Shown one piece after another: positions 1 to 64,000 of a stretch of DNA of 64,000 nucleotides. Position numbers and translations under genes: made by a program. The stretch's first letter is position 1. Every line of letters starts with the position of its first letter. Where the stretch lies: assembly GCF_041296385.1 (NCBI RefSeq), contig NC_091023.1, positions 25,235,924-25,299,923 on the forward strand, given 5' to 3'. The notes beneath the pieces are model-generated. The model ran no database searches. It was given only the letters and a program-made list of their open reading frames with translations, and was not told where the DNA came from. This DNA is from Aphelocoma coerulescens (taxonomy: Eukaryota; Chordata; Aves; Passeriformes; Corvidae).

Positions 1-396
1 CACGGGGATTCCTGCAGGGCTCTGCTCTTTCAATAGCTGCTCTTTCAATGCATCCACACAGCTCCTCCCGCCCTGCTCACATTCCCTGATCCCATCCCTG
101 GCCCTGTTGTGCCGGGATGCTGCGGGGCCAGCTGCACCCAGCAAGTACAACCAGCCACTCACCGAGCTTCCCTCAGAAAATGGGAATCCATGGAAGAGCT
201 GAACAATCCAGCCGAGCACTGCAAACCCTTCTCATCCTCGTGGCTTGGGCAGAGAAATAGCTGGGAGCACAAAGTGGGAGATTCTGGGCGTTTGCATCAA
301 TTTTCTTTGCATCTCTCTTGTTTTCTCTTTAGTGATCTGGTAAATGCATCAATTGCTCAAATGGTTCCCAAAAAGTGAATGCATAGCCTGCCGTGA

Positions 397-600
397 GTAG
401 TAAGAGTAATAATAGTAATAATAATAACAATAATAATAGAAGAAAGTGAAGAAGATTAAAAGAAGAAGAAGGAAGACAAGGAGCAGGAGGAGGATGAAAA
501 GATGAAGGAGGAAAAGAAGATTAAAGGAAGAAGGAGGAAGAGGAGAAGAGGAAGATGAAGATGAAGAAGAAGCAGGAAAAAAAACGAGGAGGAGAAGTGT
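397..600 (+). repeat. Purine-rich low-complexity tract (GAA/GGA-type)
   Basis: The plus strand is almost entirely A and G for about 200 bases, built of AAGAAG, GGAGGA and AATAAT words. The open frames across it are artefacts of composition (poly-Ser/Leu/Tyr in reverse). Mirror-symmetric purine tracts of this kind can form triplex DNA. Confidence 0.85.
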
Positions 601-2609
601 CATTATCAACTTCTGTGCTGAAAAACCTCCTTCTGAAAACCCAGATCAGGTCTGCCAGGGAAGGAAGAAGAGATGGCTCTTTTCACCTCCTTAGATACCC
701 CTGCTACCCTCCACAAATTTGGTTCAGGCTCTGGATTTCTATGATTTATCCCCATTTTTAAAACTGGGATGGATGTGGTGCTCAGGGGATGGACCTGCAA
801 AAACAGAGGGCCTGTAGGAGGATGTAGGAGGTGCCTCCAGAGGCTGATTTTTAGGTGACGAATGTCTGGCAACCTGAGGCACGGCAGCCTCTGCTTTCCA
901 ACCCCTCCCCAGGGCTGGGAGCTCCCCCAGGGGAGCAGCAGGAAATCCCCTCGGAGCTGCCTGCAAGGACCTGTCCCGGGGTGCCACCAGCAGCTCCAGT
1001 TTCCCTTTCACAGAAGAGCCTGGTTTATAAAGTGCCGTCAAAGCTGTGACTTAAATCTGTCCCTGGCCTTGGAAAAAAGCTGATTTATGCTTTCAGAAAC
1101 TGAGTCCAACCTCCCTTCAGCACCTCGTGACTCCAGTCAAACTGGGGAAGGGTTGTTGATGTCAAACTGGGCCAGTTTTTGCCGGGGGGTGAATCAGACC
1201 CTCAGAGGAGAACTCTAAATTGGAGAGGTTTGGGCTGAGCTGCCGCAGCTCCACAAACAACAGGCGCTGGGCTGGGGCTGCCCCGGGGGAGTTCGTGGAT
1301 CCTCGGGCTGTGACAGTTCACGGGATATTTATTTACATTTACGGCCGGGAAATGATGGCTCAGCCACGCTTAGGAAGCTCTGAGCTGCATCCCAGGGATG
1401 GAGCTGGGAGAGACAAACCCTGCCGACCCCCTCTGCATCACCCCCACCTTCCCCTTCTCCTTTCTCTCCTGTCTTGCTTTCTTTTCCTTATTTACTCTCC
1501 ATCGTGGGCAATTATTTGCACTCCCAACTGTCGCTGTGCCATGAACTTTTCCCACTTCCTTCCGCTTGTTCCAGGCTGCATTTGCCGGTGCCTGGACAAC
1601 ACCAGGGTGTTGTTTACAGGGGATTTCCTTCCCTGGCACTCCCGTCTCTGCCCAAACCCACCCTTTAGGTCCCTTTTCCAGGGTGTCCCATTAAAAGCTG
1701 GTTCATTAGGTCGGGTTTCCATCAGTTTTACACACCCCCTCTACAGCCCAGCCATGACAGCTCGTTCCTGGGAGCTCTGCACATGGATTTTCCTGGGAAT
1801 AGGGGATTTTCCCGAACTGTTTGGTGGCCTGGGACCTCAAGGAGCTGCAACTGGGGGCAAGGGGCAGCTTCCAGTCCAGAATATTTCCAGGAGCTGGGAG
1901 CTGAGTGCTTGAAAGGCACCTGGAGCAGCGTTCTGAGCCTGTGTTTGCTCAAGTCCTTACGTTTGTTTATAGAGCTTATTTCTGTTTCTGCTCTGGGCCC
2001 TGGGCAGACACACAAAAAGGGGCACCCCAGAGCCCACCTGCACCCCAGAGCTGCTCTGGGGTCGGCACCGGGGGAGGGGGGTGAGGCTGAGATGTGGATT
2101 TGGGCTGGATCAGCTCTTGGAATAACAGAAATATCCTTAAACCAGGTATCTGACCCCACCTCTTTCCAAAGGGTTTCTCTGGGCACAAACCGAGGTGACT
2201 TTGGATGTTTCCAGTCTGGGAGGAGTCGGGGGACAGGGTAAGGGTCGGGAAGGGGTGTGAGGGGGGGGTTTCCCTGTCTGGAGCTCTGGAATTCCCCTCA
2301 CCAGGATTTGCAGGGACGCTGGGCTGCCCTGCAGGGGTGGGGGGAGGTGGGTGCCCCTCACTGCCGGGGCTCCGGGATTTATTGCGGTGCTGAGATCCTC
2401 CAGGAGCCCTTCCCTACCAAAATGCTTCTGGGTGAGAAGCGTTTATTCCCTTTTTGTTTAAAACAAAAAAAAAAAAAAAAAACAAAAAAAAAAACAAACC
2501 TGAATGTGCTGCAGGTTTGGGCTGGTTTTTTCTTTTATTTTAACTTTTTCTTTTTTTTTTTCCCCTAAGCAGCGCAGCTCCGCCAGCAGGAGGCAGATCC
2601 TGACGTGTC

Positions 2610-2745
2610 CAAGGCCAGGTTGCACAGGGCTTGGAGCAACCTGATCCATGGAAATTGTCGCTGCCCATGGCACGGGAGGGGGTGGAACGAGATGAGCTTT
2701 AGGGTCCCTTGCCACCCAAACCATTCCAGGATTCCAGAATGATCT
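2610..2745 (+). mobile_element. CR1 LINE 3' fragment
   Basis: Contains the CR1 3'-end sequence (GTGTCCAAGGCCAGGTTG ... CTTTAGGGTCCCTTGCCACCCAAACCATTCCAGG). The 3' end points right, so it is in plus orientation. Confidence 0.8.
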
Positions 2746-2899
2746 CCTATGTGTATAGAACACCAACATCCCAACAGATAACACCCAGTGCGCCCAGAAA
2801 TGAACATCATCTATATATTTATGAATCACACCGTGCCTATCTGTACCTGTACCGAGGGAGGGTGTGTGCAGGGGTATCATGTACCCACAGCCCCTCGAG

Positions 2900-3650
2900 T
2901 TCGGGGGGGTGGGGGCGAGAAAGCGGCGGCCGATCCCGAGCTCCGGGGAGGGGCGGGGGCGTGTCCGGGGCGCGTCCGGAGCGCGGCCCCGCCCCCCACG
3001 CGCCGAGGACGCGGCCGTTCCCGCGCGGTGCCGCCGAGCGGATCCGCCGCGATGTCCGGCCCGGCCCAGGAGCCCGACAGGTGAGCGGCCGTGGGCTCCC
3101 GGGGCTCCCCTTGTCCCCCGCCATCCTCCTGCAGCCTCCCCGCCGCCCCCGGGGCTGCCCGGCGTTCGCCGCCGCCCTCCCCGCTGTCGTCCCCTCCCGC
3201 TGTCCCGGCGCACCCCCTGCGCCCTCCCGCTGTCCCCCAGCACCCTCTCGCTGTCCCCCTGCATCCTCCCGCTGTCCCCCAGCCCCGCCCCCGCATCCTC
3301 CCATCCCCCACCCCACCTGCATCCCCGCATCCTTCCGCTCCTCCACCCCCTCCCGACCCCCCCATTCCTGGGCACCGAGCCCGGGGGTTCCCTCCCGTCC
3401 CCGAACCCCCCCCGTCCCCGCGCAGTTTGGGTGCCCGTGCCCGGCCGTGCACCTGCAGCGGGGGCTCCGGGCCCCGCCGGCCGCGCCGCGCATCCCCCGC
3501 TGCTGCAGACAAAGCGCCGGGCGAGGCAGCGCCGCCCCCGCACCCCCCGGCCCCGCCGCACCGCCCCCGGTGCCCCCCGGTGCCCCCCGGTGCCCCCCGG
3601 TGCCCCGAGCCCGGGCAGCGAGGCTCGTGCTTATCTCCCCCGTGTTATCG
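2900..3650 (+). promoter_or_regulatory. CpG-rich promoter region of the FIIND-death-domain gene
   Basis: G+C and CpG density rise sharply around 2900, bracket the predicted first coding exon, and fall away by about 3650. No TATA box lies at a sensible distance from the start codon; TATATATTTAT near 2812 is about 230 bases upstream of it. This fits a TATA-less CpG-island promoter. Confidence 0.6.
3052..3080 (+). CDS. FIIND-DD gene, exon 1 (start codon)
   Basis: Encodes MSGPAQEPD and ends in phase 2 before GTGAGC. Chosen because it is an ATG inside the CpG-rich promoter whose donor phase fits the next exon. No transcript evidence is available, so another 5' exon is possible. Confidence 0.65.
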
Positions 3651-6600
3651 CGCTCTGGGAACCGCTGCCCCACCAGGCTCCTCTGCTCGGCAGCGCCCGT
3701 TCCCCGCCGCAATTAATGGCTGCAGTTAATTAACTGCACAATGCCCGGGGCTTTGCCCGGGTGGGTTTTTTGTCTCTTTTGGTGCTTTCTCCCCCCCCCC
3801 CCGCCTGTGCGCTGCCGAGCTGTTTGCCAGCGCGGGAGGAGGGAGATGCAGCTGCGAGGGTTAGGAGGCGGCGCGGAGGGAAGCGATCCCAGTTTAGCAA
3901 GCCGGCACTTGGTGCAAGGGCTGCAGGGTTGCTCAAACATCGCTTGGCTCCGCCCCTGGAGAGCGTCCAGACTTCATCCAAATCCTCCAGATAAATAATT
4001 CTTGTGTTGTTTTGTTTTTTTTTCCTCAAGATACAGTTTGGAAGAGCAAACTGTTGTGTAATTCCTTGTTGGGGAAAACCTTTCCCACTTCTTCCTGCCC
4101 TTGACCCAGAAACTTCTCCAGCCCCTGCAGCCACTTTGCTGTGCTTTGCCAGGACGCCCCAGCTGGCATCGCTTCCCTGAGTTCCCCAGGAATCCTCACC
4201 CGTTAGGGACTGATTTTCCTGCCTCTGCCATTCCCATCTATTTATTTATTTTTCAGTTTTGTGTCTGAGTGCCCCAGCATGCCCCGAGGCTCTGACCCCC
4301 GTGGTGGTGCCCGCTCATTCCAGGAGCATCCAGGATGGCCGAAAGCAGCCTCCTGAGCTGAGCAACTCCCACATCTTGGCTTCACCATCCCCAGCATCCC
4401 TCAGCATCTCTGGGATGGCCCTGTGACCCTCACCTACCTCCAAAAAAAAGCGGGCTGGATGCTTTTTCCCTGCCTGCTGTTCCAGCTGCCCCTTGGCAGG
4501 GCAGAGGTTCTGGAATATTTCCCGGTGCCACCACAGTGCAGGAGAGCTCAATGTCACCTGCTGGTTTATGGTGACTGCCCCCAGGGCCATTCCTGTCCTC
4601 AGGGCAGCTTTTCTTTGCTGGATCTGCCTGACAGATGTTGTGGAGCTTTGTGGAGCTCCAGGAAAAGGTTTCCAAACAGGATCATGATCTGTGAATGATA
4701 AAACCAGCAGATTTCCCCTTTCCAGGGGCGGATGGAGGCTGGAGGTTGGTGTGAATTTGCCACAAATGGGTCTGCTGGAGTTGTCTGCCACAGCTGAAGG
4801 CCAGAGTTTATCCAAGTTTCCTGCCTGGCTGGAGATTGGTTGGATTGCTCCCAAATCCAACGGGCACCTGGCACGGAGTCAAGGGCTTGGCAATGGGGGC
4901 TGGAACCAGGAGCTTGTGCCAGTGGGAATTGTGTCCAGCAGAGCCAGGTGTCCCCAGAAGGGCCAGGAGAGAGCCAGGGTCAGGGTGCTGCTGCAGGAGA
5001 TGGATGTTTAATCACCAAGCCCCATCCCAAGTCAGCTCCCAGATTCCCGAGGCTGGGAGCGATGCCAGCAGGCAGGGAGTGGGGAATGCTGCCCCTGTGG
5101 AAGCGTGGGAAAGGGCTGGCAGAGCTGCTCACGTGTGCCTGCTTTTGTCTTCCAGCGGAGCAGAGTCCCTCTCCTCGGATGAAAAAGGTACAGGGATTTT
5201 GGGAAATGCCCCTCCTTGGGAATGGGAATTCTATAACTGCCTTTAAAAACCTCGGTGTAAACCCTTAGTTTATGGATTATTTTGGTTGTTTGTGCTGGTT
5301 TTTAAAATGCCTGTTCTTTTGTTGTTTATTCCCTTTCTCTGAGTACAAAATTAGCAAGAGAAGAGTTAAATCCTTCTCCAGCTTTTATTCCCTGCTTTTC
5401 TCTGGCAGAGGTGACACCCAACGGCATGGAGGGATCGGGATCGGGATCGGCCGAGGAGCACCCGGAGGGTGAGCACACCATGGCTCAGGGATTTCCTCGC
5501 TCCTGCGGTGGTGTGGCTGGTCCTGCATCCCAAATTCCCCCACACCCACATCCCAAAGCACATCCTTGACTTTCCAGTGCTGGTTTCTCTTCAACTGACG
5601 TTTGTGAGAATAATTAATTAAAGCCACATTTGGTGCGTCCGCACGAGCCACGTCTGGTGGGACACACAGCTCCCACCAAGGCTGCTCCCACCTGCCATGG
5701 AAAACCATCATTTAACTGGGATGTGCCATGGCTGAAGCTCCAAAATAATCCCAAGACGCATAAAACATAAAAATTAAATGTTCTGAACGCCCTTCAGAAG
5801 GGCCTGGGTGACCCCAAAGTCTCCCCTGGAGCTGGGATTTGATGCTCTGATGCTTCTCTCTGCCTCAGTATTTTTTCTGCTCTGTCCCATTATCTAACCT
5901 GCTGGCTGGCCTGATGGATCCCAACCTGTGGATGGATCCCTGCGCTCCCATCCCACCTGTGCCTAACGGGGTGTGGTTTTTAAGGAGAGGCCAGTTCCGA
6001 AGGCAGCTCCAGCAGCAGCTCGGAAGAGGAGTCAGGTGAGCAGAACATTGTGATTGATCTGTAATCTCTTTTATAGAACTGCTGTTCAGTTTAAAGCAGC
6101 TGCTTCTCCTGGGAACAGTCTCACAGTTATTAGGGAATGCTAACTCTGATTGCTTTCCCAATAAAACTTTTGGGAGCCAAGGATTTCCTATCAATGATCG
6201 AAGGGCAGCAGCTCGTGCTGCTTTCGCCTCTCAGACACAACACCCATGGATGTTGCAGACACAATGCCCACGGATATTTTTACACCACAGCAGTTGTCCA
6301 AACACCAAGAGGCCATAAATTTCCTCAAAAGTTGGCAACAGAACTGGCCAAACAGGATGGACAGGAAAAGAATGAAAGGAAGCGCTTGCTGTTGGTGGGT
6401 TTGCACTTCCACGGCTTGTGTGCCAGCAGTTTATTGTGCTTTTGTGTAGTACTGCTAATTAAACAATTCCAATGTTTTTTCTCCCCAGATGCCGAGGAGT
6501 GGGATGGAGGCAGGCTGGGTGAGTGTGGTTTGTTGTCCCTGTTACCCCTTGCTCAGTGGGAGGAAGCCAGCTCGGATGAACGGCACCCGAGGCGTGCTGT

Positions 6601-9600
6601 GGGATGGCAGGAAGGATTTCCAGCCACCCCCTCCGTATCTTCTGGGAAAAGGAGCTGCTGGAGAGCATCCCTAGGAAGTGGGGGGTGGAGGCCACGAGCT
6701 TCCACGTGCAGGGAGTGCTCCTGGTGCCGTTCCAATCCTGCTGCATCTTGGGGATGGGATAGCAGGGCTTGGGAAGGCAGCCAGCTGCTGGCTGCTGTTT
6801 GCCAGGCTGTTTGCTGCAGCAAGGCCTTCTCTGGCTCTCCCAGCCCAGGAGGGTGTTGGAGTCCCAGGATAGCTCTGGGACAGCCTCCAGGATCCCTTTT
6901 TCCTGGGAGGGAGGGTGGGATGGGAAGCAGCTCATCTGGCTCTTGGCACGGTGGCTCTGCCACTCCCCTGCTCCCAAATCCACCCTTCAGGACACAACCT
7001 TTGGCCTGAAGTGCCAGTTCTGCTGGAATTCTGTCCTGTAGGATTCGGCCAGGAGAATCCAGGGCACTCTTAAATCATTTTAGGGACAAACACACTGCAG
7101 ACAATGTGGTGGCTGCTCCCTGGGAATGCTGTTCCCAGTTTCCATGCCAGGGGTTGTACTTTGTCCTTGGCACCATGAGGCACCATCCTGAGGATGAATC
7201 TTTAACCCCTGTGAAAATTTCCAGTAGTTTGGGCAACTTAGGAGCTGTTGGCAAATTTGTATCCTGATGTTCAGCTTCACCCCCAGGCTGTGCAAGGCCT
7301 GCAAGGACTCTCAGGAATGTTCTCCTTAGGATTTGCTGAATTTAAGCAAATGAAATTGTGGGATTGTCCTGGGTGAGTGTGAGCAGAAACCCTCTGGAGA
7401 CTGAGGTGTTTACTCCAAACTCCTTTTTCCTAGGGGAAGAACAGGAGGAGAAGGAATCCCCACCTCACAGCAATGAGCCAGGTAGGAACAGATCTCCTGA
7501 GGCCTTTTTTATTCCTGGCTCTTTAATTACTTGGCTGTTCTTGAGCTCATCTTCCTCTTTTCCCACCAGGAGGGAGCTGCTTGCCACCCTGTGAGCACTG
7601 CAGGAATGAAAACGTAGGTTTGTGAGGGAAAAGCCACCCACTTCTTTTGCATGAGATCATTTGCAATCTGTAATCCTAATTTCTTCTCACCTTTTTTAAG
7701 ATATTTTTTTAAAAATCTGTTTCCAGGACCAGAAGGAGCAAGTGACCCCCAGGAGACTTGCTGGAGGACAATTTATGTATGAATTTTTTGAATATAATGG
7801 GTTTAAGTTTACATTGTTCTGACCAAGGTGCTTCAGTCTTTGCTTGAAGTGGGAGAACGGCTCATTGTCTGCACAAATGCACCTGGATTTGTACTGGAAG
7901 GTGCACCCAAACCCTTAAAAATCACAGTTTAGAGCCTGTGCTGCCTCCAGATCCTGGCCCAAGAGAACTCTTGGGAGGGTTTTCCAGGATGCTGCCTTGT
8001 CTTGCTGCAATAATTAACAGCCAGCCCCTTGTTATGTGCTGGTTTCAGCCTGGATGCACGTGAGGGGTCTTGCCCTGCTTCACCCTCCCCTCTAGCACTG
8101 CATTTTCCCTTGGATGCAGCGCTATTCTCCCTCTGTCTGCCTTGGAATTGTCACTGTGGGATGTCCATGTATCCCTTGCTGTTCTCCACACTGGCTGCTG
8201 TTGTTATCCATGGAAAATGTTGGCTCTGACGCCGAGCCCTTCACGTGAGAGCAGCTCCCGGTGCAGGAAGTTTTATGCAAAATGCTCATTTACAGCTGTT
8301 TTGCATAGGCTGGGTGGGCCCTCAGTGGTTTTTACCAGCCCAGTGACAGCTCAGACCCAGAGAGGAGCACACTGTGGCTGCTGAGATAAAGCAGGAGGGA
8401 GCTGCTCCGTTACCCCGCCAGCTCCCGGTATTTTTGCCGAGTGCCGGATGTCCCTTGCAGGGCGCTGCTGGATGCGGAGGGCTCCTACCAGTGCAGCATC
8501 ACTGGGCTCATTTTCGAGGTGACAGGCACTGCCAGGATCACGTATTCCCTGTTATCCTGGAGCAAGTACGCCCACCTGGTGAAAAAGCCCTGGATCGTGG
8601 GCGGGCCCCTGTTCGACGTGCACTGCGACGCGCCCGGCGCGCTCAGCTCCATCCAGTTCCCGCACTGCCTCTGCCTGGGGGGTGAGTGTGGGGCCAGGGG
8701 CTGGGTTTGGTGCCTGGGGATGCTCTGGAAGTGCTGAGCCCTTGGATGTCCCCCCCAGATCACGGCGCTGGCGTGGCCTTCAAGGTGCTGCACATCAAGG
8801 GCGGGGGCGCGGCCATCGAGCCCTCGGCCGAGTTCTCGGCGTCGCACGTCAAGTGGGTGGTGAGCTCCCTGTCCCCCGTGGGACCCCTGATCCAGAGCCA
8901 GCAGCCCCTGCAGTACCACGGGGCCGTCATCCTCTACAAAGCCATCGATGAGCACCCCTCCCTGTCCTTCTGGGTCTACGTGGCCACCAACAACGACTCC
9001 TTCATAAAGGTACGGCCCGGGCTGGGAGCTGGGCCTGGGGAGGGTGGGGTAGGGAATCCTGGCGTGGTTTGTGTGGGAAGGGACCTTAAATCCCATCTCT
9101 TTCCACCCCCTGCCATGGGCAGGGACACCTTCCACTGTCCCAGGCTGCTCCAAGCCCCAATGTCCGGCCTGGCCTTGGGCACTGCCAGGGATCCAGGGGC
9201 AGCCACAGCTGCTCTGGGCACCCTGTGCCAGGGCCTGTCCACCCTCACAGGGAAGGATTCCTTCCCAATATCCAATCTAGACCTACAATCTTTGAATCTG
9301 AGGCCATTCCCCCTTTTTTCTGTCACTCCATCCTGTGTAAATTGTCTCTCTCCAGCTTTTCCATGTCCATTCTTTGTCCTGGTCTCTTCTCCCAAGGAAT
9401 AAGCGACAGGACAAGAGGAAGCAGCCTCAAGTTGTACCAGAGGAGGTTTAGATTGGACATTAGGGAAAATTCCTTCAGGAAAAAGCTGGTCAAGCATTGG
9501 AACAGGCTGTCCAGGGCAGTGGCAGGGTCCCCAGTGAAAATTTGGGAATTTGGGAAAGCAGCTGACAATGAATTCATCCAGGTGCCACCAACTTTCCTGC

Positions 9601-12600
9601 TGCCAAGGACCACGTTGGCAATAACCTCAGAGGAGAACAGAGCCTGTCTGCAGAGAAAAGAGCTATGGAACTAACCCTGGATAAAATTACAGCTCTAGAA
9701 AGTTCCTTGCATTGCCCTGCAATGGGTTATAATTAGGAAATTGGGTTTGTGGGGTTATTCAGGAGCTCTGGCAGGAGCAGGACTTGAATTTACCCTATTA
9801 CAGTGAGGACAGTGACAAAACCCTGCCTTTTATTGGGGTTGCAAACTCTCTTATTTCACCCCCATGGCAAAATAGCTGGAGAGGTTTGGTGATGCTTTTT
9901 GAGTGTGGTTATTCCACAGCTTTCTGGGAAGTTTGGGGTCGTGGCTGTGCTTGTAGAGCTGGGGCCAGAGAACAGCCCAGGCAGCCACATGAACACAGGT
10001 TTTAAATGTTAATTCATCTACTAGAATGAGTAACCTTGAAATAATAACCTTGAAATGGTATTTTTTACGTTTTAGGACATCTCAAAAGCTGTGAAGCACT
10101 CAAATAAGAAATTTGTTAAAATTGACAAGCCTGCCGTGTGCCAAAAATTACTGCAGGAAGGAAAGAAGTACAGATTGATCTGTGAGCCAGAAGCTGAAAT
10201 AACTCCTGAGGTGAGTCCCTTACACTCACCCTTGCTTCCTGCATTGCAGCTGCCCTGGAAATTTGGCACAAAAAGGAGCCATTTGCCTCTTAGAGCCCTA
10301 AAATTTTGGGATGAAATCCTGATGCTGAAGTCAACAGCAAAACTCCGGGGAGATTGGAGTTAGGCTCGGATCTGTCCCAACAGCCAGTTGCCTTCTCTTC
10401 AGTTTATCTTAGAGAAATATTTATTTTTGACATGTTTCTGTTGTGTAGGAGATTGAATTTGTTGATGGATCACTCTTGAAGCTGAAGAGTTACTTTGAAG
10501 TGTACTTGGAGAAGCCTGATGACTTCACCATGTCCCTGGTGGAGCAGGACTCGGATGAGACCGTCTGGAAAGCCAAACTCCGAGAGAGTGAGTCCTTGGG
10601 AACCAGGGAATGGTCTGGGATGGAACAGACCTTAAAGGTCACCCAGTTCCACCCCTAGGGACCCCTTCCCCTATCCCAGGCTGCTCCAAGCCCCAGTGTC
10701 CAGCCTGGCCTTGGGCACTGCCAGGGATCCAGGGGCAGCCACAGCTGCTCTGGGCACCCTGTGCCAGGGCCTGCCCACCCTCCCAGGGAGGAATTCCTGC
10801 CCAATATCCCATCCATCCCTGCTCTCTGGCAGTGGAAAGCCATTCCCTGTGTCCTGTCCCTCCATCCCTTGTAAGTTGTCTCTTTCCATCTTTCCTGTAG
10901 CTCCTTCAGGCACTGGGAGGCCCCAGTTAGGTCACCCCAGAGCTTCTCCTCTCCAGGCTGAACAATCCCAGCTCTCCCAGCCTTTCCTCCCAGCAGAGCT
11001 GCTGGTCATGGAATGTTTGTTTTTGGAAGGGACCTTAAAGACCATTTAGTTCCAACCCCCCTGCCTATTATTCCATGTTATAACATATTATTCCATATAT
11101 TATCCATAGAATTGTATAATATAATATGAAATTGCATATTTTGCATTGTAACTTGCAATCTCTCTGGCCTATTTGGGCCTGCTGCAGCACGTTGAATAAA
11201 AGGGGAAAAATCTCATTCTGTCAAACCTCAGGGGTTGGAATCCACCCAACAGCTTTGCTTTGTGCCTGGGAATTCCTGGAGGTGGGGCCCAGCACTGGGA
11301 ATTCCTCCCTCACGTTTGTCTCCTGTGACCTTTCCCAGGGGATTGGATCCATTATGACCAGAACAAGAACGAGCAGAGGAGGAGCACAGCCAGTGAGTGA
11401 CTTTGCAGAGAACTTGGGGTTGGGGTGGTTTGTTCCTTGGGCCCCTCTCTGCCTCTGGGGAGAGGTGACACAAGCGACAGCACCTCTGATCCCTTCCCAG
11501 GTGTGAAGAAGCGGAAGCCAGCCCTCAGCATCCTGGAGGAAGAGGGGCTCCACAGCAAAAAGCAGAAGACTGGCAGCACTGCAGGTGGGGCCTCGCTGTG
11601 GCCTTGGGAAGAGCCTGGTTGGGGTTGTTTTGTGTCCTGGGAGTTGAAACCCAGCTCACCTTTTAAAAGACTTTTCCCTCTGCAATGGTCCAGGCTTGGG
11701 GGAGAGCAGCTGGAAAGGTGTCTGCTGGAAAAGGAGCTGGGGGTGGTGGTTGGCAGGGCCTGGACATGAGCCACGGGTGGCCAAGGAGGTCCCAGCAATG
11801 CCCACAGGCCCAGGGCAGTGCCCATCCCCTGTGCTGGCACTGCTGAGGCTCCTCCAGCCCTGGGGGCGGTTTTGGGACCCTCACAAGGACATGGAAGGGC
11901 TGGGGCATGTGCAGGGAAGGGAATGGGGTTGGGAAAGGGGCTGGAGCAGCTGAGGGAGCTGGGAAAGGGGCTCAGGCTGGAGCAAAGGAGGCTCAGGGGG
12001 GACCTTGTGGCTCTGCACAAGTCCCTGACAGGAGGGGGCAGCCGGGGGGGTCAGGCTCTGCTCCCAGGGAACAGGGACAGGAGAGAGGGAACGGCCTCAA
12101 ATTGCAGCAGAGAAGGTTGGGGTTGGATATTGGGGAAAATCCAATGTTTTTCAGATGGAATGGGCACAAAAAGCTTAACAGACCAACAGCTGCTGGCGGT
12201 CGCCAAGCTCCTGGACCGGCACTGGAGGGAGGTCGCCATCGAGTGTCTCCAGATGGAGATGAAGGACATCGAGGACATCCAGGCCATGGAGAAGGACGTG
12301 AACATTCAGAAATTGCAGGTGCTGAGGAAGTGGAGAGACAGGGAGCAGGGCAATGGATCTGCAGAGGCTTTGCAGAGAAGCCTCGGGGAAAAAGCGACCT
12401 ACGAGATCCTGCAGACGCTGCAAGGTATCAGCTCCTTGGTTACTGAATCCATCCCTGGCTCAGCTGGACTTTGGGAATTCCCATCAGGGAATTTACAAAT
12501 CCCCAGTGTGTGGTTTATTATGGAGGTCAAAATGGTGTCCCTTCTGCTTTCAGCAGTGACTTGATGTTTTGGGGTGTTTGATCCTTCCCTTCAGAAATGG

Positions 12601-12611
12601 ATACAAAATGA
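3052..12611 (+). CDS. FIIND (ZU5-UPA) plus death-domain protein, 16 exons, 504 aa predicted
   Basis: Coding exons: 3052-3080, 5156-5187, 5409-5468, 5985-6035, 6489-6518, 7434-7481, 7570-7613, 7727-7776, 8461-8681, 8759-9009, 10076-10210, 10449-10587, 11339-11392, 11501-11584, 12155-12424, 12595-12611. Every junction has AG/GT and the phases chain into one open frame of 1515 nt. Order: acidic Ser/Glu-rich disordered N-terminus (1-84); CxxxCxxC (Cys87, 91, 94); ZU5 half of a FIIND (about 115-226); UPA half (about 227-366); basic linker with KKRK and KKQK (383-404); death domain (about 416-499). The FIIND shows the VGGPLFDV motif and His200/Glu209/Ser227 spaced as in NLRP1/CARD8. In those families the FIIND cuts itself and the C-terminal piece is released when the N-terminal piece is degraded, which then assembles a caspase platform. 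Here the effector is a death domain rather than a CARD, so caspase-1 engagement cannot be assumed; PIDD1-like assembly is another possibility. The gene lies tail to tail with IL12A. The first and last exons are the least certain. Confidence 0.85.
5156..7776 (+). CDS. FIIND-DD gene, exons 2-8: acidic microexon array
   Basis: Seven small exons of 30-60 nt (5156-5187, 5409-5468, 5985-6035, 6489-6518, 7434-7481, 7570-7613, 7727-7776) encode an acidic, Ser-rich linker including SGSGSAEEHPEGEAS, a run of six Ser followed by EEES, and EEQEEKES. Exons 3-6 all begin and end in phase 1, so each can be skipped without changing frame. Exon 7 adds CLPPCEHC, a possible metal-binding cluster. The region is probably disordered and rich in casein-kinase-2-like sites. 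Confidence 0.75.
8461..8681 (+). CDS. FIIND-DD gene, exon 9: ZU5 subdomain
   Basis: Encodes the first part of the FIIND, with YQCSITGLIFEVTG, a Trp-containing strand and KPWIVGGPLFDVHC. The VGGPLFDV core is the same motif found in CARD8 and NLRP1. The exon begins by completing an ATG codon from exon 8 and ends in phase 1 before GTGAGT. Confidence 0.93.
8759..9009 (+). CDS. FIIND-DD gene, exon 10: autoprocessing centre and start of UPA
   Basis: Encodes VLHIKGGG (His200), IEPSAEF (Glu209) and VVSSLSPVG (Leu226-Ser227). Human NLRP1 (H1186, E1195, S1213) and CARD8 have the same His+9 Glu and His+27 Ser spacing, with cleavage between Phe and Ser. Here the residue before the Ser is Leu. UPA strands follow (YHGAVILYKAIDEHP, LSFWVYVATNNDS). 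The exon ends in phase 0 before GTACGG. Confidence 0.93.
9062..9378 (-). mobile_element. CR1 LINE fragment, left half of a head-to-head pair
   Basis: Reverse-oriented CR1: begins with the complement of the 3' end (GGTTTGTGTGGGAAGGGACC) and continues through GGCAGCCACAGCTGCTCTGG to the CTCTCTCCAGCTTTTCC region. It lies in intron 10 and ends directly at a plus-oriented CR1. Confidence 0.85.
9379..9535 (+). mobile_element. CR1 LINE fragment, right half of a head-to-head pair
   Basis: Starts at CTGGTCTCTTCTCCCAAGGA and continues through AGGACAAGAGGAAGCAGCCT and the TTTAGATTGGACATTAGGG motif, typical of the CR1 3' untranslated region in plus orientation. It is truncated before the 3' end. Confidence 0.8.
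10076..11392 (+). CDS. FIIND-DD gene, exons 11-13: rest of UPA
   Basis: Exons 10076-10210, 10449-10587 and 11339-11392 encode the remaining UPA strands, including CQKLLQEGKKYRLICEP and ETVWKAKLRERDW. The last corresponds in position to the TLVWxxxVKPxDL segment of NLRP1/CARD8. CR1 fragments occupy the intron 10588-11338. Confidence 0.88.
10605..11062 (-). mobile_element. Two CR1 LINE fragments in intron 12
   Basis: 10605-10990 is a long reverse-oriented CR1 (GACCTTAAAGGTCACCCAGT ... GGCAGCCACAGCTGCTCTGG ... CTTCTCCTCTCCAGGCTGAA). 11008-11062 is a second reverse start (CATGGAATGTTTGTTTTTGG then GGGACCTTAAAGACC). Confidence 0.85.
11501..11584 (+). CDS. FIIND-DD gene, exon 14: basic linker between UPA and death domain
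   Basis: Encodes SVKKRKPALSILEEEGLHSK followed by KQKTGSTA. The KKRK and SKKQK clusters about 17 residues apart resemble a bipartite nuclear localisation signal. They lie in the fragment that would be released after FIIND processing. Confidence 0.8.
11890..12140 (+). mobile_element. CR1 LINE fragment directly upstream of the death-domain exon
   Basis: Plus-oriented CR1 body: GCATGTGCAGGGAAGGGAAT, CTCAGGGGGGACCTTGTGGC, then GGGGTTGGATATTGGGGAAA. It ends about 14 bases before the death-domain exon acceptor. Confidence 0.85.
12155..12424 (+). CDS. FIIND-DD gene, exon 15: death domain
   Basis: One exon carries almost the whole death domain. It has the family pattern: LTDQQLLAVAKLLDRHWREV (helices 1-2 with the conserved Trp), DIEDIQ (helix 3), then VLRKWRDREQGNGSAEALQR (helices 4-5 with the KWRDRE signature) and YEILQTLQ (helix 6). 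The KWRDRE motif favours a death domain over a CARD. Confidence 0.93.
12595..12611 (+). CDS. FIIND-DD gene, exon 16: short terminal coding exon (tentative)
   Basis: CCTTCAG at the acceptor is followed by a frame that adds EMDTK and a TGA stop. It is in phase with the death-domain donor. A rival last exon begins at 13504, so this assignment needs transcript support. Confidence 0.5.
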
Positions 12612-12889
12612 AGAATAGTTTTGCCCTGAGTATGGAGAGCACTCTCAGCATGACCTGGGTGTCCAAACTGGTTCCTGGGATTCCCTGGAAGTCCCAAGAA
12701 GAGCTGCTTGGGTCTTTATTTCAGGAATGGTTAATGAACACCTTCCCTGCTGGATGACTTGGTGGTTCCATCTCTTATGGGAATGGATTTCCCAAGGCAG
12801 CTCCCCCTCCTTTCTGTGGAGCTCTTGTGTTCAGTTCACCTTCTGCAAATCCAAATTATTCAGGGAGCTGGGAATTATCCCTGTCCGTG

Positions 12890-12955
12890 GCAGGGGTTGG
12901 AATTAAATGACCTTTAAGGTCCTTTCCAACCCAAACCATTCCATAATTTTATGGA
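12890..12955 (+). mobile_element. CR1 LINE 3' end fragment
   Basis: Has the GACCTTTAAGGTCCTTTCCA ACCCAAACCATTCC signature in plus orientation. Confidence 0.75.
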
Positions 12956-13074
12956 CTCAGCCAGCCGAGGGCAATTGTCCTGAAAAATTAAATGTGGGGT
13001 TGTTTTTTTTTTTTTTTTTTGCAACAGCAAAACTTTGTTCTTAATTCCTTAACTCAGGACAAAAGGAAACGTGG

Positions 13075-13303
13075 GACAAAACTCCTCAGGTTGTGCCTGG
13101 GGATGTTTAGATTGGATATTGGGAAAAATTTCTTCATGGAAAGGGCTGTCCAGGCTGGGCACAGTCACCACCCTGGAGGGGTCGAGCAGATGTGTGCATG
13201 TGGCTCCTGGGGACGTGGGGCAGTGGTGGCCTTGGGATGGAGTGGGGGCATGGTTGGACTGGATGGTCTTAGAGGGCTTTTCCAGCCTAATTCCATGACT
13301 GAT
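13075..13303 (+). mobile_element. CR1 LINE fragment, second subfamily
   Basis: Plus-oriented: CTCAGGTTGTGCCTGGGGAT, TTTAGATTGGATATTGGG, then GGTTGGACTGGATGGTCTTA and AGGGCTTTTCCAGCC. The 3' end differs from the AAGGTCCCTTCCAACC type found elsewhere in the window. Confidence 0.8.
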
Positions 13304-13503
13304 TCTCCCTGGAAACAGCCTGGCTGGCAAAGGTGGAGAGCTCTCCCTCCCAGACTCTGTGCCACAGCCTCGTGCTGCCTTGGGGGCTTTCATACATTTA
13401 TTTCTCAACTGGAATATTTTTAAATTCAATTTCTTTCTCCACTTGGGTCTTGCAGGCACTTCCAGAGATCCCATAATCCATGTGTGTTTTTTCCTTCCCT
13501 CAG

Positions 13504-13651
13504 GTTTCTCAGCTCAGAGCTGAGCCAGCTGAAGGAGGAGGAGGGAGGGAGCTTCCCAATCCAACCATTCTGCTCCTCTGGGATCCTGCTGGGATTCAGG
13601 AAGGTTCAGGGCATCACCACTCAGGCAGGATCCTCCAGGGAAACGTGAATG
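13504..13651 (+). other. Possible alternative last exon of the FIIND-DD gene
   Basis: A good acceptor (TTTTTTCCTTCCCTCAG) precedes sequence whose one-base-shifted frame reads FLSSELSQLKEEEGGSFPIQ. This would extend death-domain helix 6 plausibly. Joined in phase to exon 15, however, it gives only GFSAQS and a stop. Confidence 0.3.
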
Positions 13652-14548
13652 GAATTTTGTGTGGATAGAAGCCACTTCCAAGACCTTCAGGAGAGGTGGA
13701 TCCCGGAATTCTGGGCTTCACCCACAGGGAAAGACACAAACACTGGAAGAAACCAATTTGTCTTTTTCATCACTTGGGAAAGATTTTTGTTTCCATCAGG
13801 GAAAAACAGGGAGAAAAATCACCCTGGAAACTTTCATCCCCTTCCAAAAAACATGGAACTGCCAGAATCGTGAGGTGCATCGGATTTCTCATGGATCAGG
13901 GAAGAATTATCCTAAACTTGCCACAAATTCCTTTGGATAATCACTGTATATTTAGAATTATTGTGCATATCCTGTACATTCAGTCCTTGTTAAGCTATGC
14001 TTCTGTTTCCTAAAATTCCCAAAGAAGGGGAACACCACTCTGAACTCCAGGCAGCTTGGAATTTCCCCCTGGAATTTCTTCTCCCCTCTTTTCTGTATAG
14101 TTTGTCTCCATTTTTTATGTTGTATAATTCTTTTTTGTATGACCAACTTTTTATACTTCTTTTTTTTACTTGATTTATCGGAACTTAACTAGAATTTAGG
14201 TGCTGAAAATGGGAGGAGCCCAAATCCCTGTGCTACAGGATCAGAAAAAAATTGGGGGAAATGGTATTTGGAGAAGAGAGGAGGAAGCAGACCCAGGATT
14301 GTCTTGTTTTTAAGGCCGTGGGATACTTGGGATCATCTTCCTCTGTGTATGTTTGGGAAAGGAAAACATACTTTTAAAAAAGAAGGATTAAAACAGGAAA
14401 AATTTCCATTATTTCCATCTGATTTTTGATTTTTTGTTTTAGTTGGATGAAATGTTGGGAAGCTGTTGATGTCCTGGGAAGAGAGGATGGAACTTGTTCC
14501 TCAGCACCTGGAAAAGCTGGAGGTGCCACCAAAGGGGTCAAAGGGGTT

Positions 14549-14640
14549 TTTTGGGATGAAAGGGACCTTAAATCCCAACCCAACCAGGGACACCTTCCCT
14601 ATCCCAAGTTATTCCAAGCCCTGTCCAACCCAATCCAAGA
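14549..14640 (-). mobile_element. CR1 LINE fragment
   Basis: Reverse-oriented 3' end: GGGATGAAAGGGACCTTAAA, then CAGGGACACCTTCCCTATCC and a degraded AGCCCTGTCCAACCC. Confidence 0.75.
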
Positions 14641-14776
14641 TGGAAACTTGGATTTTAAAGGACACCAATTATGGGGATGTGCCTTCCCATGCCAGCAATA
14701 TCCAAAGTATTTAAAGGGATTCGTGTTGGATCCCAAGGAACAAAAAAATCACCGTGATTTTGGAGCAAAGTTTGAT

Positions 14777-14792
14777 TTTATTAGGCAATAAA
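14777..14792. promoter_or_regulatory. Facing poly(A) signals of the two convergent genes (tentative)
   Basis: Plus-strand AATAAA at 14787-14792 and minus-strand AATAAA (TTTATT) at 14777-14782 lie four bases apart. They are suitable for the FIIND-DD gene and for IL12A respectively. AATAAA words are common in the adjacent AT-rich satellite, so this is suggestive only. Confidence 0.35.
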
Positions 14793-15200
14793 TAGAATAA
14801 ATAGGGAATATCATCATAAATAAATCAGGGAATATCATCATAAATAAATCAGGGAATAGAATGGAATATAAATAAATCAAGGAATATCATCATAAATAAA
14901 TCAAGGAATATCATCATAAATAAATCAAGGAATATCATAAATAAATCAGGGAATAGAACAGAATATCATAAAAAAACCATGGAATATCATCATAAATAAA
15001 TCAGGGAGTAGAATGGAATATAAATAAATCAAGGAATATCATCATAAATAAATCAGGGAATAGAACAGAATATCATAAATAAATCATGGAATATCATCAT
15101 AAAGAAATCATGGAATGGAATGGAATATCATAAATCATGGAATGGAATGGAATATCATCAATCATGGAATGGAATATCATCGTAAATAAATCATGGGGTA
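14790..15200. repeat. AT-rich minisatellite, unit about 23 bases
   Basis: Variants of AATATCATCATAAATAAATC plus AGG recur about 15 times, with interspersed GGAATGGAATATC units at the right end. It probably lies in the IL12A 3' UTR or just beyond it. Confidence 0.85.
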
Positions 15201-15520
15201 GAATATCCTGAGTTGGAAGGCACCCCCGAGGAAATGGATTATCATAAAGAGGTCTTAATTCCTGAGAAATCAGCTGGATAAATGTGGATAAATTAGAGTT
15301 AGGAACATTTTGGTGCTCGGATGTAGCTTAAATTCCAAAAATCTGGGAATCTAACATGGTTTAAAAGGCACAACTCCCTAGAAACGAACTCTGGGAAATT
15401 CAGAATTCCTTTGGAAGCCGGTGGGTGTTGATCCCACTGTTTTTCCTCCAGGATCTCCTTGGGTTGATCCCACTGTTTTTCCTCCAGGATCTCCCTGGGT
15501 TCTGGGTGGGTTCCTGGGAT

Positions 15521-15712
15521 TCAGAGGGAGCTCAGGAAGCTCAGCATCCTGCTGATGGTGACGCTGCGGATGCGGAAAGCCTGGAGGACACTGCAGAGCC
15601 TCAGCCTCTCCGGGAACGGGGCCGAGCCCAATCCCGATCCCAATCCCGATCCCACTCCTGCTCCCAATCCTGCCAGCACCTCCGGAACCTTCCCAGTGCT
15701 GCTGCCCAGGGC
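15521..15712 (-). CDS. IL12A: IL12A exon 5: helix D and stop
   Basis: 63 codons plus TGA. The first 30 residues include [16 protein letters not shown], derived from a hexanucleotide repeat; the remainder is the strongly conserved helix D ending in MLSFLSSL. Confidence 0.94.
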   Translation of the reverse strand, partial: ALGSSTGKVPEVLAGLGAGVGSGLGSGLGSAPFPERLRLCSVLQAFRIRSVTISRMLSFLSSL

Positions 15713-18700
15713 CTGCACAAGGAAAAGGGTCACAGCCAGTCCAGAAAATGTCTACAACAAAAAACCCCGTGGAGTTTTACCCCCTCTGGGATGAACGGCA
15801 AAACTGGGAAGTGAGGAGGCGTTGAGGGAAAAATGTGGGATATTTAATTGATCGTGAATAGAACGAGGGGAAAAATTGGAAATATTTAATTGATCATTAA
15901 GAAGGTGAATGTTGAAGTATTTAATTTATGCTGAGTAGACAGAGGGTAAATTGGAAATATTTAATTGATCATTAAGAAGGTAAATGTTGAAGTATTTAAT
16001 TTATGCTGAGTAGACAGTAAATTGGAAATATTTAATTGATCACTAATAGGGTAAACTCTTAAATTCTTAATGTCAGCATTAATGGGCTGGGGGTAAAATT
16101 TGGAGTATTAAATGATAGCATTAATAGGTACATTTTGAAATATTTAATTATGGCATGAATAAGGTAAAATTTGAAGTGTTTAATGATATCATTATTAAGG
16201 TAAATTTTGAAATGTTTCATGTTAGCATTAATAGCCTGAGGGTAAAATTTGAAGTATTTAATGTTATCATTATGAAGGTAAAATTTGAAATATTTAATGA
16301 TTGTGTGAGTAGACTGAGGGTGAAATAAGAAGTTTTTAATGATATTATGAAGGTAAAATTTGAAATATTTCATGATAGCATTAATAGACTGAGGATAAAA
16401 TTGGAAGTATTTAATGTTATCATGAATAGACTAAAATTTGAAATATTTAATTTATCATTAATAGACTGAGGGTGAAATTGGAAGTATTTCGTGTTATCAT
16501 TAATAGGGTAAATTTTCAATTATTTAATGATTGCATTAATAATCAGAGGGTAAAATTTGAAATATTTAATTTATCATGAATAGACTGAGGGTAAAATTTG
16601 AAGTATTTAACGATAACGCTAATTTACTGAGGATGAAATTTGAAATATTTAATGATATTGTTAATAGGGAAAGTTTTGAAATATCTAATGTTAGCCTTAA
16701 TAAACTGAGGGTAACATTTGAAATATTTAATTTCTCATGAATAAACTGAGGGTAAAATTGGAAGTATTTAATTATCATTAAGATAATTAAGATCACGAAG
16801 AGGGTAAATTTTCAAATATTTTATGGTTGCATTAATAGTCTGAGGGCAAAATTTGAAATATCACAAGTTATAATTAAGGTAAATTTTGAAATATCTCATG
16901 ATAGCATTAATAGACTGAGGGTGAAATTTGAAATATTTAATTTATCATGAATAAGGTAAATTTAGAACTATTTAATGCTTGCATGAATAGACTGAGGGTA
17001 AAATTTGAAATACTGAATGTTATCATGAATGAGGTAAATCTTGAAATATTTCATGGTAGAATTTATAGACTGAGGCTAAAATTCAAAGTATTTATCAACC
17101 TTTAGTCCAGCCTGTGTCACATCCAGTGCAGCAGGTCTGTTATATTTCAATATTTGGAGGAGAAATGGAGCTTTTTATTCCCTATTTCCTGAATTTTTGG
17201 GTAAATCCAGGCGGGAATCCTCACCTCCATCATCCCATCGAGAGTCACCAGCAGCTGGGGGTCGTTGAGGTTCCTCAGCTGTGCCCTGTAGGCTCTGAGG
17301 TCCTCAGAGATGCCCTGCAGGCATTTGCCCTGGGAAAGAGGGAATTGTTAGGAAATGTGGGAATGTGCCGCTCATTGAAACACCCAACGAGCCAAAAGAA
17401 GGGATTTTGTGGGAAAATTGCATTTACCTTATCAAAAGTTGGTCTTTCCAGGGCTGGGCAGTTTCCAGGCTGCAAATTAAACGAGAAATAGGATTTGTGA
17501 TTTAATGGAAGTGTGGATTATGTATTGCATGAAACTGGGAGGTAAAAGTGACATTTTCTCTCGATTTCTCTCGATTTCTCGCTGTTTTACCCCTGGATCC
17601 TCAGCTGTGCAGGCTTTGATTGTGTTCATTTGGTTCTCCGTGATGTCCTCCAGATCCACCTCTTCAAGGGTGCACTCGAATCCCAGGGTGCCGAGTTCCT
17701 GTGGGGAAGAGGGAATAAAAAAGGGTCACTGACAGCCTCATGATACAGTTTCTATGTTTATATGTATCTGTAAATACACAGAATAATTTGATGTATCTCA
17801 GCTGTCTGTGCTCAGATGAATCCCAGGAATGAGGCTCTGTGAGGACTGTGGTTAAATATGAAATACAGGAAATAGATTGGGAATAATCCCAGGTTTTGCA
17901 CCGGTTTGTTTTATGTTTTATTGTGAATTGCTCTGCCTCCATGGCATTAAATGATTCTGTCAGACGTGGAATTTATGGAGAACTTTATGGCAGTAGAGTT
18001 TCAAATGGAAAGGATCTCTTAGAAAGAGACAAATAGCAAATACGGTGTGAGGAACAGCACCTGTCTGGTGCTGGGGCTTTTGGGATCCTCTGAGATGAAA
18101 GGTGTGAAAACAGCAGGGAATTTTAGTAAAACTTTTAGCAAAAAAATAGGAAAAGAAGGAGACCTGAGCAAAGCGCTGTCCTAAAGGGCTGATCAGGGCA
18201 GCATGAAAGCAGAGACAGGGATGGAGACTTGAAGGGAGGCTCCAGGGAGCGTCCACCCTCCTGGTACCCTCAGCAGCCTCTGGGTGCCCAGCTGGTGCCT
18301 TCAGCACCTCCTGGGGACTGCCTGGGGACCAAAACTGCCCGCCCGGGGACCAAAACTGCTCCAGCATTTCCTGGCTTGGCACCACTGCCCCATCCCTGCC
18401 TTCCTGGGTGCCATCCCTACCCCATCCCTGCCCTCCTGGGTACTTCCACTGCCCCATCCCTGCCTTCCTGGGTGCCATCCCTACCCCATCCCTGCCCTCC
18501 TGGGTATTTCCACTGCTCCATCCCTGCCCTCCTGGGTACTCTCAGCAGCCCCTGGGTGCCCAGCTGGTGCCTTCAGCGCTGCCTGGGGACCACCACTGAC
18601 GTCCTGGGTGCAGTAATTACCCCAGCACTGCCTGGCTTGGTACCATCCCCACCCTCCTGGCTCCTACCACTGCTCCATCACCGCCCTCCTGGATCCTCTC

Positions 18701-19127
18701 ACTACCCCATCCCTGCCCTCCTGGGTGCCCCCGCTGCCCCATCCCTGCCCTCCCACATCCTCCCGCTCCCGTCCCGTTCCCTGCAGACCTTCAGCCGGTG
18801 CAGGGAGGCGTTGGCGGCCTCCAGCAGGTCCCGGGAGCGGCTGAGGCGCTCGGCGGAGGGCTGGCGGTGGCGGGGCGGGGTGGGCAGTGCCCGGGCCGGG
18901 CTGGACGGGAGCAGGGCCAGGAGCAGCGCCAGGCACAGCAACGCCCGTGCGGCCCCGCCAGGCGGCGCTGCCCGCCCGCTCCCGGGGCCGCTCCCGGGGC
19001 CGCTCCCGGGGCCGCTCCCGGGGCCGCTCCCGGGGCCGCTCCCGGGGCCGCTCCCGGGGCCGCTCCCGGGGCCGCTCCCGGTGCTTCTCCCCGTGCCGCT
19101 CCCGGTGCTGCTCCCGCTCCGCTCCAT
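15521..19127 (-). CDS. IL12A: Interleukin-12 subunit alpha (IL-12 p35), 5 exons, 261 aa
   Basis: Coding exons on the minus strand: 19127-18789, 17698-17591, 17469-17428, 17329-17225, 15712-15521. They are all phase 0 and give 261 residues (human 219 or 253). p35 is a secreted four-helix cytokine that pairs with p40 to form IL-12 (with EBI3, IL-35 in mammals) and drives Th1 responses. Diagnostic segments: [19 protein letters not shown] (helix A, sequon at Asn106), [12 protein letters not shown] (human CTSEEIDHEDIT), [20 protein letters not shown] (human LCILLHAFRIRAVTIDRVMS, helix D). Mature cysteines are 122, 143, 153, 166 and 238. By homology 122-238 and 143-166 pair and 153 reaches p40; the human C15-C88 pair has no counterpart. 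Odd features: (GSGP)8 before the signal-peptide core, a Gly/Ser stretch in the last exon, a weak exon-1 donor, and a satellite-filled last intron. Upstream lies the 3' end of SCHIP1, as in other vertebrates. Confidence 0.94.
15628..15660. repeat. (CCCGAT)n-type short repeat inside the IL12A coding sequence
   Basis: Plus-strand AATCCCGATCCC repeated reads as [10 protein letters not shown] in IL12A. It lies between the helix C-D connection and helix D, in a loop where human p35 has a different sequence. Confidence 0.7.
15830..17095. repeat. AT-rich minisatellite filling the last IL12A intron
   Basis: About 1.27 kb of diverged tandem units of roughly 35 and 42 bases, with AAAATTTGAAATATTTAAT and a variable AATAGACTGAGGGT block. 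It occupies nearly all of the 15713-17224 intron. Confidence 0.88.
17225..17329 (-). CDS. IL12A: IL12A exon 4
   Basis: 35 codons, [20 protein letters not shown] onwards, matching human LCLSSIYEDLKMYQVEFKTM. Contains Cys166. The donor is GTGAGG. Confidence 0.93.
17428..17469 (-). CDS. IL12A: IL12A exon 3 (14 codons)
   Basis: A 42-base exon encoding [14 protein letters not shown]. Its Cys153 matches human mature Cys74, which bonds to p40. Human IL12A has two similar consecutive blocks here (SCLNSRETSFITNG and SCLASRKTSFMMAL); only one is present in this gene. Confidence 0.9.
17591..17698 (-). CDS. IL12A: IL12A exon 2
   Basis: 36 codons, phase 0 at both ends, with Cys122 and Cys143. The [12 protein letters not shown] segment aligns closely with human p35. 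The donor is GTAAAA. Confidence 0.93.
18380..18770. repeat. C-rich minisatellite in IL12A intron 1
   Basis: Units of about 30 bases resembling CCCATCCCTGCCCTCCTGGG plus a short variable spacer, repeated at least ten times. The open frames across it are repeat artefacts. Confidence 0.8.
18789..19127 (-). CDS. IL12A: IL12A exon 1: GSGP repeat, signal peptide, helix A start
   Basis: Encodes 113 residues. [16 protein letters not shown] is followed by eight GSGP units (residues 17-51), then the hydrophobic core [20 protein letters not shown] (61-80) and the start of helix A. No in-frame Met lies between the repeat and the hydrophobic core, so the repeat is translated unless an unseen exon supplies another start. 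The donor is AAG/GTCTGC, a poor match to consensus, but it is the one that keeps frame. Confidence 0.85.
18978..19080. repeat. 12-base coding minisatellite (GSGP)n
   Basis: GCTCCCGGGGCC repeats about 8.6 times, almost perfectly, in frame with IL12A exon 1. Near-perfect unit identity suggests recent expansion and likely length polymorphism. Confidence 0.92.
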
Positions 19128-19159
19128 CCCGCTGCCGTCGGACCACGCCGGGGACAGCT

Positions 19160-19165
19160 CTTATA
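19160..19165 (-). promoter_or_regulatory. TATA box of IL12A
   Basis: Minus strand CCCCTATAAGAGCTG. Its 3' edge is about 33 bases from the IL12A start codon, which predicts a transcript start only a few bases before the ATG. Confidence 0.6.
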
Positions 19166-19181
19166 GGGGCGCCGGACGAGC

Positions 19182-19191
19182 GGGAGTTCCC
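19182..19191. promoter_or_regulatory. Predicted NF-kappaB site upstream of IL12A
   Basis: GGGAGTTCCC fits GGGRNWYYCC exactly and lies about 17 bases upstream of the TATA box. A weaker kappaB half, GGGAATCCC, lies at 19256-19264. NF-kappaB control of p35 is established in mammals. Confidence 0.5.
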
Positions 19192-19382
19192 CCGTGCGCT
19201 TCTCCTCCGCCCCCCGGCCGCGGAGAGCCGCGCTCATCCCGAGAGCGGCGGGGCCGGGAATCCCGCCGGGGCTCGCAGGGCGGGGATGTGCGGGGCACAG
19301 CCCGAGCTCCTTTCCTCGGGACTCTGCACAGCGCTGGCAGGAAAATGGGGTTGGCTGGGAGTCCGCGCGCGGCACGTGGGGA

Positions 19383-19708
19383 AGTTTTTGTGGAATCACG
19401 AAAGCATGGAATGGTTTGGGTTCGAAGGGGCCTGAAGATCATCTCATTCCCATGGGCAGGGACACCTTCCACTGTCCCAGGCTGCTCCAAGCCCCAATTT
19501 CCAACCTGGTCCTGGACACTGCCAGGGATCCAGGGGCAGCCACAGCTGCTCTGGGCACCCTGTGCCAGCCCCTCCCCACCCTCCCAGGGAACAATTCCTT
19601 CCCAAAATCCAATCGAAACCTCCTGAGTTTGAAGCCATTCCCTCTTTGTTCTGTCACTCCATCCCGTGTAAATCGTCTCTCTCCAGCTTTTCCATTTCCA
19701 TTTTTATC
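19383..19708 (-). mobile_element. CR1 LINE fragment, left half of a second head-to-head pair
   Basis: Reverse-oriented: CATGGAATGGTTTGGGTTCG, CAGGGACACCTTCCACTGTC, GGCAGCCACAGCTGCTCTGG, down to CTCTCTCCAGCTTTTCC. It sits within 200 bases of the IL12A promoter. Confidence 0.87.
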
Positions 19709-19937
19709 CTGGTCTCTTCTCAAGGAACAAGCACCAGGACAAGAGGAAACAGCCTCAGGTTGCACCAGAGGAGCTTTAGATTGGATATTAGAGAAAATTC
19801 CTTCATGGAAAGCCTTGGAATAGGCTGTCCAGGGCGGTGGTGGAGGGATTGAACACCCCTGTGGATGTGGCAGTGCTGGGGATGGTTGCACTCGGTGACC
19901 TTTTAGATCTTTCCCAACCTAAACCATTCCATGATCC
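19709..19937 (+). mobile_element. CR1 LINE fragment, right half of a second head-to-head pair
   Basis: Plus-oriented from CTGGTCTCTTCTCAAGGAAC through TTTAGATTGGATATTAGAG to a 3' end with TCTTTCCCAACCTAAACCAT. The junction with its left neighbour is the same as at 9378/9379. Confidence 0.85.
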
Positions 19938-20589
19938 CCTGAATCTATAGTGACAATGCTTCATTCATGAATATTTGTGCAAACCTGTCTGGATATTTGA
20001 TTCTGCTGAAATATTTGGAATAATTAACCAATATTTCAGTATTGGCTCCTATTGTTCGTGGCCATTCTCAGACAGACCCAGAAGGCTGCAGAAAACCTTT
20101 CTGTGCATTGGGGCTGCCGTGAAGTCACTGGGATTTTTGCTGTGAAATTGGGAGGGAGCAGGATGAATCAAGAGTTTTATATTGCATTTTCAGATTCTTT
20201 TTATTTTCTCTGTTTCCTATAAGAAGCCTGTGGCGTGTCCTGAGACTTCTTTTTGCCCCGATCCCAGCAGTGCATCATTTTCCAATTTCTCTGGGTGTTT
20301 TTCACTTCTGCCCCGTCATTTCACTGCGGGCTGTGGTTTCCAGCTCGTGTAGGAGCCGCGTCTTCCGGGAGCCAAAAGCGAAAGAGAATTTTGGGATGTG
20401 CTGAGGGGTGTTCCTGAAAGGCACCACTTTGGCTTTCCAGGTTTCCCTGCCCGGCTCTCAGGCCCTGCTCCCAGCAGGACACGAGGTTTCCCAGTGGGAT
20501 CAGCACTGGGGTGGGATTTGGGTTTAAGCTGCTGATAAATTGGGATATATCCTAATGATATCTTATATCTCTCTCCTATAATCCTTGCT

Positions 20590-20735
20590 GTGCCTGCTGC
20601 CCCTGCATCCCTGGAAGTGTCCAAGGCCAGGCTGGATGGGTTTGGAGCAGCCTGGGATAGTGGGAGATGTCCCTGCCCATGGGATGGGATTTAAGGTCCC
20701 TTCCAACCCAGACCATTCCAGGATTCCTGGGTTTT
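20590..20735 (+). mobile_element. CR1 LINE 3' fragment
   Basis: GAAGTGTCCAAGGCCAGGCT ... TTTAAGGTCCCTTCCAACCC in plus orientation. Confidence 0.85.
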
Positions 20736-21042
20736 TAATTCTGGTGAGTGAATTTTTTTTCCTAATGGAAGAAGGAATCCATCCTCTCCATCTCAAAGCA
20801 TCTTCTACTTGACCAGGCTTAGCCTGAATGAAAAATCTTGATAATTAATATTTATATGAATAATATCAGAACAAAATATTTTACATATTATAATATATTA
20901 AAATAAGGTAATTACTCCTTGAGCAGCTTGGGGCAAGTGCATTCCCAGAGGAATGGGAAGCAGTGCTTGAATGGAATGGGAATAATTCTAAATCTGTGGA
21001 CTGGGCTGTGATGTTCCTTTGTGTTTACTCCACGGAAACATA

Positions 21043-21205
21043 AAATCGTGGAATGCTTTGGGTTGTAAGGAATATTAAAGCTCATCCAATTCCACCTTCC
21101 ACCATCCCAGGCTGCTCCAAGCCCCATCCAGCCTGGCCTTGGACACTTCCAGGGATCCAGGGGCAGCCACAGCCTCTCTGGGCACGCTGTGCTAGGGCCC
21201 CCCAG
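21043..21205 (-). mobile_element. CR1 LINE 3' fragment
   Basis: Reverse-oriented: CGTGGAATGCTTTGGGTTGT ... CCAGGCTGCTCCAAGCCCCA ... GGGGCAGCCACAGCC. Confidence 0.85.
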
Positions 21206-22794
21206 TATAATAAATATAATAAATACCATAAATATAATCTATAACTGTTTAGTTTTTTGAAGTGTTAGCAGCTGTATGATTTTCCACAAGAAAATGTAAT
21301 TCCACTGCCTGTATTTCAACCAGAGCTTGCTCTTGTTGGAATTATCCTCCAGAGAAAAATAAGGACCGTTCCGGGTCTCTGTGAAATCGGATTTGATCTA
21401 ATGCAGGCAAAATGAGGGGAATCCCTGCTCGGGGCCGTGCCCTCAGCCAAATCAATACCTAAAACTCCTGCCTGAGAAAGAAAGGGAGAACAGCAATAAG
21501 AAAGAAACCCAGAGAGAAAAGCCCCAAAGCCCAAGCCCTGTGGCCAGTTTGGTTTTGAGGCCTGGAGAGTCGATGATGAGAAACGGGACCCGCTCCAGCC
21601 ACGCTCTTCTGAAAAAGCGGGAGGTTCCTGGAAATCTAACAGAAATCTCCTGGCTTTTTGTTTCAGTCTGGGCTCCTCTCCCCTCCAATAAATAGAGATT
21701 GAATTTTGGGCTTCCTTTTGGCCTAGGGAAATCCTTGTTTCCTGGTTTCCAGGTAACAATGGTGGGCATCACCCTGTGCTTTGAGGGAAATGAGCTTTAG
21801 GGACGTTTCCTACCAGCTGGGGGATGTTGTAATTTAAAATTCGATGGATTTTCCTCATTAACAGGCTCCAAAGCCTTTGGGAAGGTCATGGAGTCACTTG
21901 GGACATCCTCAGTAGGAAAGGTCTTTGTAGGGCAGCCCTATTCCCTGGCGTGCAATTAGCAATAATTTGAGATATCTAATTAAGCAATAATTACAGAGAA
22001 ATATAAATTAAAGCTGCAGGATGATTATATCCCACCCAGCTGTGGACAGGGATCATTGCTCCATTACAAAACTGGGAAAATATTGTGTGGGATGGGATTT
22101 CTGGATGCAATAAATAAAACCAATTCGATCCTATTTGTCACTCTCAGGACTTGCAGAACACTGAATCATTTTTTGGAACATTGAATAATTTGTTTTGCTC
22201 CTGGATCATTTTTTTGGGAAGATCCAGGGTTGGATTTATCACCAAAGGAGCCTCACTGGCAGAAGTTGCTTCTGATTTGGGTTGGGAACTGATGGCTCCA
22301 TAAAATAGGAAAATAAAGGGTTGGGAGAAACTTTCCAGGGGCTTTTTTGGCTGTTGGTGCTTATTGATTGTGGAATTCCCTGAAATTCCTAACCCCAAAC
22401 CTCTGCTCGTGCTGGTATTTCATCAGGGGGGGATTCAGTGGTGTTTCTGAAGCTTTCTTGGGGTGCTGGAACCTCTCAAATCCTGCCTCAATCCCCTGCA
22501 TCTCTTGGCTCTTCTCTCTTCCAGCTGCCACCAGAATTCCTGAGATTTTCCCCATGATCTGTGTTGGATTCCAGGGAGCAGCCTGGCAGCTCTGTGACCA
22601 CCCAGACTTGAGATCTCCACATTCAGAGGTTGTTATTTACAGGCTCCAAAGCTCCAGTCCTCCTGCCAGGGTAAGGGATTCATCCTGGGAAAGGGATGAA
22701 GCTGCTGGGAACCCCTGGATCAGGGTTGGGATTCCCTAAAAAGCACACAGGGTGCATTTTGGGCAGGGAATTTCTCCCACTGAGCTGGGAGGAG

Positions 22795-23117
22795 CAGATA
22801 CCAGGGAGAAATTCTTCCCTGGGATGGTGGGGAGGCCCTGGCCCAGAGAAATTGTGGATTCCCCATCCCTGGAAGTGTCCAAGGCCAGGCTGGATGAGGC
22901 TTGGAGCAGCCTGGGATAGTGGAAGGTGGAACTGGATGAGCTTTGAGGTCCCTTCCAACCCAAACAACCCAAAGCATTCCATGATTTTATGTTCCTGTGG
23001 AATAAACACAAAGGAGCATTGCAGCCCAGCCCCCAGGTTTGGAATTATTTCCATTCCCTGCCCATGGAACTGGGATTTAAGGTCCCTTCCCAACCCAAAC
23101 CATTCCAGGATTTTATG
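22795..23117 (+). mobile_element. Two CR1 LINE 3' fragments
   Basis: 22795-22990 is plus-oriented with GTCCAAGGCCAGGCTGGATG and GGTCCCTTCCAACCC. 23062-23117 is a second short 3' end, ATTTAAGGTCCCTTCCCAAC. Confidence 0.82.
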
Positions 23118-24074
23118 GCTCCACGTGGGTCCATCAGTCCTGTGGGGTTCGTTTTAAAATTCCACAGAATTCATAGGAATAAAAACCTTCAGGAAGGGCC
23201 TCCACACGGCACGGAGAGGTGCATCCCCCATGGATTTTGGGAGTCCTCTGAGCTCATCCTCCCTGCCCCGAAAGCACCCTGTGAGTAAGGAGGTGGTGCC
23301 AGCTGTGCCCGTGGTTTCGTGGCACTTTCAGGGAGCTCTTTCTCTCTCACTTTCAGTTTTCACACTCGACAGAATTTCTCAGCTCCGGGTGCTTTTTCTG
23401 CTCTTTATCCATCCCTGGCTGTGGGTGCTGGGCTGGGCCGGGAGGAGGAGAGCAGGGATGGGGGAAAAGCCGGAATTTTGTCCTTGCTGGGGTTTGTGTT
23501 TGCCCTGTCAGCTCACGCTGGCTTTGCACGTGGAGAAAAGAAAGGAATTTGATACTGGGCGAGCAGGAGCTGATCACCAGGATGTTTTTTAGCATTTCTT
23601 TGCTGTAGCACAATTTTCCAAGCCCCGTTAATGATGGAATCCTCCATTCTATCCCCGGGAAGCACTGCCAGGCCAGCAGCTGGGAAACCCAAGGAGATGC
23701 AGAGCTCAGAGCCTGCAGTGCTTGGGGACACCCTGAGAGCTGCTGGAGTGACCCACGGGCAGAGAATTCCCCGGCTCCACTCCCAAGGATGTGGATTGGG
23801 CAGGAGTTATTCCCAGGAATGCTGTGCCCAGGGTTTGACCAGCCTGGCACTGCCCCTCCTGCAGGCCGAGCACTCTCCTGGCAGGAATTTTCTCTACAGG
23901 GCCACATTTGATGGTTTTGATGTGCCTTGTGAGGAGAAAAAGGAAATGAATGCAGTCCCGGTGAAGTGAGGGCCTGACCAAAGGTAGAGTATGGCTCCCA
24001 GAGTTTTGTGGGAAAGGTGGGGAAGATGGGGAAGGTGGAGAAGGGACCAGTCCTATCCATTGAAGCAGTGAGTG

Positions 24075-24340
24075 AGAAAGCTGCAGGAAAGCCAGAGAGG
24101 GACCTTTGGCAACGGGAAATGGCTTGGGTGGGAATTTGGGAGGAAATCCTTCCCTGGGAGGGTGGGGAGCGGCTGGGATGGAATTCCCAGAGAAGCTGTG
24201 GCTGCTCCTGGATCCCTGGCAGTGTCCCAAGCCAGGCAGGACAGGGCTTGGAGCTGCCTGGGATAGTGAAAGGTGTCCCTTGCCATGGGAATGAGGTGAG
24301 CTTTCCCTTCCAGCCCAACCCATTCCATGATTTTGGGATG
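24075..24340 (+). mobile_element. CR1 LINE fragment
   Basis: Plus-oriented, from the GAAAGCCAGAGAGGGACCTT block through TGTGGCTGCTCCTGGATCCC to CCCAACCCATTCCATGATTT. Confidence 0.83.
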
Positions 24341-26159
24341 GTTCCTGGAGCTGGGGGGGCTGCGGTGGCTCCGGCCCAGCGCGGAGCCTGGAGAGGGGCA
24401 CTCGGGGATGGCTTGGGTGATGTGGAGAAACATCCAGGGCTTCCTGAGGGCACAGGGACATCCCAGTTTTAACACATCACGGGACGTGGGTGGCATCCGG
24501 GCCTTTGTCCTCGGCAAAGCGGCAGCTGCAGCCTCCAGAGGAGCCGGCAGAGCCCCGGAGAGCCCTCAGCCCTCGCGGCTTCTGCTGCACAAATAAACAC
24601 CGGGCTTTGTGCAAAGCGCAGAAAACGAGAAGGGTTTCGCTCACGATCCCGTGAGCCGGGCACCGGGAGCGGCAGCGCTGCGGTGGCATTTCCCCAGCCT
24701 GGGCTGGGTGCTCAGCGTGTGGATAAATCCAAACCTGGAGAAGAAATCCCATTTTTGCCGTGTCCAGAGGCTTTGGTGTCTCCTGGAGACATCCAGTTGT
24801 GGGGACCTGTGGGAAACCCAAACCATTCCCAAGTGGGCTGAGCTGAGCTGAGCTGAGCAGCCCCAAAATGACTGCACAGCTCTGGTCCCATCTCCCAACC
24901 CCAAACTTCTCCTGCAGGGCCCTGACCCTTGCGGGGACACGGGGATTGTGTCCCTTCTCTTCCCAGATTCCAAGGCAGTGGGAAGGTGCAGGATGAGGGG
25001 TCTGAGACAGTCATGGGGATCCCTTTCCCACTCCCAAAAAATCCATCTCTGTGTGGTTTGGGAGCTGCAGAGCCGTTTCCAGCTCTTATCCTTGCTCTGG
25101 GGGTCAGTCCCCTCAGCCAGGACTGGTTATTCCAGCAAAATCCCTGAACATCCAAGGGGATTTTTCCCAACCAGTGTCTGGGGGGTATCAGTCCTTTGTC
25201 CACGGTGGGATGGGGAGAGCCCCTGGGGAAATTCCTCCTCCCACAGCCCTGCCTGGAAGCAGAGGAGAGCTGAGCTGCCTGGAAACAGCTCCGGAGATCC
25301 AGTAAAACTCTGCAATTCCCATTTGCAGACCGATGAGGACACTTCGGTCTCCATTCAAGGTGAGTTTCTCCCCCAAACGTGCTGCCCTTGGGAAGCTGAG
25401 GGGCAGGAGGCTGTGGACACGATCACTGTGGTGCCTGGGCTTTGCTCCCAGTCCTCCCTGGCAATTTTGCCATCAGCAATCCCAATCTGGCATCAAACAC
25501 TAAAATCCACGGACCAGGAGAGGCTGGGACGGGTCAGAACAGTTTGTGCCACCGAGAATCGGGGCAAATCCTTTTGCATCGATCCTTTTTTCCTTCCCTC
25601 CACAGCCAAGAGACTTTAAGCAATTCTTTCCCACTGGGAAGGAGCTGCTGGTGGATCTGAGGGAAGAGGGAAGGGCTGATCCCACCGAAGCACCGGGAAA
25701 AGAGGCTTTAGCAGCAGATTTGATCCCGGCTGGAAAACCCCCTGGAATTCCTGCCGCTGTGGGATGCAGGATGTCCCTGGGCACCCCTGGAGCAGCAGAG
25801 GAGGAGGACGAGGCCCTGCACATGAGGCTTTCCTTTGGTTTATGGTAAGAGGGAAGAGAAACTCGGCGGGAAGGGCCGTGGGATGTGGGGCAGCGGGAGC
25901 GGAACTCAGCTCCCGCCCACGGAGCCGCCCTGGGGCTGAAGGGTGGCTTTGCTTCGGAGAGGGAAAATCTGCGAGCTGTTCACCTTCCCTGGCAGCGGGG
26001 AGAAGCAGCAGGGATGGCCTGGAGCGGGCTGGGGCAGGGGGCACCCGGAGGGAGGGTCCCCCCAGCCCAAAGGGTCTCATCTGAGCCTGCACGAGGCTTA
26101 ATTATCGCAAGTTCATTAGTGCTTCTCCCTTGGAGGGTGAAAAGGCGTGTGTGTGGTTT

Positions 26160-26335
26160 TTATGGAATCGTTGAATGGTTTGGGTTGGGAAGGGACGTTG
26201 GGAAAATCCTCTCATCCCACCCCTGCTATTCCAGGGACACCTTTCCCCATCCCAATATCCCAGATGGTTCCAAGCCCCAATGTCCAGCCTGGCCCTGGGC
26301 ACTTCCAGGGATGGAACAGCCACAGCTTCCCTGCT
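26160..26335 (-). mobile_element. CR1 LINE 3' fragment
   Basis: Reverse-oriented: GGAATCGTTGAATGGTTTGG, GGGAAGGGACG, and CCAATGTCCAGCCTGGCCCT. Confidence 0.83.
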
Positions 26336-26904
26336 TTTCCCTGCTCCCACTCCATGGTGGTGCCCGTGTGTGTGGGCAGATGTTGCTCAGCACACCCAGG
26401 AGCCGCTTGGGGAAGGGGGGGGGGGGGGGAAGGAGGAGCCAAAAAAGGGCAGAAAATCCCAAAAAGGGGAACCCAAACCGCAGGGCTTCCCTGACAGGAA
26501 GCAGCTGGGTCACAAAGCTCATCCCAGTTCCCAGGGGTGATGGAATCCACGTCAGCAGGGCCTCATCTCAGGCATGAGGATGGTTTGGGATTATTTTTTA
26601 TTCAGTGCGGCAGTTCAGGCTCTTCAGGCACCCATGGGTTTAGGATGAGACTTAAAAATATGAAGAAATGTTGTGGTGTGAGACCAGCTGGAAGCAGGCG
26701 AGGAAAAGCAAGGAGAATTCTTCCTGGATGGCCAGGATTGACTCTGGAAAGGGGCATTGGAGGGCAGCATGGTGGGGACAGGACAGGGAACACCAAGGAG
26801 CAATTCCTGCCCTGCCCAGGCAGCATAAAAAATCCAAAATTATTTCCAAGCTTCACCGGGCTCTGCTCCCATCCCTTATCCCAAACTGTGGCCTTCCAAT
26901 GCCT

Positions 26905-27232
26905 AAAGGGGCTCCAGGAGAGCTGGAGAGGGACTGGGGACAAGGCATGGAGGGACAGGACACAGGGAATGGCTTCCCACTGCCAGAGGGCAGGGATGGA
27001 TGGGAGATTGGGAAGGAATTGTTCCCTGGGAGGGTGGGCAGGGGCTGGGATGGAATTCCCAGAGCAGCTGTGGCTGCCCCTGGATCCCTGGCAGTGCCCA
27101 AGGCCAGGTTGGACACTGGGGCTTGGAGCAGCCTGGGACAGTGGGAGGTATCCCTGCCCATGGATAAATCCCACCACTGGGTGGGATTTAAGCTCCCTTC
27201 CCTCCCAAACCATCCTGGAATCCCATGATCCC
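26905..27232 (+). mobile_element. CR1 LINE fragment
   Basis: Long plus-oriented piece: GGGGCTCCAGGAGAGCTGGA, GGGAAGGAATTGTTCCCTGG, AGCTGTGGCTGCCCCTGGAT, ending near CTCCCTTCCCTCCCAAACCA. Confidence 0.87.
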
Positions 27233-28861
27233 TACCCGGGTCCAGCCCATCCAACTCTCATCTTTCCTTGGTTTTTAAGTCTTCTGAACATTTTCTCCAA
27301 ATGAACACATTTTTTTCCCCCCAAAAAAAATTCCAGGCAAGGAGTACTGGGCACAGGGATTCCTTGGATCCAGGAGCTGAGTGCCAAATCCCAGTCCCCA
27401 GCCTGGAGCAGTGGCTGCTGTCATACCAAAAGCTGCTTCTTACTGTCCCTGTGAGCTCATCCCAGGGACCTTCTCCCTTTGAAACTCCAGTGGGGAATTC
27501 AGCTCTGGGGTCCCAAACACTGAGATTCACCAGTGGAACCCTGTAAATGCCCCGTTCATGGGAGAAAAGCATCCAAAAAATAAGGACAAAATTAAAAATT
27601 AAAGCTAAGTTGAAAAAAAAAAAAAAACCAACAAATTCTCCACAAGGATGGGGCTCCCAAAAATCCCATATATTCCCTGGGGATTTCCACAGCTGCGTGG
27701 AGGGTAGGGAGCTGGGAATGTGGGGTTTGTGGGATCTCCATTCCCACAGCAGGAAGCAGAGCTGGGAGGTGTTTTTGCTGCCTCAGCCAGGTGGTTTTGG
27801 TGAGTTTTGGAGGTGCTTCTCCTACAGCAAAAAGGAAGACAATTCCCAGCTGGAGGATCCACCACCTGTGGGAGACAGTTTATGTTTTTCTGGGAATCAA
27901 AATCCCACCCAGGAGGATGCAGGAGGCTCCAAGCAGGACCGAGACCCAGGAATAAACCACAAAACCAAAAATCTTGCTCAGAAACCACACCAGACCCTTC
28001 TCTTTTGGAAATATCCTTTAATCCATCAGTTCCAGCTTTGCCCCCATCCACAGCACCCCTCAGAACGTGGGACACAGAGCCAAGGAGACCCAAAACAGGA
28101 TTTTTTTCCAGGGAAAACCCAATCCCCCAGGACAGGAGGGGGAGAACCAGCAGAGGGTGAGTAGAAGGACAAATTCTCTCTGGCAAGTCAAAGGTTCTTA
28201 GCAAGGGAATGGAATTCCAGCCTTCCCGGCTGCCTCATCCCGGTGCTCCGGAGCTGGATGGTGCCAGGGGGAGCTGTGGGATTCCCCAGGACCAGCCAGG
28301 GGCTTTCTTGATTATTTTTCTAATTTTTTATTCTTTTTAAAATTTTTTTTTCCTTAAATCTGAGAGCAAACTTTGTGTGTTTGGGGCTTTTCATGCTTTA
28401 AATACAGCAGGAGGCAGCTCCTCCCTGAGACCCAGAGCTGCTTCTGAGGGAGGCAGCGGACCCATGGAGAGGTTTTGGGGTCAGACACTGTAGATTTGGG
28501 GTTTTAGAGGGAAAATTCAAACCCAGCAGCTCTCCCCACATGCAGGAAGCCACCCAAGGAAACCATCACCCCCATTTCTGTGTATTTTCTGCACAGATTT
28601 AAACGTGAGGAAGAAAAGGGTTGATGTGGATGTGGGCTGCAGCTGTGGGCTCCTAATCCATCCCTCTGCTCCCTGATCCCCCTCAGGGCACACTGCCCAG
28701 CAAGAACACGGGATCCCATCCCCGTGGGAGCTGTGGGACAGGGAATAGCACTGGAAAACCCTTGGGAAAAGCAGAACAGCCCTAAATTAAACCAACCCCC
28801 CATCCCAGCCCCCCAAACCCCTCCAGGGCTGCTTCCAGCCCTGCCCTTTCTGGGAAAAAAA

Positions 28862-28935
28862 AGGGGGGGGGTGGGCGAAAGTCCTTTAATAAAAAAAAAG
28901 TCCTTTAATAAAAAAAAAAGTCCTTTAATAAAAGA
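28862..28935. repeat. A-rich tandem repeat
   Basis: AGTCCTTTAATAAAAAAAA is repeated three times, beginning just after a G run. Confidence 0.8.
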
Positions 28936-29617
28936 CATTCCTGGCAGGGGATGAAGTTGGAATGCAGCTGAGGCTTTCTGCAAACACCCTGAGTAAGTCA
29001 CCAGGCAGAGCCTTGGCTGGGATGGATTTGCCCCCAAGGAAAGGAGAATTAAAAGGTAAAAAGCTGCTGGGAGCACCAGGCTGGGGCTTTGGAAGGGCTG
29101 GCTGGGTTCTTCCAGCTTTGGAATCCAATAAAGGAGGGGTGGAGATGGATTCATTGTGTGCCAGTGTCCCCTCTCAGTTCAGCTCAGTGTCCCAGCACTC
29201 AGCTCTGAGCCTCCCCCAAAGGCAGAGTGAGGGATTCCACGTTTAATCCATTTAATTTGCTGCCTGGTTTTTAACATAGATTATTCTTTTTCTTTCTAAA
29301 ATTTCATTTAAATGCTCAGCCCAGACAATAAAATATAAAAAAAAAAAAAAACACCTGGGCTGTGTGTCTGCTGCTTCCAACCATCACAGATTTGGGGCTC
29401 AGTGCTACAGAAGAATCTTTGAAGTCCATGTGACACAGAATTCGGAACTTCCAAACAAATAACTCTGCAAAAACCCTCTCTTCTCTCAGTTTGATGTGAT
29501 CATCAAGGCCAAAAAAAAAAAAAAAAAAGCCTCTTTCTGGTGATGATAAATTGCACATTTAGTTGGAGGATCCACCAGCAACAAACAGACGTGGCATAGG
29601 AAACAATGGTGGTAATT

Positions 29618-29623
29618 TTTATT
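29618..29623 (-). promoter_or_regulatory. SCHIP1 poly(A) signal
   Basis: Minus-strand AATAAA, about 550 bases after the SCHIP1 stop. A further AATAAA lies near 29824-29830. The intervening sequence is non-repetitive and looks like a 3' UTR. Confidence 0.55.
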
Positions 29624-30173
29624 TTACAGCTTTATACAGAAAACTTCCAACTCTCTGCACCCCACCGAGTGTTAATAGCACACCTAAAAATGAATGTCAG
29701 GTAGTCAACATTCCCAAAAGGTCGAGAACTGAGTAAAATGTACAGATTACTGAAAGCTACGACGTCACTACGAGGCAGGCATGGATTTTTTGTTGACTTG
29801 AATAGCACCGTCAAGAACAGGTTCTTTATTTGAGAACTACAGTGAAGAATAAAAAAGTAGTCAATGGTAAAATATCATCCAACCCAAAAAAATCTCTAAA
29901 CAACCAAAAAATAAAGTTAAACTACCCTCTCTTCTCGCCCATGATTTATAATGTTATAAGTACTGTACAATTCTCTTTGTTTCTGTAATAATAATATTAT
30001 TATTATTATTATTAAAATGCCTGATATTTAGTGGCACGAGTAAAAAAATTAAAATAAATTAAGAAGCAGAGGCCAATCACCGGACAGAAAGCTTCGGACA
30101 TGGTCAATGAGCAACACTGGAATTCTGGAATTCCCTGGACACGGACAGAGGCAGGAGGAGGGCGCTCCGGGGC

Positions 30174-30225
30174 TCACTTGGCTGGCATCTTCTCTGCCAT
30201 GTGCTTCTGCTGGCTCTCGGCGTGT
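30174..30225 (-). CDS. SCHIP1: SCHIP1 exon 7 (C-terminus)
   Basis: Encodes [17 protein letters not shown] and the TGA stop. Confidence 0.96.
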
Positions 30226-33200
30226 CTGGGGACAGGGAGGGGCTGTTATTCCCTGTGCCAAGGAAAAGATGGAAAACCCAACCCATCTGCTCCGGCACTG
30301 AGCTGGGAATTGTGTTTTCCCAAGGGAAACATGAAGTTTTCTGGATCTCTGCCGGGGCTCCTTCCTGGCAGGAGGGTGGGTGAAGGGCCAGGGAAGCCCC
30401 TTTGGGTTTCTCCAAACTCCAAAATGGTTTGGGGCAGCTGGGATTTTTCCCTCCCTTCCCACAGGGATGGCAAACACCTCTACCCCAAATAACAGAGGGA
30501 TGGGGACAGCCAGTGCCCCACCATTCCCAAAAAAATGCCATTTATGAATTGCAGGGAGGAAGCAAAGCACTTCCCAAAACACAGGAGGAGATCCCAGGAT
30601 ATGAGGTGGCCCTGACACAGCTCCAGCTCCCATCCCAGACTTCCCCCTCACCACTTGCTCTTCATTTTTTTTCCAAGCTTTAATGCTTCAGTCTGGAATC
30701 ACAGTCCTGGTGTGCTGATGCTACCCAGGGCCTCTTCTTTTCCAGCTCCTTTCATCCCACATCTTTACACTTCTGAATAAAATACTCAGAATGTTTTGGA
30801 ACACTTTCTATTTCAGAAGCCCATCCCCAATCATCCCAAAGGAAAATGCTTCCTGAGCCTTGCTGCCAGCAGATGGAGTCCTTTAGGGAACCTGCCCATA
30901 TCCTGCAAGGCTTTTTGTTTTAGCAGTTATTAAATATTAATATTTAAGTGATTCCAAAGTTCTCCCCCTTGTCCAGCCCTCCTGATGGCAAAGACAGATC
31001 TCTGTCCAGCCTGGCCTTGGACACTGCCAGGGATCCAGGGGCAGCCACAGCTTCTCTGGGAAATCCCTTCCAGGGCCTCCCCACCCTCTCAGGGAACAAT
31101 TCCTTCCCAATATCCTGGATGGCAAAAGCTTTAGTCCCAGAATTCTGCTGGAAGAAAAGCCCCACACGCTGCTGATGGTAAATGGGGAGCTGTGAGGGGA
31201 GAGAAATTCCTGCTTCACCTGGTGAGATCCTCGATGTCCACCAGCATGGCATCCTGCTCCGTGTGCAGCTCATCCCGGATCAGCAGCAGCTGCACCAGCT
31301 CCTCGTTCAAGCCTGCTCCAGGGAGAAATGGGGTGAGTTTGGGATGTCCTGGGGGACCCCAGGTTGGGATTTTCCCCACCAAGTGCCACATCCACAGGGC
31401 TTTTAAACCTCTGCAGGGTTGGGGACTCCATCACTGCCCAGGGCTGCACAGCCCTTTCCACTGAGAATATTTACATTTATCCCAGAGAACTGCTCTTAAT
31501 TAAAGGAGACTGACCCCAGAATAATTAAGCAATTACCACTTACTTTCTATCTGTGAGTGAAGGTCATTGACTATCACCTGTAGCTGCCCGATGGTCATGT
31601 CCCTTAGGTCAGTGGGTTTTAAACTTCTCTTCATCAGGCATTCACTGATATGAGGCATATGTGGCAGCTGGAAAGAAATGTTCACTATTTTACTGCTTCC
31701 TTCCAATATTTTACTGTTTCCTTCCAATATTTTACTGTTTCCTTCCAATTATTTCTATTTCTGAGCAGTTTGTCCCCTCAGTTTTGCATCCCCCCCTCAC
31801 AAACAGGCAGCAACGACTCCACCAAATGGAGGCCAAGCATCAACACAACACTGGGCCCAAGGCTCCCAGTCGACCAGGATCAGGAATGTTTGATGGAATA
31901 GGGGGTGAGGGTGATGGTGACAGCCCTGGACAAAGGCAGGAGTGCTCTGGGATGGCATGGGATGGGATGGGATGGGATGGGATGGGATGGGATGGGATGG
32001 GATGGGATGGGATGGGATGGGATGGGATGGGATGGGATGGGATGGGATGGGATGGGATGGGATGAACAGACTCCAGCTCAGAGGATGAGCAGCCTCAAGG
32101 CAGCACCAACCTCCAGCATCCCATTCCCTGCACCCATCCTGCTCCCCTAACTCCTTCCAGCTCCTGAGGCCAATCCCTTCTCCACCTCTCCTCCCCATGT
32201 CTCTCATCCCTGTGAGCCAGAGCCACCAGTGGTGTGGATGTCCCAGGGCTGGAGTCCCCCCTGGGGTCACCCCCGGCCCCACTCACAAGATCCGCTACGG
32301 GCGACTTCTTCCTGTTCTGCTTTTCCACCTCCACCTGCATCTTGGCCATGGGCTTTGCCATAGCCAAGGCCATCTTGGCCTCAGCCTGGAGCTTCTTTTG
32401 CCTGGTGAGGAAGTCCATGTCATCCAGGGACTCCGACTCCTCCTCCGTCGTGTCTCTGTCGGAGTAGGATGAGCTCTGCTTGCTCTGGGGAAGCAAAGAA
32501 GCCACAGCAAAGTTTGACCTATTTTTGTGCTCTTTTCTACGGAACTGTGAAGAGCATGGGTTTATTTTTTTATCTTAATCTGCAAGATTATCTTTGAAAA
32601 TCAGAGTGACTCCCAGATAGGGCTTCTGGGCTTTGAAGGGAAAGAGGAGCCAGCAGATCAGTAGGTGCTGAAAGGCCACACGGGTTGAGCTGGAGGGAAA
32701 CACCTGGGGCTGTGGTGGTGTATCCACTAAGGAATGTCATATCCAAGCAGGAAAAGAGAGGGAAGCTGCCGGGAGCTGATACCACTTCCTATCCATTCCC
32801 TGATTGTTCTCAGGGCCAAAAAGAAAGGCAGGAAGGCAGGAAGGCAGGAAGGCAGGAAGGCAGGAAGGCAGGAAGGCAGGAAGGAAGGAAGGAAGGAAGG
32901 AAGGAAGGAAGGAAGGAAGGAAGGAAGGAAGGAAGAAGGAACCTTCATGTGAAGGTCCACAGCAGCCAGGGGCGTTTCTTATCTGTCCCTCGGCATCTCA
33001 CACTTTACTGAGGGCTGAAAATGCTGCTCTGGGGTTTAGAGTTGCTATTTTAACAGGATCAGCTTCCTCATGGACTCCCTGTGGCTTTCCTGCTCCAGGC
33101 TGAGTTCCCAGACCCACCATGGGTGACAACGGCGTGTCCAGGCTGGTCTCTGTCTTGCTGTCATCTCCATCGCTGTCCTTGTCACTGCCACTGTCGTTCA

Positions 33201-36200
33201 CAAAGCAGATCTGCAGGTTCATCCCACTCTGTAACCTGGGGGAGGACAGGGGGAGGTGGCACCGCCGTCCCCTGGGGCTGGGACTGCCACCAACCCCGTG
33301 CTGGGTCACCAGTTCATCAGGTGACCAGTTCAGCGTGGCACTGGGAACTCACTGCCAGGGCTGCTACCACCATCTGCTGATAAACTGCAGAATTACCCCC
33401 ACGCTGCAGAGGGTTTTGATTCCTTTTTATGATCATTATTTTGGAATATCATTACTCTTTTTGATTATTCAGCTCTGATTACATTAAATAAACTGCATAA
33501 AACACAACAGAAGATATGGAACGTGTTGCTATAAAAATGCATAAATTACTGGCAAATAAAGAGTAAAAAAATTAAAGAGAAATGTATAAAGATAGAATTA
33601 ACATACATAGTAATATATGTCATAAAGTATTTTGTCAGTGGTGGAAATTATTTATTCACTGTTTGTATCCCAGACACTCCTGTAACACAAGAGTTTATTC
33701 CGGTGTTTTCCAGACCCCCCTGCTCCATTGCTGGATTGGGACTGATTAACCCCACCCAGATCCCCCTCCCCAGGAATGATTTTCTCTTGATGCAGTGGAT
33801 CAGGGAAGGGCATCCCAGTGCAGGCTGAGAGAAGGGAAAAGCACTTCTCCAGGTGAGAGATCCCAATCCATCACCACCTGCTGGAGATGGGGAATCCTCC
33901 ACATCCTGCTGCCTGTTATTCCTCATTCCCAGTGTGGTGGGAGCTTGTACTGGTCCTTAGGAACAGCAAACTCCCATTTTCCATCTATTTCTGTGGAGTT
34001 TATTAGCTACTACTACCCTAAAATAAATAAGATAAATAATTGTTTGTGGTGAAGGAGATGAGGCCCTGGCAGAGCAGCTGTGGCTGCCCCTGGATCCCTG
34101 GAATTGTTCCAGGCTGGGCTGGATGGGGCTGGGAGCAGCCTGGGATAGTGGGAAGTGTCCCTGCCCATGGATAGGGAATTGGATGAGCTTTAAGGTCCCT
34201 TCCAACCCAAGCATTCCACGATCCTGCTCTATAATTCCATACGAAAACATGGGAGCCACGTCCTGCAAAGGTTCCTGCAGGTCCTGGAACAGGGAATACT
34301 TCTCCTGGATTATAAATATTAACAAACACCAAAGCCTTCAGGCACAGCTGGCAGTTTCTGGGAGCACAGCTGCCAGACCATGATGAGCTGCGTTAATTAG
34401 AGCCGTGCTCTAATTATCAGACAGCAGCTCCTGGTTCAGCTGTAACTACACACAGCAAAGCTGTTTTCCCTTTCACACGATCTGCAGCTCAAATTAATTC
34501 CACGACTGTACCTGTCCCCTGGAACAGCAGGATTCCTCCTGGATTCCTGCCTCCCTAAGACTCCTTTCTTCTCCCACTCCATGGCAACAGGCAGAGCTTC
34601 GCTCCCAGCATGGGAGGTGTTGGATGCTTCACCCAGCTGAACACAAACAGGACTTTCTGGAGTGTATTTGATGCAAAAATCTTAAAAATCCAAGTGAGGA
34701 ACCCGTGAGCAGCTCCAGGGATGGAGCCATGTCTGAAGCAGAGCTTGGGGATGTGGCGGGGAGGCAGGAGGCCATGTTAGAGCTTATTTTGTCCATTCTC
34801 TGGTGCTTTCTGAGCATGAATCACAGAATTCCAGAATCATGGAGGCTGGAATTCCCAAATGGTTTGGGTTGGAAGGGACCCTAAAGTCCATTTTATTCCA
34901 CTCCCTGCCATGGGCAGGGACACCTTCCATTATCCCAGGCTGCTCCAAGCCCTGTCCAACCTGGTCTTGGATGCTTCCAGGGATCCAGGGGCAGCCACAG
35001 CTCCCCTGGGACACCTGTTCCAAATCCTGAATGAAAACCTGAAGGAAACCTCATCCAAAAAACTTCACTTCATTTCCTTTATCCCCTAAACATCCAAATA
35101 CCTTTCTACCCACTTTTAAAGGAGGATTTTCCCACATCATTTACGAGTATTCACATAGCACACAAGTGCTGCAAAGAAAACAAGGAAAACTCAGGAATAT
35201 GGCTGAAAGCAAAGAGTGAGAGATGATCCTGGGATGTCCCACCGGAGAGATCTCCCACTTCCCAGGCTGCCCTGAGGTTTTGGGCTCTGGCTTACCGGGA
35301 GGACAGGCTGGGCTTGCCGCTCTTGCTGCAGCTCGTGTAGAGCCCGGGGCCATCGTCGAAAAAACTGCCCAGAGCCAACTTCTGCCGGATGGACTCGCGC
35401 TCATTCTTCTGGGCCTGCAGGGGAGGGACAGCGAGGGATGAGCTCGGGGAGGGACAGGGAGGGATGAGCTCGGGAAGGGACAGCGAGGGATGAGCTCGGG
35501 GAGGGACAGCGAGGGATGAGCTCTGGGAAGGGACAGCGAGGGATGAGTTTGGGAAGGGACAGCGAGGGATGAGCTCGGGGAGGGACAGCGAGGGATGAGC
35601 TCGGGGAGGGACAGCGAGGGATGAGCTCTGGGAAGGGATAGGGAGAGATGAGCTCAGGGAAGGGACGGCGAAGGATGAGCTCAGGAAGGGAGAGTGAGGG
35701 ATGAGCTCGGGAAGGGAGAGTGAGGGATGAGCTCGGGAAGGGACAGCAAGGGACGAGCTCTGGGAGGGACAACGAGGGATGAGCTCGGGAAGGGACAGCG
35801 AGGGATGAGCTCGGGAAGGGACAGCGAGGGATGAGCTCGGGAAGGGACAGGGAGGGATGAGCTCGGGAAGGGACAGGGAGGGATGAGTTTGGGAAGGGAC
35901 AGGGAGGGATGAGTTTAGGAAGGGACAGGGAGGGATGAGCTCGGGAAGGGACAGCGAGGGATGAGCTCGGGGAGGGACAGGGAGGGATGAGTTTGGGAAG
36001 GGACAGGGAGGGATGAGTTTGGGAAGGGACAGGGAGGGATGAGTTTGGGAAGGGACAGGGAGGGATGAGTTTGGGAAGGGACAGGGAGGGATGAGCTCTG
36101 GGAAGGGATGGGGAGAGATGAGCTCAGGGAAGGGACAGCGAGGGATGAGCTCTGGGAAGGGACAGGGAGGGATGAGCTCTGGGAAGGGACAGGGAGGGAT

Positions 36201-39200
36201 GAGCTCGGGAAGGGACAGCGAGGGATGAGCTCGGGAAGGGACAGCGAGGGATGAGCTCGGGAAGGGACAGGGAGGGATGAGCTCGGGAAGGGACAGGGAG
36301 GGATGAGTTTGGGAAGGGACAGGGAGGGATGAGCTCGGGAAGGGACAGGGAGGGATGAGCTCTGGCCAGGCCAGGGCACGGGAAGGGGACGTGTCCCACC
36401 AGCCCCACCACCACGCTCAGATGTTCAGAGTCTCCCAAGCATTCCACGCTTGGGTGAACCACAGAGCCCATCCCAGCCAGAATCTCCAATTGCATCTCTC
36501 TCCACATGGAATCAAAGAATGGTTTGGGTTCGGAAGGACCTTAAAGATCATCTGATTCCAACCCAAACTTGCTGACAGATACATCCCTATATATTCGCCA
36601 ATATCTGTACCTATATCCACACACAGCCACCCCCATCAGCATCTTCCACCTCCCTGAGCAGCTTCCCAACCCACACAAATCCCTCTCCTGCCAGCATGCC
36701 CAGGGATGGATTTTGATGGTGGTCATCAAATTACCCCTGGGTTTAAAGATGGATTTTAATATAGAAATAGAAAGAAGAAATAGAAATAGAAATAGAAATA
36801 GAAATAGAAATAGAAATAGAAATAGAAATAGAAATAGAAATAGAAATAGAAATAGAAATAGAATGTGTGGGGGGTTTAAAATAGCAATCAACAAAATGAT
36901 TTGAAATTTAATCCCTGACCAGTAATTCTGTAATCAATGTGCAGTCAATGCAAATCTCAGATCTAGATTCAAAATCCTCCCCGGAGTCTGTCACTAATGG
37001 ATCACGTGCCACCCCTGACAACAAATTCAGGAAGTTATTGATAGAAGGAACACTTGGAAGGCCTCAAACATTTAATTACAAAATAACACTTAATCCCCAA
37101 TCCAGAAAACACAGCAAAAAGAAACATTGCAGGCAGGGCTGGGCTGCTTCCATGGGGTTAATTCATGGAGTTGTGCTTCCCATATCCCACCTCAGGAAAA
37201 ATAAAGCACCTTTTTGTACAAAGAAGTGTGACAAAATGCAAATTATTAACCTAAAATAATTAATGATTTAATTCCAGCTCCAGTGCTGATTGCACACATT
37301 ACTACCCTGCCCATTAAATTGTCAATCCCTTCCCTAAATACTTCATTTACAACCTAACTCCTTTTATTTCAAATCCTTAAAATAATAAAAGAAACCCCAC
37401 AACACCAAGTGGTACCGAGTTTTTGGGTTGAGCTCCAGGTCTCCGAAATTCTACCAGACCATTGTGTTTTTAGGTTTCAATAATCAATACCTCAAATACC
37501 TACATGGAGATGGATTTAGGATTAAAAATAACCAGCCCTGCTGGGCACAGCAGAACAGAGGAAAAAAAAATAAGGAAAAATGAGGGAAAATAATTTTTAA
37601 TGGATTGGAAGCAGAACGAGGGAGGTTGGTGCCAGCTCCTCATGCTGCCCATCTCAGGATGCCCACGGCTGTGCCACTGCACCAATATTCCACCAAGCCC
37701 TGGAAATTTCCCCTTTCCCAGCTCAGATGATCCTCTCCCACATCCTCCCGTCTAAATTTGATTTTCCTTGTGCTCCAAGCGAAATCCAGCGCCCACAGCC
37801 CATCCCCACCTCCTCCTGCCCAGCCTCCACTCCAGCTGGGACCTCTCCCTCCTCTGGCATCCCCACCTCCTCCGTGGGCACCAAAAGCTGCTCTTTTCCC
37901 ATTAAAATACAGGCAGAACTGGACATTTTCCCTCCTTCCCGACGGATCTGCCTCTCCAGATCTGTTTTAATTCTGCTGTTTCCCACCAGGCCCCGCTGCT
38001 CCCAGGCTGACATCTGTACATTTAATCAATGTGCAATTTGTTTTCTCCACCAGGTCATTACTGAGGATTCTAAATAACTCCGCTCCCAGGACTGAGCTGG
38101 GAAGATCCCATTTTCCAAGGCAGGCCCAGGGTAACGACCATAAAGAAATCAAGAGTCCTATTTGTTATTATAAAATGGGGAGCAGTTACTGAGGAATAAA
38201 ATACACCTGAGGGAACTGGGCTTTAGGCTTTGGATAAATTACCTAACAGCTGAAATCCAGAGCTGGGGATGGAAAAATATAAATGGAGAAGGGAAACAGC
38301 AAGGGGGGGGGTTGACTATCAAATATTCTGGCTTGGTATAGAAGGAATAATGGACAAATCCTCAAAATGCAAAGGTAATTCCAAGGAAAGCATAACCCCA
38401 TGGTACTTAAATGTGTATTTTGGCACTGACTCAAAAAATAAAAGCATTTCTGCTCTGTGCAGAGTGAGGACAATTCCGTTCTCACAGGGATTTTGAACAA
38501 AAAAGCTGCTTTTGATTTTTAAGGGAAAACAGAACAATCCAGGGCGGATGTTTTCCTTCTTCCCCCTGACCTTCCCACTCGGAAGGGCAGCAGCCACCTG
38601 TGCCGGAGCCAGGAATGAGAACACAATGTCAGGTCTGGCTGTGGCTGCTCCAGGGAAAAGGCCAACATATCCCAGAATCCTGGAATGGGTTGGGCTGGAA
38701 GGGATCCCAAAGCTCATCCCATTTCCTGTTCACGGGCAGGGACACCTTCCACTGTCCCAGGCTGCTCCAAGCCCCAATGTCCATCCTGGCCTTGGGCACT
38801 GCCAGGGATCCAGGGGCAGCCCCAGCTGCTCTGGGAATTCCATCCCAGCCCCTCACAGGGAACAATTCCTTCCCAATCTCCCATCCAGCCCTGCCCTCTG
38901 GCACTGGGAAGCCATTCCCTGAGTCCTGTCCCTCCATCCCTTGTCCCCAGTCCCTCTGCAGCTCTCCTGGAGCCCCTTTAGGCCCTGCAAGGGGCTCTGA
39001 GCTCTCCCTGGAGTTTTCCCTTCTCCAGGTGAACATTCCCAGCTCTCCCAGCCTGGCTCCAGAGGGGCTCCAGCCTTGGAACAGCTCCATGCTCCCTCTG
39101 GACTCCCTCTAGCACCTCCACATCCTCCTGCTGGGCCTCCAGCTCTGGTGCAGCTCTGCAGGAGGGGTCTCAGGAGAGGGGACCAGAGAGGGAGAATCCC

Positions 39201-42200
39201 TCCCCACACATCCTCCGGCACCAAACACTGCAGGAGCACTGGGACACCCAGCAGGAGCACTGGGACACCCAACCAGGAGCACTGGGACACCCGGCAGGAG
39301 CACTGGGACACCTGGCCAGAAGCACTGGGACACCCGACCAGGAGCACTGGGACACCCGGCAGGAGCACTGGGACACCTGGCCAGGAGCACTGGGACACCT
39401 GACCAGGAGCACTGGGACACCCAGCAGGAGCACTGGGACACCCGGCCAGGCCACCAGGGCTATTTTTGCCCGGCTCTGTCATTCCCAGCCCTGGACCAGG
39501 ACTATATTTAAAGTCCCAGAGCCACAGGCAGTGCCTCGTTTTATCTCTGCCCAGCACAGGGACTATTCTGGGATTTACACACAAATGAGAACCACAGAAA
39601 ATGTGGTTTTATCTCCTTTTTTTTTTTTTTTTCCCACGGGGTAAAAGCAACCCCAAGTCAAACTCGTGTGTTTTGAGCCACGTCACGAATTGCTTTAAAA
39701 TCCCGGGGGTTTCCAGGTAGAACAATGCCTTTGGAAACTTCTCCCGGTATTTTGTTCATCACCAGGAGATAGGGAAACAAGGAGGGAGTTAGCTTTGCTG
39801 CCCTGTGCCAGCACTTCGAAAACCACGGAGTTTCCCTTGCTGCAGCCCCCGAATCCCACCGGCCTGGGCGGGATTTGGGCAGCATTCCCGCAGCATTCCC
39901 GCGGGTCCCGCCTGGTGGCACACAAAGGCCCCTTTCTGTCCCTTTTTGTCCCTTACCTTTTTATAGCTCCCCTCCCCGGGCGGCGGGGCTGCTTTCCTGA
40001 TGACGTCACCCATTCCATCATCCCCCTCCCGGCTCATCTCCCTCGCTCCCGGCTCCTCAGGCGGCCGCTGGATCGCTCCCGATCCCGAAGGGACATCTCA
40101 GTCCTCGCCAGCCGCCACCATGGGATGAAGGGCTCGCTCCACAGGCGCTTCCCAGGCCAGGATGCTTTTCCAGCACCTCTCTGCTCCCGGCCGTCCAAGG
40201 AGCACCTTGGTTTTCCCAAATAAAGTCAGGGAGCCCCAGGCGGCGGAGGCTCGGCGGGGCTGGGAAGCCGCGTCCTTCTGCAGCCACTGCCAGCGCCGGA
40301 TAAAAATAACCCCGAGCCTGCACAAGGGCAGGAAAAATCCCGGTGTCTGGTGTCAAAATCCCGGCCTGGCAGCGCTGCCCGCCCGGAGCAAGGGGCTTTC
40401 TCCTGGGGCTTTTCCCCAGGGAAGGTATCCCGGTGAATTCCCAGCCACGGCTGGGGGTCCCGGTCCATCCATCACAGGAGGGGCAGCGATGGGAACCGCG
40501 GGATGGAATTTTCGCTCCACGCAAACCCCACCAGCAAGGACCCCACGGAGCTCTTTTCTGGCTAAATCGGCTTTTGCAGGTGCAAAAAAAATCCTCAATT
40601 TCTTGGAATTAAATAGCAGAGGCACCCAGTCCCACATCCTGTGGGTGTGCAGAGCCTGGGGATCCCCAAAAACTCCAGCTCTGGCTCCTGGGGGGACTGG
40701 CAGCCCCCAAACCTGGAGCTTCCAGCTCCTGCCTCCAGCATTCCTGCCTGGAGATCCGGCCTTCCCAACGCCGCCACCGACCTCCTCCCGCACAAATCCC
40801 GCTCTGTCCTTGCCGAGACCCCATCCCAGTGGGAAAGGTTTGTCGGGATCAGCTGCAGGGAGAGGCAGAGCACAGCTCAGGGCAGGCATTCCCAAAAGGA
40901 ATCCTTAGGAAAATGGAATTATGCCACAGTTTCTCCTCACAACCTGGCACAGCAGCAAGAAAAATCCTGATTTTTGGTGGAACACTACAGATAAATAATT
41001 TTAATTGCCCTACAACGTTTAATGAGATATCCAAGCCATGCTGACATCATTCCACCCCAAATGCAAATCCCAGTTAAATTCCCAGCTCTAACAACACCCA
41101 AATGATGCATCCCAGCACAAATCTACTCCGAATTTTCAGGGAAAAAACAGCAATAATTAATGTTCAATTCCACTCTTGTCCCTGGATCGTGCTTTGCAAC
41201 TGTAATTCCCAAATGAAACAAAGTCATTCTCTGGATATTTCCTTATTTTCAGTTCCCCTCCGCCGCTGACTCATTGTGTCTTTTCCTGCTGTTGCTAAAT
41301 CCACTTCCTCTCCCGGATGGGGATGGATCCTGACACAATAAATCCCAAATAAATAAATCATGGCACAGCCCCAGGGGAGCATGTGGTGGCCAGGAGCCCC
41401 GGGCCGGGGCTGAGCCTGGGATTTGTCGCACGAGTCCCCTCCCGGTTTGTGACAATCCTGCATCACCCTGTCCTCATCCATTGGGGATGTCCCCACATCC
41501 CCTCCCTGGCTGGGCTGCGGTGCCCACCCCTGCAAAGTGACACCAGAGCCACCCCCAAGGGGAGGAAGTGACACAGCCCTGAAGCCAGAAATAGAAATAA
41601 ATATATTCAACCCTTGTCACCCGCAGTTTTCAGGATGTTTTGTCGGCCATCCCAGCTCTCGGGCCAGCTCACCTCTGCCCTGCCCTCCTGGGAAGCGCCA
41701 GGACTCTGCAGAGGGGCATTCCCAGATCTGATCCCAGTCTCCAGGCAAAACCCTGCATCCAGGAGCTATTCCAGGCCAAGGGAGAAACCCCAGACCTGGC
41801 TGAGAAGCACCCCTGGAACCACGGCTGGGGGCACATTTGGGGCCCCCCTCAGTGCCAGGACCTGCTCCCTTGGGATGGGCACCTCCGTGCTGGAAAAGGC
41901 CGATTTAAATGTGGGATATCCAAAGGGAAAGGGATTTGGGGATTCTCTCAGCGCAGGGACCAAACCCTCTGGTGTTCAGCTGCTTCCCCAGGGGCTGCCT
42001 GACCCACAGCCACCATTGCCCTCTGCCTGGAACATCCCCAAAAAGGGCTCCATGCTGGCATCAGTGCCCAAGGAATGCAGATCCCACTCCCCTCTCCACG
42101 GGCACAGCTCCTGCAGCAGCCGCCGGCAATGCCGGAGAGGGAAGAGCCTGATTTCCTTTTTCCAGCACGAAGGGAAAGCTCAGAGCAGCAAAATCTGGAG

Positions 42201-45200
42201 CAGGTCAGCTGGGGGGTCCCTGGGATGGGAGCACATGGAACTAGGAGCACTGCCAGGAACGCCGGGATGGGCATGGAAGTGCTTAAATCATCCCTAAGTG
42301 AGGCGACGAAATAGGGCACAGCCAGTTTGGGGTGCTCGGAGCACGCCCCAATGGCTCAAGGACAAGAAAGCAGCAAAATTCTCCTTTCCTGAGTGTAAAA
42401 GCATTGCTGGGGTCAGTGAAATCCCCCCAGGGCTGGGGTGTGCTCCAGAGGGAAGGAATCCCCCCTTCCTGCTGGGATCAGCTCCCAAACACCACTGGAT
42501 CCCAAGGGAGGAGAGGAAGCCCCTGAGTTCCCAGCAGAGATCAAGGAAAGCCCTCCAAGCTGCCCAAATCGTGTTCGTACCCAGGACAGAGGGTGGACGT
42601 AAATTCCAGGATTATGGAATCTCAGGTTGCCACAACTACCAGGAGAGACTCTTTACAAGAGCACGGGGTGACAGGACAGGGACAAATGGTTTTAAACTGA
42701 AAGAGAGCAGGAATAGATGGGATATTGGGAATAAATTCCTCCCTGGGAGGGCGGTGGGGCCCTGGAATGGAATTCCCAGAGCAGCTGTGGCTGCCCCTGG
42801 ATCCGTGGAAGCATCCAAGGCCAGGCTGGATGGGGCTCGGAGCAGCCTGGGACAGTGGGAAGTGTCCCTGCCAGTGGGGATGGGCTTTAAGGCCCCTTTC
42901 AATCCAAACTATTCTGGGATTCTGCAATTCCATTCCACAAAACCTTGAACTTATTGCCAATCTTGGAATAAACCTCTCCCACCCATCCCTTCTCAACACA
43001 AAGCACCTGTAAGTCTATAAAATTTCGGGATGAGCTGGCCCAAGGCCTCCCTCTGGTGATGCTTCCCTGAGCTTTAGCACACTCCAAGTGCTTTTCCACC
43101 ACTTGGCAGAGCCTTTTTTTGGGATCTGTGTCCAAACAAGGCCCCAGAGCTCCCTGACAAAGGCTCTGTTCTATTGTCACTGCCGTGGATGTGGGGCAGT
43201 GGCACGGAGCTGTACCAGGCTGCAGCCTCTCTCCATGGGCAAGGGGCCAGGCCAGCAGCTCTCCAGCTTTTGCACACTGGATTTTCATGGAATCTGGGGC
43301 TTTCCCCAAGGCCTGTCCCTTGGGGTTATATTTTGCCACCAGAAGTTGCACTCACTTTAAAGAAAAGGATGATGACAGCTGATTTCTGGACCCTCCAAAC
43401 CCCTCCTGAGATCAAACCAAAGAAACCTCATAAAGTCTCCAATTCTTTTAAGTTGTTTTTTTTTTTTAAATGAGCACTCTGCATTTTAAGCCTGTGAATT
43501 TTATGGATTAATTCCGTGCTTCAGTGGGATCCTGGGAGGGGTGAGGGGCACCCAGCCTTGCCTGGTCCATCCCTGGGGCTTCCAGCCTGATCCAAAGTGT
43601 CACCAGCACCTTCCCACGCCACAGGAACACCAGCACCTCCCTGCCACAGGGTTATCCAACAGATCCCTCTCAAAAACAGACAGACAAAGTCAATCCCAAT
43701 AGCTGGACACATCTCACATCCCAGGAAAACCCACAGATCCAAGCAGGATCAGCCCCACCCCCTGCCCCACCTCAGAGACAATTTCTGAGCCAATAAAATC
43801 TCTTTTCTCCTCAGATCTCTTTTCCTTCTTAATTTTCCTCGCACGTGTGGAGCCTGGAACCATCTCCAGAGCGACCCTGCTGCCAGCAGATAGCTCAGCT
43901 CGTGCCTGGTGCCAAAACACGGAGCCAAATCCCGTTCCCAGGGGCAACTGGGAGGCTCCTGCCTCAGGCACGGGCACTGGGTGCCCCTGCCTTCTCTGCT
44001 TTCAGTCGGGAATTTAAAAATCCATGATTTAGACACGTCACCCACTTTGCCACAGTGATGGCAAAAAACCATGGATAGAGCCAGGAGGAGGCTGAGGAGC
44101 CCAGCTCTGCTCCATGGACCTGCTGAAAATGCGGATTTACAAAGCAAACTGGAGGCCCGGCTGAGGCTGAGGGCCAGTAAAGCCCAGCTGAACCACGCAG
44201 CAGAGTAAAACCTTTATTTCTGGGCTAAAGCCTGGATTTGCACGCTGGGTTTTTATTCCATGTGGGCTCAGGAGCTCACGAAACATCGCTCAGTGGGCAC
44301 CAGCCAAGGTTCTCTGGGTCAGACCGCAGGAGGAATTACAGAGCCCTGCATGAAATGTTCGATATAGGAAAATAAACTGGAATAAATAGGAAAAGAAACA
44401 AAACGAAGGGAAAAATCCATGGCATGGATCAGCATCCAGCCGGATTCCAGGATGCATCTGTGGAAAAGACGACAGATGCTGGGACCTCCAGACCATGGAG
44501 GGTCCGGCCTAAATTCAAGGAATTCACCTGACTCAGCCACATCTGAACCCCAGCAGAGCCCAGGGCCACCTGCATTTCCCAGCCCATTTCTGGGGGAATC
44601 AGGGATTTGAGGCAAGGAATGGCACACGACAGGAATTTCCTCCTCTTCCTCAGCACCTGCCCCATTCCCAGCTCCCTCCCTGCCACGGATTTGGTGACCC
44701 AGCCATGACCTGGGCACGTCAGAGTTTTCCTGCCAGAATCCTTCAAAACAAACCCCTTTTCAAGTTTTCCCAGGCGCTGGCTTGTTCCTCTCTTTGATTT
44801 ATTTTTAGTTCCTTTAACAGCTCCAAAAAAGGGGTGTGAGGAGGGAGCAGAGCAGATTAAACACTGCCACCCCCTCCCGCGGGCAGCCACCAAAATCCCA
44901 TCATTGCTGCCTTCCAGTGTGATCCCAAACCCCGGGACTGCCATCCACAAAAGGATTAAAGCTCGGCCTTCGGGTTAATGGGGTTGCGAGGGGGCTGGGG
45001 TTGCTCTTAATCTCTGCAGCACCCTAGGAAGGTTTGGGAACAGATTTAAATTGAAAAGATGTTTCCCTGCATGTTTTCTTCTTAAGATTTGCCTGCTTTC
45101 TGGCTGGTTTCCTTCTAATATTTATGGGTTTGGAGGGCACCGATCCATAAACAAGCAGGGGATGGAAGCAGGGAAAGGCGGCAGCACTGTCGCAGTAACA

Positions 45201-46609
45201 CCCAGGGATTTTAGGCCAGGCCTGTGCCGCAGCTCGGCATCATCATCACCATCACCATCATCATCATCACCATCATCATCCCACCCCCCGGAGCCGCTTC
45301 CAGCCGGGAGACAATGCCCAACCTTTAACCCGTGCGTTCCTGAGTATGCTGGGAAAACATCCGCTGCTCCCAAACAATGGCACCATTTATCCCGGCTGTC
45401 CAGAGCAACAGGCTCGGAGCTGCCGGGAAATCAAAAGGCTGGGGAAAAAAAGGAAAAAATCCCCAGGATATTTTTTCCCGAAAATGGAAATTCCCTTCCA
45501 GAATTGCTGGACTGAAAACATTCTGTGAAAAATCCTTTCAACTCTTCTGTCTGATTCATATCTTTTCCCTTCATGAGGTATTTTGCATCTGAAATATTCT
45601 GTTGGAAAACACGGCCTGAAGTTGGAATTAAACACGGGAATGGAGGAAAAACAAGGATGGGGAGCTGGTCCGGGCAAGGCCCTGCTTGCTGAGGGTCCAG
45701 CTCTGGGAATGTTTGGGAATGGGGGTTTTCCAAAACACCCTCACTGCACGTAGGCAAAGGCATTTCTCAGCATCGCCGTGCCAGAGGGACAGATGTTGGT
45801 GCATTTAATAATCCGCCTGTGCCATCGAGCCCCCAAATGAGCCATCGAGCCCCCAAATGAGCCATCGAACCCCTAAAAGCGCCACTGAGCCCCTAAAAGC
45901 GCCACTGAGCCCCCAGTGAGATGCTTCCCGTGCAGGTGCACCCACAGCACCCATCCTCTCTTCAGAGGAAAATGAAGCCACAACCCCAGCCCAGCCCAGC
46001 TCTCATTTTGGCCACTAAAATAATCGCGATGTTCCCCAAACACGGGGACCCCCGGGGGACGGGGGCGGCCGTGACGGATGCTCACAAACACCCCCATCCC
46101 CAGCTCCTGCGGAGCCACGAGCAGACCGCAGCCTGTGAATCACCATCCTGCGGGGCAGCTCTCGCACTCGTGAAATGTGGGAAGCGCAGGAAATGCTCTA
46201 AACCAGACATCCCTGTGCTGCGGCAGCTCCGGGAGCGCGATCCCGCGGCTCTCTCGCTTCCAGGGAGCGGCTTTATCCCGGCAGGAGAGCAGCGGGATGC
46301 AGGCAGAGGGATGCGGGCAGCGCGGCCCGGGCAGGCAGCGGGATGTGGGCAGCGCATCCCCGGCCCCGCTGCGCCTCCGAGCATCACATGGCGAGCACAA
46401 AAGCCCCGGGGCTGCTCTGCCTGCCCAGCCCCGGGGTGCTCGGTGCGAGCCCGAAGCGGCGGCCCCGCGCTGCCGCATCCCCCGGGGGTGCCACACACCG
46501 GGGCTGGCTCCGGCCGGGGGTGGCCCGGGGCTGCCCGGGGCTGCCCGGGGCTGGGCGCCAGGCCGCTCTGGCCCCTTACCTGGTAGGAGCAGTTTTCCTG
46601 GTGAACCAT
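30174..46609 (-). CDS. SCHIP1: Schwannomin-interacting protein 1, short isoform, 7 exons, 244 aa
   Basis: Coding exons on the minus strand: 46609-46580, 35414-35296, 33235-33118, 32484-32287, 31667-31544, 31312-31219, 30225-30174. They chain in phase into 244 residues. SCHIP1 binds schwannomin/merlin (NF2) and, in its IQCJ-fused form, ankyrin-G and spectrin at axon initial segments and nodes. The protein starts [10 protein letters not shown]. An acidic Asp/Ser-rich middle ([25 protein letters not shown]) is followed by a basic helix ([17 protein letters not shown]) and a Leu-rich coiled coil ([20 protein letters not shown] to the end, about 172-235). It matches the mammalian protein almost residue for residue. 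The alternative longer N-termini are not visible in this window. The first intron is 11 kb and the acceptor of exon 2 abuts a large minisatellite. Confidence 0.96.
31000..31125 (-). mobile_element. CR1 LINE internal fragment in SCHIP1 intron 6
   Basis: TCCAGCCTGGCCTTGGACAC, GGCAGCCACAGCTTCTCTGG and GGGAACAATTCCTTCCCAAT in reverse orientation, close upstream of exon 6 on the plus map. Confidence 0.83.
31219..31312 (-). CDS. SCHIP1: SCHIP1 exon 6
   Basis: 94 nt encoding [20 protein letters not shown] and [11 protein letters not shown], the core of the coiled coil. Confidence 0.96.
31378..31470 (-). mobile_element. CR1 LINE fragment in SCHIP1 intron 5
   Basis: AAGTGCCACATCCACAGGGC and the following degraded 3' region of the second CR1 subfamily, in reverse. 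Confidence 0.75.
31544..31667 (-). CDS. SCHIP1: SCHIP1 exon 5
   Basis: 124 nt encoding [20 protein letters not shown] and the start of the coiled coil, ending in phase 1 before GTAAGT. Confidence 0.96.
31952..32064. repeat. (GGGAT)n microsatellite
   Basis: About 22 uninterrupted GGGAT units in SCHIP1 intron 4. Runs of GGG separated by two bases can form a G-quadruplex on the plus strand. Confidence 0.95.
32287..32484 (-). CDS. SCHIP1: SCHIP1 exon 4
   Basis: 66 codons from [20 protein letters not shown] through the basic helix to SPVADL, phase 0 at both ends. Confidence 0.96.
32826..32934. repeat. (GGCA GGAA)n and (GGAA)n microsatellite
   Basis: AAGGCAGG units pass into a pure AAGG run in SCHIP1 intron 3. 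Confidence 0.95.
33118..33235 (-). CDS. SCHIP1: SCHIP1 exon 3
   Basis: 118 nt encoding [20 protein letters not shown] and the acidic segment to LSPM. The donor is GTGGGT. Confidence 0.96.
34055..34237 (+). mobile_element. CR1 LINE 3' fragment
   Basis: AGCTGTGGCTGCCCCTGGAT ... GAGCTTTAAGGTCCCTTCCA in plus orientation, antisense to SCHIP1. Confidence 0.86.
34822..35030 (-). mobile_element. CR1 LINE 3' fragment
   Basis: CACAGAATTCCAGAATCATG, GGTTTGGGTTGGAAGGGACC, CAGGGACACCTTCCATTATC in reverse orientation. Confidence 0.88.
35296..35414 (-). CDS. SCHIP1: SCHIP1 exon 2
   Basis: 119 nt encoding [20 protein letters not shown] and the following Ser-rich stretch. The acceptor CTGCAG is preceded directly by minisatellite sequence; the donor is GTAAGC. 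Confidence 0.96.
35421..36365. repeat. 27-base minisatellite abutting the SCHIP1 exon 2 acceptor
   Basis: About 35 copies of GATGAGCTCGGGAAGGGACA plus GCGAGGG. The complement (the SCHIP1 sense strand) is pyrimidine-rich. The array begins within about ten bases of the CAG acceptor. Confidence 0.95.
36506..36570 (-). mobile_element. CR1 LINE 3' end fragment
   Basis: ACATGGAATCAAAGAATGGT then GGTTCGGAAGGACCTTAAAG in reverse orientation, next to the minisatellite. Confidence 0.8.
36763..36862. repeat. (AAATAG)n microsatellite
   Basis: Hexamer GAAATA repeated about 16 times in SCHIP1 intron 1. Confidence 0.95.
38668..39125 (-). mobile_element. CR1 LINE fragment
   Basis: Long reverse-oriented piece: GGGTTGGGCTGGAAGGGATC, CAGGGACACCTTCCACTGTC, TGGAGCCCCTTTAGGCCCTG. 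Confidence 0.87.
39233..39445. repeat. Minisatellite, unit about 20-22 bases
   Basis: AGGAGCACTGGGACACC with a short variable tail, about ten copies, in SCHIP1 intron 1. Confidence 0.93.
42630..42935 (+). mobile_element. CR1 LINE fragment
   Basis: Plus-oriented: ACCAGGAGAGACTCTTTACA, GATGGGATATTGGGAATAAA, AGCTGTGGCTGCCCCTGGAT, GGCTTTAAGGCCCCTTTCAA. Confidence 0.86.
45821..45920. repeat. 20-base minisatellite, five copies
   Basis: GCCATCGAGCCCCCAAATGA and four diverged copies in direct tandem. Confidence 0.93.
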
Positions 46610-47050
46610 CTCGGTGCATCATCCGCCGCCGCCGCCCCGCCGGCAGCGCCCGCAGCCGCCGCGGCCCCGGCGGGGTAGAAGGAGGAGGATGGGGAGGAGG
46701 AGGATGGGGAGAAGGCAGGAGGAGGAGGCAGCCCGGGAAGATGGATGCGGCCGCGCTGCTCCGCCTGCGCAGCGGCGGCCCCGGGAGCTCGGGGGGGCCG
46801 GGCCGGGGCCGCCTCCGCCCGCTCCGCGCGGGGCTCCGGGCGGGGCCGCTGCGGCCGCGCTCCGCTCCAGGAGGGGGGAAAAAATCCCTCAAACCCCCAC
46901 TGGGCACGGGGAGGCTCCCCCGGCCCCGGCGATGCTGCGGCAGCCGCAGTTCCAGCCCCCCCGAGCCCCCCGGGACCGGCCCGGAGGAGGATGGAGCGCG
47001 GCCCCGAGGCACCCAAAACCAGCCAGCCCTGAGATAACAGCTCCGGACAC
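46230..47050 (-). promoter_or_regulatory. SCHIP1: CpG island promoter of SCHIP1 short isoform
   Basis: Dense CpG, poly-GCC stretches and no TATA, spanning the first coding exon and about 440 bases upstream. Overlapping long Arg/Pro-rich frames on both strands are composition artefacts. Confidence 0.75.
46580..46609 (-). CDS. SCHIP1: SCHIP1 exon 1 (short isoform start)
   Basis: Ten codons, [10 protein letters not shown], then donor GTAAGG. It lies in a CpG island and is identical to the start of a known mammalian SCHIP1 isoform, which settles the start. Confidence 0.95.
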
Positions 47051-47234
47051 CTTCCTTGTGCCTGCTGCCTCGGAAATCCCGCGCGGGAACTGCTGGGAGA
47101 GGCTCTGCCCTACATTCCCGGTTATTTTTACCTCGTGCAGCCGGCAGGGAGGGAGCGGAGCTCTGCCCCAGCGCCCACCTGGCCCCGGCCCCACCCGGCC
47201 CGGCTTGGGGCAGGGAGAGCCAGAGGACACGGGG

Positions 47235-47455
47235 GAAAGGCCGAAAGTTGCGCCAGGGGAGGGAGGCTCAGGTTGGATTTCAGGCGAAATTCCTGCACTG
47301 AAGGATGGGTTAGGCATTGGAAGAGGCTGTGGTGGAGTCACATCCCTGGAAGGGTTCAAAAAACGAGTGGACGGGGCACTTGGGAATGTGGTTTAGCAGG
47401 CATTGGGGTTGGACTGGGTGATCTCGGAGGTCTTTTCCAACCACAACATGAACCC
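47235..47455 (+). mobile_element. CR1 LINE fragment, second subfamily
   Basis: Plus-oriented: AAAGTTGCGCCAGGGGAGGG, GGTTAGGCATTGGAAGAGGC, GGTTGGACTGGGTGATCTCG. Confidence 0.85.
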
Positions 47456-50082
47456 AAACATCCCCTCATTTACAAGAGTCTGGCCCTAGCCATGGCTGGA
47501 GGGCGAGGACACACAAAATGTCATTTTCAATCCCTGTTTTGTCCGGAAAGAAGCTCATCCAAGGGGCACGGTGGGGTCACAGCTCGGGCTCACACCATGC
47601 CCTGGGCACCCCCAGCCAGGCAGGGAACAGTAGAAATTCCATGCCTCCCCTCCTTTCCTTCAGCAAACGGGGATTTATCCTGCTCCTAGGCCCAGCTGTT
47701 CAAGGATTCACATGACTGAAATCCAGGAACACTTGCTCAGGGCAGCTTGGATTTGATTCCCCACACCAGATGTGCCTCTAGAAAAAAAAAAGGCCTTTGT
47801 GGGATCATCTCCCTGCCCCAGCTTTCCCAGCTTCCCACCAGCACAGACAGGCTGGAGCAGCTGTGGGAGGATGGATGGAGAATCCCTGGAGTCGCTGTGC
47901 AGCTGGGGCATGGGTGGAGAGAGCCCCCAGACCCTCCTCCCCAGTGCTCTCTCTCCCCTGCAGCAGCACAGCTTGAAAAAAAATAAAGATACTTCATTTA
48001 AAAAGAAAAAATTAATATATTCTGCATAAATTTTTAAGAGAGGGTGAAGTCATCCTTGGTTTTTCCTGGCTCTGCAGAGAATCCCATTCAAGCAGACATC
48101 AAAATAAAAATTCATCAAAATAAACCAGCCCCGCTCCGCAATTTACTGCGTAACCTTGGCTTTGTTTGGAGGAGGATCTGTGGCAGGCTAAAAGCAGCTC
48201 CCTGCATTACACAAACTCAAATTCCATTTACTCTCAGGAAAACTCCCCAAATTCCCTCCCTCTTCCCACAGGCTGCGAAGCCACCATTCCAGTGGTGCCT
48301 CAGAGCTTGGTGCCAGCCTCCCCACTCCCAGGGCTGGGCTGGCACAGGGGGATCCCCCCTCAGGAATCAACAGCTTTTCCCTTTGGAAAAATGATCCCAG
48401 AGAGAGCCACAGTCACCTGCTGCAGGAGAGCCACCTGTTCCCAGCCAGGCTCTTTTCCCCCCAGGACATGGAGCCAGCCGTGGAGGTGGAAAAGGCTGGG
48501 AATTATCCTCGACCTCTGGATTTGCTCCTCTGCTCCGGCTCCATTTGCATTCCCCGGCAGGAGCGAGATGGGCAGGCAGGTAATGATTAAAGCAGAGAGG
48601 GATTAAACCGAGGGAAAGGCTCCTGGCAGTTTTCCAGGTGGGTCAACAGGAAACGATGCTCCAGGGTGAAGGATGAGCACAGGCTGCTGCTTTCCATGGA
48701 GCCACAACCCAGTGGGAAGCTCCAGGAAAACCTCTGGGACCCCTAACAGCCCCTTCTCAGCTGGGAAAAGAAACCCAGGGAATACCTGCCCTGCCTGCTT
48801 TGCATTTCTTAGCGAGGCACCCCCTAACTGAGGGTGTCTGGTACCACCTGGGAGATGATCCAGACAAGTTTTCCCTAAGTTTTCCCCAAGACCAGCTCTG
48901 GACTAGGAATGTGTAGCTCAGAAGTCCCTGGAGAACATCTCCAGAGGGTCTGACACAACACTGGAGTGAAACCCTTCCCTTCAAACCCCTCCAGGGCTCG
49001 TCCAGAGGGATTGGGAAGGTGCTGTTCCAGGCAGGGGCTGTCCTGGAGGTGGGGTGGGCACCAGGAATGAGCCAGACCTGATTCCTGGATGTCCCCAGGG
49101 CCTCAGGACACCGGGAATTCCATCCCACGGCACAGGCAGCACATCACTGCCCACGGACACGCAGAGACAGAAAGCTCAGCTTTACCAGGCACTCAAATTC
49201 TTCCAGTGAAACAATGGAATTTCCTTAATTATCCCTCTACAGAAGGAGGAAACACCTGGTGTCCCCAGTTCTGGGGGGAAACATAGAATTTCTGCTTCTG
49301 TGCTCACATTTTTAGGTACTTTTTTTCCCTTTCTTAAGCTCACAGGAGGCCCCTGGCACATCCCAAACCTTGTCCCTCTCCAACAGCCTGAGGTGGCAAA
49401 GGCAGGCAGGAAATTCCCAGGCTTTCTGCTCTCCCTGGCTGCCGCAGCTCCAAGGAAATCATTAACAGGGCGGAGGGAGGAGCACCGGGAGGTTATCGGC
49501 TCTCCCATCCTCATTCCCGCTGGGGAAAACGCTCCTTCAAAGGAATAACGCTGGGCAGGGAAGCCGATCCCTCCCATTGCCAGCGCCTGGAACCGAGGGC
49601 AGCCGTGGGAGGAAGGGAAGGGAAGGATACCGGGTTATTACTCACGTCCAGCCCTTTTCCCGACGCGTTTGGCATTTCCCTCTGTCCCACACATTTCTTT
49701 TTCCACACCCGTGTCGTGCTCTGCGCCTGATCCCCCCCAGCTGCAAGGGCATCATCCCAAAGCTTGGGAACGGGGAGGGGGAAAAGCAGGAGCAGCAGCA
49801 GCAGCAAGGCAGCCCAGACGTGGAATTCCTGCTGGAAACACCAGGAATGCTTTCCTGCCCACAGGCATTCCCAGAGGGGCCTTATCAGGTGGGAAGGTTT
49901 ATTTTCCAGGCTGGTGTCGGCCAACCCACTCGGCTGATACAAAAGCCAGGCTCAATTAATGTTTGGGGTTTGTTTTTTTTAATCCCAAAATAAATACGCA
50001 GCTGGATCTTGGAGCAGGTGAAAATCAGGGAGGAGCTGAGGACCTGGGAATGTGTTTTGTCCCAATTTTCAGAGAATTGCAG

Positions 50083-50515
50083 GATCGTGGAATGGGTCGG
50101 GTTGGAAGGAATTTAAAGCTCACCCAGTTCCACCCCCTGCCATGGGCAGGGACACCTTCCACTGTCCCTGGCTGCTCCAAACCCTGTCCAAGATGGCCTT
50201 GGGCACTGCCAGGGATCCAAGGGCATCCTCGGGGAAATCCATTCCAGGGCCTCAGCACCCTCCCAGCCAGGAATTCCTTCCCAATCTCCCATCCAGCCCT
50301 GCCCTCTGGCACTGGGAAGCCATTCCCTGGGTCCTGTCCCTCCGTGTCTTGTCCCCAGTCCCTCTCCAGCTCTCCTGGAGCCCCTTTAGGCCCTGCAAGG
50401 GGCTCGGAGCTCTCCCTGGAGCCTTCTCCTCTCCAGGTGAGCACCTCCAGCTCTCCCAGCCTGGCTCCAGCTCTGGAGCAGCTCCATGGAATTCTCTGGG
50501 ATGATGATCCTCAGG
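50083..50515 (-). mobile_element. CR1 LINE fragment
   Basis: Reverse-oriented: GATCGTGGAATGGGTCGGGT, CAGGGACACCTTCCACTGTC, TGGAGCCCCTTTAGGCCCTG; closely similar to the 38668-39125 copy. Confidence 0.87.
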
Positions 50516-51454
50516 GAGAACACCCATCAGAGGCAGAGACAGGGAACAAGCCCCAGTCCAGCCCCCCCAGCACGCCAGGAGGGTCCTGCTGGGCTCCCAA
50601 AGGCTTCCCAAGCACAGCAAGCTTGTTTGGAAGCAGGAATTATATCCAGCATCCCGGGATTTCAGCTCGATTTGCTGATGATTTCCTGGGAGTGAGGGAT
50701 TTAGCTCCTCTTTAAGCCCAGCTAAAGCTTTCCCTAGCTTTAAATCCAGCAAGAAAAATAAAGAAAAAAGCGATTATTTTTAATCAGTTAATACTCGACA
50801 TCTGCTTGGAAAGGGGAGTATTTGTTTGGATTACATCCATGGATAATGCTCTGCACTATTCCTTCTTTATTTAAGGAAGAGGACGCCGAGGGGTTTTCCA
50901 TCCTTTTGGATGTGTTACTGTGCTCCAGGAGGGGATAAACCTCCAATGGGTTAAGGATCCAACGTCCTTCCCTTTTCTATGCCCTTTTCCCTGGAATTTT
51001 CTGGAGTCCTTTCCAAGCAGCACCTTTACACCCCCCCCCCCCCCCCCCCAAAGCATCAGAGATTGATTTGGGATAAAAACACACAACCAAACCAGGATTT
51101 TCCCTTCCCTAAAAACCCAGAACAGAAGGATACAGCAATTTCCCATCCCAATTCCTCCCATGTCAAACGCTTCCCAGGGAATTGCAGGCACTCACTGAAG
51201 CCGCCCAAGTATTTATAACTCTCCAGTGATATAAAAGCCACCAAACATATGGAAAACAAGCAGATTTTTCCATGGAAGCCATCCAGGGAGGCTCAGTGGT
51301 ACCACACAGGCTTCGTTTCAGTTGGACAATTTATGAGCTGGATCAGAAGTGCTTAAAAGGGAATTTCGAGGAGCTCTGATGGTGAGGGCTGAACCTACCA
51401 AGGATTCACTGCTGGGAATGGAGAAGGGAAGGATCCCAGGAAACCTCAGAGCCC

Positions 51455-51765
51455 CTTCCAGTGCCTAAAGGGGCTCCAGGAGAGCTGGAGAGGGACTGGG
51501 GACAAGGGATGGAGGGACAGGACACAGGGAATGGCTTCCCAGTGCCAGGGTTAGGTGGGATACTGGAAGGAATTCTTCCCTGTGAGGATGGTGAGGCCCT
51601 GGAATGGATTTCCCTGAGGATGCCCCATCCCTGGAAGTGTCCAAGGAGAGATTGGACAGGGCTGGGAGCACCCTGGGATAGTGGAAGGTGTCCCTATGGT
51701 GGAGGGTGGGACTGGATAACCTTTAAATTCCTTCCCACCCAAACCATTCCCTGTGTCCATCACTT
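51455..51765 (+). mobile_element. CR1 LINE fragment
   Basis: Plus-oriented: GGGGCTCCAGGAGAGCTGGA, GGAAGTGTCCAAGGAGAGAT, ending at CCTTTAAATTCCTTCCCACC. Confidence 0.86.
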
Positions 51766-52794
51766 TATCTCCAGCACTTCAGGAGTGTGGGGAGACAGCA
51801 CCAGAGAGGCTCCAGCTGCCTCCTTGCAATTTGATTTATTTCTATTGTTAGGAATCAGCGGTTCTTTTGGAATTGCAGCATTCCCAGCCTGCAGAATCTA
51901 TGGAGAACATGGGCTTTTTAGCAGAGAAATCAGGTTTTGTCTGAGCATCCACAAATCCAAATATTCCTCGCTCTGCAGCACAATCTGGGAGAGGATTTGT
52001 AGCAAATCTCATCAGCTACAAACAATTTTCCCCAGTTTTGGCTGGCACACACAGACAGTGCAGACCTGACGTTCCCGGAAAACAGAGGGATCGGGCTGGG
52101 TGGGATCTGCCTGAGCTGAACCCAAATCAAACCTCCCCCAGCCCAGAGCAGGGACAGCTGTTCCCTCAGAATTCCCAGTCCCCGAGGATCCCAGTGTGCC
52201 CCTGCCTGGAGCAGCTGTGCCCGAGCTCATCCCTGTGCCTTTGCCAGGAGCATCCTGGCACTGCCAGCCGGGACATCCACACCCAGCATGGCCCCGCTGC
52301 CATTAGGGGAAACAACTCTGCCTCCAAATCCCATTGTCTGCTCCAAGCTGGGCTGGGTGAGGGATGCTGGCACCAGAAGGATGCACCCATCCACCCCCAA
52401 ACCCATCTGGAAAAGATTCCCAAAGTTTCAGCTGTATCCATATTGATCCAGAATAGCCCCAAAGCATTAAAAGCGACCCATAAGTGACCCCCTCATCTGA
52501 TTTCTGATAACAAATTTAGGAGAAGTTTTTATCAGCCCTGCTCCAATCCATGGGCAGCACATCCAGGCTTGTCCTGCAGCTCCCAGGCAGATTTCCCTAT
52601 CCCTTCTCTCCCATTTATTTGGTTTGTTTTCCTTTTTCCAATATAAATTTGCTATATTTGAAAAGATATTTGAAAAGTATGGAATTGTTCCCAGCCCCAC
52701 TAAAACAGCAGCAGGGAGAGGAATTAATGGAGTTTTTCCAAGAGGGCAAAAATGGCCCAACAAGGGATTTTCCCTGAGAATGAAGGCCAGGGTG

Positions 52795-53065
52795 GGACAG
52801 CAGGAATTGTGTGGAAACCTTGCTGGATTGGAAGCACAAGCAGAAATTTCATGTTCCCTACTCAACCCTTCAGTTCTTGGTCTGGGGAATATTTCTGGAT
52901 GGAATACAAAGCTCTTTGAATTGTGGCAAAATCCCTGGAATTGCAGGCTGGCCATGCAGTCAGAGGGAACTGAACTGATTTAAATCCAGGGGACTAATTA
53001 ATTAATTAATCCTGAGTGTGAGGTGTCCAATGGGCTGCACCTGCATTTATCCAACCACAAAATTC
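52795..53065 (+). repeat. Left arm of a large inverted repeat
   Basis: Its reverse complement recurs at 53643-53915. Shared landmarks are AACCCTTCAGTTC, TTTGAATTGTGGCAAAATCC, TTTAAATCCAGGGG, the ATTA tandem, and GTCCAATGGGCTGCACCT. Confidence 0.85.
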
Positions 53066-53642
53066 CAGTTATTAATTACAACCAAGCACTGAGCCAGAGG
53101 GCAAAATCTGGGAATGGGGATGAGGATGGGATTATCCCACTGCTATCACCCCCAGCCCATCCATCCTTTCCTCTTCCCTTTGTGCTTCCTGGAGGCAGCA
53201 GCTGAGAGGCCTCATTTCTTTCTGGCTTTATTTTGTAATTTTAATTGCAAAAGGGGTGGGAAAAGCCCAGCACTGGGGCTTGCAGGCTGAAAAAACAAAC
53301 ACAGCACACTACAAATTCGGTGAGGAATGAAAACTTGTCTTTTTAAACACCAAAAATAGGAATGTCCTGAGCCCAACAGGTGATGGCAGCAGCCTGTAAA
53401 TGCCTCCTCAAAAAAGGAGTGACTTTGCAGGGACAAATCTTCCTCTGAGTCATGGTCAGGACAGAAATAGAAGGGGATTTTTCCCTCATCTCCAAAGGCT
53501 GATGTCCATAACTCCAAGGTTTTGGCAGAAATCCACTCTTTTTGAGGGGCCTCCTTAAAATATGCACCCAAATCCGAGAGGTTCCAGCCCTGCCACTGCT
53601 GGGATCAGGGAATTTGGGAAGGATGGAGCAAGCACAGCTTGG

Positions 53643-53915
53643 TTTGTGTGGCTGGATAAATGAGGTGCAGCCCATTGGACACCCCACACTCGGGATTAAT
53701 TAATTAATTAATTAATCCCCTGGATTTAAATCAGCTCAGCCTGCAGTTCCAGGGATTTTGCCACAATTCAAAGGGCTTCATGTTCCATCCAGAAATGGCT
53801 TTTGGCTCCAGACCAGGAACTGAAGGGTTGCTAAGTGGAGGATGTGGGATTTCTGTACCTGCTCCCACCCCAGTGACATTTCCATATAATCCCTGCTGTC
53901 CTGGGCTGAATAAAG
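53643..53915 (-). repeat. Right arm of a large inverted repeat
   Basis: On the plus strand it reads AGGTGCAGCCCATTGGACAC, then (ATTA)n, CCCCTGGATTTAAATCAG, GGATTTTGCCACAATTCAAA and GAACTGAAGGGTTGC. This mirrors the left arm across a spacer of about 0.58 kb. Confidence 0.85.
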
Positions 53916-54721
53916 CCCTGCTCTTGCTTCAGGTTTATTTTCAATTTCCAGCCTTTAAAAAGTGGATGCAAAGATGAGTTTTTGGAGTTTGCCTCCCAAC
54001 CCCAGGGTCACTGAAAAAAGGGAAAAAAAAATGAATCCTCTTGTCTGGAGCTGCCGGGGTCACAAAGGTGACTCCTCTTCAATGGGTGTCGCTGCCGACT
54101 CCAAAAATAATTCCCTCAGGGATAAGAAATCCCATTTCTGGCCCCCGAGGGAGGCTGCCGGGTTGCAAACTCAGTATTTCAAATAAGACAGGGCAGGCAC
54201 GGCGAGCAGGAGGCTGGAGAAAGCTAAAAATAACAGGATAAGCAAGGGTGGATCCCAGCTGAGCCTCATTAGTCATGGAGCGAGGGAGCTGCTGGTGGCA
54301 CAGCAGCACCATATAAGAGCAAGAAAACAACTCTGCTCTCTTCAATCTCCTTTTTTTCCCCTCTCGTGTTCTACCTCAGGCATTCTTTCATTCCTGCTCC
54401 GACAGCCTGCAGCTTTTCCTGCTCCTTCAGCGCCTGGTTTTCCTGGAGTCTTTCCACAGGGTGGAGATCCCGGGTGGTTCATTCTAAGGTGTCTGCTGGA
54501 ACCGGGCCAGTTTTTCCAGACAGACACGCGAGGGGGTTATTGGAGGTTGGATTTGGGATTTTTTTTTTTTTCCATTTACACCACCAGATCGAGCCTTTGA
54601 GTTGAGCCGTGGAGTTTCTGGTGGCAGGAATGCCCAGGAAAGGCAGAGCTCGCTCCTGGAGGATGCATTGGGATGAGCACTAAGGATAAGGTGTAAGTTT
54701 TATCCTGGGATGAAGTCACAG

Positions 54722-54935
54722 GACAACAGAGGGATTAGGAAGGAGGAAATTCCTCCCTGTGAGGCCTTGGCACAGGGTGCCCAGAGAAGCTGTGGTTGCC
54801 CCTGGACCCCTGGATCCAGGGATGGATGGGGCTTGGAGCAGGGATGGATAGGGGAGGGTGTCCCTGCCCATGGAATGGGATGGGATTTAAGGTCCCTTCC
54901 ATCCCAAACCATTCCCTGCTTGTATCATATAAACA
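54722..54935 (+). mobile_element. CR1 LINE 3' fragment
   Basis: GAAATTCCTCCCTGTGAGGC, AGAAGCTGTGGTTGCCCCTG, GATTTAAGGTCCCTTCCATC in plus orientation. Confidence 0.85.
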
Positions 54936-55857
54936 CAAAGGAACACCACAGCCTGACCTGCAGCTTCAAACGTGAAAATTCCTGGGAGTGCTGAAAACAC
55001 CTGGAAGCATGAGCACCCCAGGAGCATCCCATCACCCCAGGCTGCACTTGCACACGGTAACTCCTTGTTCCCGAGGGCAAAAGGCAGAGAATTCCCGATT
55101 GTTCCCATGCCAGAGGCTGTCTGCTGAGCTTCCCTGAGCATTACATTCCTGCAGGGCAGAGATCCTTGCTCCAAGCCCTTTTCCAGCAGAACCAACATTG
55201 TGTCCCAGCCCCGTGCACTACTCCAGGATCATTTTCAAGTTCAAATAATGGGAATTAAGCAGTGAAAAAAGGCTTGGAACACTCGTGAAGACAACTGAAA
55301 AGTCAAATATAGGGCAAAAAGAGGGACTGCTGCACATAAACCCCTCCCTGGCCCCACTGCAGCCCCTGCAGGTGCTCCATCCCTCTGCGTTTCATGTCAT
55401 GTTGGACTTCTCCATTTCATTCCAGGGAATTAAATCCCCCATTCGACCCCTCCGTCAAAGAAAAAGCCCCATTCCTGCAAACAAGCCCAGGGATGTTTTT
55501 CCACAGCCTCAGGATCTCCTCAGCAATCAGGTGTTGGCACCAGCTCTGGCCATGCCATTAAGCAGAGGCTGTTTCTGGCCTCAGACGACTCCTCCAGAGG
55601 AATTAGGGCTCGGATTTCTGGACTCTCCCAAATTGTCAGCACAAAAGGAGCTGAGGAGAAGCTGCCCATGCAAAGAAAAGCCTCGGAGCAGGGGTTGTGT
55701 CTCTGCTCACAGCTTCTCTCTCCATCACTTCTACCGGGAGCTGCCAGCCCGGAGCAGAGGGATAATAAATGGAATTTTAACAGGAAACGGGAGCAGCAGC
55801 TAGGCAGGAGCCCTGGTTTGGAAACTTCAAAATTGTGGTTGTTTGCTCACAGCCATC

Positions 55858-56320
55858 GACCATGGAATTGTTTGGGTTAGAAAAGCCCTCTCAGACCATA
55901 GAGTCCAACCATTCCCAGCTCTGCCAAGGCCACCGCTGCCCCACGTCCCAAGTGCCACATCCACAGGGCTGTTAAATCTGCCCAAGGATGGGGACTCCTG
56001 GGCAGCTGTGCCAGGGCTGGACAATGCTTCCCAGGAAGGAATTTTCCCAATATCCAACTTCTCTGGTGCAACTTGAGGCCGTTCCCTCTCCTCCTGTCCC
56101 TGTTCCCTGGCAGCAGAGCCCGACCCCCCCGGCTGCCCCCTCCTGTCAGGGACTTGTGCAGAGCCACAAGGTCCCCCCTGAGCCTCCTTTGCTCCAGGCT
56201 CAGCCCCTTTCCAGCTCCCTCAGCCCCTCCTGGGGCTCCAGCCCCTTCCCAACCCCATCCCCTTCCCTGGACACACTCCAGCCCCACTGTTTCTCCATGT
56301 TCCCCTGGGATGTAGGACAT
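55858..56320 (-). mobile_element. CR1 LINE fragment, second subfamily
   Basis: Reverse-oriented: CCATGGAATTGTTTGGGTTA, CAAGTGCCACATCCACAGGG, then AGGTCCCCCCTGAGCCTCCT and TTCCCTGGACACACTCCAGC. It is the complement of the same CR1 segment present at 11890-12140. Confidence 0.87.
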
Positions 56321-56942
56321 TGTCTGGTGTGGCTCAGGCTGTGCTGGAGCTGAGGCTGGCTCTGCCTGAAACCACTGGCACAGCTGGATTTCCAGGAGAA
56401 AATGGAGAAAGGGAACAGGGGACACCCAATCCCTGAGGCATGGGAGGAAAGGGAGATGGCAGTGGGAAGACTGGGTGCTACAGCAGGGAATTCCAGCTCT
56501 AAGGGACAAAATAAACCTCCCTGCTGTGTTGGGGAGCACAGGAGCGCTCTGCTTCTCCAAGGAATTTTCATCTCCATGCCGGAAACAGCAGCAGCATGTC
56601 CAAGGCATTGGATACTGCTGGTGGCTTTCCCTGGGGAAAGTTTATTTTCCAGTGAACTGTTATTTCCCCACATGTTTACAGATTTCCCTCCATATCCTAT
56701 TCCTGTAACCAGCAAAAATTCTCTTCCTAAAGCTGCAGCTGCTGCCTCACTGACACCTCATCCCTGGGATTCTCTTGGGAATCAAGGCATGAAAAGCTTC
56801 GAGGTTGGATCCAGGCCTCAACCTACTCCGGTTTGTTTTGGGTTTTGTTTGGTCCAACACAAACCCCAGAGTAATTAAAAGCCATTAACAGGGCCTTAAG
56901 TAGAGTGTGGGATCCTCCAGGCAGCGCTGGCTCTAAGCTCCA

Positions 56943-57064
56943 GCATTCCCAAAGGCCTCCAGCGTTCCCAAAGGCCTCCAGCATTCCCAAAGGCCTCCAG
57001 CGTTCCCAAAGGCCTCCAGAACTCCCAAAGGCCTCCAGCATTCCCAAAGGCCTCCAGCGTTCCC
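56943..57064. repeat. 18-base minisatellite
   Basis: TTCCCAAAGGCCTCCAGC repeated about seven times with small variants. Confidence 0.93.
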
Positions 57065-60000
57065 CTGCCCGGCTGTGGAAGCCCCTGGAATTGTTTTTGG
57101 ATGCTGCAGGATCTCTCCTTAGTAGCAGCAATTCCAATTCTGCATCCCAGTCTTTCCAGGAGTATGAAATGTGTGGATAACAAGGAAGGAGGGATTGGAA
57201 ATGGAGCACCAGAATTATCCTGAAACAGCAGCACAGTTTCCTGGGAATAACACACATTCCTGCTCCATGCCAGAGGGATGGGATGGGGAACAGCACTGCC
57301 AAAACTCACCTTGCATCTTATATCAAGCAAAACATATTTATTTATATGGAATATGGCACACAGGGGCAGGTGTAAAATGTGGGAAACCCTCATCCATGTC
57401 ATTTATGGACAGTCTGGATTGGGATTTCCCGGGAATAGGCATAATTCCTGCAGCCTTTGAGCAGGGAGAAGGGCTGGCTGAGCTCTGAGCACCTATTTTG
57501 AGCTGTTTAAATATTATTAATATATCGGAAATATTGGCCAATTTGGTCACTGGAGGATGGATTTAAAGGAATCCCAGGAGAAGAGGGGGTCAAGGCTGTA
57601 TCCAAGGTTTTCAGGAGCACATCCTGCTTTTCACCTACTCTACCCTTCCCAGCAACAGACACTTGGAAAAGGTCCTGGAGGTGTTTCCCAGCAGGATGTT
57701 TCCCTGCTGCTCCCAAGAGCTCCCAGGTCAGCCTAGGGAAGTCACAAGCTGGGATTCCTTTTCCCAGGAAAAGGCTTCTTGGATCTTTGCAAGGCACAGC
57801 TGAAAGTTGCCTTTGTGCTTTTAAACTAAGAAATAATAGATGAGAAAGCAGCAGAAGAAAGGAAAGGCCAGCTGCAATGTGCCAGGAAAAATGCAAAGAG
57901 CCTCGATATTATGCATTAATGCAAATGCAAAACAGAGGGAATTCCAGATGGAAAAATGATTCCCAGAATTATTTTTTTTCTTAACTACTAAGAACAGTTG
58001 ATCATCAAACACCTCCCAGGCCAAGGAGCCAGAGAAGAACATGACCCTGGTTCAGAATGCTGCTATTTCCCCAAATCCCTCTTTAATAAATCCAATCTAG
58101 GAATTACACGGAATAAAAAGTTTGGATTCAATTTTTAATAACTCACTAAAAGCATTTGGATTCCCCACGGGCCACACGCGCCAGCAGCTTTTGTGTGCAT
58201 AAAGAATTCAGCGCTTCAGCAGAGTTCTCTTTTCTTTTTGAACGTTGCCTCTACCAGGGAGAGGATTAAATCTCAGCCTGGCACTTCTCTTTCTCTTTCC
58301 TTGGAAATCCTATTTCCTCTCGGATTTCCAGAGGAAGCAGCAGGAATAAATGGCCCTGGGTGTGATTTTCTCGTTAAAGGAGATCTATAGATCACGGAGC
58401 TGCACTCCCAGATGGGGGCTATAAATAAGATCTCCCACTGCCGTGACGCAAACGACTCCACAGGGAAAGATGAGGTGCCCCAAAATGATCCGAGGGCTTG
58501 GAAAAGCTGGAAAACCTCCAGGGACAGAGGGATTATGGAGCACCTCATGTGAAAGGATAATTGGAAGAGGGAAAATCGTTTTCCACTGAATCCATGGGTG
58601 CTCTGCTGGAGCAGGATTGATTTCAGAGCGAGAGCTGGAAGAGAGATTTTTAAATCTTCTTAGTTCTGACTAAAGAAAAGCTCACACAAAAGCTGAATTA
58701 TTTGGGATCGAAGAGCCTAAATACACCAAACTCTGCTTCTCCTCAGCCCCCTCAGCAGTGTCACTGTGCCCAGCATTCCACAGGAATTCCGGGATCACGG
58801 TGTCCAGCCTTGGAAAACACCGAACTGAGCAGAGGACGGGATTATTTTAAACAGCTTCACTTTTATAAAGTAAAATTAACACCTACAGTGAGGCACTGGG
58901 AAATCCCATTTCCTCCCAGTGGGGATTACAGCCAACTCTGGGGAATTAACACTGGGATTTTATGTATCCTTACAAAAGGTTTTCCCCTCAAAAAAGCCCA
59001 TTTTTCCCACTAAAACTGAGCTCCCTTGAAGCTCCCTTGGGCTGAGCCACATCCTGAGGAGACGGGGACACAAACTGATGTCACCAGTATTCATCTTCCT
59101 GATTTTTTGCTGTTAGGAGTAGGAAAAATGATGCTTTGAGCAACTTCTTCCCAGTTTTTCCCCAAACTTTATAAAATAATCAAGTGCTGCACCTGATTTT
59201 CCAACCAGTTAAATCCAAACCACCTTAAATCCAGGCAGAGAGGAAGAAGGAAATAAATCACAATTCCTGCTGCTCTTATCACTGCTAAGGCAATCCTGTT
59301 GCTCACAGAAACACACTCTGAAGGGTTTGGGGGCATTTGGAGCATTATTTAGAATATTTAAACAAATCTTTGAATATTTAAGAAATATTTAAATCATTTA
59401 GAATATTTAGAACCTCTCAGAGGTCCCTGGAATTTTGGAGTCAGGACAATCCTGGCTTTCCAGTGCTCCTCAGCAGATCTTCAACATGGTTTGGGTTGAA
59501 AAACCCCTTTTCCTCTGGTTTTTAAATATCTTCTGCCTGCAATTTCTCCCTCCACGTGCATCTGAATTTTCCACAGCTCCAGGTGTTCCAGACACCCCAT
59601 CCCACAGGCAGAGCATCCATAGGAAAAATCACAGGTTTTGCACAGCACAGGGCTGTTGTGAGAATTAGACCCCCCCTGCCTTGCATTTATCCCACTTAAT
59701 AAGCGAGGAATATTTGCCTAAGTACATAATTATTATCCCAGGAAATCAAAATTCCTGCTGCCTGCTGCTATTCCAACCTGAGACACTTTGGTTCAAGTGG
59801 GAATTTGAAGGATTAGGGGAGGGGTGCAGGGCTCCAGAATCTCCCTCTTTTAAAAAACAATGTGATGAGATATTCCAAACTTTGCCTGGCATAAAGGCTC
59901 GCTCCTCTCCTTGGAAATCTTTTGGATTTCCTACTTGTGATTCCCAAACACCAAAAATACTCATTTATAACAAACTTACTGGTTTTACAGAGCCGGATCA

Positions 60001-61331
60001 TGGATATGATCCCTCAGCGTCACATTAAAGGGAGATTTACTGCTGCCTGCTCCACCATTAGTGCTAGAAAAGTCCAACTTTTCCAGCTTTTCCACATCCC
60101 ACAGGAAGCATTCACTCACCAGCCGACTGGGATCCATCACCTGGAGGAATTCACATTATAGCAGCACTGGGATAAAGGAGAATCATCCATCCCCACAGAA
60201 CCCACAGGCTGTTCTCCCTTGTGTTTGGCACTTCCTTCATGGAAAGCAGTGGGAATCAAGTTTTCCCTCAGGATTATGAATCCTTGCAGTTTTGCCTGGC
60301 CCGGGTTTGGAAGCAGCAAGGCCACATCCCTCCAATCTATGGAATTACCACCAGTTTGGTAATTCCTACGGATGTTTTCCCAAGGGAATGGCACTGCTCA
60401 CTGGGGCAGGACCAGGAATCTCCCAGCCAACCTTTGAGCTGGGTGGGAAGCGGCCAAAGTCCAGGGCTCTCCTGCTCCACCAGCAGCAGGGATGGATCAT
60501 TCCATCCCTGGAACAAAGCCGTGTTTTGACTGGAATTAAAGCTTTTTCCACACTTTTCCATGTCAACACCTCACAACAAATTAGGTGCCCTGGAGAACCT
60601 CCCTGATCCTGACTTTCCCTTTTCCAGGTGAGGAGTTCAGTGCTCAGGTGCAGCAGGGACAGGAGGTGCCGGGTGGACAGGGAAGGTCTGCCTGAGCAAT
60701 GACAGAAATGAAATTTCCTGCAAGCCCCAAGGCGGATTCTGGAAAGCAGAAATTCCCACACTGACAGCTCCTGGCTGGAAAAATTCCTTCCAGGTGTTAA
60801 TCCCTGGCTGTTCCCTGCTCCCAACACTCCCATCCCAGACAACACCACATCCCTGGGGAGGAGGGATCCTGCACTTTGGGCCGGCTCGATCGAGCAATTA
60901 TTGCTTAGCTGAAGTGAGAACCAACCCACAGACAACCTCCAAGCCAATATTTGCTCCTGAATGTTTGGGACAGAGCTCCAAGGTGGATCAAGGCTTTACA
61001 CCAAAGGTCTGGGCTTGATCCCAGCCCACATTCCTGAAAATCCTGCTGCACCAACACTTCCATATGGCTCAAACAAGCACCTGCTGGCTCCACTCCTCTC
61101 CTCCCTCTTGCCAAGCTGCTCCATACATTTCTCCTTCCATTCTGGCTGCTCTGATCCATGAAAGTCAGATCCCTGCCCGTGGCCAATTATTAACTTATTT
61201 CAAGATTTTAGCCCCTGCTTTGAATAAAGTTTCAAATTTTCCGAGAGACACAGGCAGAAGAAAGAGGTATTCACATGGTCCATGCTAAATTCCATCCTAC
61301 AGCTTCTGGAATATCCTGGGTTGAAGTCTTT

Positions 61332-61475
61332 TCATGGAATCATTAAGGTTGGGAAAGCCCTCTAAGACCATCAAATCCAAACATTAATCCACCACCATCG
61401 TGTTCACGGTTAAACCACATCCCCAAGTGCCACTTCCACGCTTTTTGAACACTCCCAGGAGGTTTCCAGCTGCTC
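61332..61475 (-). mobile_element. CR1 LINE fragment, second subfamily
   Basis: Reverse-oriented: CATGGAATCATTAAGGTTGG, AAGCCCTCTAAGACCATCAA, ACCACATCCCCAAGTGCCAC. Confidence 0.83.
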
Positions 61476-64000
61476 TCAAACACAGAGCTGAAACTTTTCC
61501 AGCCTCCCCAAGGTGAATTCAGGCCTCTGGATGCTCTTTGTTGCCCTTCAGGGTCGTTCCCAAGGTGCTCTGTGGGCAGCCGGACACCGATGGAACAGCT
61601 CTGATGGAAGCAGGAGCACCGTGCCCACCTCCAGAGGCTCAGGGCAGCCTGGAGGACCAAAGCAGTCAGAAGGACACAAATTTAACTTCCTGACACACTG
61701 GGAATGCAGGAGTCCAAGCACCTGGGCAGATGTGTGATCCCTTGGATTCACCGCCACAGGGACGGGATAGGCGGCATCGATCTGTCTGACAGCACAGGCA
61801 GGAACATTCCAGGGATGAAAAGGTAAAACAGAGACTCCAGCACATCCTTCTCTACCTGAAAGGCTCCTGCAGAAGTCCTGGAAGCTGCAGGGATGAGCTT
61901 TTAGCAGCACTAAGCCTTGTGGGCAGCAAAATTCCTTCAGCAATTCCCTCCCTCCCTCCCTGCCCAGCCTGTCACAGCCAAGTCTCTGCCCAAGCCACTT
62001 CCCCTCCTGCGAGTGTTGCTTTAATTGACTCCAGGATTTGCAGATATTCCTCCCAGCCAATCCATCCCATTGATTGCAATTCCCATCCTCAGAGAGGCGA
62101 TGGGAGGAATATTAAAGCCATTAAGTCTGATTTGGATTTGATTCGAGCCATTAGAGGCACGGCAAGCGGAGCCTCGCCGCTTCCCCGGCACCTCCATGGC
62201 TCCTAAGGGCCATAAATCATCCCATGGCACATTTGGTGCCACTCTGGATGCAACCAGGGGTTGAGGAAAGGAGGAAAAATTAAAAACTGGGAGGGGGTGG
62301 CTTCCTGCAGCTGGGGGAGGAGATTGAGCCAAGCATCTCCGTAGGAACCTTCCGAGCACCAGGTGCCTCCAGGAAAGATGTCTCTCCTCTTAGGTGGAGT
62401 CCAGAAAACTCAGGAGTCATCTGATACAGCCCACCAGGCTTGGTGGGACCTCGTCCACTGAAAGCAGCTCCAAACCCACCCTTATTTGGGGGAAAGAAGG
62501 GAATATTCTCCATTTCTAGACATCCTCTGCCCACCTGGCCCACGGGACCCTCCCAGAGGGCATCACAGAGCTGGGGGCATTCCAGCCACCCCACACAACC
62601 TGCCCACGGACATGGAATATCCAGGATGGACACATCCATGGCCATCCCACCCCACTGGGCCTGGGGTTCTCTCAGTGCCAAGCAGAAGCTGCCAAATCCT
62701 TCCCAAATTTCCTGGTAGGAGTTTCTCAGGCACCTTCACCCTGAGGGAGCAGCCCTGGCCCTCACTTCCCGTCTGTGCCATGTAATCCCACCTGGAAGCT
62801 GAACAACAGCCCTTCCCGTGGCATTAATATTCTCTTTTCCAGCCTTCCCAGGAACTCGGGGCACATCTCTGCACCTATGGATGGGACCAAAGGTCCCTCA
62901 TCACTTACACTTTTTATTTAGTCCAGCTGCAGCATTCCCTCCTTGCATTCCAGCCCAGACCTTCCTGGCTGGGAAAACCTCCTAAAACCATGATAGAGCT
63001 TCCTTAGGAGTGGGAATTTCCTTCTCCTGTGACTCCAGCACGATCCATGTCCCTCAGCAAGGCCTCAGCACAGTCAGTGTGGGCTTGCAAGGGCATGGGA
63101 TCAGCAGAAATTCCTGAATCCAGGTCGGGATGCTCAGCCAGGGCCAGGGAAGAGGGATGGAGCAGGGAGGGATCTGATGGAAAGGAGCACAGCCCCAGGG
63201 AGCCGCAAAGCTGAGCCCAGACCGACCCCTGATGGGTCACTCCTGTCCCCGTGGTGACCCCTGCCCCACCTTGCCTTGGGGCAAGGTAAACCCCAATAGA
63301 ACACAGGTCCTGCCAGCAGAAAGTACTCGATTTTAATCATCCTCATCAATCATCTGCATAAAACCATCTCAATGGAACACCTCTCTGGATTCCCGGGAAC
63401 AGCAACCAGCCTAGAAAACACCTCCACTCCAAGCTGCTTTCACATCCCACCCTGATTCCCTGCCCCAGCCAAGGCCTATCCTACTGGAAATTCCCTTTTC
63501 CTGAGATATCCTGCTAGCAGTTGGAGCAATCCAGTCCATCTTCCCTGTATTTGCTTCCTGGCTGCCTTCTCTCCATGATTCCCATGTTTACAAACACTTG
63601 GGCTCCCAGCAGGGCAAGGCAGGGCTTTGTTATAAACACTGAACCGCGGGGGAATGTCAAGGGCAGGGAAAACAAAAATCAAAAGAGGGATTTTCACTTC
63701 ATTCTGGTTCAGCCTTGAAGGCTTTGGGTCCACGCAGCTCGTGGGACATGCTGGGTGCCGCAGACACCGTCAGGGAGGGACAGGAGGTGACATGGGGACA
63801 TCAAACCCTGCTTCCCAGCCAGCCAGGAGGGGAAATGTCCCTGCCCAGCAGGGGCTGGGCTGCTGCCAGCAGCCCTTTTCCTTTGATCCAGGTGGGAAGT
63901 GGAAGGAGCAGAGCTGGAACACCTCCTCCTCCTCCCTGGGAGCCAAGGGAAGGGGAATCCTGGAGCAAAGGTGCCTCCAGGACAGCTGGGGAGTTGAGGA

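Follow-up and report, generated by a model that had tools for sequence, protein, structure and literature searches.

A gene beside IL12A in Aphelocoma coerulescens that joins a FIIND to a death domain and is conserved in jawed vertebrates

The best-known carriers of a FIIND are NLRP1 and CARD8, each of which feeds a CARD to caspase-1. PIDD1 has the order LRR, ZU5-ZU5, UPA, death domain, and UNC5CL ends in a ZU5-UPA-death-domain tail. In NLRP1, the UPA-CARD fragment stays bound to the ZU5 half of the FIIND until the N-terminal part is degraded; once released, its UPA forms oligomers and favours CARD filaments, and the fragment can be sequestered by DPP9 by way of its N-terminal loop (PMC7794362, PMC8081665, PMC8591160). 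Phe before the cut points into a hydrophobic pocket in rat NLRP1 (PMC8081665). Cleavage of CARD8 is abolished by S297A, lowered by E279A and severely impaired by F296H, with His-252 and His-270 crucial, and PIDD1 is cleaved at HF/S (PMC3210808). CARD8 is described as lacking a rodent ortholog (PMC11202080). FIIND has also been reported in polypeptides with TRADD-N domains; thus, it does occur with other partners (PMC8195603).

The window, the whole stretch of 64,000 nucleotides analysed here, contains a plus-strand gene for which an earlier note proposed 16 exons in one frame. When rebuilt, this model has 15 introns, all GT..AG, and a single frame of 504 residues. Exons 1-15 and the frame stand, but the last exon is replaced, giving a protein of 505 residues. 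By Pfam and by reading, the order is acidic N-terminus, FIIND, UPA-FIIND, basic linker, death domain. The features are as follows (window positions).

2801..3400, no strand, CpG-island-like promoter region over exon 1, GC 0.745, CpG obs/exp 0.84
3052-3080, 5156-5187, 5409-5468 and 5985-6035, plus strand, exons 1-4, GT-AG introns, one frame
6489-6518, 7434-7481, 7570-7613 and 7727-7776, plus strand, exons 5-8, GT-AG introns, one frame
8461..8681, plus strand, exon 9, FIIND (ZU5-like half), Pfam FIIND 1.6e-35; contains VGGPLFDV and the PH histidine
8663-8665, plus strand, His183 (the PH histidine), exon 9
8759..9009, plus strand, exon 10, end of the ZU5-like half and start of the UPA by alignment; carries the predicted cut site
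8791-8793, plus strand, His200, exon 10, by alignment to NLRP1/CARD8
8818-8820, plus strand, Glu209, exon 10, by alignment to NLRP1/CARD8
8869-8871, plus strand, Leu226 (before the predicted cut), exon 10
8872-8874, plus strand, Ser227 (putative nucleophile), exon 10
8875-8877, plus strand, Pro228, exon 10
10076-10210, plus strand, exon 11, UPA-FIIND, Pfam UPA-FIIND 2.5e-27; KP(P/A) patch from 10127
10449-10587, plus strand, exon 12, UPA-FIIND, same Pfam match (2.5e-27)
11339-11392, plus strand, exon 13, basic linker, from the one-frame model
11501-11584, plus strand, exon 14, basic linker; KKRK from 11506, KKQK from 11557
12155..12424, plus strand, exon 15, death domain, Pfam Death 27.5 bits, six-helix model pLDDT 92.6
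13504..13523, plus strand, exon 16, corrected last exon (GFSAQS, stop TGA), from P0017 and passerine ends

The promoter region stands against GC 0.52 and CpG obs/exp 0.29 at positions 1-2800. Exons 1-8 (3052..7776) encode an acidic, serine-rich N-terminus, which aligns from residue 1 with P0001 (Hirundo, 88%) and whose CEHC..EQVTPR end is conserved. Introns 10 and 12 contain closely similar frames (9090-9674 and 10636-11049). Such frames occur repeatedly across the window and resemble an interspersed repeat of birds, which we take to be CR1-like.

The protein is a member of the FIIND family, since both halves lie over the curated cut-offs: Pfam FIIND (PF13553) matches at E 1.6e-35 and 122.1 bits (cut-off 25.8), and Pfam UPA-FIIND (PF23679) at E 2.5e-27 and 96.2 bits (cut-off 27), matches far beyond chance. 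Profile match and modelled six-helix fold together place the C-terminal exon in the death-domain family; Pfam Death (PF00531) gives 27.5 bits on exon 15 alone and 22.5 bits on the whole protein, the latter 0.1 bit under the cut-off of 22.6. The earlier note's architecture, in which FIIND and UPA are followed by a death domain with no NACHT, LRR or CARD, is thus borne out. FIIND and UPA-FIIND were found at E<=0.1 in 50 of 50 scanned relatives, all with Death and none with a CARD (the sample, also used for conservation, was drawn from the 155 proteins then fetched; one further sample comprised 37 of the 216 eventually fetched). In the window protein, no NACHT or LRR family was matched at E<=1, and exon 15 was assigned to Death with no CARD match. 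NCBIfam, a library of bacterial and archaeal families, predictably gave zero matches.

Judged from its sequence, the gene would encode a third kind of FIIND protein: an acidic N-tail, a FIIND made of a ZU5-like half and a UPA, a bipartite basic linker and a death domain. With the CARD excepted, the parts of the NLRP1 machine have a counterpart here, namely the catalytic residues, the UPA fold, the KP(P) patch and the Ser-Pro start. The best explanation, to which a probability of about 0.6 is given, is that this is an NLRP1/CARD8-type switch whose output domain has been changed from a CARD to a death domain.

His183, His200, Glu209 and Ser227 match the CARD8 site, with Leu226 replacing Phe, and the NLRP1/CARD8-like spacing claimed before is upheld, with His, Glu and Ser aligned with those of both proteins. 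Both histidines, Glu209 and the stretch V-S-S-L-S-P-V-G-P do not vary across 23 aligned proteins; in the 50-protein alignment, the two His columns and the Glu column likewise do not vary, and conservation reaches 90% or more in the columns of the cut site. Sites were scored in 146 of 155 proteins and then in 188 of 216, the remainder being taken as fragments or models without the motif. The skate isoform model has no cut-site stretch. His and Glu are in place in 186 of the 188 motif-bearing proteins. The predicted FIIND cleavage is well supported by sequence; the fragment that it releases would start with Ser-Pro, like that of NLRP1. However, the Phe of the FS motif that marks the NLRP1/CARD8 subgroup is not found here. 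Leu precedes Ser in 187 of the 188, the sole Phe being in P0063, from the leatherback turtle, and this near-uniform Leu is what favours a FIIND that no longer cuts itself, so that the protein would be an uncut scaffold. This is unlikely, given that sequences as distant as those of sturgeon, bichir, teleosts and birds retain His, Glu and Ser together with the Pro next to it, and that one turtle protein does carry Phe at P1. By analogy with rat NLRP1, Leu could also fill the hydrophobic pocket that takes Phe there.

Downstream of the cut site, the UPA patch reads KPP in 181 of 216 proteins and KPA in Aphelocoma coerulescens. The linker has two conserved basic clusters, KKRK and KKQK, with R386 and K401 invariant in 23 rows, which together read as a bipartite nuclear signal. 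In an eagle model, it is a low-confidence stretch of about 45 residues, which may exceed the 25-40 A given as optimal for the linker of UPA-CARD filaments (PMC7794362). The death-domain model has six helices (pLDDT 92.6), and its best fold matches are all death domains. The earlier note had called this C-terminus PIDD/FADD-like, a description that has to be given up, because THOC1 and ankyrin outrank both by sequence and the differences by fold are small. THOC1 is the best sequence match (1wxp, 2.3e-10), and THOC1, ankyrin and RIPK1 all rank above PIDD; by fold, RAIDD, RIPK1, THOC1 and FADD lie within 1 Z of one another.

That ranking raises another explanation, in which the protein is a nuclear adaptor for mRNA export or transcription, with a death domain of the THOC1 (p84) kind, a linker that acts as a nuclear signal, a FIIND that times release, and an output other than cell death. 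The conserved basic clusters agree with it, as do two records, P0170 and P0184, that name relatives THOC1 or THOC1-like; indeed, nuclear action might be guessed from the linker and the THOC1-like death domain. Nevertheless, no THOC1 N-terminal family was matched in the window protein at E<=1, to our knowledge THOC1 has no FIIND, and the tie by fold does not single THOC1 out. This explanation is improbable.

Poorer still is the case that the gene encodes a ZU5-UPA-death-domain protein of the PIDD1, UNC5CL or ankyrin kind that merely resembles a FIIND protein. It shares with PIDD1 a putatively self-cutting ZU5-like domain followed by UPA and death domain, but it has no LRR match and one FIIND instead of a ZU5 pair. 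Unlike the tails of UNC5CL, UNC5 and ankyrin, it is given FIIND by Pfam and not ZU5, which is absent from the matches at E<=1; this membership is rejected as very improbable. Orthology to CARD8 with a poorly scoring CARD is more improbable again and likewise rejected. Many matches bear CARD8 as source name, and CARD8 also consists of an N-tail, a FIIND and a death-fold domain in about 500 residues with identical catalytic residues. However, CARD8 ends in a CARD and here there is a death domain (50 of 50 relatives, as above), the residue after the nucleophile is Leu in CARD8 and Pro here, and identity in FIIND-UPA is 24%. From NLRP1 the gene differs in matching no NACHT, LRR or CARD, in having a death domain instead and Leu at P1, and by an identity of 26-28% in FIIND-UPA.

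That the joining is a gene-modelling error has next to no probability: the proposed last exon did prove wrong, but spliced-like P0017 and P0096 exist and annotations of many vertebrates show the identical joining. Between the exon 8-9 junction and residue 499, P0017 (391 residues, 99% identical) differs from the model by four substitutions, and it then has GFSAQS instead of EMDTK. The last exon at 12595..12611 (plus strand, EMDTK) is accordingly rejected, other fetched passerine relatives having similar ends (e.g. GFLAQS, DFLAQS, GFSAQC); positions 13504-13523 encode GFSAQS, preceded by AG and in the correct phase. P0017 comes from the source 'lgn', presumably assemblies of public sequencing runs. 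As this source also contains unspliced genomic frames (P0208-P0216), it is by itself no proof of a transcript. Contigs of P0017 measure at most 1494 nt, whereas exons 9-16 cover 5,063 bases, and its starting Met arises only across the exon 8-9 splice; it is therefore spliced. The joining of the FIIND exons to the death-domain exon, the test set in advance by the earlier note, is seen in this sequence. A second spliced-like case, P0096, is skink-like, with 501 residues from at most 2157 nt and 94% identity to P0159 (Tiliqua) over 390 residues. In several mammal-like sequences (P0208-P0211, P0216), translation can continue in frame through the intron that separates the two FIIND exons, and the lynx model P0116 includes this intron.

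The gene is widespread. The best 120 of 234 matches to the window protein come from birds, turtles, alligator, squamates, echidna, marsupials and placentals. A search with the hedgehog relative gave, among its best 120 of 362, Carnivora, Artiodactyla with whales, Perissodactyla, Chiroptera, Eulipotyphla, pangolin, sloth and armadillo, then echidna, marsupials, reptiles and birds. A UPA-death-domain profile, applied to proteins of about 150-490 residues only, gave 104 matches, adding gharial, tuatara, snakes, coelacanth, sturgeons, paddlefish, bichir, hake, Danionella, Ilyodon and a skate. Dog, horse, sheep, chicken and several fishes are among the carriers. The Pfam death-domain mark is present in sturgeons, paddlefish, bichir, hake and skate and absent in coelacanth, Danionella and Ilyodon; the coelacanth models end before the domain, Ilyodon diverges there, and Danionella aligns through. 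Birds, crocodilians and turtles, the groups in which the earlier note suggested looking, do carry the gene, but its range is wider and takes in jawed vertebrates at large, from skate to placentals. No amphibian is among the matches listed, which, given the length limit of the profile search, does not point to an absence.

Primates, rodents, lagomorphs, treeshrews, colugos and afrotheres are not named among the matches listed (120/234, 120/362, 104/104). The hedgehog-relative list reaches down to 554 bits, and the lowest full-length laurasiatherian and xenarthran matches score about 770-790; intact annotated orthologs of the absent groups should consequently have appeared. Gene loss in primates, rodents, lagomorphs and afrotheres is probable from this absence among listed names, some matches having no species name and not all of these being placeable (P0140 and P0155 are nearest a shrew, P0142 nearest bats).

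Eagle and hedgehog share 67% in the FIIND, 78% in the UPA and 42% in the death domain, which is the least conserved of the three. A FIIND tree and FIIND-UPA identities were obtained from 22 of the 216 proteins. Over FIIND-UPA, eagle and hedgehog are 74% identical, compared with 67% between rat and human NLRP1; this suggests slower evolution than in NLRP1 and does not resemble a fast-evolving pathogen sensor. The tree is unrooted and connects NLRP1/CARD8, through a branch of length 1.9, beside the skate (support 0.91), possibly by long-branch attraction; it cannot date the split. A UPA-FIIND search of the 1.33-Gb genome, with introns not spanned, gave a single match, in exon 11 of this gene. 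Judged by the UPA half, this may be the sole FIIND protein of the bird. A review that maps NLRP1 in several vertebrates, chicken being named among the tetrapods and all mapped proteins containing FIIND, NACHT and LRR, bears against this (PMC12436146).

The surroundings run in the order C3orf80-like frame, FIIND-death-domain gene (plus), IL12A (minus), SCHIP1 (minus).

L002:1518-1976, ~8 kb upstream of the window, minus strand, DUF4719 frame with LPSYEEVKHLPSYEE, 1.2e-9
15521..15751, minus strand, frame in which the last exon of IL12A lies, PF03039, 26 bits (cut-off 25)
32095..33348, minus strand, C-terminal exons of SCHIP1, PF10148, 2.1e-25 and 3.2e-14

We take the upstream frame to be probably C3orf80; the other two of the three upstream frames show no family over cut-off. 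IL12A as the neighbour, named before, is confirmed by its last exon. The apparent IL12A first-exon frame matches other families below threshold but not IL12; a 12-base GC repeat inside it (11.8 copies, 18976-19116) may hide the exon from Pfam. Neighbouring frames at 17069-17491 (plus), 15365-15814 (plus), 13049-13513 (minus) and 41224-41616 (minus) match no family over cut-off. AT-rich tandem arrays (14796-17094, periods 24-161, many AATAAA words) lie downstream of the gene around the end of IL12A. A 26-base minisatellite of 36 copies (91% matches, 35420-36362) gives long proline-serine-leucine-rich minus-strand frames that could be mistaken for a gene.

Taken together, these results have led to a model in which the NLRP1/CARD8-type switch with a death-domain output works in four steps. 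First, the FIIND would probably cut itself between Leu226 and Ser227, the halves remaining bound. Second, with roughly even odds, proteasomal loss of the N-terminal half would free the UPA-linker-death-domain fragment, and the UPA would self-associate and cluster the death domains. Third, and more tentatively, the freed Ser-Pro-starting fragment might be restrained by DPP8/9 or a similar protein. Fourth, and most doubtful, the clustered death domains might recruit a death-domain partner, perhaps in the nucleus given the basic linker; the nearest known folds are THOC1, RIPK1 and RAIDD. A degradation-sensing switch is plausible by analogy with the known systems. However, several points count against it: Leu at P1, as F296H cripples CARD8 cleavage; KPA rather than KPP in Aphelocoma coerulescens; the linker length; the sub-cut-off whole-protein Death score; and the slow evolution of FIIND-UPA. 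A broader reading, which is speculative, is that this is an older, slow-evolving FIIND branch found across jawed vertebrates and lost in the primate/rodent lineage. It would be a death-domain switch that degradation releases, that possibly acts in the nucleus and that is subject to DPP8/9-like control; NLRP1 and CARD8 would be CARD-bearing variants of this more general design that evolve fast.

The gene is real, conserved, mislabelled and undescribed in the literature searched. The 16-exon model is confirmed with one correction, at the last exon. Databases name its relatives CARD8, NLRP1a/b-like, THOC1-like, uncharacterized or by a clone-type name; 'Si:dkeyp-97b10.3' on P0195, a same-family fragment from Latimeria that ends before the death domain, looks like a zebrafish clone-type name, and no paper on it was found in the open literature searched. 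Neither was a description of a FIIND-death-domain gene, most subscription papers lying outside the search. The earlier statement that no named gene has this architecture thus agrees with the generic or borrowed names of the relatives. The lack of a proper name may come from the absence of the gene among listed primate and rodent matches. Research on poultry, livestock and pets can be led astray by the CARD8 and NLRP1 labels that public databases give it.

A conserved FIIND with a death domain as its output would mean that the cut-and-release design is not bound to inflammasomes. Catalytic residues conserved despite Leu at P1 offer a test of what FIIND cleavage requires, and the Ser-Pro neo-N-terminus a test of how general DPP8/9 control is. 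If loss is confirmed, the absence from listed primates and rodents would amount to a natural knock-out, and if the older-branch reading is true, this is a gene that human and mouse immunology never met.
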